Of a DNA stretch of 64,000 nucleotides, positions 1 to 64,000 are shown one piece after another (position 1 is the first letter of the stretch; every line of letters begins with the position of its first letter). Source of the DNA: Paraburkholderia sp. BL10I2N1 (GTDB lineage: Bacteria; Pseudomonadota; Gammaproteobacteria; Burkholderiales; Burkholderiaceae). The DNA lies in NCBI RefSeq assembly GCF_004361815.1, contig NZ_SNWA01000003.1:1-64000 (forward strand). The letters run 5' to 3'. The translations under genes and the position numbers were made by a program. The notes under the pieces are model-generated. The model was not told the DNA's origin. It searched no databases and saw only the letters and a program-made list of their open reading frames with translations.

Positions 1-340
1 GGCGCAATAGCGATAACGTGGCGGCATGGCCTGGTGCCGAGGCCAGCTTCATGGATGCCGGGGTGGCGGTCAGCGTGATCCACGGTGTCAAGCAGAGCGA
101 CGCGCCAGAGCGCTTCGAAGAGCTGAAAGCCGAGTTCTCGCGCGACACATCAGCCTATGCGCTGGCGGGGGCGTTCGGCGCACAAAAACCATTATCGATC
201 CGCGCGATACCCGTAGTCATCTTATCGATACGCTCGATTGTCAAAGGCGTGCGCGTGATGCCGGCATGGCCCACCATGAAATGCGTGCCTGGCCCCACTT
301 ACATTTAATTTCGGGATACAGAAAGAGAATCGACCCATGA
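1..340 (+). pseudogene. Acyl-CoA carboxylase carboxyltransferase subunit, C-terminal end, frameshifted
   Basis: The window opens inside a carboxyltransferase (crotonase-like) subunit of a biotin-dependent acyl-CoA carboxylase. The frame that starts at base 3 reads AAWPGAEASFMDAGVAV, the typical block near the C-terminus of these subunits. After about base 186 the homologous reading continues in another frame as IIDPRDTRSHLIDTL and runs to the TGA at 338-340. One A missing from the A-run near 187-191 would explain the shift, so this is either a real frameshift mutation or a homopolymer sequencing error. The TGA overlaps the ATG of the next gene, as expected for translational coupling. The N-terminal part lies outside the window. 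Confidence 0.75.
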
Positions 341-562
341 CGTTACGCACCATTCGCTCGGAAATCACCGGAACGGTTTGGAAGATCAGTGCCGCCGAAG
401 GCGACGTGCTCGCCGAAGATGATGTGATCATGGTCCTGGAATCCATGAAAATGGAGATCCCGGGTCGCGGCGCCCGACGGCGGCAAGCTGGTCAGGCTCC
501 TGATCAATGAAGGGGACGCAGTGCGCGAAGGACAGGATCTCGCAAGCTTCGACGCCGATTAA
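337..562 (+). pseudogene. Free-standing biotinyl-carrier (BCCP-like) protein, frameshifted
   Basis: A small biotin/lipoyl-attachment domain protein. The ATG at 337 overlaps the previous stop. The biotinylation motif ESMKMEIP is intact, with the acceptor lysine between the two methionines. Right after it one extra G (CCGGGTC where CCGGTC is expected) moves the reading into a frame that stops early. In the corrected frame the protein continues VAAPDGGKLVRLLINEGDAV and ends at the TAA at 560-562, giving about 74 aa, a normal size for a free biotinyl domain. As written, the protein would be cut short just after the biotin site and probably would not fold. A sequencing error in a G-run is possible. 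It presumably served the carboxyltransferases on either side. Confidence 0.75.
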
Positions 563-583
563 CTTCATCACTCAAATCACAGC

Positions 584-1342
584 ATGAATACCTCATCAGA
601 CTGGATGGATCTCGATTCGCCCGAGGCGCCTTCGGTAGCCGCGGAATTGCGGCCGCGCGACAGTCTTCGCCCGCAGACGATACCGGACCAACTCGCCGAG
701 CGGATCTATCGCCTGATCGCCAGTGGCGAATTCAAACCGGGGGATCGCATCCGCGAAGAAGACATGTCCGCGCGGTTTGACGTGAGCCGCGGTCCGGTTC
801 GGGAAGCCTTGCGTATTCTCGAGAAAGATGGCGTCATCAGCATGATTCCCAATCGCGGCGCGCATGTGACGCGGTTGGCGGTCAAGGAAGTGAATGACAT
901 CTTTGAAATACGCAAGGCTCTCCATGGCCTGATGGTCAGGAAATTCATTTCTGTTGACGAAGCCCTGATTGCCGCTATGGACCGTGACGTTAGTGAGCTC
1001 GAGCGCCTTTCCGAAATGCCGGAAAAGGTGACCGAGTACGTCCGGATCAGCGCGCGGCTCAGCATGAGCATCGCGGCCAGATCGGATAACACCAAGCTCG
1101 CCGAGATGATTCGCTCGCTGGCACGGCAGACCATGCGTTACACGCAACTCGGGCTCGCTGATCCGACACGCCGGCTCGAATCGGCCAAAAACTGGCGCAG
1201 GGTTGCCAATGCCCTGAAAGCGGGTGATTTCGATGAAGCCGGCGCAGCCAGCGACCAGCTCATCGAGGATTCGCGCCATGAGGCCGTGAAGCAGCTGGAG
1301 GCAACGAACGCCATGTCGGACAAGCCAAAAACTGCAACCTGA
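584..1342 (+). CDS. GntR-family (FadR/FCD type) transcriptional regulator
   Basis: A 252-aa DNA-binding regulator. Residues 33-98 form a GntR winged helix, with the recognition segment MSARFDVSRGPVREAL at 61-76 and the wing sequence IPNRGAHV. The remainder is an all-helical FCD-like effector domain. Regulators of this type usually respond to acyl-CoA, carboxylate or amino-acid-derived ligands. It lies between the biotinyl-carrier gene and the acyl-CoA ligase on the same strand, so it probably controls this carboxylase/ligase locus. The first 30 residues before the HTH are a non-conserved extension. The ligand cannot be read from the sequence. Confidence 0.9.
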   Translation: MNTSSDWMDLDSPEAPSVAAELRPRDSLRPQTIPDQLAERIYRLIASGEFKPGDRIREEDMSARFDVSRGPVREALRILEKDGVISMIPNRGAHVTRLAVKEVNDIFEIRKALHGLMVRKFISVDEALIAAMDRDVSELERLSEMPEKVTEYVRISARLSMSIAARSDNTKLAEMIRSLARQTMRYTQLGLADPTRRLESAKNWRRVANALKAGDFDEAGAASDQLIEDSRHEAVKQLEATNAMSDKPKTAT

Positions 1343-1374
1343 GCAATTACCAAATCGCTTCTCCGAGAAAACCA

Positions 1375-2973
1375 ATGCATCAACCTAAAATCGCCGGCCA
1401 CGCCATTTCGTGGGCGTCGGCGCAGCATGGTAACCGTCCGGCGGTGATCATCCACGACCGTACCTACTCGTTCACCGAAGTCGAACGAAGAAGTAACCAG
1501 CTGGCCAACGCTTTGACCGGTTTGGGCTTGCGTCCAGGCGACCGTCTGGCAACCTTGCTCGGCAACTGTATCGAGAGTCTCGACAGCGTGTTCGGTGCGG
1601 AAAAAGCGGCGCAAACTTATGTCGCGCTCAATGCGCGCCACACATTGGCCGAGCACGTGGATATCCTGAACGACGCGGAGGCCACGACGCTCATCGTCGG
1701 CCCTGAATTCACCGGGCTCGCTTGTGCAATGCGCGCCCGGGTTCCCTCGCTGAGGCACATTATCGGTGTCAAGGTCGCTGATGGCGACGTGCTTGACTAT
1801 GACGCCTTGCTGGAAGGCGCGAGCGATCGCTTCCCGGCACTCCCGATTGCGCCCGAGCTGCTGGTGCGCATAGCCTACACGTCGGGAACGACCGGCAAGC
1901 CGAAGGGCGTCGCCTACTCGGTCGAGCGCTGGTACACGCGCCTGACGAACCATTTCTACGCAATGGAGTTCGAGCTTGGCGTCGAGGACGCAATGCTCCA
2001 TGTTGGTCCGTTGACGCATGCTGCGGGGGTTTATCTGTTGCCGTGCTATTTGCGCGGCGCGCGCAACGTGATCGCGGAAAAATTCGATGCCGCGCAGGTA
2101 ATTGCGCTGGTCGAGCGCCATCGGGTGACCCAGTTGATGCTGGTGCCGACAATGCTCAAGCGTCTGCTCGAAGAACTCGACGCCGGTGCTGCCGCCGATC
2201 TGTCGTCACTGCGGCGCATCCATTACGGCACTGCGCCGACTCCGCTCGATACGGTCAAGCGTGCCATCACGAGGTTCGGTCCGATTCTTCGCCAGCAGTA
2301 TGGGATGACAGAAGTGGTGCAACCTCTTTCCGTTCTCTATCCGCATGATCACGTCGTGGACGGCCCGGCTGACGAGACTGCGCGCACGCTCTCGTGCGGG
2401 CGTCCCACCATCAATGTCGATATCGCCATTCACGATGCAGACGGCAAGCCTGTGGCGACGGGGGAAGTCGGCGAGATCGCTGTCGCCCATTGGGGTATTG
2501 GTGAGGTCGCTTTCTGGCGCCGGCCGGACCTTGAAGAGCAGAGCATTCGCAACGGCTGGTACTACACCGGGGATCTCGGCAAGTTCGACGATGCCGGCTA
2601 CCTGTACATCGTGGGTCGTAACAAGGACATGATCATCAGTGGCGGGTTCAACGTCTATTCGCGCGAAGTGGAAGATGCACTGTGCAGACATCCGTCCGTG
2701 CTTGATGCGGCCGTGGTTGGCATTCCGGATCGCGAATGGGGCGAACTGGTGGCAGCGTTCGTCGTGCTTCGCCCCGGTCAGACCCTGACAGCCGACGCAT
2801 TTGGGCAGTACTGCGGCGAATTGATTGCCGGTTACAAGAAGCCGCGCGTGACTGAGTTCGTCGATGAACTCCCGCGCAACGGTTCCGGCAAAGTTTTGAA
2901 GAACGAGCTGCGCGCAAGCTACATGGCGAGGCATGGCATCACGCAGGAAGGAATCACAGCTGTCTATAGCTGA
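1375..2973 (+). CDS. AMP-dependent acyl-CoA synthetase/ligase (ANL superfamily)
   Basis: A 532-aa adenylate-forming enzyme that activates a carboxylate to its acyl-AMP and then acyl-CoA. The phosphate-binding loop YTSGTTGKPKG lies at about 168-178, the adenylate motif QYGMTE near 310, WYYTGDLG near 395, and the A8 hinge/core GRNKDMIISGGFNVYSREVE near 415-430. The catalytic lysine is in NGSGKVLK near 505. The length is normal and the frame is intact. It starts 32 nt after the GntR gene and its stop is close to the next carboxyltransferase gene, so the three are probably one operon. The substrate is unknown; the neighbouring carboxyltransferases suggest a medium- or branched-chain acid whose CoA ester is then carboxylated. 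Confidence 0.9.
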   Translation: MHQPKIAGHAISWASAQHGNRPAVIIHDRTYSFTEVERRSNQLANALTGLGLRPGDRLATLLGNCIESLDSVFGAEKAAQTYVALNARHTLAEHVDILNDAEATTLIVGPEFTGLACAMRARVPSLRHIIGVKVADGDVLDYDALLEGASDRFPALPIAPELLVRIAYTSGTTGKPKGVAYSVERWYTRLTNHFYAMEFELGVEDAMLHVGPLTHAAGVYLLPCYLRGARNVIAEKFDAAQVIALVERHRVTQLMLVPTMLKRLLEELDAGAAADLSSLRRIHYGTAPTPLDTVKRAITRFGPILRQQYGMTEVVQPLSVLYPHDHVVDGPADETARTLSCGRPTINVDIAIHDADGKPVATGEVGEIAVAHWGIGEVAFWRRPDLEEQSIRNGWYYTGDLGKFDDAGYLYIVGRNKDMIISGGFNVYSREVEDALCRHPSVLDAAVVGIPDREWGELVAAFVVLRPGQTLTADAFGQYCGELIAGYKKPRVTEFVDELPRNGSGKVLKNELRASYMARHGITQEGITAVYS

Positions 2974-2991
2974 TTGGGAAAGAGGTTTCAA

Positions 2992-4581
2992 ATGGATGAA
3001 GCAACGATTACGGCATCGATGGAATGGGCACCTGAAATCGAAGAGATTTCCGCCCGGCGAACTGTTGCCTTGCAACTGGGAGGCGACGAAGCTATTGCCA
3101 GACAACATGCCAAGGGTAAGCTCACGGCCCGCGAGCGCATCGAGAAATTGCTCGACGCCGGCAGCTTTAGCGAATTCGGAATACTTGCCGGGACGGTGAA
3201 GTACGGCCCGGACGGCGTCCGGCAGTCGATGACGCCGAGCACCGCAATTTCCGGCGTCGGTCGGATCAACGGGCGCAAGACCGTCGTCGCAGCGGACGAT
3301 TTCACGATCCGCGGCGGCTCTTCCGAGGGGGCAGTCGCCGAAAAATGGATCTACACGGATCGCTACGCCTGGGAATACAAGTTGCCGATCGTCCGCATGA
3401 TCGACAGCGCGGGCGGCAGCGTCAAGCTACTGGATAAGCTGGGCCACACAAAGATTCCCGGCTATCCGTTGCTACCCATGACGCAGTTGCTTGGCGCAGT
3501 GCCTGTCGTCGGCATTGCGCTTGGGGCCTGTGCTGGATTAGGCGCTGTTCGTGTCGCGTCGTCCCACCTTTCGATCATGGTGCGCGGGCAAAGCCAGGTC
3601 TTTGCCGGCGGTCCGCCGGTAGTGAAGCAGGCGTTCGGCATCGACATCGACAAGGACGAGCTCGGCGGATACGACGCGGTCCATCGCCACAGCGGTGCGG
3701 TGAATCTTGCCGTGGACAGCGAAGAAGAGGCACTAGCCGCCGCGCAGCGATTTCTTTCCTATCTGCCGGTCAATGTTTGGGAACAGCCGCAGGTCGCCGC
3801 CTGTGCGGACGATCCGCAGCGTTGCGATCCCTGGCTCAATGACGCGATTCCGAGGAATTCGCGGAAGATTTTCAATCCACGAAAAATTCTGAAGTCGATA
3901 TTCGATCATGGATCCCTGTTTGAAATTTCCCCGGATTTTGGCGGCTCAACCATCACGTGCTTCGCACGCTTGAACGGATACGCGGTCGGGGTCATCACCA
4001 ACAATCCGTCAGTCGCTGGTGGCGCCCTCACGCGTAGTGCAGCATTGAAACTGGCGCGCTTTGTTGATCTGTGCGACACCTTCCACCTGCCGATCGTCAA
4101 CCTGGTTGATCAGCCAGGTCTCATGACCGGACCCGACGCCGAGCGTATGGGAACGATCACGGCCGGCATGCAGGCCGTGAATGCAATTGAACAATCGAGC
4201 GTGCCCTGGCTCGCTATCGTGCTGCGCCGCTGCGTAGGCCTTGCCGGCGCCATGATCAGCCCCTGGCATGGACCGAGCGGGACCGCCCTGCCGCACCGCT
4301 ATGCATGGCCGTCGGCGCGCTGGGGTTCGATCCCTATCGAGGGGGGTGTCGCCGCCGCCTACAAGACCGAAATTGAACAGGCGCCTGACCCGCTCGCCAG
4401 GCGCCAGGAAATCGAAGCCCATTACCACGCGATCGCCTCGCCATTTCGAACGGCCGAGCGATTTGGCGTTATCGACATTATCGAACCCGCCACGACACGG
4501 CCCCTGCTGTGCAACTGGGTCGAAGATGCCTATCACGTCGCGCGCCAACGGCTCGGACCGAAAGCGCGAACCATGCGGTGA
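2992..4581 (+). CDS. Acyl-CoA carboxylase carboxyltransferase subunit (PCC/MCC beta-like)
   Basis: A 529-aa carboxyltransferase that transfers CO2 from carboxybiotin to an acyl-CoA. The N-terminal domain has the KGKLTARERIEKLLDAGSF signature; the C-terminal half has the second crotonase-like domain, with NNPSVAGGALTRSAALKLAR and VDQPGLMTGPDAERMGTITAG. I chose the ATG at 2992, which has an AAAGAGG ribosome site 6-7 nt upstream; an in-frame TTG at 2974 directly follows the ligase stop and is less likely. The family resembles propionyl-/methylcrotonyl-CoA carboxylase beta subunits. It is a second, intact carboxyltransferase beside the broken one at the window edge. No biotin carboxylase subunit is visible in the window. 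Confidence 0.88.
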   Translation: MDEATITASMEWAPEIEEISARRTVALQLGGDEAIARQHAKGKLTARERIEKLLDAGSFSEFGILAGTVKYGPDGVRQSMTPSTAISGVGRINGRKTVVAADDFTIRGGSSEGAVAEKWIYTDRYAWEYKLPIVRMIDSAGGSVKLLDKLGHTKIPGYPLLPMTQLLGAVPVVGIALGACAGLGAVRVASSHLSIMVRGQSQVFAGGPPVVKQAFGIDIDKDELGGYDAVHRHSGAVNLAVDSEEEALAAAQRFLSYLPVNVWEQPQVAACADDPQRCDPWLNDAIPRNSRKIFNPRKILKSIFDHGSLFEISPDFGGSTITCFARLNGYAVGVITNNPSVAGGALTRSAALKLARFVDLCDTFHLPIVNLVDQPGLMTGPDAERMGTITAGMQAVNAIEQSSVPWLAIVLRRCVGLAGAMISPWHGPSGTALPHRYAWPSARWGSIPIEGGVAAAYKTEIEQAPDPLARRQEIEAHYHAIASPFRTAERFGVIDIIEPATTRPLLCNWVEDAYHVARQRLGPKARTMR

Positions 4582-4812
4582 GAGACTGGATAAGAGTCTG
4601 GACCAGACCGGCAGGCAATGCAGGAGCATCAACGGCGTGTCGGAGCAGTTGGACATGACGAGGAGCCGCATGCCTGGGTGCCCCGTTCCGCCGCCGCGCT
4701 AGGCAGACTGAATCAATACGGGCTCTTACCAAGGGCCTTCGGGATGAAAAAAATACGGCAAAGACTGTATTGCGTCCCGGAGTAGTTTCATAGACATAGT
4801 CCGGAGACTTCG

Positions 4813-6078
4813 ATGAACTGGAAAAAATACCCGGCCGCCGTGCTGTTAGTACTGCTGGCGATGCACATACTGGCACAGGTCGACCGCAACGTGCTGCTCG
4901 GCTTCTCGCCACAAGTCACCAGGGAGCTGGCGATTGGCAACGCCCAATACGGTTTCCTCGTGGGCCCCGTGTGGGTCTTGAGTTACGGCTTCATGGCGAT
5001 GTTCATGGGTACGTTGGCCGATCGCTTTTCACGCACGCGCGTGATCGCGGCGGGTGTGATGATCTGGAGCGTCTGCACCGTGGCGTCCGGTTATGCCCAG
5101 AATTTTGAACAGATGGTGGCCGCGCGCTTCCTGGTTGCCAGCGGTGAAGCCGCTTTGGTGCCGGCTGCGGTGGCGCTGCTGGCCGACCTCTTTCCGCCCC
5201 ACCGGCGCGGCACTGCCATTAGTATCTTCTTCATGGGGATTCCTCTCGGCATCGGTGTCAGCTTCCTGCTGGCCGGCACGGTTGGCGCATCGCATGGCTG
5301 GCGCGAGACCTTCCACTGGCTCGGCATCGTCGGCCTCCTGATCGCAGTACCCCTGTCATTCCTGACGGAAGACCGCAGCAAGCTCGCTGCGCACGAGAAG
5401 GGCGCTCCGTTCCTGCCACAAATGCAGGCCGTCTGGTCTGCGGTGCGCAGCGTGCCGGCCTTGCGCATGACCATCGTTGGCTTCGTGATGGTGAATATGA
5501 TGTTCCCGAGCCTCGCTTTCACGCAGATCTGGCTGGTCAACGAACGCGGCCTCGATGCCGCAGGCATGGCGACGCGTATCGGGGCCTTGCAACTGGTGTT
5601 CGGCACGCTCGGCGCGTTGATCGGGGGTGGCCTGGGCGATCGCTTTGCGCGCAAGTTCAAAAGTGGCCATGGCGGTTTCATGGCGCTGTTGATTGCCGTG
5701 TGCGCCCCGTTGATGATCGCTTACCGTTTTGCGCCGGCGGGTTCACTGCTGTTCTATCTCGGCATGTGCGCCGGGTTTTTTATGCCGCTGGCGGTGTACG
5801 GTCCGGCCACTACCCTGATACAGGGCCTGGTGCAGCCGTCCATGCGCTCATCCATTATCGGTTTCAGCATGTTGCTGCTTAACATCTTTGCGGTTGCCAT
5901 CGCCAGCCTGGCGGTTGGCGCAATCAGGGATTATCTGGCCGCGAACGGCACCGTCGCCCCGTTCACCAAGGTATTGCTGACCACCGACATGCTGGCCATC
6001 TCGGCGTCGTTGTTCTTTGCTCTGGCAGCACGCCGCGTTCAAGGCTTGCAACTCGCCTGTCTCGGAAGGGTTAATTAA
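4813..6078 (+). CDS. MFS transporter
   Basis: A 421-aa inner-membrane permease with about 12 hydrophobic segments. The first membrane pair is followed by the MFS signature-like loop GTLADRFSRTRV between helices 2 and 3; a second, weaker copy (GGLGDRFARKFKSGHGG) sits after the central loop. The charged N-terminus (MNWKKYP) and acidic DR in helix 1 (VDRNVLLG) recall organic-acid or hexuronate MFS subfamilies. It begins 231 nt after the carboxyltransferase gene and may export or import the substrate of that pathway, but that is only an inference from position. The substrate cannot be assigned. Confidence 0.88.
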   Translation: MNWKKYPAAVLLVLLAMHILAQVDRNVLLGFSPQVTRELAIGNAQYGFLVGPVWVLSYGFMAMFMGTLADRFSRTRVIAAGVMIWSVCTVASGYAQNFEQMVAARFLVASGEAALVPAAVALLADLFPPHRRGTAISIFFMGIPLGIGVSFLLAGTVGASHGWRETFHWLGIVGLLIAVPLSFLTEDRSKLAAHEKGAPFLPQMQAVWSAVRSVPALRMTIVGFVMVNMMFPSLAFTQIWLVNERGLDAAGMATRIGALQLVFGTLGALIGGGLGDRFARKFKSGHGGFMALLIAVCAPLMIAYRFAPAGSLLFYLGMCAGFFMPLAVYGPATTLIQGLVQPSMRSSIIGFSMLLLNIFAVAIASLAVGAIRDYLAANGTVAPFTKVLLTTDMLAISASLFFALAARRVQGLQLACLGRVN

Positions 6079-6378
6079 GCGATTCGTGGCGTCTACAGAC
6101 CGTATGGCGTTCACTATTTTTCGAAGTCGCCCATAGCTGCGCATTTCCCGATAAGTGCGTCGTGTAAAGCGCCGATCTCGATCCCGCTGTTTCATGGCGG
6201 GCCACGCAACCGTGCGGCAACGCCCCGCATTCAGCACACCAATGGCACCCGGCATCGTCATCACGCGATGCCTCATTCTGTTTCGTTTTGCCTGAAAGTA
6301 TTCGCATGCCCCGGCAGGGCAGGCCGCGCGCAGCGCCACTGCCGCACTGCCTCCGTGTTCGCATGCCAAGGAGTTGTT
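6079..6378 (+). other. Intergenic region before the biotin operon
   Basis: About 300 nt with no supported gene; it should contain the promoter of bioA-bioF-bioD-bioB. An in-frame ATG at 6268 would add 37 residues to BioA that do not resemble the family. I could not pick out a convincing BirA-type operator or sigma-70 hexamer pair by eye. Confidence 0.4.
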
Positions 6379-7725
6379 TTGGAAACGCTAGCAACCGAAG
6401 ACTGGGTCTCACGCAGCCTGCGTGCCGTGTGGCACCCCTGCACCCAGATGAAGCACCACGAGCGCCTGCCGCTCGTGCCCGTTGCGCGCGGTCAAGGCGC
6501 ATGGCTCTACGACCGCGCCGGCCATCGGTATGTCGACGCGATCAGCTCATGGTGGGTCAACCTGTTCGGCCACGCCAACCCGCGCATCAACGCGGCGCTG
6601 AAAGACCAGCTCGACACGCTCGAACACGCGATGCTCGCGGGCTGCACACATGAGCCCGCCATCGAACTCGCGGAGCGCCTCGGAGCGCTCACCGGCAACA
6701 CGCTCGGCCACGCGTTCTTCGCGTCCGATGGCGCATCGGCGGTCGAGATCGCATTAAAGATGAGCTTCCACTCGTGGCGCAATCGCGGCTTCGCCGACAA
6801 ACAGGAATTCGTCTGCGTCGCCAACAGCTATCACGGCGAAACCATCGGCGCGCTCGGCGTCACCGATGTCGCGCTGTTCAAGGACGCCTACGATCCGTTG
6901 ATCCGCCACGCGCACGTCGTGGCGTCGCCCGATGCGCGCCTCGCGCAACCCGGTGAAACCGCCGCCGACGTCGCGCGCCGCGCGCTCGATCACGTTCGCT
7001 CGCTATTCGAAGCGCGCGCCACGAAAATCGCCGCGCTGATCGTCGAGCCACTGGTGCAATGCGCGGCCGGCATGGCGATGCACGATGCGTCGTATCTAGC
7101 CGGCTTGCGCGCACTATGCGATCAGCACGGCGTGCATCTGATCGCCGATGAAATCGCCGTCGGTTGCGGCCGCACCGGCACCTTCTTCGCATGCGAGCAG
7201 GCTGGCATCTGGCCGGACTTCCTGTGTCTGTCGAAAGGCATTAGCGGCGGTTACCTGCCGCTCTCGATCGTGCTTTCGCGCGATGAAATCTTCGCCGCCT
7301 TCTATCACGACGACACCGCGCGCGGCTTCCTGCACTCGCATTCGTACACCGGCAATCCGCTCGCCTGCCGCGCGGCGCTCGCCACGCTCGATCTGTTCGC
7401 GAGCGACAACGTCCTCGCCGGCAACGCGCGGAAGTCTACGAAACTGAAGGCCGCGCTCGCGCCGCTCGCCGAGCACAAGCAGGTGCGCAATCTGCGTCAG
7501 TGCGGCACGATCTTCGCGTTCGACGCAGTGATCGACGATGCTCAGCATGCCAAAACTTTCTCGCGCCGCTTCTTCGAAAACGCGTTGCAGCGCGAACTGC
7601 TGCTGCGCCCGATCGGAACCACGGTGTATCTGATGCCCCCTTACATTCTCGATGACGAAGAACTCGCGCTGCTTGCGTCGCGCACTCGCGAAACCTTCGA
7701 AGCCACGCTCGCGGAGGCCCGCTAA
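6379..7725 (+). CDS. bioA: Adenosylmethionine-8-amino-7-oxononanoate aminotransferase
   Basis: A PLP enzyme of biotin synthesis that transaminates KAPA to DAPA with SAM as amino donor. It has the BioA hallmarks WHPCTQMK near the N-terminus and [14 protein letters not shown]. The PLP lysine is in [14 protein letters not shown] near residue 287. I chose the TTG at 6379, which lies 5 nt after a strong AAGGAG site and gives 448 aa; the ATG at 6268 adds an unlike N-terminus. It is the first gene of a tight operon: its TAA overlaps the bioF ATG by one base. The aspartate before the PLP ring is in [15 protein letters not shown]. Confidence 0.95.
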
Positions 7726-8909
7726 TGCATCTGCTCGACACACTCACTGAAGGTCTCAAAGAAATCGACGAACGCGGCCTGCGCCGTCGCCGCCGTATCG
7801 CCGACACGCCGTGCGCCGCACACATGACGGTCGACGGCCGCGCGATGATCGGCTTTGCGAGCAACGACTATCTCGGCCTCGCCGCGCATCCGCAGCTCAT
7901 CGAAGCGATCGCCGAAGGCGCGCGCCTGTATGGCGCGGGCAGCGGCGGTTCGCATCTGCTCGGCGGCCACTCGCGCGCGCACGCGCAACTCGAGGACGAT
8001 CTCGCGGAGTTCACCGGCGGCTTCGTGGACGCGCCGCGCGCGCTCTACTTCAGCACCGGCTACATGGCCAATCTCGCGACGCTCACCGCGCTCGCGGGCC
8101 GCGGCACGACGCTCTTCTCCGACGCGCTGAATCACGCGTCGCTGATCGACGGCGCGCGCCTGTCCCGTGCCGACGTGCAGATCTATCCGCACTGCGATAC
8201 GGAAGCGCTGAGCGCGATGCTCGACGCGTCGGATGCGGACGTGAAGGTGATCGTCTCCGATACCGTGTTCAGCATGGACGGCGACATCGCCCCGCTGCCG
8301 CGTCTGCTCGAACTCGCGGAACGGCATGGCGCATGGCTGATCGTCGACGACGCGCATGGTTTCGGCGTGCTCGGTCCGCAAGGCCGCGGCGCCATCGCAG
8401 CGGCCGCGCTGCGCTCGCCGAATCTGATTTCGATCGGCACGCTCGGCAAGGCGGCGGGCGTCTCGGGCGCGTTCGTCGCGGCGCATGCGACCGTGATCGA
8501 ATGGCTCGTGCAGCGCGCGCGTCCGTACATCTTCACGACGGCGTCGGTGCCGGCCGCCGCGCATGCGGTGTCGGCGAGCCTGCGTATCATCGGCGGTGAC
8601 GAAGGCGACGTGCGCCGTGCGCATCTTCAGCAGTTGATCGAACGCACCCGCGCGATGCTGAAGGCGACACCGTGGCTTCCGGTCGATTCGCACACCGCCG
8701 TGCAGCCGCTGATCATCGGCGCGAACGACGCCACGCTCGACATCGCAGCCACGCTCGATCGCGCGGGTCTGTGGGTGCCGGCGATCCGTCCGCCGACCGT
8801 GCCTGCCGGCACCTCGCGTTTGCGCATTTCGCTATCCGCCGCGCACTCGCAAGCGGATCTCGACCGGCTCGAAGCCGGCTTGCAACAGCTCGGAGCGAAA
8901 GCGGCATGA
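7725..8909 (+). CDS. bioF: 8-amino-7-oxononanoate synthase
   Basis: A 394-aa PLP alpha-oxoamine synthase that condenses pimeloyl-ACP/CoA with alanine to give KAPA. Recognisable blocks are [14 protein letters not shown], the glycine-rich [35 protein letters not shown], and the PLP-lysine motif [13 protein letters not shown] near residue 242. The length is normal. ATGC overlaps the bioA stop (TAATG) and its own TGA overlaps the bioD ATG (ATGA), so the three genes are translationally coupled. The reaction is cytoplasmic and forms the first ring-related intermediate of biotin. Confidence 0.95.
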
Positions 8910-9649
8910 GTGGTTCGAGTCAACCCGCACTGTCCCTGTTCGTCACCGGCACCGATACGGAAATCGGCAAGACGTTCGTCTCCTCAGCGCTGTTGCGCGG
9001 CTTCGTGCGCGAAGGCCTGCAAGCCGCCGCGATGAAGCCGATCGCCGCAGGCGCATTCGAACTGAACGGCGTGCTGCATAACGGCGACGCGGATCAACTC
9101 GACGCCGCGTCGAACGTCTTGCTGCCACCCGACATGCGCACGCCGTATCTGCTGAAGGAACCGGCCGCGCCGCACATCGCGGCCGCGCTGGAAAACGTCA
9201 CGCTCGATCTCGATCACATCGTCGCCTGTCATGCACAGGCTGTACAGCGCGCGGAGATCGTCGTCGTGGAAGGCGTCGGCGGCTTTCGCGTGCCGTTGAC
9301 CGCGACGCAGGACACCGCCGACCTGGTCGTCGCGCTGAAGCTGCCGGTCGTGCTGGTAGTCGGCATGCGCCTCGGCTGCATCAGCCATGCACTGCTGACC
9401 GCCGAAGCGATCGCCGCTCGCGGGCTCACGCTCGCCGGCTGGGTCGCGAATCGCGTCGATCCGGACATGACGTTCCCCGATGAAAACATCGCGTCGATCC
9501 GCGAGCACCTCGCGCGCGAATACGATGCGCCGCTGCTCGGCATCGTGCCGCATCTGAGCCCGGCTTCGCCCGAGCTCGCGGCCGATCAGCTCGACATCAA
9601 GCGGCTTTTGCAGACGCTGCGGCATACGCAAACGCGTACGCAGCGCTGA
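8906..9649 (+). CDS. bioD: Dethiobiotin synthetase
   Basis: A 247-aa ATP-dependent enzyme that closes the ureido ring of DAPA to dethiobiotin. The P-loop GTDTEIGKT is at residues 15-23. KPIAAGAF and the acid block [11 protein letters not shown] follow, with the expected spacing for the family. The ATG at 8906 overlaps the bioF stop by 4 nt; upstream in-frame starts within bioF would add unrelated sequence. It sits between bioF and bioB in the usual Burkholderia order. Confidence 0.95.
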
Positions 9650-9683
9650 TCCATCATCACATCCATCCATGAGGATTGCCCCC

Positions 9684-10781
9684 GTGACGCAACTGAACAT
9701 CGCTCCGACTTCCGCCGACGCGGCCGCCACCAGCCATAACGCAACCCCCGTCACCCCCGCCGCAGCCGGCGCGAAGCAGGTCGCGCGCTGGCGTGTCGCA
9801 GACATCGTCGAGCTGTACGAACTGCCATTCAACGACCTGATGTTTCGCGCGCAGCAAACGCATCGCGAGCACTTCGACGCGAACACCGTGCAACTGTCGA
9901 CGCTGCTGTCGATCAAGACCGGCGGCTGCGAAGAAGATTGCGCGTACTGTCCGCAGTCGGTGCATCACGACACCGGCCTGCAAGCCGACAAGCTGATGCC
10001 GGTCGATGAAGTGCTCGCGGCCGCGAAGGTCGCCAAGGAAAACGGCGCGACGCGTTTCTGCATGGGTGCCGCATGGCGCAATCCGAAGGACCGCCACCTC
10101 GAACCGATCAAGGACATGATCCGCGGCGTGAAAGCCATGGGCCTCGAAACCTGTGTGACGCTCGGCATGCTCGAAACGCATCAGGCGCAAGGGCTGCGCG
10201 AAGCTGGTCTGGACTATTACAACCACAACCTCGATACGTCGCCGGAGTTCTACGGCCAGATCATTTCGACGCGCACGTATCAGGACCGTCTCGACACGCT
10301 CGAACGCGTGCGTGACGCGGGCATCAACGTGTGCTGCGGCGGGATCGTCGGCCTGGGTGAATCGCGCCGCGAACGCGCCGGCCTGATCACGCAACTGGCA
10401 AACATGGAGCCGTATCCGGAATCGGTGCCTATCAACAATCTGGTACAGGTGGAAGGCACCCCGCTGACCGGCACCGAAGCAATCGATCCGTTCGAATTCG
10501 TGCGTACGATCGCGGTAGCGCGCATCACCATGCCGCGCGCAATGGTGCGTCTGTCGGCGGGCCGCGAGCAGATGAACGAAGCGTTGCAGGCGCTGTGCTT
10601 CCTCGCCGGCGCGAATTCGATTTTCTACGGCGATCAACTGCTGACCACGAGCAATCCGCAAGCGGAAGCCGACCGCAAGCTGCTCGAGCGTCTCGGCATT
10701 CGCGCCGAGGCCGCGCAACAGATGCCGCTTGAGCAGAGCGGTTGCGAGCATGGCTGCGACAAGCAAGCGGCTACGGATTAA
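9684..10781 (+). CDS. bioB: Biotin synthase (radical SAM)
   Basis: A radical-SAM enzyme that inserts sulfur into dethiobiotin using a [4Fe-4S] and a [2Fe-2S] cluster. The SAM-cluster cysteines are in [13 protein letters not shown] (C82, C86, C89 from this start). [30 protein letters not shown] and the C-terminal [14 protein letters not shown] block are all present. I favour the GTG at 9684, 9 nt after GAGG, giving 365 aa and an N-terminus MTQLNIAP; the ATG at 9669 adds five residues and is the alternative. The gene starts 34 nt after bioD and ends the operon. The tail [12 protein letters not shown] is lysine/cysteine-rich but typical. Confidence 0.95.
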
Positions 10782-11048
10782 CCGTGTGGCGCGAGGCACA
10801 GCGTAACCAGGGCGGTAACCTGTGGCATATCAGTAACTCGCTGGGTCCGCCATCCGGGCGTGACCCAAGCAAAAGAGGTCTCCGGAATTCCCGGCGCGGT
10901 TCAATGCAGTGACTTTGAGGTGGTCCGTCATGAATCACTAAGACACCCCCCAACTCAGAAACAGACAGGTAGCGTAACAAAAGTCAGCGGTGGAGACTCA
11001 TTTAAGACGCGGACGTGGATAGTTCGTGTCATTGGAGATTTTGTCATT

Positions 11049-11084
11049 GCCAGCGCGCTGGCAGACAGCCTTACTTAAAGGCTG
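11049..11084. terminator. Two adjacent hairpins between bioB and the cupin gene
   Basis: A perfect palindrome GCCAGCGCGCTGGC at 11049-11062 is followed by a second hairpin with 7-bp arms CAGCCTT/AAGGCTG at 11066-11084. The second covers the stop codon of the leftward cupin gene. There is no clear T-tract, so intrinsic termination is only suspected. The position between convergent genes fits a bidirectional transcription end. Confidence 0.35.
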
Positions 11085-11541
11085 TTAGGTCGCGCGGCCG
11101 GATGCCATTCGCCGCGCAATACGCGGCGTAGCGATCCCAACCACTGCGCCAGTTCTCAATCGCGATCACCTGTTTCCGTTCGTCCAAGAACAGTAACTCT
11201 CCTTGAATAATGTTAAGCGTAACGATGTCCTCGTCGCCCGGGAGCGCCTGCGGCGTGTGGCTCGACCCCGCCACTTCATATACCACGCTGCCCGTGCTAG
11301 CGATCCACTCGTGCTCACGATACTTCCACCTGCCCTGGACCGTGTAGACAATCACTGTGCCAGTGTGATGGTGTTGCGGCATCTGGCCGGTGGCGGGCGC
11401 CTTCAGCAACGCGATCGTCTCGCCGCGGATCGGATCGAGTTTGAAATATTTCACGAAGACTTGGTCGCTGTAGGGGCTGAAGGGAACCCAAGGGATGTCT
11501 GCATCCTGGACGCAGGCCGTTTCGATCTGTTCAAAAAGCAT
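11071..11541 (-). CDS. Cupin-domain protein, 2,4'-dihydroxyacetophenone dioxygenase-like
   Basis: A 156-aa single-cupin protein of the ChrR/DHAP-dioxygenase-like group. The first cupin motif is seen in QMPQHHHTGTVIVYTVQGRW, with histidines that would bind a metal; the second is VVYEVAGSSHTPQALPGDED. ATG at 11541 follows a GGAG at a reasonable distance. It is encoded on the minus strand, convergent with bioB and unlinked to the neighbours. The family includes non-haem Fe dioxygenases that cleave C-C bonds of hydroxyacetophenones, but most members are uncharacterised. The exact reaction should not be assumed. Confidence 0.75.
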   Translation of the reverse strand: MLFEQIETACVQDADIPWVPFSPYSDQVFVKYFKLDPIRGETIALLKAPATGQMPQHHHTGTVIVYTVQGRWKYREHEWIASTGSVVYEVAGSSHTPQALPGDEDIVTLNIIQGELLFLDERKQVIAIENWRSGWDRYAAYCAANGIRPRDLTAFK

Positions 11542-12104
11542 GGTGTAGCTCCAAGCATGTTGTTGTTCAGGTCATTGTAGACGCCGGAAACGCTGGCTGA
11601 TATTTGCGTTTGGTGCGACTTGCATCGTCGGCGATCGAACGACCGTTGTCAGGGGCGGAGCCGCCACCTGAATGCCGGGATGACCGCGCGGGCGAACGGC
11701 GGTTCATGGCCGATTGCACCAGTTCGATGAACGCTTTACAGAGCCGACGTTGGAATCCTCAACGGCAGCTTTCCGGCGGTTTGTGTGAACGCGTACTGCC
11801 GGCCAGGAACGGCCCGTCACGATCTGTTCGCGAACGTCAACTCATGAGGGGCGAGCGGCCCTTCGACGCGGCGATGCCTCGATCGATAGCTGCACCTGGA
11901 AGCGGTCGATGAGCTTTCGACGCCTCGACGACGCTCGCCAGTGACGCCGATCATTTACCGTAACGGTATTGAGGGCATAATGTCATCCGTGCGGCCCACC
12001 AGCTCCGACTTTGAAAGAAAGGTCAATATGGCGGCCTCTGAAAAAATTGCCCAACACTTTCCGCGAACCCTCCGTTACGGAACGGGAGAAGGGACCCACG
12101 TCTA
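11542..12104. other. Intergenic stretch; possible 41-codon ORF at its right end
   Basis: About 560 nt without a supported gene. It includes GC-rich sequence of the dispersed-repeat type seen elsewhere in the window. At 11980-12105 a 41-codon ORF (plus strand, ATG preceded by GAGGG) ends at a TAA that lies exactly at the IS630 insertion site. I cannot say whether it is translated. Confidence 0.3.
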
Positions 12105-13234
12105 ATTCCATTTCTAATTCAATAATGTAATAATAAGTGCACCTTCACCATATCGAAGGATGTGCGATGGTTCGTCGAGCGAGTGGCGGCGAAGTTCTCG
12201 AACAAGCTAAGCGGCTCGTGGTCGAGGCCAGGACGATGGATGAGTTGCGGCAGGCACAAGCGGTACTGTTGCCGCTCGAATTCGGGCTGACACTGGCGCA
12301 GACGGCGCAAGCGATTGGTGTGTCGGTTGGCTGGGCCTGTCAGTTGCGCCGGCGCTTCATCCTGGCCGGCGGGCTGCCCGAGGCCGACCGCCCCATGCCT
12401 GGTGGTCGCCGCCGGGAGAATATGACGAGGAAAGAAGAAGCGGCCTTTCTTGCGCCTTTCTTCGAGAAGGCCAGGGTGGGCGGCATCCTGGTGGTCGGCG
12501 AGATCAAGCAGGCGCTGGATGAACGGCTGGGACGCAAGGTCGCCCTCGCTTCGGCCTACAACCTGCTACACCGTCATGGCTGGCGCAAGCTGGCACCCGA
12601 CAAGCGACACCCGCAGGCCGATGTGGCCGCCCAGGAAGCCTGGAAAAAAAACTCCCCGACGTCCTCCTCGAAATCGACCACGCGTGGCCAGGCCAGGGGC
12701 CGATCCGCTTGATGTTTCAGGACGAAGCGCGCTTCGGTCGTATCTCTGACACACGGCGTTGCTGGTGCCCCAAACCGGTTCGCCCATTATGCCAGGCAAT
12801 GGTGACGCAGGAATATACCTACGCTTATGCCGCCGTCTGCGTGACTGATGGCGCGCTCGACTCGCTGATCCTGCCGCACGTCAACGCCGCGTGCATGCAA
12901 CTGTTTCTCGATGAGGTCTGCGCGCGCCATCCAGACGAACGGATCGTGATGGTCCTTGACGGTGCCGGGTGGCATCAGAGTACCTCCCTCAGGCTGGCCC
13001 ACAACCTGCGCCTGCTCACGCTCCCGCCGTATTCACCCGAGCTCAATCCCGTTGAACATCTTTGGGACGACCTGCGAGAAAAGTCCTTTCACAACCGTGT
13101 CTTCGACAGTATCGATGCGCTCGAATGCCATCTGTCCGACTCGCTTCGTAACCTTGAGCTCGACCATCAACGCGTTCGTTCCATCGTCGCGTGGCCGTGG
13201 ATCATTGATTCACTGTTGAATTAGAAATGGAATA
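12104..13234 (+). mobile_element. IS630-family insertion sequence
   Basis: An insertion sequence of about 1.13 kb bounded by a 17-bp perfect terminal inverted repeat: TTCCATTTCTAATTCAA at 12106-12122 and its reverse complement at 13216-13232. TA lies at both edges (12103-12104 and 13233-13234), as expected for IS630 elements, which duplicate TA. It carries a two-frame transposase joined by a -1 slip. The stop codon of the second frame lies inside the right inverted repeat. It looks intact and potentially active. Confidence 0.85.
12137..13224 (+). CDS. IS630-family transposase (two frames, -1 frameshift)
   Basis: The DDE transposase is encoded in two overlapping frames. Frame A (from 12137) carries the N-terminal HTH region (LTLAQTAQAIGVSVGWACQLRRRF). 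Frame B carries the catalytic part, with DEARFGR, VLDGAGWHQS and PPYSPELNPVEHLWDDLRE supplying the D-D-E triad. The change of frame occurs at an 8-A run (12644-12651, TGG AAA AAA AAC). A -1 slip there gives a continuous protein through KKLPDVLLEIDHAWPGQG, as in many IS630 members. Alternatively the second frame is translated alone from an ATG at 12709. Programmed frameshifting is known for the family; here it is inferred. Confidence 0.85.
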
Positions 13235-13286
13235 AGAATTGATCTCGTAGAGTGCGAGACAGCGGGGGCGCAATTCAAATAGACAG

Positions 13287-13550
13287 ATGAAAAGAATCTA
13301 TACGTACAGGGGCTTCGAGATCGCGGTGGAGCTTGAACCAGTGTGGGAAGCGTCTGGCAACGTTACATTGCTGCCACCGCGTGGTTTTATCACCGTCGTG
13401 CAGATCAAAATGATTGGCGCTACTCGACCGACGGTTGCGCCGATACGCCTGATGGCAGACATTCATCGGCCCTTCGCGACGGAAGCCGAGGCGCTCATGG
13501 CAGGGTTCAGCGCCGGACAGCGGGTCGTAGACGACACGCTTGCCCCGTGA
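13287..13550 (+). CDS. Small conserved hypothetical protein
   Basis: An 87-aa protein starting MKRIYTYRGFEIAVELEPVW. I recognise the type as a small protein common in Burkholderia and relatives, with no known function. It is predicted soluble, of mixed beta character, with a C-terminal helix (ATEAEALMAGFSAGQRVVDD). It has no signal peptide or membrane segment. It lies just right of the IS630 element; its own promoter may have been affected by that insertion. Confidence 0.6.
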   Translation: MKRIYTYRGFEIAVELEPVWEASGNVTLLPPRGFITVVQIKMIGATRPTVAPIRLMADIHRPFATEAEALMAGFSAGQRVVDDTLAP

Positions 13551-13615
13551 ACGTACTTCATCGCGATGATTGAACGTTGGACGAAGGCAACGTCGGCGGT
13601 GGGTTGGGGTACCGC

Positions 13616-13876
13616 TTACTTTCGGTCATGCATGGTGGTATCAGGCGGCGCAGGGTGAAGCCGATCCAGTCTTGCCAGTAGTGCCGAACCCCGTTCCACA
13701 ACGCGACGAGGCACATCAGGAAGCGCCAGTACCGTGCGAATGCGCGTTCGCCAATATTCCACGTGCATCACGGCACTTGAATGTTCTGTCCGGTGGCTGA
13801 CACCTAGGTGTTCCAACTGGGAAATCACGGCCTCGATATGATCCAATTCCTGCTGCGCATGGTCGTGCCAAGACAT
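13616..13876 (-). CDS. Small hypothetical protein
   Basis: An 86-aa, charged, mostly helical protein (MSWHDHAQQELDHIEAVI at the start). The ATG at 13876 has a GAGG site 5 nt upstream; a GTG at 13882 is an alternative. No family is recognised. It lies on the minus strand, directly downstream of the small membrane protein gene, and may be co-transcribed with it. Confidence 0.5.
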   Translation of the reverse strand: MSWHDHAQQELDHIEAVISQLEHLGVSHRTEHSSAVMHVEYWRTRIRTVLALPDVPRRVVERGSALLARLDRLHPAPPDTTMHDRK

Positions 13877-13927
13877 AGCCACCTCGCCCAGAAGGCTCGC
13901 CTTATCGCTTCATCGTCCGCCACATTG

Positions 13928-14086
13928 TCAATGTCGGGTCCGGGTCCAGTGGCACCAGTCGTGGTGGTCCAGGTTCCGGAGGAGCTGTCGTCGACGGTGC
14001 TCGCGCCGATAGTGGCCGGCCACGAGCACTGATGCGATCATCAGCACAAACGAGCCCATCACAATGCCTACCCACGAGTCGCTCAT
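13928..14086 (-). CDS. Small single-pass membrane protein
   Basis: A 52-aa protein, MSDSWVGIVMGSFVLMIASV and onward: one hydrophobic segment (about residues 6-24) followed by a strongly basic tail (HYRREHRRRQ). The ATG at 14086 is preceded by AGGAGGG, one of the best ribosome sites in this stretch, which is why I prefer it to the longer reading that begins at 14206. Function unknown. The basic tail would face the cytoplasm by the positive-inside rule. Confidence 0.5.
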   Translation of the reverse strand: MSDSWVGIVMGSFVLMIASVLVAGHYRREHRRRQLLRNLDHHDWCHWTRTRH

Positions 14087-14236
14087 TTCACCCTCCTGCG
14101 CGGTTGCCGTTACCGACTCAGGCGATCCACCGGAGCCCGTCGATCCGGGCCGCAGGCTTCCATCGCCATCCCTGTTGTACAGTGAACCGGCCGCAGGCCA
14201 GCTCACCTCCGTCGTCCCGCTGCAAGCCTGGTTGTT

Positions 14237-14974
14237 TCACTGCAGGTGCTGGCCGCCATTGATCGCGATGTTGGCTCCGGTCACGAAAGCCGCCTCACGC
14301 GAGCACAGGTACAGAACAAGCGCGGCCACTTCGTCCGGCTGCCCGAGGCGGCCGACCGGAATCTGCGGAATGATCTTGCTGTCCAGAATGTCCTGGGGCA
14401 CCGCGGTGACCATCTTCGTGGCGATATAGCCGGGCGAGATCGTGTTGACGGTGACGCCTTTCTTCGCCACTTCGAGCGCCAGTGACTTCGTGAAACCATG
14501 CATGCCAGCTTTGGCGGCCGCGTAGTTCGTCTGACCGAATCCGCCCTTGCAGCCAATGATCGACGACACGTTGATGATGCGGCAACAGCCTCGTTCAACC
14601 ATGCTGTCGCACCACGGCTTCGTTGAACACCGAGTCGAGGTTGGTGCGGATCACCGCATCCCAATTGACCTTGTCGAGCTTCCTGAAGCCCGCATCCCGT
14701 GTAATGCCGGCGTTATTGATCAGGATGTCGACCGGGCCAACTTCCGCCTTGATCCGCTCCGCGCATAGTTGGCACGAGTCGTAGTCGGCGACATCGACGG
14801 CATATGAGCGGAACCGCTGCCCGCCGGCCTCCATGCGGGCCAGCCACCGGTCTGCACCGGTATTCTGTGGCGCGCAGGTGACCACCACGGTATAGCCACC
14901 GTCGCGCAGTCTGATGCTGATCGCTTCGCCGAGTCCGCCCATCCCGCCTGTGACCAGGGCAACCTGCTTCGTCA
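14237..14974 (-). pseudogene. phaB: Acetoacetyl-CoA reductase-like SDR, frameshifted
   Basis: An NADPH-dependent short-chain dehydrogenase of the PhaB/PhbB type (second step of polyhydroxybutyrate synthesis). The N-terminal frame starts MTKQVALVTGGMGGLGEAIS and runs to LDSVFN. The C-terminal frame carries the rest, with the S-Y-K triad in INVSSIIGCKGGFGQTNYAAAKAGMHGFTKSL. Between them five bases seem to be missing: family members read FNVTKPV, here AAC G AAG CCG. This puts the frame out and stops it after VVRQHG. Both parts are otherwise well conserved, so the loss is recent or a sequence error. It lies head-to-tail with a phasin gene. A functional paralogue elsewhere would be expected. Confidence 0.75.
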
Positions 14975-15128
14975 TCTCACTTGTCTCCGGTGAATGGAGG
15001 CGATCCTCGCCCATACAAAACGGCGATGCTCGCCTGCTGACTGTCCAGATGTCCAGATGCGCCAACGTCCAAAGGGTTCCTTTGCATGACGCAACTGACT
15101 GACGCGGGCGCCAGGCCCGCTTCGGCGG

Positions 15129-15695
15129 CTATCGCCTGGCGCCCGCCGACGCCTGCTCGGCAGTGCGCCGGGCAGTCTTCGATGCAGCGGTCGCGACGGC
15201 GTCAAAGGTGCTTTCGGCGACTTGCACCGCTTGCCGACTGGTTTTCTGCAGGGTTTCGACCAGCGCATGGGCGGCGCCAATCGCCGACTTCCATCCAGCG
15301 ATGGCGGCTTCGGAACCGGCCGGTGCGCTTCTCGCAACCCCCTCGACTAGCGTTTGCACCCGGCGGTTGTACGCTTCGTATTGCGTCTGCACGACCTGCG
15401 CGAATTCGCCCTGGGTGGCCGACACTATCTCGAACAGCTGACGGCTGTACGACTGCACCTTTTCTGCCGTCGGCGCAACGGGTGCAGCTTGCAGCCCGAG
15501 CCACTCTTGCGGATCCTTCACGGAGAACGCTTTCAGCGCGTTCTGCTGAGTTTCCGCCAGCGTCGACTGGATCGTTTTCAGATTCAGTTCGGCCAGCCTT
15601 TCTATCCCCACGACTGCATTGGTGGCCAGCCCGTAAGCGGTATCAAGGCTGGGCTTCTGGGATGCTGCAATCTGCTCTGGGGTCGATAGATTCAT
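15129..15695 (-). CDS. phaP: Phasin family protein
   Basis: A 188-aa granule-associated protein of the PHA phasin family (PF09361 type), which coats polyhydroxyalkanoate granules. It is almost all amphipathic helix, with the typical opening STPEQIAASQKPSLDTAYGL, repeated heptad-like regions in the middle, and an alanine/lysine-rich tail. I chose the ATG at 15695, which has an AGGAG site; upstream in-frame codons would add an unlike N-terminus. It lies upstream of the broken phaB on the same strand, so the two probably formed one unit. Confidence 0.85.
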   Translation of the reverse strand: MNLSTPEQIAASQKPSLDTAYGLATNAVVGIERLAELNLKTIQSTLAETQQNALKAFSVKDPQEWLGLQAAPVAPTAEKVQSYSRQLFEIVSATQGEFAQVVQTQYEAYNRRVQTLVEGVARSAPAGSEAAIAGWKSAIGAAHALVETLQKTSRQAVQVAESTFDAVATAASKTARRTAEQASAGARR

Positions 15696-15911
15696 CGCGA
15701 AACTCCTGGGGGGGCGCTGCGGTCGTGTGGATGGACTGGCGGGAAGCACGAGTGCAATGCGGACTGTGCATTGCACTCGCCAGGATGATTAATAGTATTA
15801 CTAATTGTGTTCCTGACTCAGTTATTCCGACGATAAGGAACCGCATTGCTTGCCCGGCGGACGCGAGTGCTGCGTTTTATGGCGCGGACAATGATCCGCT
15901 GACGAAAGTCA

Positions 15912-16109
15912 TCAGCCGAACCGCGTGACAGCCTTGAGTATGGAAACGCCGTCGCTGGTTATCTGGGGACGTTGCTGGCCGGATGGGAGTGTTTCCAATG
16001 CGACGAGTTGGTGTTCGAGCAAGATATCCAGATCTGAACGATCCAGCCCGAGTTGATCGGGAGCGTCCTTGACCAGCATCAAGGTTGCGAACTCATGAGG
16101 GCTCAGCAT
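15912..16109 (-). CDS. Small conserved hypothetical protein
   Basis: A 65-aa protein, MLSPHEFATLMLVKDAPDQL and onward, with a compact winged-helix-like pattern (LDRSDLDILLEHQLVALETL, then ITSDGVSILKAV). Its ATG has an AGGAGAC site upstream. It resembles small Burkholderia proteins near phasin genes, of unknown role. No membrane segment. Confidence 0.55.
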   Translation of the reverse strand: MLSPHEFATLMLVKDAPDQLGLDRSDLDILLEHQLVALETLPSGQQRPQITSDGVSILKAVTRFG

Positions 16110-17253
16110 TTTTGTCTCCTGTTGATAGGTATCAATTTGCTGGAAAGCTCAACCGTTCTCGCGTGACGACCGTGACCGCGTCTCGCGAAATGTGACTTTG
16201 CGCAAGACTCACGCTAACCGGATGCCGACTGCGCGCCCGGGAGGTCATCTTAATGTGTCCCCATCCACACGATCAATATGTGGGATTTAACTTTTTTCTT
16301 ACAATTGCATTCGAAGGGTGGGCCGCCACCTGCACGCATGTAGGCTTGCGCCCCGTCATTAAAGGCGCTTGAAGATTTTCAGACGTACGGTTCGCCAGCT
16401 TGTCGCACGGTCGTTCACGAGGGTAAACGACAACTCAGCTTGGCTGACAATAGTAGGTGCCCGGAATCTGAAGTACAACATCTTTCCCGCATAAACTGTA
16501 CGTCCCGTCGAGGCGCTTCCGCATTTCGTGGGGCAAGTTGCTACATCGCCTCAGGCGTCACCAGTCGCCGGTTCTGGAGCATCCAGGCTAACGTCGTGAT
16601 TGCGACCGGAGGCATGGGCGGATAGGCTCGATCGAAAACCCCGGCGTCGACTACCGGCGTCTCATGTTGTGCCGAAAGCCGCCATCCATTGGCTCAAGCT
16701 TAATGGCGCTTGTGGGTCGTTCACTGCCGTTGCGTGACGGGCAAAGCTGCCGTTCGCCCGAACTGCTCGTATGTTGTCAGCTGAACGGCCTATACCAGCC
16801 GTTCAATTGTTGATGGGCCAACGGCTGCAATGGCCGATGACTTGTCCTCGCGTGGCGGTACGGAATGACCGTTCCACTCAGATAGCTTGCCTTGCCACTC
16901 CGACTGCGCGACCGGCAGTGGATGAACGAATAACCAGAGGCGGCCCCGTTTCTCGCGTCCGTGGGAATCGTGCGAGGGCGTTAACTGAAAACTCCTTGAT
17001 CAGCCGGTCGCCTTTAGGACGCCCGCTGCAATCCCCCGCAAAGGCTCACTTTCCGGCCCCCGCTTGAATGAGCAGACGCAACTAACCGTCTTTTGCCGCC
17101 ATGTGCCCGCCACCCCGCAAACCCGGTCTTCAACGCGGCTCGCAGCGCTACACGGCAGCTCATGTGCCCGGCACATGTCTGCCGCCTGTTCTGCTACATT
17201 CTGGGATGAGCGACACCAGGTTAAAAGTTCGCCGCGGGATTCGGGAGATAAGC
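16110..17253. other. Long intergenic stretch
   Basis: About 1.1 kb without a gene I can support. Short ORFs here have no family resemblance and no good ribosome sites. The sequence has several short palindromes and motifs shared with other intergenic regions, for example GGCCGATGACTTGTC near 16844 and again near 57560. It is probably repeat-rich spacer or decayed DNA. Confidence 0.35.
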
Positions 17254-17523
17254 ATGGACGTGATTGAGTTGATGCCAGATGTGGCAGCGGACCGACGCGA
17301 AATTTCATTTCGCCTGTCAGGTCAATGCGAGGTTGCCTGTGCCATCACGCGGGAAGCGCTCGAAGCTCAATTCTGGTTACCCGCCGGGGCCGACCAGGTC
17401 CGCATGCTCAAGGCCTTTGCTGACGGACGGCGCCGCATTATCGCGGTCGCCGAAAGAAAAGTCCGTCTGCATCCGGGCGAACGGGTCAGGCTCATCGCCG
17501 ACGATTTCCTGATCAAACGTTGA
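17254..17523 (+). CDS. DUF1488-like small protein
   Basis: An 89-aa protein in the style of DUF1488: an N-terminal beta region, then the conserved stretch ITREALEAQFWL, and a basic helical part (FADGRRRIIAVAERKVRLHP). The ATG at 17254 follows GGGAG. It has a paralogue of the same length at 60358-60627 (minus strand), identical at many positions (EALEA.FWL, AERK, ADDF). Function is unknown for the family. Confidence 0.6.
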   Translation: MDVIELMPDVAADRREISFRLSGQCEVACAITREALEAQFWLPAGADQVRMLKAFADGRRRIIAVAERKVRLHPGERVRLIADDFLIKR

Positions 17524-17751
17524 GTCGCCGGCGGCCGCCCACCGGCCGATAGTGGCGCAGGAACCGGCTCCGGGCCGTCATCGCCCGGGGCGCCGCCTGC
17601 GTTACCAGTCTATCCGGTGCTTCTCATCGGTCTCCGTAGACCGCAATAAATCTGTCAACACCCGGGTGTAGATGCGGCGCGGCAAAGCGTGAGCGCGGTG
17701 ACACTTTTATATACCGTTGGATGAGAGTGAACCAAACCGTGGGAGGTCAGT

Positions 17752-19212
17752 TCACGCCGCTCGGCGCACACTCGGCGAGTTTGTAGCTGCAGAAGTCGTG
17801 GTCAACACGGCGAGTTTCTCAACCGACAATTCTTTGTTGAGAACAGCTACTCTGACCTGTGCCAGGCAGTGCGCTCCCTCGTCCGTCCATCGCATTTGTT
17901 GCTTCTTCGCCATGCGATGGCTGACCACCAGGTTCACCGCAGACTCGGCAATGCTGCTACTGATCGGTAGTCCCTTGTGATAACGCATGCCATAGTTCAC
18001 GAGCGTACCGGCGTTATTCTCGATGTAGAAGTACAGGCGGCGCAGGTTCCAGTACAACGTCGAGTACTCGTAGCCTTCCTTCGCCGACAGCGTGGCATCC
18101 ATGGCCTTGATGCGGGACACCGATTGCCGGCCCTTTCCATGCCAGACCAGCCACTTGGCGTGATCGATCTCTGTCTCTACAGCGATTCGCTCGTGAGGCT
18201 CTATCGTCTGGCTTCCGAACACCGAGTTCTTGGCAGCCTTGAACTTCATCGCGATGTGAAACCAGTCCAGGATCCTTCCCCTGGCGATCTGGCTGCCGTC
18301 CACAGCCTTGCCGAATTCGCCAGCGTCATCGCTGATCACGGTGACTCGCTCGTCTGGAGCCACGCCGCTTGAAAAGAGAAATTGGTCCAGGCGGGCGGGC
18401 GCCGATGGCACCAGCTTATGCACGTACGCGTAGAGACGCGGGTTGCGATCAGCGAGAGTTGCACGACCCGCAACGATGTTGACATGGCGATCCCTCGTCA
18501 ACTTCTGCGCCCAAGGCGATTTCAGCTCCGCAAGATCGCGCGCCGCTTTGCGGCTCTTAGGGCTGCTGCTGAAGCTCAGCCACGCCGAGTCGACGCTCAC
18601 GCAGCCGACGGTCGTCGATTCGCGAACCTGCTCTCCGGTGACCGGTTTTGGTCCAGACGCGATATCGCGGTTGATCTGCGCGTCGAGCGCGCTGCCTACG
18701 GCGAGGATTCGACGGCGGGTACTACCGAAGGAAATCCCTTTGTCCAGTGGAAGGACCTCTCGAAGCAGCTCAGTGGCCTGGCGGTACGGTAGATGGGCGG
18801 CCCACTTGGCCTGCAGGTACTCCAATTCCGGCGTCACACGCTGGTGAAGAGCCTTGCACAGCGGGCTTAAAGAGCGGCGCGGTTGTCCTTGCTTCGCCGC
18901 ACAGCTGCATGCCCAGAGCCTTGGACTCGGCACGTCGACCTTGCCAAACACGGTTCGCAGCACGATCGATCGGGCGTCCTTGTGCGCAAGCATCGAGCCA
19001 CAAAGGTGGCAAGCCATTTGGCTCTTCATCCACCCGGCAGTCTGCTCCGGCACAAGAATCGATTGAATCTCGGCGAGCAAGGCACGACCTTCGGCAAGGG
19101 TCAGTCCCAGGTCGGCGAGGCTGCGGTCTTTTCGTTCCACCACAGCGACAATCGTTGTATCAGTCGCGCTTTCTTCCCCACCCTCCAGGCGGGCCTCGAT
19201 GATCAGGCGCAT
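17752..19212 (-). CDS. ISKra4-family transposase, full length
   Basis: A 486-aa transposase. A zinc-ribbon-like N-terminal part has MACHLCG and ACSCAAKQGQ cysteine pairs. The catalytic region includes VSVDSAWLSF, VTVISDDAGEFGKAV, RGRILDWFHIAMKF and the C-terminal PISSSIAESAVNLVVSHRM, typical of this family. I prefer the ATG at 19212 (GGAG upstream) to 19260. It is the complete copy within the duplicated element. Confidence 0.8.
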   Translation of the reverse strand: MRLIIEARLEGGEESATDTTIVAVVERKDRSLADLGLTLAEGRALLAEIQSILVPEQTAGWMKSQMACHLCGSMLAHKDARSIVLRTVFGKVDVPSPRLWACSCAAKQGQPRRSLSPLCKALHQRVTPELEYLQAKWAAHLPYRQATELLREVLPLDKGISFGSTRRRILAVGSALDAQINRDIASGPKPVTGEQVRESTTVGCVSVDSAWLSFSSSPKSRKAARDLAELKSPWAQKLTRDRHVNIVAGRATLADRNPRLYAYVHKLVPSAPARLDQFLFSSGVAPDERVTVISDDAGEFGKAVDGSQIARGRILDWFHIAMKFKAAKNSVFGSQTIEPHERIAVETEIDHAKWLVWHGKGRQSVSRIKAMDATLSAKEGYEYSTLYWNLRRLYFYIENNAGTLVNYGMRYHKGLPISSSIAESAVNLVVSHRMAKKQQMRWTDEGAHCLAQVRVAVLNKELSVEKLAVLTTTSAATNSPSVRRAA

Positions 19213-19349
19213 AGCAACTCCAATCGGTTGGCAACGTCGCCAGCGTAGCTGAAACGGCAAGCGTGCCGCGCGCGGGCTCGCTGAGCTCTTTTCTCCGGAA
19301 CTTCAGATTCCAGGCGCCACATCCGATCCGGTGCGACGCCGTCACGCCG

Positions 19350-20477
19350 TCACGCCGTCGATGACATTCTCATGATGCGGGACACCGATTGCCGGCCCTT
19401 TCCATGCCAGACCAGCCACTTGGCGTGATCGATCTCTGTCTCTACAGCGATTCGCTCGTGAGGCTCTATCGTCTGGCTTCCGAACACCGAGTTCTTGGCA
19501 GCCTTGAACTTCATCGCGATGTGAAACCAGTCCAGGATCCTTCCCCTGGCGATCTGGCTGCCGTCCACAGCCTTGCCGAATTCGCCAGCGTCATCGCTGA
19601 TCACGGTGACTCGCTCGTCTGGAGCCACGCCGCTTGAAAAGAGAAATTGGTCCAGGCGGGCGGGCGCCGATGGCACCAGCTTATGCACGTACGCGTAGAG
19701 ACGCGGGTTGCGATCAGCGAGAGTTGCACGACCCGCAACGATGTTGACATGGCGATCCCTCGTCAACTTCTGCGCCCAAGGCGATTTCAGCTCCGCAAGA
19801 TCGCGCGCCGCTTTGCGGCTCTTAGGGCTGCTGCTGAAGCTCAGCCACGCCGAGTCGACGCTCACGCAGCCGACGGTCGTCGATTCGCGAACCTGCTCTC
19901 CGGTGACCGGTTTTGGTCCAGACGCGATATCGCGGTTGATCTGCGCGTCGAGCGCGCTGCCTACGGCGAGGATTCGACGGCGGGTACTACCGAAGGAAAT
20001 CCCTTTGTCCAGTGGAAGGACCTCTCGAAGCAGCTCAGTGGCCTGGCGGTACGGTAGATGGGCGGCCCACTTGGCCTGCAGGTACTCCAATTCCGGCGTC
20101 ACACGCTGGTGAAGAGCCTTGCACAGCGGGCTTAAAGAGCGGCGCGGTTGTCCTTGCTTCGCCGCACAGCTGCATGCCCAGAGCCTTGGACTCGGCACGT
20201 CGACCTTGCCAAACACGGTTCGCAGCACGATCGATCGGGCGTCCTTGTGCGCAAGCATCGAGCCACAAAGGTGGCAAGCCATTTGGCTCTTCATCCACCC
20301 GGCAGTCTGCTCCGGCACAAGAATCGATTGAATCTCGGCGAGCAAGGCACGACCTTCGGCAAGGGTCAGTCCCAGGTCGGCGAGGCTGCGGTCTTTTCGT
20401 TCCACCACAGCGACAATCGTTGTATCAGTCGCGCTTTCTTCCCCACCCTCCAGGCGGGCCTCGATGATCAGGCGCAT
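19350..20477 (-). pseudogene. ISKra4-family transposase, 3'-truncated duplicate
   Basis: A duplicate of the neighbouring transposase, identical for about 370 residues up to GKGRQSVSRI. It then runs across the duplication junction into a short foreign tail (MRMSSTA) and stops. It lacks the C-terminal catalytic glutamate region, so it should be inactive, but it could still bind DNA and act as an inhibitor of the full enzyme. Confidence 0.8.
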
Positions 20478-20843
20478 AGCAACTCCAATCGGTTGGCAAC
20501 GTCGCCAGCGTAGCTGAAACGGCAAGCGTGCCGCGCGCGGGCTCGCTGAGCTCTTTTCTCCGGAACTTCAGATTCCAGGCGCCACATCCGATCCGGTGCG
20601 ACGCCGTCACGCCGTCACGCCGTCGATGACATTGGTCAAGTCGACGGAAATTGCCTCCCACGGTTTGGTTCACTCTCATTGACAGCAACACGCCAGCGTC
20701 ATCGTGCCGGATAAGGAGTGTTCCAGTCGGACGGACTATCGCGGGAAGACGACGGAAGTGAGCAGCCTGCGACGCCAGAATCGCCGATCGCGGGGAAGAC
20801 CTCGCTAGAATAGTCGAATTGTTACAGTACTTTTTCAGACAAC

Positions 20844-21317
20844 ATGAGTTCCAGGCGAGGCGGGACAGGTGTTTCGCGGCCGCGAAAGCACCTCACAAAA
20901 GCGATGTTATTGCCGATGGACCAAGCGTCGGCGCGGGAGCAATCGTTGACCTCCCATCTTGCCCTCGTTGCGTGCCGCGACGGTCATGGCAACGGGCATC
21001 TGTTTAACGAGCTGATGCGAACCGTGTACCTCGCATGGTTTCTCCAGCAGGACGGTTACGGAAGCGAACCGGTTGGACGGTTCAAGGCGGCAGAATATGC
21101 CGTGGAAGCGGCGCTCGAACTGGCCCATGAGGCAAACGAGTGGGTGCTTGCGAAAGATGCTGTTCCCGCTTTTGAGAGCCTGTTAGCGTTGCACGATGTG
21201 CAGCTCGCCACCGTACCGCTGCACAAAATAATCAGCGCAGAACGTCGGCTGAGGCAATTTCTCGCCGGAACCGCGAGTTCGCCTGTTCCAGACGTAGATC
21301 AGGGTGGAATGTCGTAG
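20844..21317 (+). CDS. Hypothetical protein
   Basis: A 157-aa protein: a basic N-terminus (SSRRGGTGVSRPRKHLTKAM), then a mostly helical region (HLALVACRDGHGNGHLFNEL, TVYLAWFLQQDGYGSEPVGR). It resembles small helical proteins of Burkholderia that are sometimes labelled Fis-like, but I see no clear HTH. It lies upstream of the sigma-factor gene on the same strand, 643 nt away. Function unknown. Confidence 0.5.
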   Translation: MSSRRGGTGVSRPRKHLTKAMLLPMDQASAREQSLTSHLALVACRDGHGNGHLFNELMRTVYLAWFLQQDGYGSEPVGRFKAAEYAVEAALELAHEANEWVLAKDAVPAFESLLALHDVQLATVPLHKIISAERRLRQFLAGTASSPVPDVDQGGMS

Positions 21318-21960
21318 CTGCCTTTATAGGCAGTCGCGAAAAGATTGCGGAGATTCAGGCAGGATAACCGATCATTTAGGTCTGCCGCACGCCAGGTCAG
21401 GATCCCCGATCGGCGAACACTTTCAGGGGCAACAGATATTTGCACCCCCTCGGGCCCGTGAGGTGCTCTCCGTCCGTACGGTGGTAGCAATGGATGCGTG
21501 GACGTGCTTGCCGGCCGCGGTGGTCGGGACGCGTTGAAAAGGTGGGACTGGCGCGTTCGGCTTTTGACCGGCCTCGCAACAAGGTCGCCGTTTTCTCGCG
21601 TGATCAGGAAGCTCGGGCGGGGTACCACGATTAACGCCGAGGTTGCGCCGGACCGACCAGGCGCAGTACCGCGACGAATGCCCGACAAGCCTGTTGAGGC
21701 TGCGGCAAGGCTCTCCAATCGGGCCAATCGCTTGATTGGTGCGGTGCAGCAATTTCTGTTAGAATTCCAGTCTGAGGTTTCAACGCGCTGTTTTCTCGCG
21801 CTGTTCCAACCGGCCCGCTCATACAACCAGGCCGCGTCCGTTGCTCGTTGCGATCTGCAACTCATGCCCGCCTGCAGCCGTGAATGTCGGGGCGCGCCCG
21901 CCCCGGTGCGGGTAGCCGCTGGTCTCGCTATCGCCGGGCAAACCCTGTCCAGGAGAATGT
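21318..21960. other. Long leader upstream of the rpoD paralogue
   Basis: About 640 nt without a supported gene. ORFs on both strands (21498-21974 plus, 21299-22036 minus) overlap one another and look like no family. A promoter-like pair at 21736-21765 would give a long 5' leader of roughly 190 nt. I see no obvious riboswitch class. Confidence 0.35.
21736..21765 (+). promoter_or_regulatory. Candidate sigma-70 promoter for the rpoD paralogue
   Basis: TTGGTG at 21736-21741 and TAGAAT at 21760-21765 are separated by 18 nt. The -10 matches consensus at 5 of 6 positions; the -35 is weaker. It is found by eye only. Confidence 0.3.
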
Positions 21961-23943
21961 ATGGCACGTATTGATCGCGAAGATTCAGCGTCAGACTCCG
22001 TCGCATCTGCGCCGAAGGTTGCGGGCCGCCGCGCATCGAGGGATAAGGCTACCGTAGCCTTGCTCTCGATGGACGCAGTGTCCACGGTGTTGCAGGACGA
22101 AGAGCGGCAGCGCCAGATGCGCGCACTCATCCAATTGGGGAAGGAGCGCGGCTACCTGACTCACGCCGAAATCAACGATCACTTGCCGGACAACTTCGCG
22201 CACACCGCTGCCATCGAAACCATTGTCAGCACCTTCAATGACATGGGCGTAGCGGTCTACGAGCAGAGGCCCGACGCCGAGACGCTGTTGCTGAGCGGCG
22301 CTGCGCCGGCGGCGGTGTCGGACGACCAGGCTGACGAGGAAGCGGAAGTCGCGCTTTCCACGGTCGACTCTGAATTCGGGCGCACGACCGATCCCGTGCG
22401 GATGTACATGCGTGAAATGGGCGCGACCGAATTGCTGACTCGCGCGGGCGAGGTTGAGATTGCAAAGCGCATCGAAGACGGCCTTCACGCAATGATCCAG
22501 GCAATTGCGGCGTGCCCGGCGACTGTCTCCGCGATCCTTGCGAGCGTAGAGCAGATCGAGGCCGGTGAACTGTGCATCGACGAACTGGTTGACGGTCTCA
22601 ATGAAGACTCCACTGACATACCGGATATCGACGCCGACACCGTCGATGACGACGAGGAAGGCGATGAAGACTGCGATGAAGACAGCGAGCCTGGAGAGGA
22701 CGATCCGGCGAAGGCGAACGAAGCGCGTCTGAAACAGCTCACGAGCGACAGCCTCGCGATATTTGCGCGAGTGCGCGAGCTGTTCGATCAGATTCCGCGT
22801 GCCGATGCTGCGCAAGGTAAGGGCCACGCTGCCTTCGCACGCATATGCGAAGCGGTCCGGCATGAACTGGCGCCCATCCGCTTCACGGCGCGAACCATCG
22901 ATCGACTGTGTGCCGACGTGCAGCAACAGGTCGCGCAGGTGCGCACGGTGGAGCGGCGTGTTTTACACATTGCCGTTGACCGGTGCGGGATGCCACGCGA
23001 GAAGTTCGTCGCGTCGTTTCCGGGGCATGAAACCGATCCTGGATGGACTGAACGCACGGCCGCGGCGTCGCGCGAGTATGGCGCCGCGCTCGAACGCAGT
23101 CTGCCTGCGATTCAGGCTGAACAGCAGAAGCTGATCGATATCGAAGCGAACGCCGGACTGCCGCTGCAACAGTTGAAGAAGATCAACCGGCAGATGATGG
23201 CGGCGGAGTCGAAAATGCGGCAGGCGAAGCGCGAGATGATTGAGGCTAACCTGCGCCTCGTGATCTCCATTGCGAAGAAGTACGTGAACCGCGGCATGCA
23301 TTTTCTGGATCTGATTCAGGAAGGCAATATCGGCCTGATGAAAGCCGTCGACAAATTCGAATATCGACGCGGCTGGAAGTTTTCGACTTACGCAACGTGG
23401 TGGGTGCGGCAAGCCGTCACGCGTTCGCTTGCGGATCAGGCGCGCACGATTCGCGTGCCAGTGCATATGATCGAATCGATCAACAAGCTCAACCGATTTT
23501 CACGCGAGATCCTGCAGCAGACGGGACACGAGGCTCATCCTGCGGCGCTGGCGCAGCGCATGGAACTGCCGGAAGAGAAGGTTCGCGGCATGTTAAAGGT
23601 CGCCCGACAGCCCGTGTCGCTCGAGACGCCGGTGGGCGAAGACGCCGACGCAACGCTTGGCGATATGATCGAAGATCCGATGGCGGCATCGCCTGCGGAC
23701 GCGGCCGTGCAGGCAAACCTGCGCGCTGCGATCGATGAGGCGCTCGATGCGCTGTCGCCGCGTGAGGCGAAAGTGCTACGGATGCGTTTCGGGATCGATA
23801 CCGCGTCCGACCATACGCTCGAGGAGCTCGGCAAACAGTTCGACGTGACGCGCGAACGGATCCGGCAGATCGAAAGCAAGGCGATACGAAAACTGATGCA
23901 CCCGGGTCGTGCCGACAAGCTACGGCAATTTCTCGACCATTGA
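21961..23943 (+). CDS. rpoD: RpoD-like primary sigma factor (accessory paralogue)
   Basis: A 660-aa group 1 sigma-70 factor, which directs RNA polymerase core to promoters. Region 1.1 is present (about residues 45-105). Region 1.2 starts at [20 protein letters not shown] (about 144). A non-conserved, very acidic insert with a [19 protein letters not shown] run lies at about 220-250. Regions 2.1-2.4 run from about 427 to 500 ([40 protein letters not shown]). Region 4 at about 598-650 has [20 protein letters not shown]. Substitutions such as WVRQAV for the usual WIRQAI, and a divergent N-terminus, suggest a second RpoD beside the housekeeping one; Burkholderia genomes often carry extra copies. 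It is flanked by accessory genes. Confidence 0.9.
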
Positions 23944-24105
23944 GCCACAGACCCGGGCATCGGGGTGTTGCGTTGTCCGGGAGGGCGGGAACCGCAGTCC
24001 ACCGTCGAACAGGAACCTGGCGATTCTTCGGGCGCACCGGGGCCAGGCCACCTTGATGCGCTTCATGCGTCATTGCAGAACAGGTCGTGGCACGCTACCA
24101 CCGAC

Positions 24106-25491
24106 TCACAACAGGACTGCCTGCTGCAAAAGTTCCAGCGCCTTCAATTCGTCCAGTCGACCGGTGCGTGCCTTACCTGCCAGCGTCTTGATCAAGGCTT
24201 CCGCGATCGGTTCGATACCGTGAAGATTGTCCAGGCTCGTCACGGAAGCGAAGGGAAGCGGCACCGGATTGCGCTGCGCTGTTGCAGTGACGGTGAGCGA
24301 CTCCGGGGTTGCTGGTGCGGCTGCCGGGAGTTCGCCATCACGCTCTTCCGGTGAGCGACCCGCAGGCTCGTCAGGAACGTCATTGACATGACCCTGCTGG
24401 CTGACGACGGCCGTTGGCGTTTCTTCTACGACATGCGCCGAAACGGGTAGGGCGCTTTCCCGCTCTGTCCGCCCGCCCGCCCGCGCACGTCCCGTGTGCG
24501 CCTTCGTATCGGCGGCTTTCTCCGGCGCGCCATCCTTCGTTGGGGCCGCGAGCGGCTCGTGTTGTTGATCGGATGCACGACCGCGCGAAGCAGGCGTGAG
24601 CAAACGCGACACCGACTCCGGAATTTCGGCTTCGGAGCGCGGCGTGTCCAGCCAGCCAGTTGGCAAACCAAGTCGCTCCGTGAAACGGTTTGCTTCGACA
24701 CCGTCCATGCGTTTCTTGCCATATAGCCGATGGGCCATGTTGGATCCGCTCATCGCCATGACTACACCAAGCCTTGCTTTCGATCCGTTGCGACCCGTGA
24801 GAATGTGGAGGTTAGCGCGTCGAATGTTCTCTACCGCGGCGCTGTCGTCTAATGCCAGCGCTTGCTGTTGGGTTGTTCCAGGCGATGTCCTGTGTGTCGA
24901 GGGTGAACCTTTTCGCTGCGCATGAGGGGTAGGCGGTTCGGCCATCTGGCTTCGACTATTCCTGACGGCTCTGGGCGACCCGCCAGTTGCTTTCTTCGGC
25001 ATTTGCGCTTCCTCGGACAAACTATCTTTAAGAAATGGTTGCTGGCCGCCGTTCAGGGCGGAAGCCGGCATGGGTGTTTCCGACACTGCTTCTGGTTCGT
25101 CGTCTGTTTGAACGAAGTCGAGCGGTGCTTTCAGGCGGGCGATGGTTTCGGCCGCGAGCGCAGGATTGGGCTGGTCAAAGAAACCGTGAGGCAACCCAAG
25201 CGTGGTTTCCATGTGAAAGGCGGTCTCGGGCGTGAACCTCTCGCCCTTCGTCAGTTCGGCCACTCGCGCCATGTTCGATCCAAGTCCCAGGGCGATATTC
25301 TCTGCACCCACCGTATCGACCAGGAACTGGAACGATCGGGTTTTGAAAATGGAGGCAGTCTGGGCGGAGTCTCGCGCAGGTGCATTCACGTACGGTTGTC
25401 TCTGCCGGTTGGACTGAGATTTCTTGACGTGACGAGGTTGGCGCTGGCCGCTGTCCCGAGATCCCGCATATCGTCCGCGGGGTTGACTCAT
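24106..25491 (-). CDS. Two-HTH (XRE-like) hypothetical protein
   Basis: A 461-aa protein made of two related helix-turn-helix-like units separated by low-complexity Pro/Ala/Thr/Arg linkers. Unit 1 (about residues 46-115) contains NIALGLGSNMARVAELTKGE and ends LGLPHGFFDQPNP. Unit 2 (about 215-285) contains LGVVMAMSGSNMAHRLYGKK and ends LGLPTGWLDTPRS. The repeated SNMA...LGLP.G..D pattern shows they arose by duplication. A helical C-terminus (IEPIAEALIKTLAGKA) follows. It converges on the sigma-factor gene. I start it at 25491, 13 nt after GGAG; the ATG at 25506 adds five residues. A DNA-binding role is inferred. Confidence 0.6.
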   Translation of the reverse strand: MSQPRGRYAGSRDSGQRQPRHVKKSQSNRQRQPYVNAPARDSAQTASIFKTRSFQFLVDTVGAENIALGLGSNMARVAELTKGERFTPETAFHMETTLGLPHGFFDQPNPALAAETIARLKAPLDFVQTDDEPEAVSETPMPASALNGGQQPFLKDSLSEEAQMPKKATGGSPRAVRNSRSQMAEPPTPHAQRKGSPSTHRTSPGTTQQQALALDDSAAVENIRRANLHILTGRNGSKARLGVVMAMSGSNMAHRLYGKKRMDGVEANRFTERLGLPTGWLDTPRSEAEIPESVSRLLTPASRGRASDQQHEPLAAPTKDGAPEKAADTKAHTGRARAGGRTERESALPVSAHVVEETPTAVVSQQGHVNDVPDEPAGRSPEERDGELPAAAPATPESLTVTATAQRNPVPLPFASVTSLDNLHGIEPIAEALIKTLAGKARTGRLDELKALELLQQAVLL

Positions 25492-25771
25492 AAAGTAGGG
25501 CTCCATGCGATCATTGGTGTTCTGATTTTTGAATTATAGACGAGGCCACATTGGTATTTGCTGCGTCAGCTCTGCTGGGCGGAAATGTACGCACGGGCCG
25601 AAGCCCCAGCGCGATACCGCGTCAGCGTTCGCATATTCTGCAAGTCCGCTCACGCCGTAAGGATCGCGTCGAACTGTCCCGGAAGAACACGGGCCGCCGC
25701 CGGTTTACGGCCCCGGCCGAGTGTGCAAGTATCGTTGCAGCGTGCATACCGCACATCTTGCGAGGTTCAGG

Positions 25772-27094
25772 ATGGCCTGGAGACTGTGGAAAACCGAGAA
25801 GCGGCAAGATGAGACGCGGAGCTGGCCCAGCGAGACACATCAGTCGATAAAGCAACTTCTGGGCATGTACCTGGGCGGCGGTTCAGCACCGTTCGCAGGG
25901 TGGGCCGCCCCTGGCATCACATTCATGCCCGACGTCGAACCAGTCCTCCGAAACGGCGTTCGAGGATATCAGCTTGCCCTCTGGTTTTGGCTCTTTGCCG
26001 AGAAGCACGGCACTATTGCGGCACGAATGGCCCGTGAGTCCTTCGGCCTGCTCGCTGAGGCAGCGCAGCCGTCGTCCGGCGACAAAATCGATGCGCTCCT
26101 CGACCTCGAAAACCGCCTCGCGCATTCTGTCGAGGGAATTTCCTCCGAGGAACGCAGGTTCCGGCTGGAGGGTCTCCCGGTGGAGCTACCGATGGAATTT
26201 TTTCTGGCCACTGGCTTCCTGCGCCTCTCGCCCGAATCGCCTTACGCTGGAGATGAGAGCGGCAGTCTGCAGGGCAATGACTACAAGCTCGCTGATTGCT
26301 TTCGTCATGCGACTGAAGAGGCACTGGCGATGTTCCGACCGATGATAGACGCGGTCGAGTTCGATGCGAAATCGCTGCCCAACTGGAAATGGAGCACCCA
26401 TCCCGGCGCTGCCGAGCGACACCTGCAACGCCGCCACAGCAACCCGCTCTTTCCCCTGCATCGCCAAATGGTGACGGCTCACGACGTCTATGAGTCACGG
26501 CTTGCGGATGCCCGAGCACTGCATGAAATCAGCAACGAGCTTGGCGATCTCAGCGACTCGTTCTTCCAGACGGCAGAGCTCCCGTTGAACTGGCAATCGT
26601 TCCTCGAGGGCTATCGGGACTATGTCGACAGACTCGAAGAACGGTGCCTCGCGGCGGGCGGGCAGAATGCGGCACTTGGTGAAGCAATTGCAAGACTGCG
26701 CAATGACATCCTCACGACCTGGCGCACTTCGCTTCACAAGAACCGGCACAGTCTTGCCGCGCTGGACCAGGAAGAAGCACAAAGGAGTGAGCGCCGCGCG
26801 CTGCTTTACGGATGCGACTGGACCGCTCAGCTTCTGAGTAACGGCTCTTTGATACCGCCAGAAGAGGTAGTTCCTGCCCTGTTGAGCGAGTCCCCCTCTG
26901 AGCTCGAAAAGGTCGTCGCCGCCGTGCAGGCTGAACCGCGATTGCACGAGACGCTTTCCCAGTGCGGTGCGACCGCACATCGACTTGTCACCGAGTCCAG
27001 CGTGGGCGGCAACAATATTCCCGACATTGGCGACAAACTTCGTATTCTTTGGGGGCCCGGCCGGCCGGGCGCCGGCATGACCTCCCTCGCTTGA
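25772..27094 (+). CDS. Unrecognised 440-aa protein
   Basis: A soluble, Glu/Arg-rich, largely helical protein. It has no membrane segment, signal peptide or nucleotide-binding motif that I can see. Features: a Trp-rich start (MAWRLWKTEKRQ), a GMYLGGGSAPFAGWAAPGIT loop, a long central helical region with possible coiled coil (LEERCLAAGGQNAALGEAIA), and a C-terminal YGCDWTAQLLSNGSLIPPEE segment. The ATG at 25772 has GAGG 6 nt upstream; 25721 is the longest reading. It is divergent from the two-HTH gene, 280 nt away. Base composition resembles the surroundings. I do not know its family; a role cannot be assigned. Confidence 0.6.
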   Translation: MAWRLWKTEKRQDETRSWPSETHQSIKQLLGMYLGGGSAPFAGWAAPGITFMPDVEPVLRNGVRGYQLALWFWLFAEKHGTIAARMARESFGLLAEAAQPSSGDKIDALLDLENRLAHSVEGISSEERRFRLEGLPVELPMEFFLATGFLRLSPESPYAGDESGSLQGNDYKLADCFRHATEEALAMFRPMIDAVEFDAKSLPNWKWSTHPGAAERHLQRRHSNPLFPLHRQMVTAHDVYESRLADARALHEISNELGDLSDSFFQTAELPLNWQSFLEGYRDYVDRLEERCLAAGGQNAALGEAIARLRNDILTTWRTSLHKNRHSLAALDQEEAQRSERRALLYGCDWTAQLLSNGSLIPPEEVVPALLSESPSELEKVVAAVQAEPRLHETLSQCGATAHRLVTESSVGGNNIPDIGDKLRILWGPGRPGAGMTSLA

Positions 27095-27478
27095 AGTCGC
27101 GTTCTGTGTCCCAGAAGGTCGTAGACTCAACGCACTTTCCGTTTTGGACACCTAACGGTCAGACTGGCAGCCGCTCAAAAGCTAATAATTTCTCTATTTG
27201 AAACGCTGCGGACATTCGAGTGGATCGGGGCGTTGCGCCGGAAAACCTGACCCGCACATGCGGTCGGCATTGAACATGTCGACCTTGCGGCACATACTCG
27301 CTGACTCGTAGACCCACGGTTGAACGACCGATACCCGGGATGCGGCAGGCGCTTGCCAACGGACGTCAGAGGACGGGGCCCAGTCGCGAGTTGTCGTTCG
27401 CGCGACTTAGAAAGCCGTCATTCCAATGACCGGTTCACTTCAGGACCTGCAGGATGCCCGATGGAAGCGAATCGGCCA
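27095..27478. other. Intergenic stretch
   Basis: About 380 nt between the unknown gene and the REP-like palindrome. No gene, RNA or repeat that I can support. Confidence 0.35.
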
Positions 27479-27528
27479 AAGCCGCCATTCGGGCTGTCAC
27501 GGAAATCGCCTTTCGCGAATGGCGGCTT
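27479..27528. repeat. REP-like imperfect palindrome, copy 1
   Basis: A hairpin with 11-bp arms GCCGCCATTCG/CGAATGGCGGC around a 24-nt centre. A near-identical copy occurs in inverse orientation at about 57511-57557, differing by one base in the centre. It abuts the left end of the IS6-type remnant, separated by about 15 nt. It looks like a Burkholderia repetitive extragenic palindrome. Confidence 0.6.
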
Positions 27529-27543
27529 TTGAAAAGATTGAAC

Positions 27544-28187
27544 GGCGTTGTCACGTTCGCAGAGTCGTCGGCTAATATGGCGTGATGCAAAAGACGAAAT
27601 CGCTCCACCACGGTCATCGATTCCCGGCGTCGATCATGTTCGTGTCGCTGAGCGGTGATCCCTGGCTGCTGTGGCGCGCGGTCGACCAGCACGGCATTGA
27701 ACTCGACATCCTGCTACAGAAGTGGTGCGACAAGGCTGCGGCCACACGCTTCTTCAAACGCGTGCTGGGCCGGCTGCCCGGAAGTGCCGAAGAAGATCGT
27801 CACCGACCAGTTGCGCAGTTACACGGCCGCGAAAGCGGAAATCCCGGAACTGGCGAACGTAAAGCACGTGTTCGTCAAGGCCCGTGCCCGCGTCAACAAC
27901 CGTGCGGAAAACAGCCACCAGCCAACACGTGAACGCGAAAGGCGCATGCGCGGCTTTCGTTTGCCCGAACGCACGCAATCCTTCCTGTCGTGCTTCGGTC
28001 CGATATCCGGAAACACTTCGCACTCAAACGTCATCTGCTGCGCGCCTCGCTCCATCGCGAGCAACTCGCCGCACGATTTGAAGCGTGGCGCCTTTTCACC
28101 GGCATATCCCAAGGTCCGTCCACTACGTTCTGAGCGGAGGATACGCCTGCCGATGTTTCGTCACGTCATCAGCAATGTGACAGCGCC
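27544..28187 (+). mobile_element. IS6-family element remnant
   Basis: A remnant bounded by imperfect inverted repeats (GGCGTTGTCACGTTCGC at 27544-27560 and AGCAATGTGACAGCGCC at 28171-28187, about 13 of 17 matching). Inside is a broken IS6-type transposase with an internal deletion and frameshifts. Its right end abuts an IS66 fragment. About 120 bp of the same left end recurs inverted near 55648-55767. Confidence 0.7.
27585..28133 (+). pseudogene. IS6-family transposase, deleted and frameshifted
   Basis: The reading starts MQKTKSLHHGHRFPAS, then jumps directly to GDPWLLWRAVDQHGIELDIL, so the N-terminal DNA-binding region is deleted. A frameshift near 27785 moves homology to KKIVTDQLRSYTAAKAEIPE and NNRAENSHQPTRERERRMRG. 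Another shift near 28010 leads to FALKRHLLRASLHREQLAAR. It cannot make an active transposase. Confidence 0.75.
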
Positions 28188-28336
28188 ATTGTCGCTCGTC
28201 GCACCGAACAGCTTGCTGCGCAAGGCGCTTTACTATCTTAGCGGCCAGTGGCCGAAGCTCGTCCGATATCTTGAAAATGGACTCTGGTCGATCAGTAACA
28301 ACCGCTGCGAAAGTTCAATCCGCACATTTGTAGTGA
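28188..28336 (+). pseudogene. IS66 transposase (TnpC) C-terminal fragment
   Basis: About 50 codons of the IS66 TnpC C-terminal region: SLLRKALYYLSGQWPKLVRY, then ISNNRCESSIRTFVV. It is cut on the left by the IS6-type remnant and on the right by the 3' end of the LysR gene, whose final codons lie in this fragment on the other strand. Confidence 0.7.
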
Positions 28337-29229
28337 AAGTTTTCCATCAAGTCGATCACGAATACTTGCAAGATAGTAGGAGGCACAGCGGCCCGCCGAA
28401 TGATTGCGCAAAATGGCCACCTGGAGCCGAACTGGTCTGGGCCTATCTGATACATCTCACCGCGTGCGACCCAGCGGGCCGCGTAGTGAATCGGCAGAAA
28501 TCCGATGTACGCTCCCGACAGGATAAGGATAGCCTGCGCCTCGATATTGTCGACAGTTGCCGCAGCCTTACTTGCTTTGAGCATTCGCAGGTCATGCTGT
28601 TGCAGATATCCGCGCGCCACCACACGGCTAGACGCCACGCCCTCGTCGAGCGAGCCTTCGTCAGCCGATCGGCCAGCGAGCGGGTGATTCTTTCCGCAAT
28701 ATAGACCATCCGGTTCGTCGTAGAGCTCTGTATAGGTCAGCCCCGGCACATGGAGCGGAAAGTGCCCGACTGCGATGTGCAGCCGGCCATCCAGTACTCG
28801 TTCTTCCAGTTCGGCGGGCGTGCCGATATAGACGTCCAGATGCACATCGTGCCCCCTCGACACGAAATCCTGCAGCGTCTGCGGCAGCGGCGAGGCCGCA
28901 TCGGTCACGGTGTTGTCGATGATGCCGAGGTACAGCTTCCCCGAAATCTGCTTCTTGAGCGCGCCGGTATCCGCGCAAAAGCTTTCTACCGCGACCTGCA
29001 ACCGCTGCGCCGCCTCATAAGTCGCCATGCCGTGCTCGGTAAGGCGAAAGCCACTGCGTCCTCGTTCGCAAAGCTTCAGGCCCAAGCGCGTTTCCAGCGT
29101 CGTCATTTGCTCGCTGATCGTCGACTGGCTTACGTTCAAGGTTGCCTGCGCGGCGGAAAATCCGCCGCACCGCACAACCGTCATGAAGACCCTCAGCAGT
29201 TTGAGGTCCACGTCCTGCAACTGGATCAC
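28315..29229 (-). CDS. LysR-type transcriptional regulator, C-terminus replaced by IS66 sequence
   Basis: A 304-aa LysR regulator. The N-terminal winged HTH (about residues 6-65) contains FSAAQATLNVSQSTISEQMT and the linker LGLKLCERGRSGFRLTEHG. The C-terminal periplasmic-binding-like domain ends at about 298. The last residues (HYKCAD) are read from the antisense of an IS66 fragment, so the natural C-terminus, perhaps 10-15 aa, has been lost. It is divergent from the aldehyde dehydrogenase operon and probably regulates it; a likely operator lies at 29256-29316. It is closely related in layout to the LysR at 44112-45041. Function with the altered tail is uncertain. Confidence 0.85.
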   Translation of the reverse strand: MIQLQDVDLKLLRVFMTVVRCGGFSAAQATLNVSQSTISEQMTTLETRLGLKLCERGRSGFRLTEHGMATYEAAQRLQVAVESFCADTGALKKQISGKLYLGIIDNTVTDAASPLPQTLQDFVSRGHDVHLDVYIGTPAELEERVLDGRLHIAVGHFPLHVPGLTYTELYDEPDGLYCGKNHPLAGRSADEGSLDEGVASSRVVARGYLQQHDLRMLKASKAAATVDNIEAQAILILSGAYIGFLPIHYAARWVARGEMYQIGPDQFGSRWPFCAIIRRAAVPPTILQVFVIDLMENFHYKCAD

Positions 29230-29255
29230 CGTCGTCGCTCCTATTGCGCAGCTTG

Positions 29256-29316
29256 CTTCGATATTTCCGATATGAACATCTGATGCACGTGATTTTTACC
29301 CGTGAGCACCTGGTCC
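29256..29316 (+). promoter_or_regulatory. Shared operator/promoter block 1 (aldehyde dehydrogenase operon)
   Basis: In the LysR-aldehyde dehydrogenase intergenic region: CTTCG, then ATTTCCGATAT, then TTTTTACCCGTGA at the same distance as in the block at 45060-45120. It is probably a LysR binding region overlapping the promoter. Its block positions line up with those at 34555 and 45060, apart from a one-base offset in the CCGA element. Confidence 0.45.
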
Positions 29317-29433
29317 ATATTCTCTCAAAACGCCGTGCTGTCACAAGCCGCGTTTGTATCGATGGAATCTGGAACACGTACAAAACCGGCCCGCGAGAGG
29401 CCAAATGCCAGGCAATCTGCAAGACAGGAGACA

Positions 29434-30945
29434 ATGATGGATGCAGTCGTACAAAACTACCTTGAGAAGTTTGGCGTCCGCGAAGAGACGCAACGCTTCC
29501 TCACCAAGCCGAAGAAGATGTTTATCGGCGGTGCCTGGGTGCCGCAAGGCGACAGGCAATCGTGTGCGGTGATCGAGCCGTCCACCACGGGCGTGATCAC
29601 CGATATTCCCATGGCCACCACCGCCGATCTGGATCGCGCGGTCGAAGCGGCCCGCAGGCAATTCGACGGCGGACCGTGGCGCAAGCTCAAGCCCCTCGAG
29701 CGCGAACGTCTGTTGCACCGGCTCGCCGATCTGCTCGAATGGAACGCGACGGAGTTGGCCGAGATCGAATCGATCGACGTCGGCAAGTCCGTCGCCCAGG
29801 CGCGTGACGTCGACATTCAAGGCACGATCGACACGTTCCGCTATTTCGCCGGTTGGGCGTCAAAGCTCCATGGCCGCACGGTTGAAACCTCGTTGCCTGG
29901 TGACTACGTTGCCTATACTCGCAAGGAGCCCATCGGCGTGGTCGGCGTGATCGTTCCGTGGAATTTCCCTCTGCAAACCATGGCATGGAAAGTAGCCGCC
30001 GCGCTCGCCGTCGGTTGCACTGTCGTGATCAAGCCGGCCGAACTGACGTCGCTGTCAACGCTTCGCTTCGTGGAGTTGGTGCAGGAGGCAGGGATTCCGG
30101 ATGGCGTCGTCAATGTTCTGACCGGTCGCGGCCGTGAAATAGGTGCGGCCATGGCTTCGCATCCGGGCATCGACAAGATCACGTTTACGGGTTCCACCGA
30201 GGTGGGGCGCACTGTAGGGCACACCGCAGTGGGTGGCATCAAACGTCTCACACTCGAACTGGGCGGCAAGTCGCCCGTGCTGGTCCTGGAGGACGCTGAC
30301 ATTGAATCGGCAGCGCAGGCAGTGGCAAACGGCATTTTCTTCAACGCGGGACAGGTCTGCGATGCGGGTGCACGGGTCTATGTCCAGCGCAGGATTCACG
30401 ACAAGTTTATCGGCGCGCTGATCGAGTACACGCGCACCCTCAAGATCGCGCCCGGCCTCGATCGGGATTGCTTCATCAGCCCACTCGTTTCCGCGCTTCA
30501 GAGGGATCGCGTCGCGTCCTATATCGAGGACGGACGCCGCGAAGGAGCGGAAGTTGTTTATGGCGGTCACGCGCTTGACCGGGCAGGGTATTTCGTCGAG
30601 CCGACGATCTTTACGCATTGCCGCAGCGACATGAAGATAGTCCGTGAAGAAATCTTTGGCCCGGTGCTGGTGACAGCGCCATTTGACAACGTAGACGACG
30701 CGTTGTCGCTGGCGAACGACTCCCGGTATGGTCTTGCCGCAGCGATCTACTCCAATGACCTGAACCTGGTGAACAGATTGATCCCGCAATTGCGCGCCGG
30801 CATGGTGTACGTCAATGCGCACAGCACCATCGACCCCTCGATGCCGTTTGGCGGGTTCAAGGAGTCCGGCTTTGGCAAGGACCTCGGCCCGGAGCAGCTC
30901 GATCACCTGATGGAGAGCAAGGCCGTCTGGATCACGCTGCGCTGA
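29434..30945 (+). CDS. NAD(P)-dependent aldehyde dehydrogenase
   Basis: A 503-aa ALDH-superfamily enzyme oxidising an aldehyde to its acid. The Rossmann region has VIVPWNFPLQTMAWKVAAAL and GCTVVIKPAELT. FTGSTEVGRTVG, the catalytic Glu in LELGGKSPVLVLEDAD and the catalytic Cys in NAGQVCDAG are all present. The length is standard. I chose the ATG at 29434 (AGGAG upstream); the ATG three bases later is equally possible. It is the first gene of a probable operon with an NCS1 permease and a GMC oxidoreductase. It resembles betaine-/aminoaldehyde-type dehydrogenases, so an amino- or guanidino-aldehyde is a reasonable guess, not a finding. Confidence 0.9.
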   Translation: MMDAVVQNYLEKFGVREETQRFLTKPKKMFIGGAWVPQGDRQSCAVIEPSTTGVITDIPMATTADLDRAVEAARRQFDGGPWRKLKPLERERLLHRLADLLEWNATELAEIESIDVGKSVAQARDVDIQGTIDTFRYFAGWASKLHGRTVETSLPGDYVAYTRKEPIGVVGVIVPWNFPLQTMAWKVAAALAVGCTVVIKPAELTSLSTLRFVELVQEAGIPDGVVNVLTGRGREIGAAMASHPGIDKITFTGSTEVGRTVGHTAVGGIKRLTLELGGKSPVLVLEDADIESAAQAVANGIFFNAGQVCDAGARVYVQRRIHDKFIGALIEYTRTLKIAPGLDRDCFISPLVSALQRDRVASYIEDGRREGAEVVYGGHALDRAGYFVEPTIFTHCRSDMKIVREEIFGPVLVTAPFDNVDDALSLANDSRYGLAAAIYSNDLNLVNRLIPQLRAGMVYVNAHSTIDPSMPFGGFKESGFGKDLGPEQLDHLMESKAVWITLR

Positions 30946-31078
30946 ACGACGCCAATACGTCCGACGACGCCCGCAGGCGAACGTGAGCCTGTGGCCGCGT
31001 GACGGGCGAGCGTTGCAGCCAGAAAGCGTGCCGGGTCAAGCCTTATCCCATTCACCTCTCATTGCAGGCAAGGGGTAC

Positions 31079-32605
31079 ATGATGCAAGCAACAGACGAAT
31101 CGGTTAGCAGCACCGAAGCGGCGATCGAGCATGGGGCTATTGAAGGTCACTCGATCGACTTCATTCCGGATAACGAACGAACCGACAGGTTGTCGAGGCA
31201 AGGACCGTTCTGGTTTCTGGGCAATTTCACCTTCTTTACCATGACCATCGGCTTTGTCGGTCCCAGCATCGGCCTGAATGCGCTGTGGACGACGATAGCC
31301 GGCACGCTGGGCATCATGTTCGGCACCCTGTTCATGGCATTTCATGGATCGCAAGGCCCGCATCTCGGCTTGCCGCAGATGATTCAGTCGAGAGCTCAGT
31401 TCGGCTATCGCGGGGTCATCGTGGTGTTGATGGCGACACTTTTCGTGTTTGCCGGTTTCAACATCGTCAACCTGGTGCTGATGATGCAGGGTCTCAAGGA
31501 ACTGTTCAACTGGGACCCGGTGAAAGTCGCACTGGCTGTGACCGTGCCCGCTTCGATTCTGGCGATTCTCGGCCATGACTGGATGCACCGCAGCTTCAAA
31601 TGGGCGCTATATCTGTCGCTTCCCCTGTATGGGCTCGTTACGCTCGCCGTCCTGATGCACTGGGTGCCCGACATTGCAGCCGCCCCCGCTGCACCGGGCG
31701 CCGCACCGGTCGCGCCGCTCGGCTTCAACTGGGTGGCTTTCATCGCGCAATTTGCAGCGGCGGCCAGCTACAACATTGCCTACGCACCGTATGTTTCCGA
31801 TTACTCGCGCTACCTGCCGAAAAATACGCCGAGCGGCAGGCTGATCGCGGCGGTGTTCCTCGGCGCGTCGTTGTCAGGGGCGTGGATGATCGCGATTGGG
31901 GGCTGGCTGGCGGACCATTTGCATGCGAGCGATGTGCTGGTCGCACTGAATCAGGTGGGTAACGACCTGATGCCCGGTATGGGAAGCGCGGTGGTGGGCG
32001 TCACGATTCTCGCCTTCCTGCCGGTCATCGCGATGAATGTCTATAGCGCGAAACTGACGGCCATCACCGGTGTCGACTCGTTCCGGAAAGTTCAGCCGAC
32101 CGCGAAGGCCCGCATTCTGGCGATTCTCTTCGTGGTCATTCTTCAGCTTGGGGTGGCCCTCAGCATCTATACGTCGGGTAAAGGCCTCTCCGTGCTGAAT
32201 ATTTACCTCATCGTCATGCTGTATTTCCTGGTGCCCTGGACCGCGGTCAATCTGACGGATTACTTCTTTGTCCGCAAAGGCCGTTACGCAATTCCGCACT
32301 TCTTTCTGCCGCACAACAACCTTTACGGGACATGGGGCGCACGCGGTTTGATCGCTTACGCAATCGGCTTTGTCGCGATGATTCCGTTCTTCTGCGTATT
32401 CGACGGTTCGAACGAGGTGTACGTCGGTCCGCTGGCTCGGGCGATGGGCAGCGTCGATCTGGCCTGGCTGGTTGGCCTGTTCGTCTCGGGCTTCGCGTAT
32501 TACGTCTTGGCCCGCTCAATCGATCTGAAGCACGAAGGATCGGTCATCGCTCACATCGAGAAAGTCTCACCGCAATTCACGACTGGCGACAAGGGTCGCT
32601 CGTGA
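31079..32605 (+). CDS. NCS1-family permease (purine/cytosine/hydantoin type)
   Basis: A 508-aa membrane transporter with about 12 hydrophobic segments and the NCS1 features [20 protein letters not shown] and [20 protein letters not shown]1 members carry nucleobases, hydantoins, allantoin, thiamine or related cyclic amides. I chose the ATG at 31079 with AAGGGG upstream; the next ATG is adjacent. The position between the aldehyde dehydrogenase and the GMC oxidoreductase suggests it imports the substrate of those enzymes. The soluble N-terminus ([20 protein letters not shown]) is normal for the family. Confidence 0.88.
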
Positions 32606-32648
32606 GACACGGGCAAGCGTATCAAGCTTAGGAAATAAGGCATATATC

Positions 32649-34340
32649 ATGGTTATCGAGCAATTCGATTACATCATTGTGGGTGCCGGATCGGCCGGCT
32701 GTGTATTGGCCAACCGACTCACCGAGAACCCCGCGGTACGTGTTCTGGTACTGGAGTACGGTGGCAGCGATCGCAGCGTCATCATTCAGATGCCGAGTGC
32801 GTTTTCGATGCCGATGAATACGACCAAGTACAACTGGCGTTATCAGACCGCGCCGGAGCGCCATCTGAATGGCCGCCAGTTGCACTGCCCGCGTGGCAAG
32901 GTTCTGGGAGGTTCCTCTTCGATCAACGGTCTCGTCTATATTCGCGGCCACGCCTACGACTTCGACGAGTGGGAGGAACTGGGCGCTCGAGGCTGGGGAT
33001 ATCGCAATTGCCTGCCTTACTTCCGGCGTGCGGAGACCTACAAGTTCGGCGGCGACGAGTACCGCGGCGCCGAGGGGCCGCTGTGCACCAATAACGGTAA
33101 TAACATGGCGAATCCGCTGTACGGCGCATGGGTCGAGGCAGGCGCGCAGGCCGGATACATCAAGACGGAGGATTGCAACGGGCATATGCAGGAAGGCTTC
33201 GGCGCGATGCACATGACGGTCAAGAACGGCGTGCGCTGGTCCACCGCTAATGCGTACCTGCGCCCTGCCATGAAGCGCCCGAATCTGACCGTGGTGACCA
33301 ATGCCATGACGCGTCACGTGATTCTCGAAGGCAAGCGCGCGGTCGGGGTCGTCTATGAACAAGGCGGCGTCACGCACACGGTGCGGTGCCGTCGTGAAGT
33401 ATTGATCTCGTCCGGCCCGATCGGCTCGCCTCACCTGCTGCAGCGCTCCGGAATCGGCCCCGCCGACGTGCTGAAGCGGGCGGGAATCGACGTGAAGCAT
33501 GACTTGCCCGGCGTCGGCGAGAACCTGCAGGATCATGCTGAAATCTATATTCAGTACGCGTGTAAGGAGCCCGTCACGCTCAACGCGAAAATGGATCCGT
33601 TCAGCAAATTCATGATCGGCTTGCGCTGGCTGTTGTTCAAGGACGGCCTGGGCGCAAGCAACCACTTCGAGGCCGGCGGATTCATTCGCTCCGAAGTGGG
33701 CCTGCGTTGGCCGGATATTCAATTCCATTTCCTGCCCGCAGCCATGCGTTATGACGGTGACAAGCCGTTCAAGGGGCATGGGTTCATGGTGCTGACCGGG
33801 CCGAACAAGCCAAAGAGCCGCGGTTACGTACGGGCGGTGTCGGCCGATCCGCACACGCACCCGGAGATTCGCTTCAACTACCTGGATCGCGAAGAGGACA
33901 GGGAAGAATTTCGACGCTGTGTTCGCTTGACGCGAGAAATTATCGGCCAGCCGGCGATGGACCGCTTCCGCGATGTCGAACTCGCGCCTGGCCCTGACGT
34001 TCAGACGGACGAGCAAATCGATGCCTTCGTCAGAGCTAGTCTGGAAAGCACGATGCATCCTTGTGGTTCGTGTCGAATGGGCGAAGACGATATGGCGGTG
34101 GTCGATTCCGAACTGCGGGTTCGTGGGATCGAAGGCTTGCGCGTGATCGACTCATCGGTCTTCCCGACGGAGCCTAATGGCAACCTGAACGCACCGACCA
34201 TCATGCTGGCCGAGCGCGCATCCGACCTGGTGCGGGCGGTTCCCATGCTGCCCCCGTCGAACGCCGAGGTAGGCCTTGCTGAAGGATGGGAGACGCGGCA
34301 ACGCACCCGCGCACCGGCGCGAACGGTGCATCTCGGGTAG
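32649..34340 (+). CDS. GMC-family oxidoreductase (choline dehydrogenase-like)
   Basis: A 563-aa FAD flavoprotein that oxidises a primary alcohol. The FAD-binding motif [15 protein letters not shown] is at residues 10-24. The GMC signature [20 protein letters not shown] follows, then [16 protein letters not shown]. The C-terminal active site has HPCGSCRMG (catalytic His) and PNGNLNAPT (Asn partner). The length fits choline dehydrogenase and related enzymes. It ends the putative operon after the permease. Together with the aldehyde dehydrogenase it could convert an alcohol to an acid in two steps. The substrate is unknown; choline is possible, but the bet genes usually have other neighbours. 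Confidence 0.9.
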
Positions 34341-34554
34341 CGTGGCGGCCAGGGGTGAGGGTGGAGATTTCTTTCTTGCCCTTAGCGCTGGCAACTGCAT
34401 AAAGACCGCGCCGGGCCGCTACTCCACGGCGCCAGAGTGCGTGGATTGCCTCGACAGGATCCAATCAATGAATCCGCCAGCAACGTAGACGCCGTCGTGT
34501 TTTGGCGACGTTGCGCATACTGCCATGGCGCATCAGGGCGGCCCGCGCTTTTTG

Positions 34555-34615
34555 CTTCGGAGAATGCCGATGTGTATTTCTTGTTTTCGGCATTGTTCCG
34601 TTGAATTTGGCTGCC
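34555..34615 (+). promoter_or_regulatory. Shared operator/promoter block 2 (ureohydrolase)
   Basis: A 61-nt region that aligns without gaps to 45060-45120, with about 41 identical positions by my count. It begins CTTCG and ends TGAATTTGGCTGCC. It lies 114 nt before the ureohydrolase start. A -10-like TAGACT follows directly. Confidence 0.5.
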
Positions 34616-34729
34616 TAGACTCTCTTTAGATAACCCTGCTGCTCCTGATGACGCGCATGGCTGCAGTGGCGAAGATGCGGCGCGTTTTCGCGTCGCGCGT
34701 ATCTCAACCGATAAAAGAACGGAGGCAAC

Positions 34730-35707
34730 ATGTCTGGAAACAACTACGACACAGGCCGGCTCAATCTGCCGTTTGTGGGTATCTGCACGTTCGCCAAATC
34801 CCCGCTGTGTCTCGACTGGGACAAGATCGACGGCAACGTGGCGGTGATGGGCGCGCCGTTCGATTGCGGCACGCAGTGGCGCGCTGGCGCACGCTTCGGT
34901 CCGCGTTCGATTCGTGACGCGTCGACCCTGTTCTCGTTCGGCCATGGCGGCGCCTACGACTTCGAAGACGACGTCGTCTATCTGCCCAGCGACGAAGTGC
35001 GCATCGTCGACATCGGCGACGCGGACATGGTGCACACCAACACGGAAAAGAGCCATGCCAACATCGAGTACGGCGTGCGCAAGATCCTCGCAGCCGGCGC
35101 GCTGCCGGTGGTGATGGGCGGCGACCATTCGATCAACATTCCGTGCATCAACGCATTCGAAGGTCAGGAGCCGTTTCACATCGTCCACATCGATGCGCAT
35201 CTGGATTTCGTCGATGAACGGCACGGCGTGCGCCACGGTCACGGCAATCCTTTGCGGCGCGCCGCGGAAAAGAGCGTGGTGTCGGGTATGACGCAGATCG
35301 GCATCCGCAATGTATCTTCGACGGCGCGCGAGGGCTACGCGCAGGCGCGCGAGATGGGCTCGGACATCATCTCCGTGCGCGATTTGCGCCGCCTCGGCAT
35401 CCAGGGCGTGCTGGATCGCATTCCGAAGGGCGTGCGCTACTACCTGACGATCGACATCGACGGCTTCGATCCGTCGATTGCGCCGGGCACTGGCACGCCG
35501 AGCCACGGCGGCCTGCTGTACTACGAAGGACTCGAGCTGTTCGCAGGGCTCGCGGCGCAGGGCGACGTGATCGGCATCGACCTCGTGGAAGTCGCACCCG
35601 ACTACGACCATTCCGGCTCGACGTCGATCCTTGCCGCGCAACTGCTGCTGAACACAATCGGCCGTGTGATGCACCAGCGCAAGGTCAAAAGGGCGCAGGC
35701 GCGCTGA
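34730..35707 (+). CDS. Ureohydrolase (agmatinase/guanidino-acid hydrolase family)
   Basis: A 325-aa binuclear Mn enzyme that hydrolyses a guanidino group to an amine and urea. The metal ligands are all present: His133 in VMGGDHSINIP, Asp155/His157/Asp159 in HIDAHLDFVDE, and Asp242/Asp244 in LTIDIDGFDPS. The ATG at 34730 has CGGAGG upstream. The usual name would be agmatinase, but the loop after DAHLD (RHGVRHGHGNPLRRA) is of the kind seen in guanidinobutyrase, guanidinopropionase and similar enzymes. No putrescine-using gene is nearby, while a glycine-cleavage cluster is directly downstream. Guanidinoacetate (giving glycine plus urea) is therefore an attractive but untested substrate. Confidence 0.85.
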   Translation: MSGNNYDTGRLNLPFVGICTFAKSPLCLDWDKIDGNVAVMGAPFDCGTQWRAGARFGPRSIRDASTLFSFGHGGAYDFEDDVVYLPSDEVRIVDIGDADMVHTNTEKSHANIEYGVRKILAAGALPVVMGGDHSINIPCINAFEGQEPFHIVHIDAHLDFVDERHGVRHGHGNPLRRAAEKSVVSGMTQIGIRNVSSTAREGYAQAREMGSDIISVRDLRRLGIQGVLDRIPKGVRYYLTIDIDGFDPSIAPGTGTPSHGGLLYYEGLELFAGLAAQGDVIGIDLVEVAPDYDHSGSTSILAAQLLLNTIGRVMHQRKVKRAQAR

Positions 35708-35980
35708 AGCTGGCTCGCCGGATTCGGCGCGCATACCTGCGTCCGCTTTCCGGCGACTGATGCCCCATCAAATCTGCCTGGTTGTCTGGCCCGCGAGATG
35801 CTGGCCAGTCTGACCGTTCGACCGGTCACATTCAAATCTGGTTTTTATTCCGATCAGCCCGCTTCGACCCGGCATACCGTGACACAGGACGATTTGCCTG
35901 CTGTGGCTGAAGCATCGAACTGACAATTGACGATGCAGCACGCATTCGAATCGGGCCCCTACAGGATGGAGTCAACACTC

Positions 35981-36355
35981 ATGAGCAATCTGCGATTCAC
36001 TGAAGACCACGAATGGCTGCGTCTGGACGACGACGGCCGCGCAACCGTCGGCATTACGACGTTTGCACAGGAACAACTGGGCGACCTCGTCTTCGTCGAC
36101 TTGCCGGCGCCGGGTAAGTCCCTGAAAGGCGGTGAAGAAGCGGCCGTGATCGAGTCGGTCAAGGCCGCGGGTGAAATCAAAATGCCAGTCGCAGGCGTCA
36201 TTGTCGAGATCAACGAGGCGCTGCGGGACGAACCGTCGAAGGCCAACGAAGATCCGCAAGGCAGCGGCTGGTTCTTCAGGATCGAACTTGCCGATCCCGC
36301 TGCGTTCGATTTGCTGATGGACGAATCCGCCTATGTCGCCTTCACCGGCGCCTAA
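35981..36355 (+). CDS. gcvH: Glycine cleavage system H protein
   Basis: A 124-aa lipoyl carrier that shuttles the aminomethyl group between GcvP, GcvT and the lipoamide dehydrogenase. The lipoyl lysine is K61 in VIESVKAAGEIKMP. The ATG at 35981 matches the usual start (MSNLRFTEDHEW); upstream in-frame codons add an unlike N-terminus. It is the first gene of gcvH-gcvP-glyA-sdaA-gcvT. I looked for a glycine riboswitch in the 270-nt leader and did not find its conserved blocks. Confidence 0.95.
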   Translation: MSNLRFTEDHEWLRLDDDGRATVGITTFAQEQLGDLVFVDLPAPGKSLKGGEEAAVIESVKAAGEIKMPVAGVIVEINEALRDEPSKANEDPQGSGWFFRIELADPAAFDLLMDESAYVAFTGA

Positions 36356-36382
36356 TCCCCGATCCCACAGGAACACGTGATC

Positions 36383-39289
36383 ATGAGCGACGTTGGAACG
36401 CCATTGGCACAACTGCAGAACCACGCTGAATTCGTCGGCCGTCACATTGGACCAACGACCGGCGAGCAGGCGCAGATGCTGGCACAGATCGGCTTCGATT
36501 CGATCGATGAATTTATCGCGAGCGTGGTGCCCCCGCACATCGCTGAACACGCACCGCTCGCGTTGCCCGACGCGCGCACGGAAGTCGACGCGCTGAAGGC
36601 GTTGAAAGCACTGGCGGCGAAAAACCGTCGCTTCAGAAGCCATATCGGTACGGGGTACTACGACACTCATACGCCGAACGTGATCCTGCGCAACCTGCTG
36701 GAGAACCCCGCCTGGTACACGGCCTACACGCCGTACCAGCCGGAGATCTCGCAGGGCCGCCTGGAAGCGCTGCTCAATTTCCAGACAATGATCACCGATC
36801 TGACCAGGATGGAAATCGCCAACGCGTCGCTGCTCGACGAGGCCACCGCCTGTGCCGAAGCGATGACATTCTGTCAGCGCCTTTCGAAGAGTGGGTCGAA
36901 CACGTTTGTGGTCTCGACGGATTGTCATCCGCAGACGATCGACGTGATCCGCACACGCGCGGAGCCGCTCGGCATCGAGGTGGTCGTGGGCGATGCGGCA
37001 CAGTTATGCCGTAACTCGAAGTACTTTGGCGTGCTGTTGCAGTACCCCGCCACGCAAGGCGACATCCTCGACTACGCGGGCTGCATCGCCAACGCGCACG
37101 AGCGGGGTGCGCTCGCGGTGGTATCGGCGGATCTGCTGGCCCTGACACTGTTGAAGCCGCCTGGCGAGTTCGGCGCGGACGTCGTGGTGGGAACCGCGCA
37201 GCGCTTCGGCGTGCCGCTGGGTTTCGGCGGTCCTCATGCCGCGTTCTTCGCGACGAAGGAAGCATTCAAGCGCGACATGCCGGGACGGCTCGTCGGCGTA
37301 TCGGTCGATCGCAGCGGCAAGCCCGCGCTGCGTCTGGCGATGCAGACGCGCGAGCAGCATATCCGCCGCGAGAAGGCGACTAGCAATATCTGCACGGCCC
37401 AGGTGCTGCTCGCGATCATCGCCGGCATGTACGCCGCGTATCACGGTCCGGCCGGCCTCGTGCGGATCGCGGAGCGCGTGCATCGTCTGACGGCGGTGTT
37501 TGCCGCGGGTGTCGGGAAGTTCGGCTTCACGGTTCAGCAACAGACTTTTTTCGACACGGTGACGATTGTGACCGGCGCGCATACGCCCGCGATTCACGCA
37601 GCGGCGCGGCAGCACGCAATCAATCTGCGGGTGATCGATGACGCAAGCATCGGCGTCGCCTTCGACGAAACGACCACGGCGCAGGACGTCGAGACCCTAT
37701 GGTCGGTGTTCGCCATGACCGGCACGCCGCCGGGCTTCGATGCGGTCGAACCGTACGTGTTCCGCGCGATTCCGAAGGCGCTCCTACGTAGCTCGCCGTT
37801 CCTCGAACACCCGACCTTCAACCGTTACCACTCCGAGACTGAGATGATGCGCTACCTGCGCCGCCTCTCCGACAAGGATCTGGCGCTTGATCGCACGATG
37901 ATTCCGCTTGGCTCGTGCACGATGAAGCTCAATGCCGCTGCTGAGATGATTCCCGTGACATGGCCGGAGTTCGGCGGCCTGCATCCGTTTGCGCCGGAGG
38001 ATCAGACAGAAGGTTATCGCGTGATGATCGAACAGCTCGAGCAGATGCTGTGCGTCATCACCGGCTATGACGCCGTATCGTTGCAACCGAACGCTGGCTC
38101 GCAGGGCGAGTACGCGGGGCTGCTGGCGATCCGTGGCTATCACGCAAGCCGGGGCGAAGGGCATCGCAATGTGTGCCTGATACCGAGTTCGGCGCACGGC
38201 ACCAATCCGGCAACGGCACAGATGGCAGGGATGGAAGTCGTGGTCGTAGCGTGCGACCGCAACGGCAACGTCGACGTGGCGGATTTGCGCCAGAAAGCGG
38301 AAGCGCACAGCGCGCAGATCGCCGCGCTGATGATCACGTACCCGTCGACGCACGGCGTGTTCGAAGAGGCGATTCGCGACCTCTGCGACGTTGTGCATCG
38401 CCATGGCGGTCAGGTGTATATCGACGGCGCGAACATGAACGCGATGGTCGGCCTGTGCAAGCCGGGTCAGTTCGGGGGCGACGTGTCGCATCTGAATCTG
38501 CACAAGACGTTCTGCATTCCGCATGGCGGCGGCGGCCCCGGCGTCGGGCCAATCGGCGTCAAGACGCATCTCGCCCCGTTCCTGCCGGGACATTCGGCAC
38601 TGCCTAGCCGACGGGCCGGCGCTGTCGCGGCGGCGCCGTGGGGAAGCGCCAGCATTCTGCCGATCACGTGGATGTACATCACGATGATGGGCGCCGCGGG
38701 ACTCAGACAGGCTTCGCAGGTGGCGATGCTCAATGCCAACTACATCGCCAACCGGCTCGCGCCGCACTATCCGATTCTCTACGCGGGCAAGCACGGCTTC
38801 GTCGCGCACGAGTGCATTGTCGACATGCGTCCATTGAAGGAGAAGAGCGGCATCACGGTCGACGATTTGGCCAAGCGCCTGATCGACTATGGCTTTCACG
38901 CGCCCACGATGTCGTTCCCGGTGGCCGGCACCTTGATGATCGAGCCAACAGAGAGCGAATCGAAGCAGGAACTGGATCGTTTCTGTGACGCGATGATCGC
39001 GATCCGCGAGGAAATCCGCGCCGTGGAGCTGGGTCAAGGTGACGTGCGCAATAACCCGCTGACCAATGCGCCGCATACCGCACAGGATCTCGCCGCTGAA
39101 TGGGTGCGACCGTATTCGCGGGAACAGGCCGTGTTCCCGCTCGCGAGCAGCGTCGAAAGCAAATACTGGCCACCGGTGGGCCGGGTCGACAACGTTTACG
39201 GCGACCGCAATCTTGTGTGCTCGTGCCCGCCGCTATCCGACTATGCCGAACCCCATCCAGACGAAGTCGAGACGGCGCGTGCCGCCTGA
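36383..39289 (+). CDS. gcvP: Glycine dehydrogenase (decarboxylating), P protein
   Basis: A PLP enzyme of 968 aa (single-chain type) that decarboxylates glycine and passes the aminomethyl group to GcvH. The N-terminal half has [20 protein letters not shown] and [17 protein letters not shown]. The C-terminal half has the PLP lysine in [18 protein letters not shown] near residue 707. I chose the ATG at 36383; a GTG at 36377 is two codons earlier. It starts 27 nt after gcvH, so the genes are co-transcribed. The frame and length are intact. Confidence 0.95.
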
Positions 39290-39314
39290 CAGTACTAGTA
39301 AACAGGAGACAGCC

Positions 39315-40595
39315 ATGGTCAACACCAGCATGTCCATCGAAGGTTTCGATCCGCAATTGTGGCGCGCGATCGAGGGCGAGCAGCTTCGCCAGGAAGATCA
39401 CATCGAGCTGATCGCGTCGGAGAACTACACCAGTCCCCGCGTGCTCGAGGCACAGGGTTCGGTCCTCACAAACAAGTACGCGGAAGGTTATCCGGGCAAG
39501 CGCTACTACGGCGGTTGCGAGTTCGTCGATGTCGCCGAGCAGCTCGCGATCGATCGCGCGAAGCAGCTGTTCGGGGCGGACTGGGCGAACGTGCAGCCGC
39601 ATTCGGGCTCACAGGCCAATGCCGCGGTGTATCTCGCGCTGGTGCAGCCGGGCGACACGATTCTTGGCATGAGCCTTGCGCACGGTGGCCACCTGACGCA
39701 TGGCGCGAAGGTAAGCTTTTCCGGGAAACTCTACAACGCGGTGCAGTATGGCATCGACGAAGAGGGTTTGATCGACTATGACGAAGTCGAGCGGCTCACG
39801 CTCGAGCACAAACCGAAGATGATTGTCGCCGGCTTCTCCGCCTATTCGCGACGCCTCGACTTCGAGCGCTTTCGCGCGATTGCTTACAAGGTGGATGCCT
39901 ATCTGTTTGTCGATATGGCGCACGTCGCAGGGCTGGTGGCGGCGGGTATCTATCCGAATCCGCTGCCATACGCGGACATCGTGACGACCACTACCCACAA
40001 GACGCTGCGTGGGCCGCGCGGCGGCCTGATCATGGGCCGCGCGAATCCGGAGATCGAGAAGAAGATTGCGTCGATGGTGTTCCCCGGCACCCAGGGTGGC
40101 CCGTTGATGCATGTGATCGCCGCGAAGGCCGTCGCGCTGCTCGAGGCGCTGCAGCCGGAGTTCAAACGCTATCAGCAACAGGTCGTCAGCAACGCCCGGG
40201 CGATGGCGCAGGTCTTCGAGCAGCGCGGTTACCACGTCGTGTCGGGCGGCACGGACAACCACCTGTTCCTCGTCAGCCTGATTGCGAAGGGGCTGACCGG
40301 CAAGGCGGCCGACGCCGCACTCGGCGCCGCCCATATCACGGTGAACAAGAACGCGGTGCCCAACGATCCGCAATCGCCGTTCGTGACGAGCGGCATTCGT
40401 ATCGGGTCGCCGGCGATCACGACGAGGGGCCTGAAAGAGCAGGAGTCCCAGCAACTCGCGAGCTGGATCTGCGACGTGCTCGACAACATCGACAATCCGC
40501 AGGTGATCGCCGAGGTTCGGGAGAAAGTACAGGCGCTGTGCGCGCGGTTCCCCGTCTACGCGGCTGTTTCCGCACACTCTGAAGCGACGGGCTGA
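39315..40595 (+). CDS. glyA: Serine hydroxymethyltransferase
   Basis: A 426-aa PLP enzyme that interconverts glycine plus methylene-THF with serine plus THF. The PLP lysine is in [14 protein letters not shown] near residue 229; [18 protein letters not shown] and [15 protein letters not shown] are family blocks. The ATG at 39315 follows AGGAG. Its place in the gcv cluster, directly before sdaA, shows that the one-carbon unit and glycine are routed to serine. It is probably a second, catabolic copy beside a housekeeping glyA. Confidence 0.95.
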
Positions 40596-40598
40596 GCC

Positions 40599-41975
40599 AT
40601 GGCACTGAGCGTCTTCGATCTGTTCAAGATCGGCATCGGCCCGTCGAGTTCGCATACGGTTGGGCCGATGCGCGCGGCTGTGCAGTTCGCGGCCGGCTTG
40701 CGCGAGCACGGCCTGCTGCAGGCGACGGAGACGGTGAAAATCGAGCTGTACGGCTCACTGGGCGCGACCGGCAAAGGGCATGGCAGCGACAAGGCCGTGC
40801 TGCTCGGCCTCGAAGGCTCCGAGCCCGACACCGTCGACGTGGATTCGATCGACGCGCGCCTCGCCGTGATTCGTGCGGAGCAGCGCCTGAACCTGCTTGG
40901 GCAAAAGACGATTGTCTTTGTCGAGAAGCAGCATCTGGTTTTCAATCGCCGCGAACTGGCCTTTCATCCGAACGGTCTGCGTTTCATCGCATTCGACGCG
41001 AGTGGCGTTGAACTGCGGAGCAAGGTGTATTTCTCGGTGGGCGGCGGCTTCGTGGTCGACGAGGACGCAGCCGGTGTCGACCGTATCGTCGCCGATGCGA
41101 CGCCGCAGGCGTTTGTGTTCAGATCAGGCAAGGAACTGCTGATGCGCTGCGTGGACAATGGCCTCTCCGTCAGTCAGTTGATGATGGCCAACGAGCGCGC
41201 GTGGCGAACCGAGACCGAAATCCGGGCGCAGCTCCTCGCGATCTGGGAAGTGATGCAGGCATGCGTCGCGCGCGGTTGTGCTACCGAAGGCACGATGCCT
41301 GGTCCGCTCAAGGTAAAACGCCGCGCGGCCGCCTTGCACCGGAACCTGTCGTCGACTCCGGAGGCGAGCTTGCGGGACAACCTGTCGGTGCTCGACTGGG
41401 TCAATCTCTACGCGCTCGCCGTTAATGAAGAGAATGCGAGCGGCGGCCGGGTCGTCACCGCGCCGACCAACGGTGCGGCAGGCATCGTCCCCGCGGTGTT
41501 GCATTACTACGCGCGCTTCGTGCCCGGCGCGAACGACGATGGGATCGTGAGGTTTTTGCTGACCGCCGGAGCCATCGGTATTCTCTATAAGGAGAACGCA
41601 TCGATCTCCGGCGCCGAGGTGGGTTGCCAGGGAGAGGTCGGCGTGGCCTGCTCAATGGCTGCGGGCGCGCTTGCCGAGGTGCTGGGCGGTACCCCGTCGC
41701 AGGTCGAGAACGCGGCGGAGATCGGCATGGAGCACAACCTGGGACTCACCTGCGATCCGGTCGGTGGGCTCGTCCAGGTGCCGTGCATCGAGCGCAATGC
41801 GATGGGATCGGTCAAGGCCATCAACGCGGCACGCATGGCGCTGCGCGGCGATGGCCAGCATTTCGTGTCGCTGGACCAGGTGATCAAGACGATGCGCGAG
41901 ACCGGCGCGGACATGAAGACGAAATACAAAGAGACGGCGCGCGGCGGGCTCGCGGTCAATGTTATCGAATGCTGA
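40599..41975 (+). CDS. sdaA: L-serine ammonia-lyase (iron-sulfur type)
   Basis: A 458-aa enzyme that deaminates serine to pyruvate. The N-terminal beta domain has [16 protein letters not shown] (residues 12-27). The C-terminal alpha domain has [20 protein letters not shown] and the conserved cysteines that bind a [4Fe-4S] cluster (in [18 protein letters not shown] and [20 protein letters not shown]). It begins 3 nt after the glyA stop. It completes a route glycine to serine to pyruvate within the cluster. Confidence 0.95.
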
Positions 41976-42022
41976 AATACGCTGGGCGATGGCCCGCGTT
42001 CAGCACACTGCTGGAGAAGAAA

Positions 42023-43150
42023 ATGGCAACCGGAATCGCTACGGCACCGATGCTGCAAACACCGCTGTATAACCTGCATCTCGAACTCGGCGCGAAGATG
42101 GTGCCCTTTGCCGGCTACGACATGCCGGTGCAGTATCCGATGGGCGTCCTGAAAGAGCATCTGCATACCCGCGCGCAAGCGGGGCTGTTCGATGTGTCGC
42201 ACATGGGGCAGATGCGCGTCACAGGCGCCAATGCCGCAGCGGATTTCGAGGAACTCGTGCCGGTGGACATCATCGGTCTGCAGCCGGGACGCCAGCGCTA
42301 CGCACTCTTCACGAACCACAACGGCGGGATTCTGGACGATCTGATGGTGGCCAACGCAGGCGACCATCTTTTTGTGGTCGTCAACGCTGCCTGCAAGGGA
42401 CAGGACTTTGCATGGATGTCCGAGAAACTCGGCAACTGCAAGGTCGAATCGCTCGGTGACCGCGCGCTGCTTGCGTTGCAGGGACCGGAAGCTGCGGCAG
42501 TGCTTTCCCGGTACGCGCCCGCGGTCGCGCGGATGAGCTTCATGTCGGTCGGCACGTTCGATCTGGCCGGCGTGAGCTGCACGGTGAGCCGCTCGGGCTA
42601 CACCGGCGAAGATGGATTCGAGATTTCCGTCCCGGCCGTGCATGCGGAACCGCTCGCGCGCGAGTTGCTGAAAGAGGCTGCTGTCGCGCCCATCGGTCTG
42701 GGTGCTCGCGATTCGCTGCGTCTTGAAGCAGGGCTGTGCCTGTATGGACACGATATGGATAAGTCAACGACCCCGGTCGAGGCGAGTCTCGTCTGGGCGA
42801 TGTCGAAGGTGCGGCGGCCCGGCGGCGAGCGGGCAGGCGGGTTTCCGGGTTATCCCATGATCGCGGCGCACCTGAAAGTCGGCGCGCCGAAGAAGCGCGT
42901 TGGGCTGGTGCCGGTCTCGGGTGTGCCGGTTCGCGAAGGCGCGGTGCTGCGCGATGGCGACGCATGTGTGATCGGCAAGGTGACGAGTGGCGGTTATGGT
43001 CCGACGTACAAAGGACCGGTCGCGATGGGTTATGTCGAAGCAGCACTGTCTGAGCCCGGTACGCGGCTCTTTGCCGACGTGCGCGGCAAGGCAGTTGAAG
43101 TCGCGGTGATGCCCACGCCGTTTGTTGCACAACGCTACTATCGCGGCTGA
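42023..43150 (+). CDS. gcvT: Aminomethyltransferase, T protein
   Basis: A 375-aa THF-dependent enzyme that releases ammonia and methylene-THF from aminomethylated GcvH. Family blocks are [47 protein letters not shown] and [20 protein letters not shown]. The ATG at 42023 has GGAGA upstream and lies 47 nt after sdaA. The glycine cleavage set here lacks only the L protein (lipoamide dehydrogenase), which is usually shared with other complexes. Confidence 0.95.
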
Positions 43151-43162
43151 CCGGAGTACGCC

Positions 43163-44097
43163 ATGTCGACGACCAACTCCTCCGCCACCCGTCACGCCAC
43201 GGGCGTCAAGCTGCGCGGTGCCGACAAGCTCGCGCGCATCCCTGTCAAAATCGAGCCGACGCAGCCCGGCCAGTACCTGCGCAAGCCCGAATGGCTGCGC
43301 ATTCCCCTGGGCCAGGCCGCCGAGGTAAACCGCTTGCGCCAGGTTTTGCGGGACAACCATCTGCACACGGTTTGCGAGGAGGCGAACTGTCCGAACCTCG
43401 GCGAATGCTTCAGCAGCGGCACGGCGACGTTCATGATCATGGGCGATATCTGTACGCGCCGTTGCCCATTCTGCGACGTAGGTCACGGCCGGCCCAATCC
43501 GCTCGACGCGAACGAACCGGAGAATCTCGCGCGGACGATTGCCGCGATGAAGCTGCGCTATGCGGTCATTACGGCGCGGGACATTTCGTGCAATGCATCG
43601 AAGCGACGCGGCGCATGACCCCGGGCATCGGCATCGAAATCCTCACGCCCGACTTTCGGGGCAGGAAACAGCTTGCGCTGGATACACTGGCCACGGCGCC
43701 GCCCGATGTCTTCAACCACAATCTGGAAACGGCGCCTCGTTTGTACCGGCAGGCGCGACCTGGTGCCAACTACGCGCATTCACTGCAACTGCTGCGCGAT
43801 TTCAAGGCGCGGCACCCGGATGTCACCACCAAGTCAGGCCTGATGCTGGGTCTGGGCGAGGAAACGGCGGAAGTCGAGGCGGTGATGCGCGACATGCGCG
43901 AGCACGATGTGGATGCGCTGACGCTGGGTCAGTACCTGCAACCCAGTGCGCACCATTTGCCCCTGCAGCGTTACGTGTCGCCCGAAGAGTTCGATCGGCT
44001 GCGTGAAGTCGGGCTTGCGATGGGGTTCCGCCACGTCGCTTCGGGGCCGCTGGTGCGCTCTTCGTACCATGCCGAGGAGCAACTGGCCAGCCGCTGA
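43163..44097 (+). pseudogene. lipA: Lipoyl synthase, internal deletion with frameshift
   Basis: A radical-SAM lipoyl synthase that would insert sulfur into octanoyl-GcvH or E2. The first cluster cysteines ([12 protein letters not shown]) and the SAM motif [10 protein letters not shown] are present, and the frame ends KLRYAVIT. The homologous remainder resumes in another frame as [20 protein letters not shown]. Known LipA proteins have SVDRDDLRDG between these points; by comparison about 31 nt are missing, which removes these ten residues and breaks the frame. The rest up to the stop at 44097 is well conserved, so the loss is recent. Lipoylation of GcvH must rely on another lipA. It would have been the last gene of the gcv operon, 12 nt after gcvT. 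Confidence 0.85.
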
Positions 44098-44111
44098 ACG
44101 CTACCTTCGCG

Positions 44112-45041
44112 TCATTTCTTGCGCGATCCTCGCTTCACGCCGCGGACTTCGTCTGCGGCTTCGAGCAGATGCTCGTGAAAGGACTGCACCACGCGGGCGA
44201 ACTCTTTGCCTTTGCGCGTAATGATGCGGAAATCCAGGTGCGTAACGTAGTGATCCGGGTCGACACGGTGCAGCAGGCCAGTATTGACCCAAGGCTGCGC
44301 ATAGTGCGGCGGCAAAAAGCCGATGTAGTTGCCCGAGAGGATCAACATGGCGCGGCCTTCGACGTTATCTACCGTGGCCGCCGCCTGGGTCATGCGCAGC
44401 AGCTTGAGTTCCTGAGCGCCGAGGTAAGCGCGTGCGGCCAGCCGGTACGTGCTTAACGTCGCAACCGGTATACGCTCGCCTGCGCGTTCATACAGCGGAT
44501 GGGTCGACGAGCAATAGAGTCCCTGCTCCTCGCGATAGAGCGGCGTGTAGTCCAGGCCTGGAATCTGGGCGGGAAACGGACCGACGGCCAGATGGAGCCG
44601 CCCATCCAGCACGTGCTGTTCCATGTTGCCCGGTGTCTCGATCTGGACATGCAGACGGACGTCCGGCGCCGCCTGCCCGAAATTGCGGATCGCAACCTGC
44701 AACGGCGAATGAGTGTCCGTCAGCGTTGCCTCGATCATCCCGAAGCGCAACACGCCCTGAAGCTGGTTGCGCAATGCACCGGCTTCCATGTGAAAGGTGT
44801 CGACAGCGCCGAGCAGCCGTTCCGCGGCGGCGTGCAACTGCGCACCGTCTTCAGTCAGACGGAAACCGCCACGCCCGCGCTCGCACAGACGCAGGCCAAG
44901 CCGCGTTTCGAGTTGCGCCATGTATTCGCTGATGCTCGATGCACTGAGGTTCAGGATCGGCTGGGCGGCAGCGAAACCGCCGCATTGCAGGATGGTCTCG
45001 AACATGCGCAGCAGCCTGAGATCGGTGTCCTGAATCTGCAT
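44112..45041 (-). CDS. LysR-type transcriptional regulator
   Basis: A 309-aa LysR regulator, related in sequence to the one at 28315-29229 (both have CGGFAAAQ/CGGFSAAQ, a LCERGRGGFRLTE-type linker, and DGRLHLAVGPFP/DGRLHIAVGHFP). The HTH spans about residues 6-65 and the effector domain follows. It has an intact basic C-terminus (VRGVKRGSRKK). It is divergent from the substrate-binding-protein gene at 45322, with a likely operator at 45060-45120. The ligand is unknown but may be the same class of compound as for its paralogue. Confidence 0.9.
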   Translation of the reverse strand: MQIQDTDLRLLRMFETILQCGGFAAAQPILNLSASSISEYMAQLETRLGLRLCERGRGGFRLTEDGAQLHAAAERLLGAVDTFHMEAGALRNQLQGVLRFGMIEATLTDTHSPLQVAIRNFGQAAPDVRLHVQIETPGNMEQHVLDGRLHLAVGPFPAQIPGLDYTPLYREEQGLYCSSTHPLYERAGERIPVATLSTYRLAARAYLGAQELKLLRMTQAAATVDNVEGRAMLILSGNYIGFLPPHYAQPWVNTGLLHRVDPDHYVTHLDFRIITRKGKEFARVVQSFHEHLLEAADEVRGVKRGSRKK

Positions 45042-45059
45042 CTCGCCCCCCTCTGATTA

Positions 45060-45120
45060 CTTCGCAAATTTCCGAAATACATTCTATTAATTAGCCATTT
45101 TACCTGTGAATTTGGCTGCC
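45060..45120 (+). promoter_or_regulatory. Shared operator/promoter block 3 (binding-protein gene)
   Basis: The divergent LysR/binding-protein region. It runs CTTCG, ATTTCCGAAAT, TTTTACCTGTGA, then GAATTTGGCTGCC. It aligns ungapped with 34555-34615 and shares its first and central blocks with 29256-29316. A -10-like CAGAAT follows at 45121. Confidence 0.5.
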
Positions 45121-45321
45121 CAGAATGAATTTCTCCGGCGTCCAGATAAGTGGCTCGACGGTTGATGGGTGGCCTCGCGCGATGGTTTAGGTTCTAGCGG
45201 ATTCGGCAGGGAAACCGAATAGTGCGGCACGCCCCGATTTCTATGTTGTGAGCGCACCAGACCCGCACGCAAGCGCGGCAAGGTGCCGGACACGTGAATG
45301 TGACAGAGCGAGGAGAAGACG

Positions 45322-46467
45322 ATGATCAGGTTACGTGCTGGGGCATGCGTGCTGGCAGTTGGTGTGTTGAGTCTTGCGCCGCTACTGGCGACAGCAGGAG
45401 AAGAGCAGGTGGTGAAGATCGGTTTGACCGGGCCACTAACGGGGGCGCAAGCCGCGATCGGCAAGGACGACGAGAATGGTGTCAGGATGGCGATCGAGCG
45501 CCTGAACGCGCAAGGTCTGACCATCGGCGGAAAAAAGACTCGCTTTGAGCTGGTTTCGCAGGACGACGCAGCCGATCCGCGCACTGGCATGACGGTGGCC
45601 CAAAGCCTGGTCGACGACAATGTCAAAGTGATTTTCGGACCGTTCAATTCGGGCGTCGCCATTCCGATTTCGAACCTCGTGAATGGCGCGGGCATTGTGA
45701 TGGCGACCGTGGCGTCGAATCCGTCGATCACGCAGCGCGGCTACCCCTTCATCTTCCGGATTTCCGCCAGTGACACGCAACTGGGCAGCAGGATGGGTGC
45801 ATTTGCCGCGAAGCAGTTGAAGGTGACGCGCATGGCCGTTATCGACGACCGCACCGCGTACGGCCAGGGCGTCGCAGACGAGTTCGTCAAGGCGGCCAGG
45901 GCGGAAGGCATTGAGATTGTCGACCGGGAGTACACCACCGACAAGGCGACCAATTTCGATTCGATTCTCACGCGCATCAAGGGAACCAAGGCTGAGGGGA
46001 TTTTCTACGGAGGTTACTACTCGCAGGCTGCTCCGTTGCGCAAGCAGATGAAGCGGCTAGCGATGAATGGGTATCTGCTCGGCGGCGATGCAGTCTGCAA
46101 TCTTGAACTGGCGAAGCTTGCCGGCGACGCGGTGGATGGACGCGTGTACTGCCCGCAGGGCGGACCGGTCCTTGATCAGACACCGGCTGGACGGCAGTTC
46201 AAGACAGACTACAAAAAGCGATTCAACACCGATCCGTTGACCTACAGTGCATCGCTCTACGACGGGATGAATATCGTGGCGTCCGCGATGCAAAAGGCCA
46301 ACTCGATCGAGCCGGCCCAATATCGCGCGGCGCTTGCCGGCGCGGATATGCAGGGCGTTGCGGGCCACTACCAGTTCGACGGAAACCGGGACCTGAGCGA
46401 TTCGCCAATCACGATCTACACCTATAGAAATGGCCAACTGACGCCGCTTTCCGCCGCGCAACGCTAA
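45322..46467 (+). CDS. ABC transporter substrate-binding protein (LivK/branched-chain amino acid type)
   Basis: A 381-aa periplasmic protein. A signal peptide covers residues 1-25 (hydrophobic run VLAVGVLSLAPLLATA). The mature part is a type I periplasmic binding fold with VKIGLTGPLTGAQAAIGKDD, VIFGPFNSGVAIPISNLVN and KLAGDAVDGRVYCPQGG. No ABC permease or ATPase genes are next to it; the following gene is an APC permease. It may serve an ABC system encoded elsewhere or act in sensing. The substrate is likely an amino acid or amide. Confidence 0.9.
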   Translation: MIRLRAGACVLAVGVLSLAPLLATAGEEQVVKIGLTGPLTGAQAAIGKDDENGVRMAIERLNAQGLTIGGKKTRFELVSQDDAADPRTGMTVAQSLVDDNVKVIFGPFNSGVAIPISNLVNGAGIVMATVASNPSITQRGYPFIFRISASDTQLGSRMGAFAAKQLKVTRMAVIDDRTAYGQGVADEFVKAARAEGIEIVDREYTTDKATNFDSILTRIKGTKAEGIFYGGYYSQAAPLRKQMKRLAMNGYLLGGDAVCNLELAKLAGDAVDGRVYCPQGGPVLDQTPAGRQFKTDYKKRFNTDPLTYSASLYDGMNIVASAMQKANSIEPAQYRAALAGADMQGVAGHYQFDGNRDLSDSPITIYTYRNGQLTPLSAAQR

Positions 46468-46525
46468 CCTGCAATTCCGTTGTTGTCCCGCTGGATACTA
46501 CAACTCACCTGCCTTGAGCACCCCC

Positions 46526-47953
46526 ATGAAATTCTCTGAAATCATCGGCTATGACAGGTACGGCACCGTACGCGAACTCAAAACGGCGCTCAACCATGGA
46601 ACGCTGGACACTAAGGATGTCACGCTTTCTGCGCTGGGCTTCAATGCTCCGGCGTGGGTGGCGGCGTCCTCGATGTCGATTCTCTACGCCATCACGGGGC
46701 ATCGCGCGCCACTGGCGATTCTGATTGCCTACTTCTTTCCTATGTTGGTACTTGCGTTCAGCATGGTTTCACTGACGCGTCATGCGCCCTCCGCAGGCGG
46801 TATCTTCACCTTCAGTTCGCGATTCCTGCATCCGAACGTCGGCACCATCCTCGGTTGGACGTACACGGTCGCATGTACCGCAGTGACCCCGATGTGTGCA
46901 TTGATAGGCACGGAGTACATTCAGGCGCTCTGTCCGTCTGTTGGCGGGGTACTGAATGCCAAGATTATCGGGGCGCTGATGATTCTCGGGTTTTTCGCAG
47001 TGTCATGCCGCGGCGTGGGTGTGACGGCAAAAGTAGCAGGCACGTTTCTCATCTTCGAGATTGCCGTCGTCGCCGGACTAGGGCTGCTCGGCATACTCCA
47101 TCCGCGGGTCGAAGGGCTGTCACTAGCGTCGATGTATTCACTACGGGATGCCGGAGGCCTCGCAGGTATCGGTCCAGGTGTGCTATTCGGTGTGTGGATG
47201 CTCGCCAACTTCGATTCGGCCATCAACTATATCGAGGAGGCTCGTGTACCGGTCAGAACGGTTCAGAGGTCCATGCTCCTCGTGTTGACTTCTGCCTTCG
47301 TTATCTACAGCCTCGCCGCGATCGGCTGGCAGTATGCGGTGCCTGTCGACAAGCTGGCGGCGATTGTCGAGAATGGCAACGGTGGTCCGATTTCCGCAGT
47401 GGCTAACGCGTATCTTCCCCCGTCCGTGGCTTGGCTCGCGCTCTTTGTTGTTATCACGTCTGCGGCTGCTGGCCTGCAAATCTCCTCAAACGCTGCCGCT
47501 CGAACGCTCTACCGCATGAGCGAGGAAGGCCACCTTCCTGCTGGATTGGGAGTCGTGAATCGGCACAAGGCCCCGTGGCTCGCGACCGCTCTGGTATCGA
47601 TTGCCGGCATCGCGCTCGTCTGGTGGAAACCTCTCGACAAGATTGTCTGGTACTACGATGTGGTCACGATCACGCTGGTCGCGTCGTATATCTCGGCTCT
47701 GGCTGCGTTCATTGTCTTGACGTGGAGACAGCAGCGTCTCGTCGTCGCCGTACTGCTCTCGGCACCCGCATTATTGGCCGTTGGCGCGCTGGCTTACATC
47801 GGCTACACCGCCGGAGCCAACCCCGTATCGCCGGAAGACCTTTACAACGCGTGGTATATGGGCGCGGCAACCCTCGTCGCAGGAATGCTCATCGTGATAT
47901 TCCACCGGCGCGGTAACGAAGGTGCCGCAACGGAAAACCTGGAGGCTTCGTGA
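46526..47953 (+). CDS. APC-family amino acid/amide permease
   Basis: A 475-aa inner-membrane transporter with about 12 hydrophobic segments and the APC-like features SLTRHAPSAGGIFTFSSRFL and ANFDSAINYIEEARVPVRTV. I chose the ATG at 46526; a TTG at 46514 would add four residues. It lies 58 nt after the binding-protein gene. The substrate is not determined; APC members carry amino acids, polyamines and related amines. Confidence 0.85.
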   Translation: MKFSEIIGYDRYGTVRELKTALNHGTLDTKDVTLSALGFNAPAWVAASSMSILYAITGHRAPLAILIAYFFPMLVLAFSMVSLTRHAPSAGGIFTFSSRFLHPNVGTILGWTYTVACTAVTPMCALIGTEYIQALCPSVGGVLNAKIIGALMILGFFAVSCRGVGVTAKVAGTFLIFEIAVVAGLGLLGILHPRVEGLSLASMYSLRDAGGLAGIGPGVLFGVWMLANFDSAINYIEEARVPVRTVQRSMLLVLTSAFVIYSLAAIGWQYAVPVDKLAAIVENGNGGPISAVANAYLPPSVAWLALFVVITSAAAGLQISSNAAARTLYRMSEEGHLPAGLGVVNRHKAPWLATALVSIAGIALVWWKPLDKIVWYYDVVTITLVASYISALAAFIVLTWRQQRLVVAVLLSAPALLAVGALAYIGYTAGANPVSPEDLYNAWYMGAATLVAGMLIVIFHRRGNEGAATENLEAS

Positions 47954-48016
47954 CCACCTGGGAGATAACCCATGCACATGAAGCCCTTTAAATGACCTGA
48001 TGCGTATTGTGCTGGC

Positions 48017-48175
48017 CTGTCGCTCTGCTTCGACATGGATGTCGATTCAGGCTGGATTTCGGAAACCGGAAATCACAACAGACTCTCGTTGCTGCCGAAA
48101 GACGCCCATGCACGTCGCATGGGCGTACCGCGAATCCTGGACTTGCTGGCACGGCATCGTCTAAAGGCGCAGTTT
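48017..48175 (+). pseudogene. Polysaccharide-deacetylase-like N-terminal remnant
   Basis: About 50 codons that resemble the N-terminus of the deacetylase at 54654: LSLCFDMDVDSGWISETGNH, then RRMGVPRILDLLARHRLKAQ. The matching region in the intact gene is LTFDMDADSLIHLTHPVDGH and VGVPRILDSYKRLGIRQTF. Homology stops near 48175. There is no start codon or C-terminal part, so it is a broken copy. Confidence 0.6.
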
Positions 48176-48319
48176 GAGGTTCGCGGCGCAGGGAGGAAGA
48201 ACGGTGAGCTGTATGTATCCGTTCAGCGCATCGACTCTCACACGCGCCGCTTTTAGTGAGGATGCTCCCACGAGCGATCCGCAAAAACCCGACGAAATCA
48301 GGCCGAAAGACAATCTTTT

Positions 48320-48343
48320 GAAATTTCCGACACGCGGAATTTC
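48320..48343. promoter_or_regulatory. Palindrome upstream of second APC permease
   Basis: An inverted repeat GAAATTTCCG (48320-48329) and CGGAATTTC (48335-48343) with a 5-nt centre. The left arm contains the ATTTCCGA block seen in the LysR-associated operators at 29 and 45 kb. It lies 80 nt before the permease start. Confidence 0.4.
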
Positions 48344-48422
48344 TATATTGCCCAACGGAAAACGGCGCGTAAAACTAGTCTCAACCGGAAATACATGCCC
48401 GGCAGAATACCAGGAGACATTC

Positions 48423-49835
48423 ATGGAAAAACAATTTTTATATGATGTCGACACGTCGGACATCGTCTCGGTATCACCCGATACTCCTGCAAGTCACGCA
48501 CTGAAAGAGAGGTTGTCGACGGGACACGTGGTCGGCCTCGCAATGGCCGACGTTTCGCCCACAATGGCGGTGTTTCTGCTGTCGGCGGGAGTGTTTGTAG
48601 CGGGGGGTACGTTCGCGGCGGGTGTCAATATTCTTATGATGGGAATGGTCGTTCTCATCGCGATGTGCCTGGGTGAACTTGCGTCGATGTATCCGTCGGC
48701 CGGTGGCATGTACACACTTGTTCGCGAAACCCTGCCTGCGCCGTTCAGCTGGGTGACCATGTTTAACTACCTGTTGCAGGGTGTGATTATTCCTGCATCA
48801 ATCGGTCTGGGTATTGCCCAGTTCCTCCGCGACTTGTACCCGGCGTTTCCTCTGCCCGATACGATCATTGCATGCGCATCGATCGCACTGGCCGCGTTTA
48901 TCGCAGTGACGAAGGTCGAAGTCGGCGCATGGCTGACAGTGGTCATGGTTTTTGTCGAATTGACCGTGCTTGGTATCGTAACGGTTGCGGGGTTCACGCA
49001 TGTTCACCAACCCCTGGGCGCATTGATTCTGCACCCGGTCATGCTCAATACGACGGGCAACGGGACGTTCGCTGTTGGGATGGTCGCGGTATTCGCTTCG
49101 CTCGCTCCCGCATTCAACGTCATCAATGGATATGACGCCGCACTGGGATTCGCAGAAGAGTTGCACGGCGGTCGGAAAAACATCGGCAAGGCAGTCGTCT
49201 GGTCAGCCATTATCGCGTCGATCACTATCATTGTTCCGCTGCTCGCCGCGATGGTTGCGGCGCCGGATCTGGTTGCATTCCTGAAAGCGCCGTCACCTGT
49301 GTTGTACTCAGTCGAAACCGCAATGGGTCCGTGGGCAAAGTACGTCGTGGACTTTGGCGTCATGGTTGCGCTATTCAACGCTGCCTTGTCGCTGATGATG
49401 TATTTCGGTCGCGGCGTGTACGCGACGGGTCGCGACGGCGCCTGGCCTGATGCGATCAACAAACGCATCGGCACGCTCAACAGGTTCTCCGTTCCGGGCT
49501 GGGCGACCCTCTCGCTTGCCGTGCCGGCTTGCATTCTGGTCTTCTTCAGCTATCTCGACTGGCTTCTCAATTTCTCGGGCACGATGATCGCAGCTGTCTA
49601 CTTCTGCATCGGTCTCGCAGCTTTCTGGGCGCGTATCTCCCAGAGTGACGTTGAACGTCCATTCAAGATGCCGCTGTGGCCGTTCCCGCCTCTCGTCGTA
49701 GTCGCGTTTACCGGTTTCGCTCTCTATTCTCAGGGTCTCCAGTACCTGATGGGCGAGGTCGCACTGGTCGTGGTCGGAATTGTGTCCTGGCAGCTTTCGA
49801 AGACATGGTCGCGTGGCAAATCCAACAAGGTCTGA
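48423..49835 (+). CDS. APC-family permease
   Basis: A 470-aa membrane transporter, the second APC member in this cluster. About 12 hydrophobic segments are visible; LGELASMYPSAGGMYTLVRE and NGYDAALGFAEELHGGRKNI are APC-like motifs. I chose the ATG at 48423, which has AGGAG at a good distance; the open frame extends 83 codons upstream without family resemblance. It lies 18 nt upstream of the SDR gene, so it opens a new operon running to the IclR gene or beyond. Confidence 0.87.
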   Translation: MEKQFLYDVDTSDIVSVSPDTPASHALKERLSTGHVVGLAMADVSPTMAVFLLSAGVFVAGGTFAAGVNILMMGMVVLIAMCLGELASMYPSAGGMYTLVRETLPAPFSWVTMFNYLLQGVIIPASIGLGIAQFLRDLYPAFPLPDTIIACASIALAAFIAVTKVEVGAWLTVVMVFVELTVLGIVTVAGFTHVHQPLGALILHPVMLNTTGNGTFAVGMVAVFASLAPAFNVINGYDAALGFAEELHGGRKNIGKAVVWSAIIASITIIVPLLAAMVAAPDLVAFLKAPSPVLYSVETAMGPWAKYVVDFGVMVALFNAALSLMMYFGRGVYATGRDGAWPDAINKRIGTLNRFSVPGWATLSLAVPACILVFFSYLDWLLNFSGTMIAAVYFCIGLAAFWARISQSDVERPFKMPLWPFPPLVVVAFTGFALYSQGLQYLMGEVALVVVGIVSWQLSKTWSRGKSNKV

Positions 49836-49853
49836 CGAGCAAGGAGACAGAAG

Positions 49854-50591
49854 ATGGGCAGGGACGTAGTAGCTATTACCGGCGCAGGACGAGGGATAGG
49901 TTTTGCGACCGCAAGGCGGTTTGCACGTCAGGGCGCGCTTCTCGCCCTCAACTATGAGAAGACGAAAGATACGCTCGAAGAGATTACAGTTGTGGCGAAG
50001 GAGCACGGCGGCGACGTGCTGCTGTTCCAGGCAGACGTTGCGGATCACCTGCAGGTAGAGGCCTTTATCGCCGAAGCGGAACGGAAGTTTGGCCAGATCG
50101 ATGTCCTCGTGAACAACGCTGGCATTCTGCATTCGGTCCCGACTCAGGATGAATCGTGGGAGCGCTTCGAACGCATGATGGCTGTCAACCTTGGCGGCAC
50201 GTTCGCGACTATCCGCGCTGTGCTCCCCGGAATGCTGAAGCGCAAGAGTGGACGCATCGTCAACGTCGCATCGGAACTTGGCCTTATCGGTTTCGCCACG
50301 TATGCGTCGTACTGCGCTTCAAAGGGAGCCGTGATCGCGCTGACAAAAGCGGTGGCCAAGGAAGTTGCACCATCGAACATTCTGGTTAATTGCGTCGCCC
50401 CTGGACCTGTAGAGACGCATATGTTGATTCACGACACGGTCGAGTTTAACGACGAGACCCGCGAGCAGGTCCCCCTCAAACGGTTCGGTCAGCCTGACGA
50501 GATTGCTGCCGTGATCGAATTCCTCGCCGGACCCGGCGGCAGTTTCATGGTCGGGCAGGTGGTTAGCCCGAACGGCGGCGCGGCCATCTAG
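49854..50591 (+). CDS. Short-chain dehydrogenase/reductase (FabG-like)
   Basis: A 245-aa NAD(P)-dependent oxidoreductase. The cofactor motif TGAGRGIG is near residues 9-16, NNAG is present, and the catalytic S-Y-K is in VASELGLIGFATYASYCASK. The C-terminal PGPVETHML is typical. It is named FabG-like by fold only; the catabolic setting suggests it oxidises a hydroxy intermediate rather than serving fatty-acid synthesis. It starts 18 nt after the permease gene. Confidence 0.9.
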   Translation: MGRDVVAITGAGRGIGFATARRFARQGALLALNYEKTKDTLEEITVVAKEHGGDVLLFQADVADHLQVEAFIAEAERKFGQIDVLVNNAGILHSVPTQDESWERFERMMAVNLGGTFATIRAVLPGMLKRKSGRIVNVASELGLIGFATYASYCASKGAVIALTKAVAKEVAPSNILVNCVAPGPVETHMLIHDTVEFNDETREQVPLKRFGQPDEIAAVIEFLAGPGGSFMVGQVVSPNGGAAI

Positions 50592-50620
50592 CGATCGGAC
50601 TACCCAGAGGAGGCGGTAAC

Positions 50621-51412
50621 GTGACGTCATATGTTCAGTCGCTGCTGCGAGGTCTGACGATCCTGGACGTCCTCGCCGATGCCCCTGATGGTCTGGCCGG
50701 TCTTGCGGATATTGCACAACGGGCAGGGCTTTCACCGAGTACGACTCATCGGCTGCTCACCACGTTGGCCGAGTGCGGATATGTCGGACGTGAGCCGGGA
50801 ACGAAGGAGTATGTCATCGGGCATCGTATGGTTCACTTTTCATCCACCGTGAGACGACGTACCTCCGGCTTGAGGCACATGGCCCGATCGCACCTCGAAT
50901 TGATCACGGCCGAGACCGGCGAGACCTGCAATCTGGTCGTTCTGGACGGCAAGAACGTCGTCTACATAGACCAGGTGGAAGGAACCCGCGCGCTCCGGAT
51001 GGTGCCGGGCGTTGGTTCGATCTTTCCGGCTTACACGTCTGCGTCTGCGAAGGCGATCCTGGCGTATCAGGTGGACAAGGGATATCTCGACGCAGTGTTT
51101 TCAATGGAACTGCTTATCAAGCGTGCCGCGCACACCCTCACTGACAAGTGTGAGTTCGAAGCGGCGCTGGGTGAAGTGGTGAAGCGGGGGTTTGCGGTCG
51201 AAGAGGACGAACTCACCGAGGGGGCCAGCTGTCTCGCTGCTCCCATTCGCGGGCGCAATGGTGTCGCGATCGGTGCGATTAGTGTGCCTGGTCCGACGGG
51301 GAGAGTGTTGGATCCTTCGCCCGACCGGCTCGGGGCGTTAGTCAAGAAGCATGCGCTTCAGGTGTCTGCGGCACTGGGATTTCGACAGCTGTCCCATGCC
51401 GCCGCTGTATAG
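50621..51412 (+). CDS. IclR-family transcriptional regulator
   Basis: A 263-aa regulator. The N-terminal winged HTH (about 5-65) has LADIAQRAGLSPSTTHRLLT. The C-terminal effector domain has MVPGVGSIFPAYTSASAKAI and APIRGRNGVAIGAISVPGPT. IclR members usually control degradation operons and bind small aromatic or aliphatic acids. It is encoded within the operon, 29 nt after the SDR, so it probably regulates it. Confidence 0.9.
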   Translation: MTSYVQSLLRGLTILDVLADAPDGLAGLADIAQRAGLSPSTTHRLLTTLAECGYVGREPGTKEYVIGHRMVHFSSTVRRRTSGLRHMARSHLELITAETGETCNLVVLDGKNVVYIDQVEGTRALRMVPGVGSIFPAYTSASAKAILAYQVDKGYLDAVFSMELLIKRAAHTLTDKCEFEAALGEVVKRGFAVEEDELTEGASCLAAPIRGRNGVAIGAISVPGPTGRVLDPSPDRLGALVKKHALQVSAALGFRQLSHAAAV

Positions 51413-51508
51413 CGCAATTTTTCAAACATTGAGGGTCGTACAAACCCGTTGAATCCATGTTCGATGGGAGTGGACCAGAAAGACGATTCAACAATCGGGA
51501 GACAGAGA

Positions 51509-52417
51509 ATGAGTGTGACGATGGTGACAGGCGGTTTGGGTTATGTGGGTCGAAAGATCGTTGCCCAACTGACGAAAGCAGGCCAAACGGTGGTCTCCTT
51601 CAACCGCGACTACGCGGAGGTCAACAGCGACAATCTGGTGGCCGTGCAGGGGGAACTGTACGACATTCCCTGCATCGTGAAGACGATCCAAAAGTATCGG
51701 GTCACCGCTGTGATTCATACCGCGGCAATGTCCCATCCCGACCTCTCGATCGAACTGCCACTTACGACGGTGGCGGCAAACATCGACGGTACAGTGCATC
51801 TGCTGGAAGCGATGCGTCTCGCCGGGATCAAGCGCCTCGTGAATTTTTCGTCGGAAACCGTGTACGGACATATCGACGGCGACGTGACGGAAGACTCGAA
51901 GCTGTCGCCCACGACGCCTTATGGCGTGACGAAGGTTTCGACGGAACTTTTCGGCAAGGTCTACAACGATCTCTACGGCATGGAGGTCGTGTCTATCCGC
52001 GTGTCCGAAGTGTACGGTCCCGGCAACAAGATGCCGCAGGTCACCCGCGATATGGTGAAAACAATCCTGAGCGGCCAGCCGTTCAAGATGGAAATGGGCG
52101 GCGACCACCAGTTTCAGTTGATCCACATCGATGACGTCGCCCGTGCGGCGATTCTTGCCTCACGTGCGACAGATGTGAATGGCGCGGTTTTCAACATCAC
52201 CGGCGGCACGCGTTGCTCGCTGCGCGAGATGGCAGCGATTGTGAAGAACAAGCTGCCGGACGCCGAGATTCAGATCGGATCAGGCTACTGGCATCTGGAC
52301 AGGCAAGGACCGTGGAACACCGAGGCGGCCGAGCGCGAGCTGGACTACCGCGCTTCGTGGTCGCTCGAGGACGGCATAAACGACTACGTCGACTGGCTGC
52401 GAAGCAACGCGTACTGA
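51509..52417 (+). CDS. NAD-dependent epimerase/dehydratase (extended SDR)
   Basis: A 302-aa extended SDR. TGGLGYVG at residues 7-14 binds the dinucleotide. SSETVYG and PYGVTKVSTE give the catalytic S-Y-K. Sugar-nucleotide epimerases look like this, but the family is broad and also includes uronate dehydrogenases. I chose the ATG at 51509 (GGGAGA upstream); an earlier start adds 20 unlike residues. Its role in the cluster is unclear. Confidence 0.85.
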   Translation: MSVTMVTGGLGYVGRKIVAQLTKAGQTVVSFNRDYAEVNSDNLVAVQGELYDIPCIVKTIQKYRVTAVIHTAAMSHPDLSIELPLTTVAANIDGTVHLLEAMRLAGIKRLVNFSSETVYGHIDGDVTEDSKLSPTTPYGVTKVSTELFGKVYNDLYGMEVVSIRVSEVYGPGNKMPQVTRDMVKTILSGQPFKMEMGGDHQFQLIHIDDVARAAILASRATDVNGAVFNITGGTRCSLREMAAIVKNKLPDAEIQIGSGYWHLDRQGPWNTEAAERELDYRASWSLEDGINDYVDWLRSNAY

Positions 52418-52455
52418 TATCAGCGGCACGTCTCGCGAGCAATTTGGAGATTCAG

Positions 52456-53235
52456 ATGAAGACGAACATGATGGCGGAGATGACCTGGGTCGAATACCAG
52501 AACCGCCTCAAGACCGAGCCGCTCGCGGTGCTGCTCCCGGTGGGCGCACTGGAGCAGCATGGTCATCACCTGCCGATGGGAACGGACCACCTGTTGCCCA
52601 CCGCGATCTGCAAGGGTATCGCGGACCGTGTCCCCGCAATCGTCGCGCCTCCTATCGCTTACGGGTACAAATCCCAACCGCGCATGGGAGGAGGCAACCA
52701 CTTTCCTGGAACGACGAGCCTTGATGGTGGCACGCTCACACTGGTGGTGAGAGACATCATTAAGGAGCTTGCCCGGCACGGGGTGAAGCGACTTGCAGTG
52801 ATGAACGGGCACTGCGAGAACCTCTTCTTCGCGATTGAAGGGATCGACCTTGCGCTGCGCGACCTGCGATACGAAGGGATCAACGACCTGAAGATCGTGC
52901 GATTCGACTACTGGGACTTCACGACACCGGCGACGCTGGACAAGTGCTTTCCTGAAGGCTTCCCCGGCTTCGCGCTTGAACACGCGGCTGTGCTGGAGAC
53001 ATCGATGGGCTTGCATGTTTTCCCGGAACTTGTGCGCATGGAACGCCTGGTCGACGATCTAGCAGCGGTCTTTCCGCCATACGACGTTCACCCCACACGA
53101 CAGGAGTGGGTTCCTCCGTCTGGCGTACTTTCACCAGCGAAGGGTGCCACGGTCGAAAAAGGTCGAACTCTTTTCAACGAATACGTTGATCGCATCTCCG
53201 ACGCGCTCAGGAAAGAATTCGCGGAGGCAGCGTGA
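52456..53235 (+). CDS. Creatininase-family amidohydrolase
   Basis: A 259-aa metal-dependent hydrolase that resembles Pseudomonas creatininase along its length. The metal-site residues line up: Glu33 and His35 (ALEQHGHH), Asp44 (MGTD), His119 and Glu121 (NGHCEN). The block GGGNHFPGTTSLDGGTLT is also close to creatininase. The gating Trp of the DYWDF segment is kept (Trp153), while the second loop Trp (GWDIEH in creatininase, as I recall it) is Phe here (GFALEH). So a cyclic amide is the probable substrate, not necessarily creatinine. I chose the ATG at 52456 (GGAGA upstream). Its stop overlaps the next ATG. Confidence 0.85.
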   Translation: MKTNMMAEMTWVEYQNRLKTEPLAVLLPVGALEQHGHHLPMGTDHLLPTAICKGIADRVPAIVAPPIAYGYKSQPRMGGGNHFPGTTSLDGGTLTLVVRDIIKELARHGVKRLAVMNGHCENLFFAIEGIDLALRDLRYEGINDLKIVRFDYWDFTTPATLDKCFPEGFPGFALEHAAVLETSMGLHVFPELVRMERLVDDLAAVFPPYDVHPTRQEWVPPSGVLSPAKGATVEKGRTLFNEYVDRISDALRKEFAEAA

Positions 53236-54026
53236 TGGCGAACAAGGTGCCAACCCAATACGTGGGCGTGTGGAAACGGTCCAAATTGCGTCGAGGTACT
53301 GCTCCGTGGGACTTCACGACTCGCGTATTCTGGCTGCAAACGCCCTGTTGGCACGCCGACATCCGGGTGCCAGCCGATCGCCCGGACTTCTCGGGTGTTC
53401 AGAGTCTCGGCGAATGTAGCGATGTACAGCTCCGGGCACTACTTCTTCAGGAGGCGTTTTGCGGCGTCACGATAGTCGAAGAGGACGTTTGCCGCTGGTT
53501 TCGCCAAATCGACTACCGGCTACGCGAGAGCGACGACTTCGGTCAGATGGTGTTCAACGGCGACGATGTCGAAGAAATCGGCATTGCGACCGACTACTAC
53601 GAGTTGTGGCACAAACTGCCCGACAGCGTAGGACAGAGCTTCGCTCTGGAGCGCGTCGACAACGCCGATGGGGAGCATCAGAAGGCATATCTCTGCGTCG
53701 CAGGCGACTACTTTATCTACACACGAAATCGCTCGATGTGGACGTCACCGGCGGTGCGCGCGAGGCGGAAGATCGAGCAGGGAATTGCGAGCCGGTTCGA
53801 AATGGAGTCGTTTCTGGACTTCGAGTCATCGTTCGGGAAGATCGCCGCCGGCGTTGGGACGATCACGATGTCCAACTTGCCGTGGCGCGAAGGGTCGACG
53901 GCATTCGACATTAATCAGTTAGGCGCAGAAATCTACGACGCTGCGCGGGTCGACGACAGTCGGGAACGCTGGAGTCTCATCACAGGGTCGGGTGACTTTC
54001 CGATTCCCAAGGCCCAGGCAGCATAG
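53235..54026 (+). CDS. Hypothetical protein, possibly HRI1-like
   Basis: A 263-aa soluble protein (MANKVPTQYVGVWKRSKLRR at the start). Many beta-strand-like stretches and conserved Trp residues (YVGVWKR, RVFWLQT) suggest a lipocalin-like beta-barrel. It may belong to a bacterial family distantly like fungal HRI1, but I am unsure of this. Its ATG overlaps the TGA of the creatininase-like gene, so the two products are made in fixed ratio. It could be an accessory or sensing protein for that enzyme. No catalytic motif is seen. Confidence 0.55.
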   Translation: MANKVPTQYVGVWKRSKLRRGTAPWDFTTRVFWLQTPCWHADIRVPADRPDFSGVQSLGECSDVQLRALLLQEAFCGVTIVEEDVCRWFRQIDYRLRESDDFGQMVFNGDDVEEIGIATDYYELWHKLPDSVGQSFALERVDNADGEHQKAYLCVAGDYFIYTRNRSMWTSPAVRARRKIEQGIASRFEMESFLDFESSFGKIAAGVGTITMSNLPWREGSTAFDINQLGAEIYDAARVDDSRERWSLITGSGDFPIPKAQAA

Positions 54027-54653
54027 TCGCGAAGTTGCAAGCTTCATCGACGCATGATCGTTGCCTCATCGAAACTACGCGAGTGCCAACGGCGAGCGTC
54101 ATGACTCAACGACGGCTGCCGTTTCCCGAAGCGATCGTTGGTGCGCCGAACGGACATGGCGCGATCGGTTTTTGCGCAGACTCCTTACCTGCGATCTCGA
54201 CGAGAGTTCGCTGCTTACGTAGCAATTAACCGTGCTGGTGGTTACGAGATGGAATGGAAGGCCGCCACCCATGGACTGCTTTCGGCGATCGCGAAAGTCC
54301 TGACGGTTCGTGCAATGGCCCGTATGCAGATTGACTGCACCGCCAACCTCCGACGCTCGCACCGCGCTGCTGCGTCTCAACACGGAGATAAATATCGATA
54401 CCCCGCAGCCTGGTTGACCGTTTCAAACGGCCGGAATACTTGCTGCCGGCGCTGGATGCAAGCGGGAACAGAGGCAGACTACAGCAACCGCGAGGTGCAT
54501 CGGCTACTGTTCGCGAAGTCTGGTTGCGGTCGACATAGGGTACCTCCCCACCCTAGCGCACACGGCGAGCGCCGGATCAGCGGACAGCGGATACAACAAG
54601 GTCCGCAAAAACAGCTGCATAAGCAGCATACTGACGGAGCAAAGGTACTAGAG
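54027..54653. other. Intergenic stretch upstream of deacetylase-like gene
   Basis: About 630 nt. The reading frame of the downstream gene stays open through most of it (from 54138), but the translation has no family resemblance. I see no RNA gene. It may be decayed coding sequence plus the promoter of the downstream gene. Confidence 0.35.
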
Positions 54654-55577
54654 ATGATCAAGAACCCCATCAAGTGGCCAAACGGCGCCAAATGCGCCGC
54701 TTGTTTAACTTTCGACATGGACGCCGACAGTCTTATCCATCTTACGCATCCAGTGGATGGTCACAAGCGGGTGTCTGCGCTGTCCATGCTTCAATACGGC
54801 CCACAGGTAGGGGTGCCGCGGATTCTGGACTCGTATAAACGGCTCGGAATCCGCCAGACTTTCTTTATCCCTGCATGGTGCATTGAGCGGTACCCCGAGG
54901 CAGTGACCTCGATTCTCGAACACGGCCACGAAATTGGCCACCACGGATATCTACACGAGAATCCCGTCGCTCAGTCCCGCGAAGAACAGGCTTACTGGCT
55001 TGACCTCGGTATCGAGATTATCAAGAAGGCAACAGGTGTCGATCCGCGCGGCTGGCGCGCTCCGCTGTACAATTTTTCAAACGACTCGCTCGATCTTCTG
55101 TTGTCGAGAGGGTTCACGTACGACACGTCTCTGATGGGTGACGACGTCCCGTATCTGCTGGAAAGCAGAGAAACGGCTAAGCGTCTAGTTGAGCTACCCG
55201 TGCACTGGGGCATCGATGATTGGCCACAGTTCGTCCAATCGTTTGACCTTGACTACATGATGCCGATTCGATCGCCCAGGAGCGGCTTCGAGACGTTCGC
55301 CCAGGAATTCGAGGCTGCATATAAGTACGGCGGAATCTGGACTCCCGTTCTTCACCCGTTCGTTGTTGGCCGTCCGGCACGTTGGGACGTGTTCGAAGAG
55401 TTCGTTGAAAACGCCTTGAAACATGGCGATGTCTGGTTTGCCCCGATGGAGGAAATCGCGGCTTACGTGGAAACCGCGCATCGGGAACAGCGATACGCCG
55501 CGCGTGTCGACGTCATACCGCAGTACGCCCGGCCTGTTGCGAGAGTGACCTTCCCGCCGGCAGGCAAGAACAACTAA
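54654..55577 (+). CDS. Polysaccharide deacetylase-fold hydrolase (PuuE/allantoinase-like)
   Basis: A 307-aa NodB-like hydrolase. The metal-site Asp pair is in LTFDMDAD (residues 18-25) and the His pair in GHEIGHHGYLHENP (91-104). The sequence GWRAPLYNFSNDSLDLLLSR follows, as in the subgroup that includes PuuE allantoinase and cyclic-imide hydrolases, rather than chitin-oligosaccharide deacetylases. There is no signal peptide, so it acts in the cytoplasm. I chose the ATG at 54654 since upstream in-frame sequence is unlike the family. With the creatininase-like enzyme it suggests hydrolysis of a cyclic amide or ureide. Confidence 0.8.
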   Translation: MIKNPIKWPNGAKCAACLTFDMDADSLIHLTHPVDGHKRVSALSMLQYGPQVGVPRILDSYKRLGIRQTFFIPAWCIERYPEAVTSILEHGHEIGHHGYLHENPVAQSREEQAYWLDLGIEIIKKATGVDPRGWRAPLYNFSNDSLDLLLSRGFTYDTSLMGDDVPYLLESRETAKRLVELPVHWGIDDWPQFVQSFDLDYMMPIRSPRSGFETFAQEFEAAYKYGGIWTPVLHPFVVGRPARWDVFEEFVENALKHGDVWFAPMEEIAAYVETAHREQRYAARVDVIPQYARPVARVTFPPAGKNN

Positions 55578-55647
55578 GAGCAATTGTGAGATTTGATAAA
55601 GAGAGACTTTAGGCGTGTCAAGCAAATCAAAGCGCAAGCTAACGACA

Positions 55648-55767
55648 AGAAGTACCAGCGCACGGCGTGGCTGATGATCGGCGCCGGGAATCGATCACCG
55701 TGGTAGAGCGATTTCGTCTTTTGCATCGAGTCATATTAGCCGACGACTCTGCGAACGTGACAACGCC
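55648..55767 (-). mobile_element. IS6-family left-end fragment
   Basis: The reverse complement reads the terminal repeat GGCGTTGTCACGTTCGC and then the transposase start MQKTKSLYHGDRFPAPIISH, followed by AVRWYF before homology ends. It is near-identical to the left end at 27544-27637 and inverted relative to it. It is cut off on the inner side. Confidence 0.65.
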
Positions 55768-55860
55768 GTTCGATCTTTTCGAAAGATGCTATGTGGGACT
55801 ACCCGAGCGGGACCCGTTTAGCTAAAACGGAATTTCCAACCCTGCGCGAAGGAGACGGAA

Positions 55861-56997
55861 ATGTCGACGACCCAAGCAATCCCACAAGAAAAGAATAAAG
55901 CCACCCAAGGCGAGCTGTACATGAGTTTCGAACTTGGCGACAAGTCGTGGAAACTGACGGCCAGCGATGGCCGGCGCGGCCCGAGCCGTTACAGCGCGCA
56001 GGCCGGGGATACGGCTGCGGTGCTCGACTGCATACGCCGCGCCAGGGAGCGCTGCGAGCTCGAACCGCAGGCCCGGGTGCATTCCTGCTATGAGGCCGGC
56101 CGCGATGGCTGGTGGCTGCACCGCTGGTTGGGCCAGCAGGGCATCGACAACCTCGTGGTTGATGCCGCCAGCATTGAAGTGAACCGGCGCGCCAGGCGCG
56201 CCAAGACTGACCGGCTGGACGGCGACAGGCTGCTGGCGATGCTGAGGCGCCACCACGCCGGTGAGCGTGGCTGGTCCGTGCTGCACGAGCCCACGCCCGA
56301 ACAGGAAGACGCGCGTCGCGTGCACCGTGAACTGGCCCGGCTGACCCAGGAGCGCATCGCTCACACGAACCGCATCGGCTCCCTGCTCGTGCTGCACAAC
56401 CTGCGTGTGTCAGTCACCGTGGGCGGGCGCGACTGGGCGTACTGGTGGGAGCGCCATCGTGAGCAGGTACCGCCTGTGTTACGCGGCGAAATCGAGCGTG
56501 AGAGCGCGCGGCTGGCACTGGTCAGGCAGCAGCTCAACGAACTGCATGGCGTACAGCGCCAGGAGGTGGTCCAGGGCAAGCAACCGCTCGTGGCGCAACT
56601 GGCCCGGCTGCGCGCGATCGGCACCAAGGGCGCCTGGGTACTGGTCAAGGAGGTGTTTGGCTGGCGACGTTTCGCGAACCGGCGCGAGCTGGCCGGCTGC
56701 CTGGGTCTGGCACCGACCCCTTACAACAGTGGCGACAGCCAGATCGAGCAAGGCATCAGCAAGGCGGGCAACAAGCGGGCGCGCACGATGCTGGTCGAAC
56801 TCGCGTGGCGCTGGCTGCGCCTGCAGCCCGACAGTCTCATGACCCTGTGGTTCAACCGGCGCTTTGCCGGCAGCGGCAAGCGCATGCGACGCGTGGGCAT
56901 TTTGGCGTTGGCCCGGCGCCTGGCCATCGCGCTGTGGCGCTACCTCGAGCACGGCGAGATTCCCGCCGGGGCCTCCCTCAAGGCTGTGAGCGCCTGA
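55861..56997 (+). CDS. IS110-family transposase
   Basis: A 378-aa transposase. The N-terminal RuvC-like domain has FELGDKSWKLTASDG, and the middle AKTDRLDGDRLLAML carries an acidic residue of the DEDD set. The C-terminal domain has LGLAPTPYNSGDSQIEQGIS, then KAGNKRARTMLVELAW, which includes the catalytic serine of this family. It has an AAGGAG site. It appears full length. It would be expected to work with a bridge RNA made from the element. Confidence 0.88.
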   Translation: MSTTQAIPQEKNKATQGELYMSFELGDKSWKLTASDGRRGPSRYSAQAGDTAAVLDCIRRARERCELEPQARVHSCYEAGRDGWWLHRWLGQQGIDNLVVDAASIEVNRRARRAKTDRLDGDRLLAMLRRHHAGERGWSVLHEPTPEQEDARRVHRELARLTQERIAHTNRIGSLLVLHNLRVSVTVGGRDWAYWWERHREQVPPVLRGEIERESARLALVRQQLNELHGVQRQEVVQGKQPLVAQLARLRAIGTKGAWVLVKEVFGWRRFANRRELAGCLGLAPTPYNSGDSQIEQGISKAGNKRARTMLVELAWRWLRLQPDSLMTLWFNRRFAGSGKRMRRVGILALARRLAIALWRYLEHGEIPAGASLKAVSA

Positions 56998-57510
56998 TGT
57001 CGAGTTGCCCACCGCCGGCCGGCGTCGTGGTCGTGACAGGCGACCCGCCGACCGGCCGTGGACAACTCGCGGTAACGCCCTACATGGAGGAAATCGGCCC
57101 ATTCAAAATCCAACTGCCTGACTGTCTACGGAAGCGGGTCACCACAGTGAGCCGCCCGGTGCCCAGGCACGGCACGGAACGTATCGCCATGATCAAAGGG
57201 CGACGCGCCCGCAACGGCAGCGGGTCACCACACGGCGACCGATCGCAAAGATGGGGCGCGTCCATAACCGGGGTTTGCCAGCGCGCCCCGCGCGCATGCT
57301 GCATCAGGTGCAGGGTGTGCAAGCCCTGCACGGATAGAAGTTCGTTCGGGCGTTACCCGTCCCAACGCAAGTCACACCCCCGCCTCGGACCAGGATGGAA
57401 CGGCCATGTCATGCCACGCCTTCATGCAATCTACAACCTGTTGGTGCCGCCATGAAATTCAATCCGTCCGCGTGACGATCAGTATGGCTTGACAAACACG
57501 TCCCCATAGA
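56998..57510 (+). ncRNA. Candidate bridge-RNA region of the IS110/IS1111-type element
   Basis: About 510 nt of non-coding right end. It is GC-rich, with several potential hairpins and a 14-nt direct repeat (57133-57146 and 57219-57232). The location matches the IS1111 group, whose guide RNA lies downstream of the transposase. The exact RNA ends and target/donor loops are not determined. Confidence 0.3.
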
Positions 57511-57557
57511 AGCCGCCATTCGCGAAAGGCGATTTCCGTGACTGCCCGAATGGCGGC
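57511..57557. repeat. REP-like palindrome, copy 2
   Basis: An inverse copy of the palindrome at 27479-27528: arms GCCGCCATTCG/CGAATGGCGGC, one difference in the centre. It lies directly right of the IS110-type element. Confidence 0.6.
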
Positions 57558-57950
57558 TTAGGCCGATGACTTGTCATATCGACTGCCCAGCCGGACGGCC
57601 GTTGCGCCCCGGAAGCTGCCGTCGACTTTGAGCATGCTTGAAGGGCGGTTCGGGGGTCGAGCCGGTTCGGTGCCCGACGCGTCAGCCACTGACCGGCCAT
57701 CAACGGTCTTTCGATCTCTCCGTCGCGCGGTACGGATAGAAGGCCTTTAATGCCGATCTGGTGGGACCAACTGGGCGATATTAGTAGGGCGGACCAGTGG
57801 ACGGTTAAAACCGCGGCGCACCGTGTGCATTCGTTGAAAGGAGACCCGTGGGGCGGTTTGCACCCCACGCGGCAAGGAATCGGCGCTGCGATGCGACGCG
57901 CGGTTGCCACGGGCTAAGTCTGAGGATGTCCGCAGTGGCTCGGGGGCTTC
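57558..57950. other. Intergenic stretch
   Basis: About 390 nt with no supported gene. It contains the GGCCGATGACTTGTC motif also found near 16844. No RNA gene recognised. Confidence 0.3.
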
Positions 57951-58259
57951 TTACCCGGGTTGAAACTGCTGGCACTCCGTTTCGAACCAATAGTCGACCA
58001 GGCGCTGTGCCGCCTGTAGATCCTCTGGATAGTATGGGTCGTCGTACCATGGTGACGGGTCGTAGCCCGCTTTCCTGAGGGCGAGCTCGCTGTGGTGTTG
58101 CGCCATCGTCGGAGGCGCGGTGCTTCTAAGCGCGGCCAAGTCGCGGCACTCCGTTGGGCTCAGGTGCGGCCCGCTTTGTGGCACGCCGCCGGCGGCACAT
58201 CCAGCCAGCAGGAGCGCCAACACAGTAAGCGTCGAGCGGTTTCTCGGGAAGTTTTCCAT
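57951..58259 (-). CDS. Putative lipoprotein, DUF4148-like
   Basis: A 102-aa protein. MENFPRNRSTLTVLALLLAG then Cys gives a lipoprotein signal with lipobox LAGC at about residue 21. The mature part has LALRKAGYDPSPWYDDPYYP and EDLQAAQRLVDYW, similar to the short repeat of Burkholderia DUF4148 proteins. It is probably attached to the outer membrane. I chose the ATG at 58259; 58289 is an alternative. Function unknown. Confidence 0.6.
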   Translation of the reverse strand: MENFPRNRSTLTVLALLLAGCAAGGVPQSGPHLSPTECRDLAALRSTAPPTMAQHHSELALRKAGYDPSPWYDDPYYPEDLQAAQRLVDYWFETECQQFQPG

Positions 58260-58654
58260 AGCGCATCTCCACGCGTCCGATTGGCGCAACGCAAGCGGTG
58301 CGATGCCGCCGGCCGCGCGTGACTTCCGCGTTTATTTTGCCTTAGGAACCATGTAAATGCTCGACCGTGTGTGCGGGCGAGATCGAAGGACTACACCGCC
58401 GGCGTAGTGATCGCAGTCGTGCGGTAGCCGGCTTGGCGTTTCATGCCATTCTCGCAAAGCCCCGGGGGACGGGCTTTGCAGGCTGGCGTCACGGCGCGCG
58501 GCCTGCCATCGAGGAGCGGAGACCTCGGCAGGCACCGGCCGCAATTCGACACTTTTCCAAAACGATTTTTCGCGGCCTTCCGCCCCGCGCAGCGACCGCC
58601 CGTTTGCACAGGCGTGCCTCGCTCGCGCGACGAGAGAGCCCGCCCCCGCTCATC
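58260..58654. other. Intergenic stretch with a strong hairpin
   Basis: About 390 nt without a gene. It contains a perfect 9-bp stem GCAAAGCCC/GGGCTTTGC (58454-58462 and 58471-58479) with an 8-nt loop. No T-tract follows. It may be a transcription end for a flanking unit or a structured leader of the decayed downstream gene. Confidence 0.4.
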
Positions 58655-59433
58655 ATGTCCGATCTATCCACGTCGCTCGGGGCGGCACGCCCCGCCGCCT
58701 CGTCAACATCAATCCGAAGCCGCTAGCCGTCGCGCTCGGCGCGATCTATCTCGCGCAGACCGTCAGCGCGAAGCAGGCCGCGCTGTACGTCCTCGGCGCG
58801 CTGCTCGGCGTCACGCTCTTTCACGCCGCGTTCGGCTTCACGTCCGCATGGCGCGTGTTCATCGCCGACGGCCGCGGCGCCGCCCTGCGCGCGCAGATGC
58901 TGATGCCCGCGATCGGCGTGCTGCTGTTCTTCCCAGCGCTTTCCGCCGGCACGCTTCGGTGATCCGGTCGCCGGCGAAGTGGCGCCCGTCAGCACGTCGG
59001 TCCTGATCGGCGCATTTATTTTCGGCATTGGCATGCAGCTCGGCGGCGGCTGCGCCTCCGGCACGTTGTACACGGTTGGCGGCGGCAGCACGCGGATGGT
59101 GGTCACGCTGATTGCGTTCGTCGTCGGCTCGGTGATCGGGACTGCGCACATGCCGTTCTGGGCTGCGCTGCCGCATCTCCAGCCGATCTCGCTCGTGAAG
59201 ACGCTCGGCGTCGGCGCGGCGATCGCGCTGAACCTCGCGGTGCTCGCAGCGATCGCCGCGCTGACCGTGCTGCGTACGGCTGCAATATCGGCGCGTACGT
59301 CAGCGGCATCGTGTCGGGCAGCCTGCACGGCTGGCTGTGGCTCGTCTCTGCTTTTTTCGGCAACGTGCTTGGCACGAGGCTGCGTCCGGGCTTCCAGCTC
59401 GCGGTCGAGCGCGTGAAGCAGACAGGCTGTTGA
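58655..59433 (+). pseudogene. YeeE/YedE-family (sulfur compound) transporter, degenerate
   Basis: Membrane-protein homology is spread over three frames. From the ATG at 58655 MSDLSTSLGAARPA leads, after a frameshift, to LVNINPKPLAVALGAIYLAQ. After an in-frame stop near 58960 the reading resumes as VSTSVLIGAFIFGIGMQLGG then GCASGTLYTVGGGSTRMVVT. The end IGAYVSGIVSGSLHGWLWLV lies in another frame, and part of the middle seems deleted. YeeE/YedE proteins import sulfur compounds such as thiosulfate. At least two frameshifts make it non-functional. Confidence 0.75.
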
Positions 59434-59451
59434 TCGGACCGGCTTCGGCCG

Positions 59452-59812
59452 TTACTCGATAGGCAGGTCTTCGCCCGGCCCGATTGGGGTGGTTGCATGG
59501 ATCAATACGGGGTCGCCCGTCTCGATGGCCTCGCAGTTGGGTGTACACGCGTGGTTCAGGAAGCGGGCACTGTTGCTACCGAGGTTGCCGTCGATCAAGC
59601 GTCCGTCGGAGAGGGCAACTACGAAAGTGTGCCCGACTTCTGACCGCTGACGGGCTGCGGCACGTCGCCAGCTGGTGAAGTCACCCTTGTATTCGACGAG
59701 CTGCCCATCCGACGAGCCGCTCGCCTGCGGCGATGGGCGGCAGCGCAAACAGGCCCTGCCGTGCACAGGCGGACGTCGTGCCGTGACGCGTCGCCGTCCC
59801 GTTGTGTCGGTT
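59452..59812 (-). pseudogene. SET-domain protein lysine methyltransferase-like, degenerate
   Basis: Homology to bacterial SET-domain proteins: LVEYKGDFTSWRRAAARQRS and NSARFLNHACTPNCEAIETG are in one frame. Upstream the matching reading (PVHGRG, LFALPPIAAGERLV) is shifted. A 16-nt insertion that repeats CTCGTCG lies before EYKGD. The C-terminus ends early at DLPIE, where the family has a further tyrosine-containing segment and a cysteine cluster. It is therefore not expected to be active. Confidence 0.65.
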
Positions 59813-60057
59813 TCCCTTTCGTAAGGTCTGTCGGTCTCTTCATTAACCCTGGCGGCGCGAAGCAAACCGCTGCGCTCGCGCGCTTTAAATGAGCGATGGT
59901 GTGGCGCGCAACTAACGGTCAGCTGCGCATGCGCACTTTGCCGGCTTCGCCATAACCCGGTCAGCAGACGGTGCCGCGCGGATCGGTCCGTGATTGACAG
60001 TATGAGCGGCACGGATGGCACGGATGGCCTACGCAGCCGCGTCTTTTCAAACGCCCC

Positions 60058-60298
60058 ATGAGTCGCAAGGCCAGCACGAGCGAAGCCATTGATGCCATCC
60101 CCGCAACCATGAGCGTCCCCGTGACGCGGGGTGAAAAGGCTCAGTCGATCCCCTTCAGGTCGTTTCCGACGGGCGCGCGTGCCGAGCGTACCGGCCGTCA
60201 GCCGTCGTCGACGGGCGAAACCATCACCAATCCCGGCAGCAAAGACCGTGAAATTCACTACTGGCAAGCCCTTCAGGGACGCCGTCAACGCTGCCTGA
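60058..60298 (+). pseudogene. HU-family DNA-binding protein remnant
   Basis: Degenerate HU: GEKAQSIPFRSFPTGARAER and GRQPSSTGETIT match the beta-arm region, then homology continues in another frame as IPAAKTVKFTTGKPFRDAVN and AA to a TGA at 60296-60298. The first 30 or so residues are unrecognisable. An intact HU gene lies at 62742-63020. Confidence 0.65.
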
Positions 60299-60357
60299 CC
60301 CATTGGTTCATGCCCGCAGCAGGCCGCGCCTGAGTCGGGAGGCGTCATTTCGAGCGG

Positions 60358-60627
60358 TCAGCGGCGCGCGAAATCATCTGCCGTCAGTTCCAGACGCGCG
60401 GCTGGATGGGCCAGCAGCTTTCGTTCGGCGATTGCCCGGATGCGCCTGTATCCGTTCTGGAACGTCTTGAGGATGCGGGCGTCGCTCGCCCGTGGTTCAA
60501 GCCAGAAATATGCTTCCAGGGCTGCGATCGTCACGACGCATTTGACGGTGCTGTTCTGACCTGCGAGGGCAAACGACACACCGTGGCGATTCGCCAGAAT
60601 CTGCGGTTCAAATTCGACTGTTTCCAT
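60358..60627 (-). CDS. DUF1488-like small protein
   Basis: An 89-aa paralogue of the protein at 17254-17523, of the same length and with the same blocks (ITREALEAQFWL there, VTIAALEAYFWLEP here; AERK; a C-terminal ADDFARR). I start it at 60627 to match the paralogue; the frame is open further upstream to 60720. The start has no good ribosome site, so expression is doubtful. Function unknown. Confidence 0.55.
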   Translation of the reverse strand: METVEFEPQILANRHGVSFALAGQNSTVKCVVTIAALEAYFWLEPRASDARILKTFQNGYRRIRAIAERKLLAHPAARLELTADDFARR

Positions 60628-60813
60628 GGCTGGGGGAACGCGTTGCAGGGCGCTGCGATGATTTTTGCACAGGTGAGGCAATCCGGGAGTCGCCCCACGC
60701 CCAGTGCGTGGAGTCGTCAATGCGCTATCGGTCGCGCCCCCCAGCTGTTAATGGCAAACCTGCCCGGTCGCCGGATTCCTGGTGCCGGCCCGTCCGGACA
60801 AGGCGGGCCGTCC

Positions 60814-62520
60814 TCATTTGCGCGTCGTAAAGGCATCTGCCATCTGCCGTGCCCGCCTGACCTCGTCGCTGTGCAGGTAGATCGACGTTGTCGACACGGA
60901 TGCATGGCGAAGATTGTCGCGCACGGTGGTCAGTTCCGCGCCACGACCCAGCGCATGTGTGGCATGCGTGTGCCGCATCCAGTGCGGGCTCGCGCGCCGC
61001 AGCTTGTCGGCGAGCGGCGGGTGGTCGGCTTCGATTGAATCCGCCGCGAGCCGGAAAAAGCGCCTGAGCACGCCCCAGAGTCGCACGCTGCTGATGGCGG
61101 CGTTACGGTCCGGCTCGAGGCTGCCGATGATGGGGGTGTCGGGGCGCCAGCGGACGGATAAGACCGGCAGGCCGCGCCCGGCCAGATAGCGGGCCAGCGA
61201 CTCCCACGCGAGCGGCGGCAGTGCCACCCGCGCCACCTTGCGGCCTTTGCCCGTCACCCGCAGCCAGTGTTCGCCGCGCGCGTCGGTCTCGACCTGTCCG
61301 AGCGTTGCGCCCACCAGTTCGCTCGCGCGCAGGCCCGTCGCATAGCCGAAATCGAGCAGGAAACGCAGCCGCTGTGCCGCAGGTGCCGCCCAGCCGCCTG
61401 AGCATTCGAGCCCGTCGGCGATCGTGCGCACGAGCGCCCATTCGCCTTCGGTAAAGGCGTGCGAGGGGTCGAGCGCTGATGCCGGGTGGCCGCCGCGGGC
61501 CTTCACGCCCGCGAAAGGATTGGCGAGCACGTAGCGCTGCTCGATGAGCCAGCGGAACAGCGCACCGAGAATCGACAGCGCGTGCGCGACCGAGCGCGCG
61601 GACAGGCTGCCATTGAACGGTCGCCAGTCCGGCGACGTGCGCGGGCGCACCGGGCCGATCCAGCGAGCGCGCGGCGACGGGTGACGCAGAAACGCACGAT
61701 ACGCGATCGCATCTTCGGTCGTGAGCGACGACAGCGCGCGGCCGCGCCCGACGATGGACCAGAGGATCAGGCGCTCGGCTTCCTTGCGGTACGTCCGCTG
61801 GGTGGCCGGCGACTCATGTAGTGCGAGCCAGGTCTGCACGGCTTCATAGTCGTTGGACGCGTCGAGCGTGCAGGTCGCGAATGGCGCCCGGAATGTACCT
61901 GCAGAGCCGTCAACCTCGTGCGGCAGCGTCAGGGTTTCCCACGGCACGATGTCGCCGGGCTGGCTCACGACGACAAGCGCACGCGCCTTGTCCGTGAGGA
62001 CGGGCCAGGCGGCAAAGAACGCCTCGATCGCACAGGCGCTCGCCGCGCCCAGTCCCGGCACGGCCTTCCACCACTGGCGCCGGCGCGGAATGCGCACGGT
62101 CAGATCGGCGAGTGTGGTGATCCCATACGCGTTCAGCACGCGCACCGCGCGCGGGGTGAACCACTGGGCGATGTCGTCGGCGATCTGCGGTTCCGGGGAG
62201 CGCGCCGTGCGCAGCGCGTCGATCGCCTGCGCGACGGCTTTCGCGTGTCGTTCGCGCTCCTGCGCCGGATGCGAGAGGAGTGCGGCCAGATCGTCCCGGT
62301 GGGCCGTGCGCGCGACATCGAGGAGCTTGCTGCGGATCCGCCCGAGCACGCCGCGTGCGGATTTCCCGTCACCGAGTGCGGAGGGCAGGTAACGCGCCAC
62401 GGCCTGCCGCACAGGCACGCCGGCGTACCACCCGCGCAGCACGGCAAGCTCGTCGGCATCGGGAAAACCGGGTGGTTCTGCGAGGGAAGGGGCGGGCAGC
62501 CGGTCGTGACGCGTTTTCAT
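60814..62520 (-). CDS. Tyrosine recombinase/phage-type integrase
   Basis: A 568-aa recombinase with a large N-terminal region (DUF3701-like) ahead of a core-binding and a catalytic domain. The first catalytic Arg is in GYATGLRASEL. The HxxR box is HWMRHTHATHAL (His513, Arg516). The nucleophile is Tyr548 in TSIYLHSDEV. Enzymes like this are frequent in Burkholderia accessory regions. It may move the surrounding segment; a tRNA-like gene lies about 600 nt from its start codon. It appears intact. Confidence 0.88.
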   Translation of the reverse strand: MKTRHDRLPAPSLAEPPGFPDADELAVLRGWYAGVPVRQAVARYLPSALGDGKSARGVLGRIRSKLLDVARTAHRDDLAALLSHPAQERERHAKAVAQAIDALRTARSPEPQIADDIAQWFTPRAVRVLNAYGITTLADLTVRIPRRRQWWKAVPGLGAASACAIEAFFAAWPVLTDKARALVVVSQPGDIVPWETLTLPHEVDGSAGTFRAPFATCTLDASNDYEAVQTWLALHESPATQRTYRKEAERLILWSIVGRGRALSSLTTEDAIAYRAFLRHPSPRARWIGPVRPRTSPDWRPFNGSLSARSVAHALSILGALFRWLIEQRYVLANPFAGVKARGGHPASALDPSHAFTEGEWALVRTIADGLECSGGWAAPAAQRLRFLLDFGYATGLRASELVGATLGQVETDARGEHWLRVTGKGRKVARVALPPLAWESLARYLAGRGLPVLSVRWRPDTPIIGSLEPDRNAAISSVRLWGVLRRFFRLAADSIEADHPPLADKLRRASPHWMRHTHATHALGRGAELTTVRDNLRHASVSTTSIYLHSDEVRRARQMADAFTTRK

Positions 62521-62741
62521 ATCTGCGAGTTTAGCGCAAGAACGGGCGCCTTATGATAAGAAAACCTATCTTAATAGCCCGATATGGCGCGACGTTTCTC
62601 GGATACACATTCTCACGGATCGGTGTGCGGGCAAGCTTGTGAAGGATACCTGGGGCGAGGGCGAGCGCTCAGGGACAGTCTGCACATAGGCGCGCCAACA
62701 GAGTAGGGTGGCGCGATTGCAACTTCACGAGAGAGTCAGCC

Positions 62742-63020
62742 ATGAACAAACAGGGACTCGTGGACGCCGTCGCCGGAGCAACTGGCCAAAGCAGGGCGGT
62801 GGCCCCGAAGACGGTCGAGGCCTTCACCGGAACCATCATGGTGGCGGTCAAGAAAGGCGATACTGTCCAGCTGATCGGGTTCGGTTCATTTTCGATCGGC
62901 GCGCGTGCCGATCGCGTCGGACGCAATCCGGCAACCGCCGTAGAAATCCAGATCCCGGCCGCGAAGACCGTCAGGTTTATCTCCGGCAAGGCGTTCAAGG
63001 ATGCGCTGAACCGCGCCTGA
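62742..63020 (+). CDS. hupB: HU-family nucleoid protein
   Basis: A 92-aa histone-like DNA-binding protein: [20 protein letters not shown], the core [20 protein letters not shown], the DNA-bending arm [20 protein letters not shown], and a C-terminal [10 protein letters not shown]. The ATG has GAGAG upstream. It is probably an accessory HU, since its arm has ATAVEI where TGEEI/TGETI is usual. It is divergent from the integrase gene and may help recombination. Confidence 0.9.
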
Positions 63021-63111
63021 CCGCAGGTAATGATTCGCCTGGGGCCTGAGACGGCAATGCCTGATGGTTTGCCGTCTTCACCTGCGCCGCCGCCAGCACG
63101 TGTGGTCGGGG

Positions 63112-63184
63112 TAGGCCGTACTGGATTCGAACGAGTGCCCTGCGGATTCAAGGTCCGCTGCTCTACCAACTGAGCTAACGACCC
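63112..63184 (-). tRNA. tRNA-Lys-like gene with TTG anticodon (possibly pseudo)
   Basis: A 73-nt sequence folds as a full cloverleaf: acceptor GGGTCGT with ACGGCCT (two G-T pairs), D-arm GCTC/GAGC, anticodon stem GCGGA/TCCGC, T-arm ACTCG/CCAGT with one C-C mismatch, and discriminator A. The first 31 or so bases match the usual proteobacterial tRNA-Lys. The anticodon loop, however, is CCTTGAA, giving TTG (Gln) instead of TTT, and base 33 is C where U is nearly universal. CCA is not encoded. It may be a pseudogene or a mobile-element-altered tRNA. Confidence 0.6.
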
Positions 63185-63267
63185 GTTTAGCCTGATACCC
63201 ATCCGCTACCGGGAATTGCCTGCCATTAGTCAATATCGGGCGTGCGGCTCGTCGATCGCGACAGCTC

Positions 63268-63684
63268 CTATTTCGGTACGGTCAACGTCAGTACGCCGTT
63301 GGCGAACTTCGCGAGGGTGTGATCGGGGTCGGCGTTTTCCGGCATCGGGGTCGTGCGCACGAAGCTTCCATAGGCGCGCTCCAGCCGGTAGTAGCCGTCT
63401 TCCTAGCTGCGAACGTCCTGTTTTTTCTCGCCGCGCAACACGAGAGCTCCAACCTCGACGCTTACAATGATGTCTTTGCACTCCATTACGGGCAACTCGG
63501 CGGTCACACGCAGTACCTGCCCTTCGTCGATCACGTCGATGCGCGGCTGGAAGCGCGATGAACTGAAGACGGGGACGCCTGCTCGCAAGTCGGTATTCAA
63601 TGACCTGTTGGCCCTCAACAGGCGGCTCGGCTCGGCGCGGCGAGCGAGAGAGTCTTTAGACCGGCCGGCTTCCAGGCGTCTCAC
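63268..63684 (-). pseudogene. Hsp20/alpha-crystallin small heat-shock protein with in-frame amber stop
   Basis: The alpha-crystallin domain reads FQPRIDVIDEGQVLRVTAEL, then VEVGALVLRGEKKQDVRS, followed by TAG at 63403-63405. The same frame then continues EDGYYRLERAYGSFVRTTPM and PDHTLAKFANGVLTLTVPK to a natural stop at 63268. Family members usually have a Glu at the TAG position (GAG to TAG). The truncated protein lacks the last strands of the domain. The 5' region has an unclear start. Confidence 0.75.
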
Positions 63685-63715
63685 CTAACGCTGAGGCCCG
63701 TTCCCGCCCGACCTA

Positions 63716-63991
63716 GACACGCGATACCGGAAGCCTGATTCCCGCAATCCCGAATGCGATGGCGAGGCATCCTTCCATTGCACGACGGGTCCGCAGGTAC
63801 AGCCGGCGCGCCGAGTCCATGGAAAACAGGAGAGCGTAACCGCCGAACACTAGTACTACAGCCGTAGATTCAAGTGAACTTGGGGTACACGTCCACGTCT
63901 TCGGTAGTGGCACTGCTGGGCGCGGTACTGGTGCCGGCGCCGCCATGCCGACCAGGACAACACGTACGCGATGGAGTGGGCGCCGCGCCAC
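63716..63991 (-). pseudogene. LysE-family transporter C-terminal remnant
   Basis: VVLVFGGYALLFSMDSARRL and RRAMEGCLAIAFGIAGIRLP resemble the last helices of LysE/RhtB amino-acid exporters. Upstream the translation (HRVRVVLVGMAAPAPVPRPA) is not recognisable, so it is likely a decayed or partial gene close to the window end. Confidence is limited by the short match. Confidence 0.4.
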
Positions 63992-64000
63992 AGGATGCGA

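Follow-up and report, generated by a model that had tools for sequence, protein, structure and literature searches.

The question raised by this locus is whether a ureohydrolase encoded directly ahead of a set of glycine-catabolic genes feeds them and, if so, from which substrate. In the window (the whole stretch of 64,000 nucleotides analysed here) the cluster has the order LysR / ALDH-NCS1-GMC-ureohydrolase-gcvH-gcvP-glyA-sdaA-gcvT, followed by a broken lipA, and everything from ALDH to lipA lies on the plus strand. The genes from ALDH to gcvT had been described in an earlier sequence-only reading and were borne out here; the LysR gene and the lipA copy are additions. The nine ORFs from ALDH to gcvT are all on the plus strand and free of internal stops, and each scores above Pfam family cut-offs. 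The features of this part are:

28315..29229, minus strand: LysR1, LysR-type regulator divergent from ALDH (Pfam HTH_1, LysR_substrate)
29434..30945, plus strand: aldehyde dehydrogenase, ALDH (PF00171, 581 bits)
about 31079..32605, plus strand: NCS1-type permease (PF02133, 119 bits)
32649..34340, plus strand: GMC flavin alcohol dehydrogenase, choline-dehydrogenase-like (TIGR01810, choline dehydrogenase BetA, 759 bits, narrowly above the cut-off of 732)
34730..35707, plus strand: ureohydrolase from a clade in which no characterised member is known, putative guanidinoacetate hydrolase (PF00491, 271 bits)
about 35981..36355, plus strand: gcvH (PF01597, TIGR00527)
36383..39289, plus strand: gcvP, second copy in the genome (TIGR00461, 1504 bits)
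about 39315..40595, plus strand: glyA (PF00464, 578 bits)
40599..41975, plus strand: sdaA (TIGR00720, 729 bits)
about 42023..43150, plus strand: gcvT (PRK13579, 540 bits)
43163..44097, plus strand: broken lipA copy, split over two ORFs in different frames that each match a portion of lipoyl synthase / radical SAM models

The ureohydrolase gene stands apart: ~390 bp separate it from GMC and ~270 bp from gcvH. Part of the middle of lipA is absent in comparison with L109 and L122, where an open lipA holds the same place. Content of the cluster type runs on to ~55.6 kb, from a second LysR gene through a polysaccharide-deacetylase-type hydrolase. The ORF picker used for the GC-rich comparison loci scored on amino-acid composition, and a few genes in these loci are still misplaced.

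The glycine half of the cluster is not new. The gcs2 operon of Pseudomonas aeruginosa, gcvH2-gcvP2-glyA2-sdaA-gcvT2, is presented in the portions of PMC4894688 consulted as a glycine-to-pyruvate route that is under GcsR and glycine-responsive. The same five genes are contiguous, co-directional and in the same order in the window, so the earlier statement that no operon with this content had been described fails for gcvH-gcvP-glyA-sdaA-gcvT. Unlike in gcs2, the glycine genes of the window follow a ureohydrolase and carry a broken lipA. The other gcvP of the genome is located on contig 1 and is 66% identical to the window copy.

Glycine genes were found near clade members of separate branches, in differing arrangements, in the window, in another genus of the family and in Aminobacter. 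In L109 (genome G223) lipA-gcvT-glyA-gcvP-gcvH is divergent from LysR1-ureohydrolase-ALDH-NCS1-GMC; in L128 (Aminobacter anthyllidis) LysR-ureohydrolase-lipA-gcvT-gcvH-gcvP-glyA-sdaA runs in a single direction; and in L127 (A. ciceronei) and L163 (G525) glyA-gcvT-gcvH-gcvP-sdaA lies ~6–11 kb from a ureohydrolase. These glycine-linked ureohydrolases sit in separate, supported branches of the tree. A gcvP was detected at E ≤1e-50 in 47 of 52 ureohydrolase-positive genomes, and in two copies in 4 of the 52; in all 4, one copy lies 0.7, 2.0, 2.6 or 15.2 kb from a ureohydrolase. The window and A. anthyllidis had been sampled for a linkage already seen, which leaves only G223 and G525 as unselected. 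Two gcvP matches occurred in 9 of 299 genomes (at most two candidates were scored per genome), with two full copies in G000 and G223 among the matches listed. The neighbourhood of most clade members lacks glycine genes: among 79 clade loci, gcvP (≥45%) was found in none, glyA in 3, sdaA in 1 and gcvT in 1, and gcvP was present in 1 of 16 Burkholderiaceae loci. An order-wide search returned the ureohydrolase at E ≤1e-120 in 3 of 399 genomes, the window's own among them, and no gcv genes were found in the loci concerned (L164–L166). A glycine riboswitch precedes gcvH in the related glycine blocks L109, L122 and L124; none was found at E ≤5 in positions 28000–46000 of the window, the region upstream of gcvH included.

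Since the ureohydrolase adjoins glycine genes in a few distant bacteria too, it may release glycine. A functional tie between the enzyme and glycine catabolism is, in our judgement, probable, and the glycine route proposed earlier gains to this extent, from extra glycine-catabolic genes lying near the ureohydrolase in several arrangements and clade branches.

As to the enzyme itself, all metal ligands (H133, D155, H157, D159, D242 and D244) and the catalytic His and Glu (H171 and E287) are present. The TIGR01230 agmatinase model is narrowly passed (184 bits, cut-off 174), the agmatinase SpeB model PRK02190 is not (200 bits, cut-off 302), and the hutG model gives 131 bits (cut-off 229), which leaves the protein closer to the agmatinase models. 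In the tree it belongs to a separate clade (support 1.0), apart from the five solved ureohydrolases included. It shares superfamily and metal ligands with GbuA and GpuA of P. aeruginosa, but is 37% identical to each over 283 aligned positions and falls in a separate clade. Among solved structures, the agmatinase of D. radiodurans (1wog) is closest in both sequence and predicted fold, yet identity is 36% over 296 positions and a long branch separates the two. The guanidinase GdmH, of the same superfamily, is 33% identical over 298 positions; its W305, a guanidinase feature according to the sections of PMC11410670 consulted, corresponds to T256. R72 of GbuA, described as a carboxylate cap in the part of PMC9772407 available to us, corresponds to S69, within the STLFSFGH loop of the clade; the same part describes human AGMAT as a guanidino-acid ureohydrolase that does not accept guanidinoacetate. 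The fold comparison placed an agmatinase at the top without discriminating between substrates, and no guanidinoacetate-selecting residue was identified, the two expected selector loops having pLDDT <50 in the model.

The clade includes at least 120 protein clusters with ≥75% identity to the window enzyme; where its members bear a name, it is agmatinase. For the window enzyme this label appears doubtful, because the genome encodes elsewhere a higher-scoring SpeB-type agmatinase (465 bits with PRK02190, cut-off 302; 235 bits with TIGR01230) and a guanidinobutyrase-type enzyme (L002, 73% to 3nio), which groups with GbuA (support 1.0) where the window enzyme does not. The earlier suspicion that an agmatinase annotation hides the function is thus shared as far as the label goes. 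The enzyme might nevertheless act on a longer guanidino compound (agmatine, guanidinobutyrate, guanidinopropionate or taurocyamine), the glycine operon being an unrelated neighbour; the narrow pass with TIGR01230, the closeness of the D. radiodurans agmatinase and the scarcity of glycine genes around most clade members all favour this, but the separate clade, the two paralogues and the repeated nearness of the ureohydrolase to extra gcvP copies make it unlikely.

The substrate that best fits is one that yields glycine, the simplest such compound being guanidinoacetate; we put the chance that guanidinoacetate is the substrate at somewhat better than even. The ureohydrolase would then split guanidinoacetate into glycine and urea, and the urea could go to the genome's own urease, the alpha subunit of which is encoded. 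The same reaction is that of guanidinoacetase or glycocyaminase, presumably EC 3.5.3.2, to which, to our knowledge, no gene is assigned. The reference list of PMC7439472 includes a 1969 paper about a Penicillium enzyme, and among the partial texts reached by the literature search we found neither a guanidinoacetase sequence nor a bacterial gene for guanidinoacetate hydrolysis. Guanidinoacetate is given as a human metabolite and a feed additive in the excerpted literature listing, and its bacterial breakdown is therefore of applied interest. If the assignment is true, a large agmatinase-annotated protein group carries the wrong name, a long-known activity can be linked to a gene, and an environmental path that connects guanidino compounds with central carbon metabolism can be put to the test.

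Two possible feeder genes lie further downstream:

52456..53235, plus strand: creatininase-family amidohydrolase, possible ring-opening feeder (TIGR04448, 358 bits, cut-off 235)
54456..55577, plus strand, start uncertain: polysaccharide-deacetylase-type hydrolase, weakly allantoinase PuuE-like, possible feeder (TIGR03212, 90 bits, below the cut-off of 425)

The creatininase-family protein matches solved creatininases at E 1e-90 or better and aligns with those of Pseudomonas (1j2t, 1q3k) over residues 4–256 of 259. Its gene lies ~17 kb from the ureohydrolase in the window, and the same combination with this ureohydrolase type was found in L018, L102 and L104; in L028 the creatininase-family gene adjoins a 36% relative of the ureohydrolase, with a 77% relative ~2 kb further. 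Because a creatininase-type gene co-occurs with the ureohydrolase elsewhere and the family reaction gives a guanidino acid, this partner points to a guanidino acid as the type of substrate. It also bears on the proposal that the enzyme cleaves another N-substituted glycine, above all N-formimidoylglycine, to glycine and formamide in a HutG-like reaction, with the neighbouring ring-opening hydrolases supplying it from an imidazole or purine product. Ureohydrolases do include formimidoylglutamase, the NCS1 permease and the PuuE-like hydrolase suit the breakdown of nitrogen rings, and a BMP-type transporter gene is present in L036, L044 and L060 and a ureidoglycolate-lyase-family gene in L060; however, the creatininase-type partner would yield guanidino rather than formimino acids and the model scores favour agmatinase over hutG, and we consider this proposal improbable.

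Whether the oxidation genes, the ureohydrolase and the glycine genes act as one system depends in part on their regulation, for which the following features are relevant:

29267..29284, plus strand: putative LysR1-type box, CCGATATGAANATCTGAT, the sole window match at ≤3 mismatches
34602..34619, plus strand: putative LysR2-type box upstream of the ureohydrolase, exact match to 45107–45124
44112..45041, minus strand: LysR2, LysR-type regulator (Pfam)
45107..45124, plus strand: putative LysR2-type box upstream of the binding-protein gene, exact match to 34602–34619
45322..46467, plus strand: ABC amino-acid-type substrate-binding protein (PRK15404, 194 bits, below the cut-off of 477)

Relatives of LysR1 precede ureohydrolase-ALDH-NCS1-GMC in L103, L105–L109 and L116 (71–79%) and ALDH-NCS1 in L110 and L111 (86–90%). 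A single match of the LysR1-type box also arose in 11 of 100 shuffles, and the box occurs at 0–1 mismatch upstream of the ureohydrolase in L105, L106, L109 and L116. LysR2 relatives (62–82%) adjoin window-type ureohydrolases, mostly together with the binding-protein gene, which is not there in L016 and L018. At ≤3 mismatches the LysR2-type box has only its two sites in the window; ahead of the ureohydrolase of relatives it shows 2–4 mismatches in 7 of 14 loci and 5–7, the chance level, in the other 7. The best LysR box matches before gcvH have 5–6 mismatches, a level that shuffled sequence reaches too. A simple scan of 34300–36400 found no sigma-70-like promoter or terminator, and the folding of the stretch 3' of the ureohydrolase barely beats shuffles (z −1.5; 16 of 200 shuffles were as good). 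Given the gaps around the ureohydrolase and the differing boxes before ALDH and the ureohydrolase, a single transcript cannot be assumed; the LysR-type boxes, read from sequence, indicate at least two transcription units. LysR1 would act on ALDH-NCS1-GMC and LysR2 on the ureohydrolase, and the glycine genes could be reached by read-through from the ureohydrolase or from a promoter of their own.

Such an arrangement could also come from two or three independent modules: GMC/ALDH/NCS1 acting on choline or some other alcohol, the ureohydrolase acting on something different, and a gcs2-like glycine operon that is mobile. The two box types, the transposase genes that flank the region and the choline-dehydrogenase-like character of the GMC protein agree with this, as does the variation in L006–L015 (Paraburkholderia and Caballeronia), where ALDH-NCS1-GMC adjoin the ureohydrolase behind a LysR gene of their own in 7 of 10 loci and are absent in 3. 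In contrast, GMC (≥65%) accompanies the ureohydrolase within the retrieved flanking sequence at 21 of 79 and 8 of 16 loci (partly overlapping sets), and the nearness to gcv genes recurs, so that we have little confidence in separate modules. Against the family models, the permease is below NCBIfam ncs1 (67 bits, cut-off 353), ALDH reaches no cut-off among the 25 NCBIfam families listed and is below that of betaine aldehyde dehydrogenase (TIGR01804, 508 bits, cut-off 669), and a better BetA candidate (909 bits with TIGR01810) is encoded elsewhere in the genome.

On the preferred reading, with guanidinoacetate as substrate, the cluster would be a peripheral catabolic route ending in glycine, which is burnt to pyruvate. 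NCS1, GMC and ALDH may take up and oxidize a small cationic alcohol, for which 2-guanidinoethanol is a natural guess because it is choline-like. GcvH-GcvP-GcvT, with lipoamide dehydrogenase, would convert part of the glycine to CO2, ammonia and methylene-tetrahydrofolate; GlyA would combine the latter with another glycine to give serine, and SdaA would turn serine into pyruvate and ammonia, steps that are established chemistry of these families. A broader view, which we advance tentatively and think somewhat less likely to hold than to fail, is that the clade holds the bacterial gene for guanidinoacetate hydrolase, that the system is a funnel with interchangeable entries, and that a spare glycine-to-pyruvate set came to lie beside it independently in several lineages. 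The ureohydrolase would be the common last step of all entries: (i) NCS1-GMC-ALDH from an alcohol such as 2-guanidinoethanol, for which annelid phosphagens such as lombricine are a possible source, (ii) ABC-SDR-SDR-deacetylase-type hydrolase from an unnamed compound and (iii) a creatininase variant opening glycocyamidine.

With regard to the third entry, the tryptophan of solved wild-type creatininases, including the Pseudomonas chains, is replaced by F, Y, Y, F and I in the window, L018, L102, L104 and L028, respectively; the F of the window protein is at the position changed from W to F in chain 3a6e, and we take this tryptophan to have a binding role. A creatine-type route, in which the creatininase-family enzyme would supply creatine for conversion to sarcosine by the ureohydrolase, agrees with the pass of the creatininase equivalog model TIGR04448 but is very improbable in view of these replacements and of the failure to recognize a creatinase or sarcosine-oxidising gene among the window genes scanned (part of the gene set). 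As for the second entry, relatives of the deacetylase-type hydrolase are found near the ureohydrolase in alphaproteobacteria. Further genes up to ~55.6 kb encode two APC-type permeases, an SDR, an IclR protein, an epimerase and a lipocalin-like protein.

The cluster between 28.3 and 44.1 kb of the window was found to contain, on the plus strand, genes for an aldehyde dehydrogenase (ALDH), an NCS1 permease, a GMC oxidoreductase, a ureohydrolase labelled agmatinase (34730–35707), gcvH, gcvP, glyA, sdaA and gcvT, followed by a broken lipA; a minus-strand LysR gene lies at either end. Apart from lipA and the LysR genes, all of these had been listed by the sequence-only reading and proved to be present in that orientation. 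The genome (9.2 Mb in four contigs, the window being bases 1–64000 of contig 3) has another gcv locus on contig 1 (gcvT, gcvH, gcvP and sdaA, preceded by two glycine riboswitch aptamers); the window set is therefore an extra one. The lipA copy behind gcvT (43163–44097) is broken; in the same position it is open in L109 (from G223, a genome of another genus of the family) and in the relative's locus L122. Given this break, lipoylation of the H-protein would depend on another lipA copy. The stretch from the first LysR gene to a deacetylase-type gene is bracketed by transposase genes, which gives it the look of a mobile catabolic island:

27655–28704: IS66/IS240-type transposase remnants, flanking the side of the first LysR gene
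28315–29229, minus strand: first LysR gene, divergent from the ALDH gene
44112–45041, minus strand: second LysR gene
45322–46467, plus strand: binding-protein gene
52456–53235: creatininase-family gene
53235–54026: protein without a Pfam family, adjoining the creatininase-type gene; shared with L018, L102 and L104 (loci of relatives)
54456–55577: deacetylase-type gene
55861–56997: IS110-type transposase, flanking the side of the deacetylase-type gene

Elsewhere in the window, two adjacent minus-strand ORFs (17752–20525) have a long identical N-terminal part in common; no Pfam family was found for the first.

Genome contigs were scanned for relatives of the ureohydrolase, and at least 575 places were found to encode one; the best 80, in 79 loci, were kept. 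Most of the records come from alpha- and betaproteobacteria; some belong to the gammaproteobacterial Granulosicoccus, and one is labelled Oceanobacillus. Within flanks of up to 10 kb on each side, with glycine genes scored at 45% or more, glyA was found in 3 of the 79 loci (L034, L044 and L060), sdaA and gcvT in one each, and gcvP in none. The glycine genes of L044 and L060 continue past the edge of the fetched DNA. Further DNA of Aminobacter anthyllidis carries the complete set in a single direction (LysR-ureohydrolase-lipA-gcvT-gcvH-gcvP-glyA-sdaA); that of Aminobacter ciceronei has glyA, an oxidoreductase gene (pyridine-nucleotide-disulphide type, of the lipoamide dehydrogenase kind), gcvT, gcvH, gcvP and sdaA ∼6.5 kb from a ureohydrolase; that of Shinella granuli showed glyA as its only glycine gene. 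Neisseriaceae JH1-16 has a block in the window's gene order, including lipA, ∼18 kb from the ureohydrolase; Crenobacter has the same block, but on a different contig from its ureohydrolase locus. In G223, lipA-gcvT-glyA-gcvP-gcvH runs divergently from LysR1-ureohydrolase-ALDH-NCS1-GMC; sdaA gave no match.

Of 299 genomes of the window's family, 16 were positive for the ureohydrolase (E up to 1e-120). A gcvP of the window type, scoring over 1500 bits, was found in only two, the window's own genome and G223, and both belong to these 16. The probability of this by chance is, by counting, 120/44551 = 0.003, or 15/298 = 0.05 with the window itself left out. The family around A. anthyllidis has the ureohydrolase in 36 of 247 genomes. 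In the pooled 52 ureohydrolase-positive genomes, gcvP (E up to 1e-50) occurs in 47 and in two copies in four (G000, which is the window's own genome; G223; G300; and G525), and in all four one copy lies near a ureohydrolase (0.7, 2.0, 2.6 and 15.2 kb); by a rough estimate, a random second gcvP would fall within 16 kb in ∼1% of cases per genome. Only G223 and G525 are independent finds, since G000 and G300 were sampled because their linkage was already known. A tree was built from 103 ureohydrolases of the fetched loci and five solved ones. In it the window enzyme falls outside an 80-member group (support 1.0), and the other linked enzymes belong to groups of 9 (L109; 1.0), 4 (A. anthyllidis; 0.97) and 21 members (A. 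ciceronei and G525; 0.99). Since these are separate branches, the pairing may have more than one origin. The nearness is real and recurrent, the enzyme types themselves being known.

One 18-base box precedes the ALDH gene in the window and the L109-type ureohydrolase in relatives. In the window, a second box occurs as an exact match in front of the ureohydrolase (34602) and of the binding-protein gene (45107); upstream of relatives' ureohydrolases it recurs with 2–4 mismatches in 7 of the 14 loci tested, the remaining 7 showing no match better than chance. Because two different boxes precede ALDH and ureohydrolase, the cluster likely comprises at least two LysR-type units. The region before the window gcvH yielded neither such a LysR-type box nor a riboswitch, a terminator or a sigma-70-like promoter, whereas a glycine riboswitch lies upstream of gcvH in L109, L122 and L124; in the window, the promoter of the ureohydrolase may have taken over control of the glycine genes. 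L122 (12955–13567) and L124 (13719–14341) have a second glycine riboswitch on the opposite strand, ∼430–450 bases off.

All six metal ligands are present in the window ureohydrolase, as are the catalytic His and Glu. The 97 sequences of at least 60% identity form one clade (support 1.0), apart from GbuA, GpuA, proclavaminate amidinohydrolase, guanidinase and Deinococcus radiodurans agmatinase, to which the window enzyme is 33–37% identical. Neither GbuA's carboxylate-capping residue nor the tryptophan required by guanidinase is conserved, and the two further ureohydrolases found in the genome are a GbuA-type enzyme (73% to the solved guanidinobutyrase 3nio) and a SpeB-type agmatinase. Separate clade, paralogues and missing residues argue against the known substrates, guanidinoacetate being unproven by them; the clade probably has a new function. 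The predicted model has a clear fold (mean pLDDT 80, pTM 0.85), but the two loops expected to choose the substrate are not clear in it.

The product of creatininase chemistry is a guanidino acid, so that a creatininase would be a second sign that the substrate is an alpha-guanidino acid. In L018, L102 and L104 a creatininase-family gene is a close neighbour of the ureohydrolase, and in the window it lies ∼17 kb off; in L028, the ureohydrolase that it adjoins is a 36% relative, with a 77% relative ∼2 kb further. The window protein scores above the creatininase model cut-off (358 versus 235), although it has F in place of the W of solved wild-type creatininases. This neighbour is a pointer, not proof. 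The adjoining protein has 121 homologues (E up to 1e-10), the named ones among the matches listed being hypothetical or uncharacterised; its model (mean pLDDT 93) weakly matches lipocalin-like folds.

The literature search, with subscription journals mostly outside its reach, returned neither a published link of a ureohydrolase to glycine cleavage genes nor a bacterial gene for guanidinoacetate hydrolysis. The sequence-only reading knew of no described operon with this content; the glycine block itself is of the gcs2 kind (PMC4894688). According to PMC9772407, the human enzyme called agmatinase is a guanidino-acid hydrolase that does not accept guanidinoacetate, a precedent for misnaming yet a caution on substrate. 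The proposed route from a guanidino compound through glycine to pyruvate remains the best of several explanations, with substrate, first two oxidations and single operon unproven.

GMC (≥65%) occurs in the fetched flanks of 21 of the 79 loci and in 8 of 16 Burkholderiaceae loci, and ALDH in 14/79 and 9/16; the sets overlap (L110, L113, L115 and L117 being L007, L015, L021 and L012). Of the loci with GMC, 19 of the 21 and all 8 also contain an NCS1-type permease. Where other loci have ALDH, some alphaproteobacteria have SDR-SDR and a deacetylase-type hydrolase, and the nearly identical ureohydrolases of L036 belong to both kinds of gene group. This arrangement looks like a funnel with a common last step. 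The two L036 genes lie ∼4.5 kb apart, which suggests recent duplication or gene conversion. In L060 (A. ciceronei; 16310–18503), one gene group includes a DUF2848 protein together with genes for a ureidoglycolate-lyase-family protein and a deacetylase-type hydrolase, a hint that the substrate is a ring compound.
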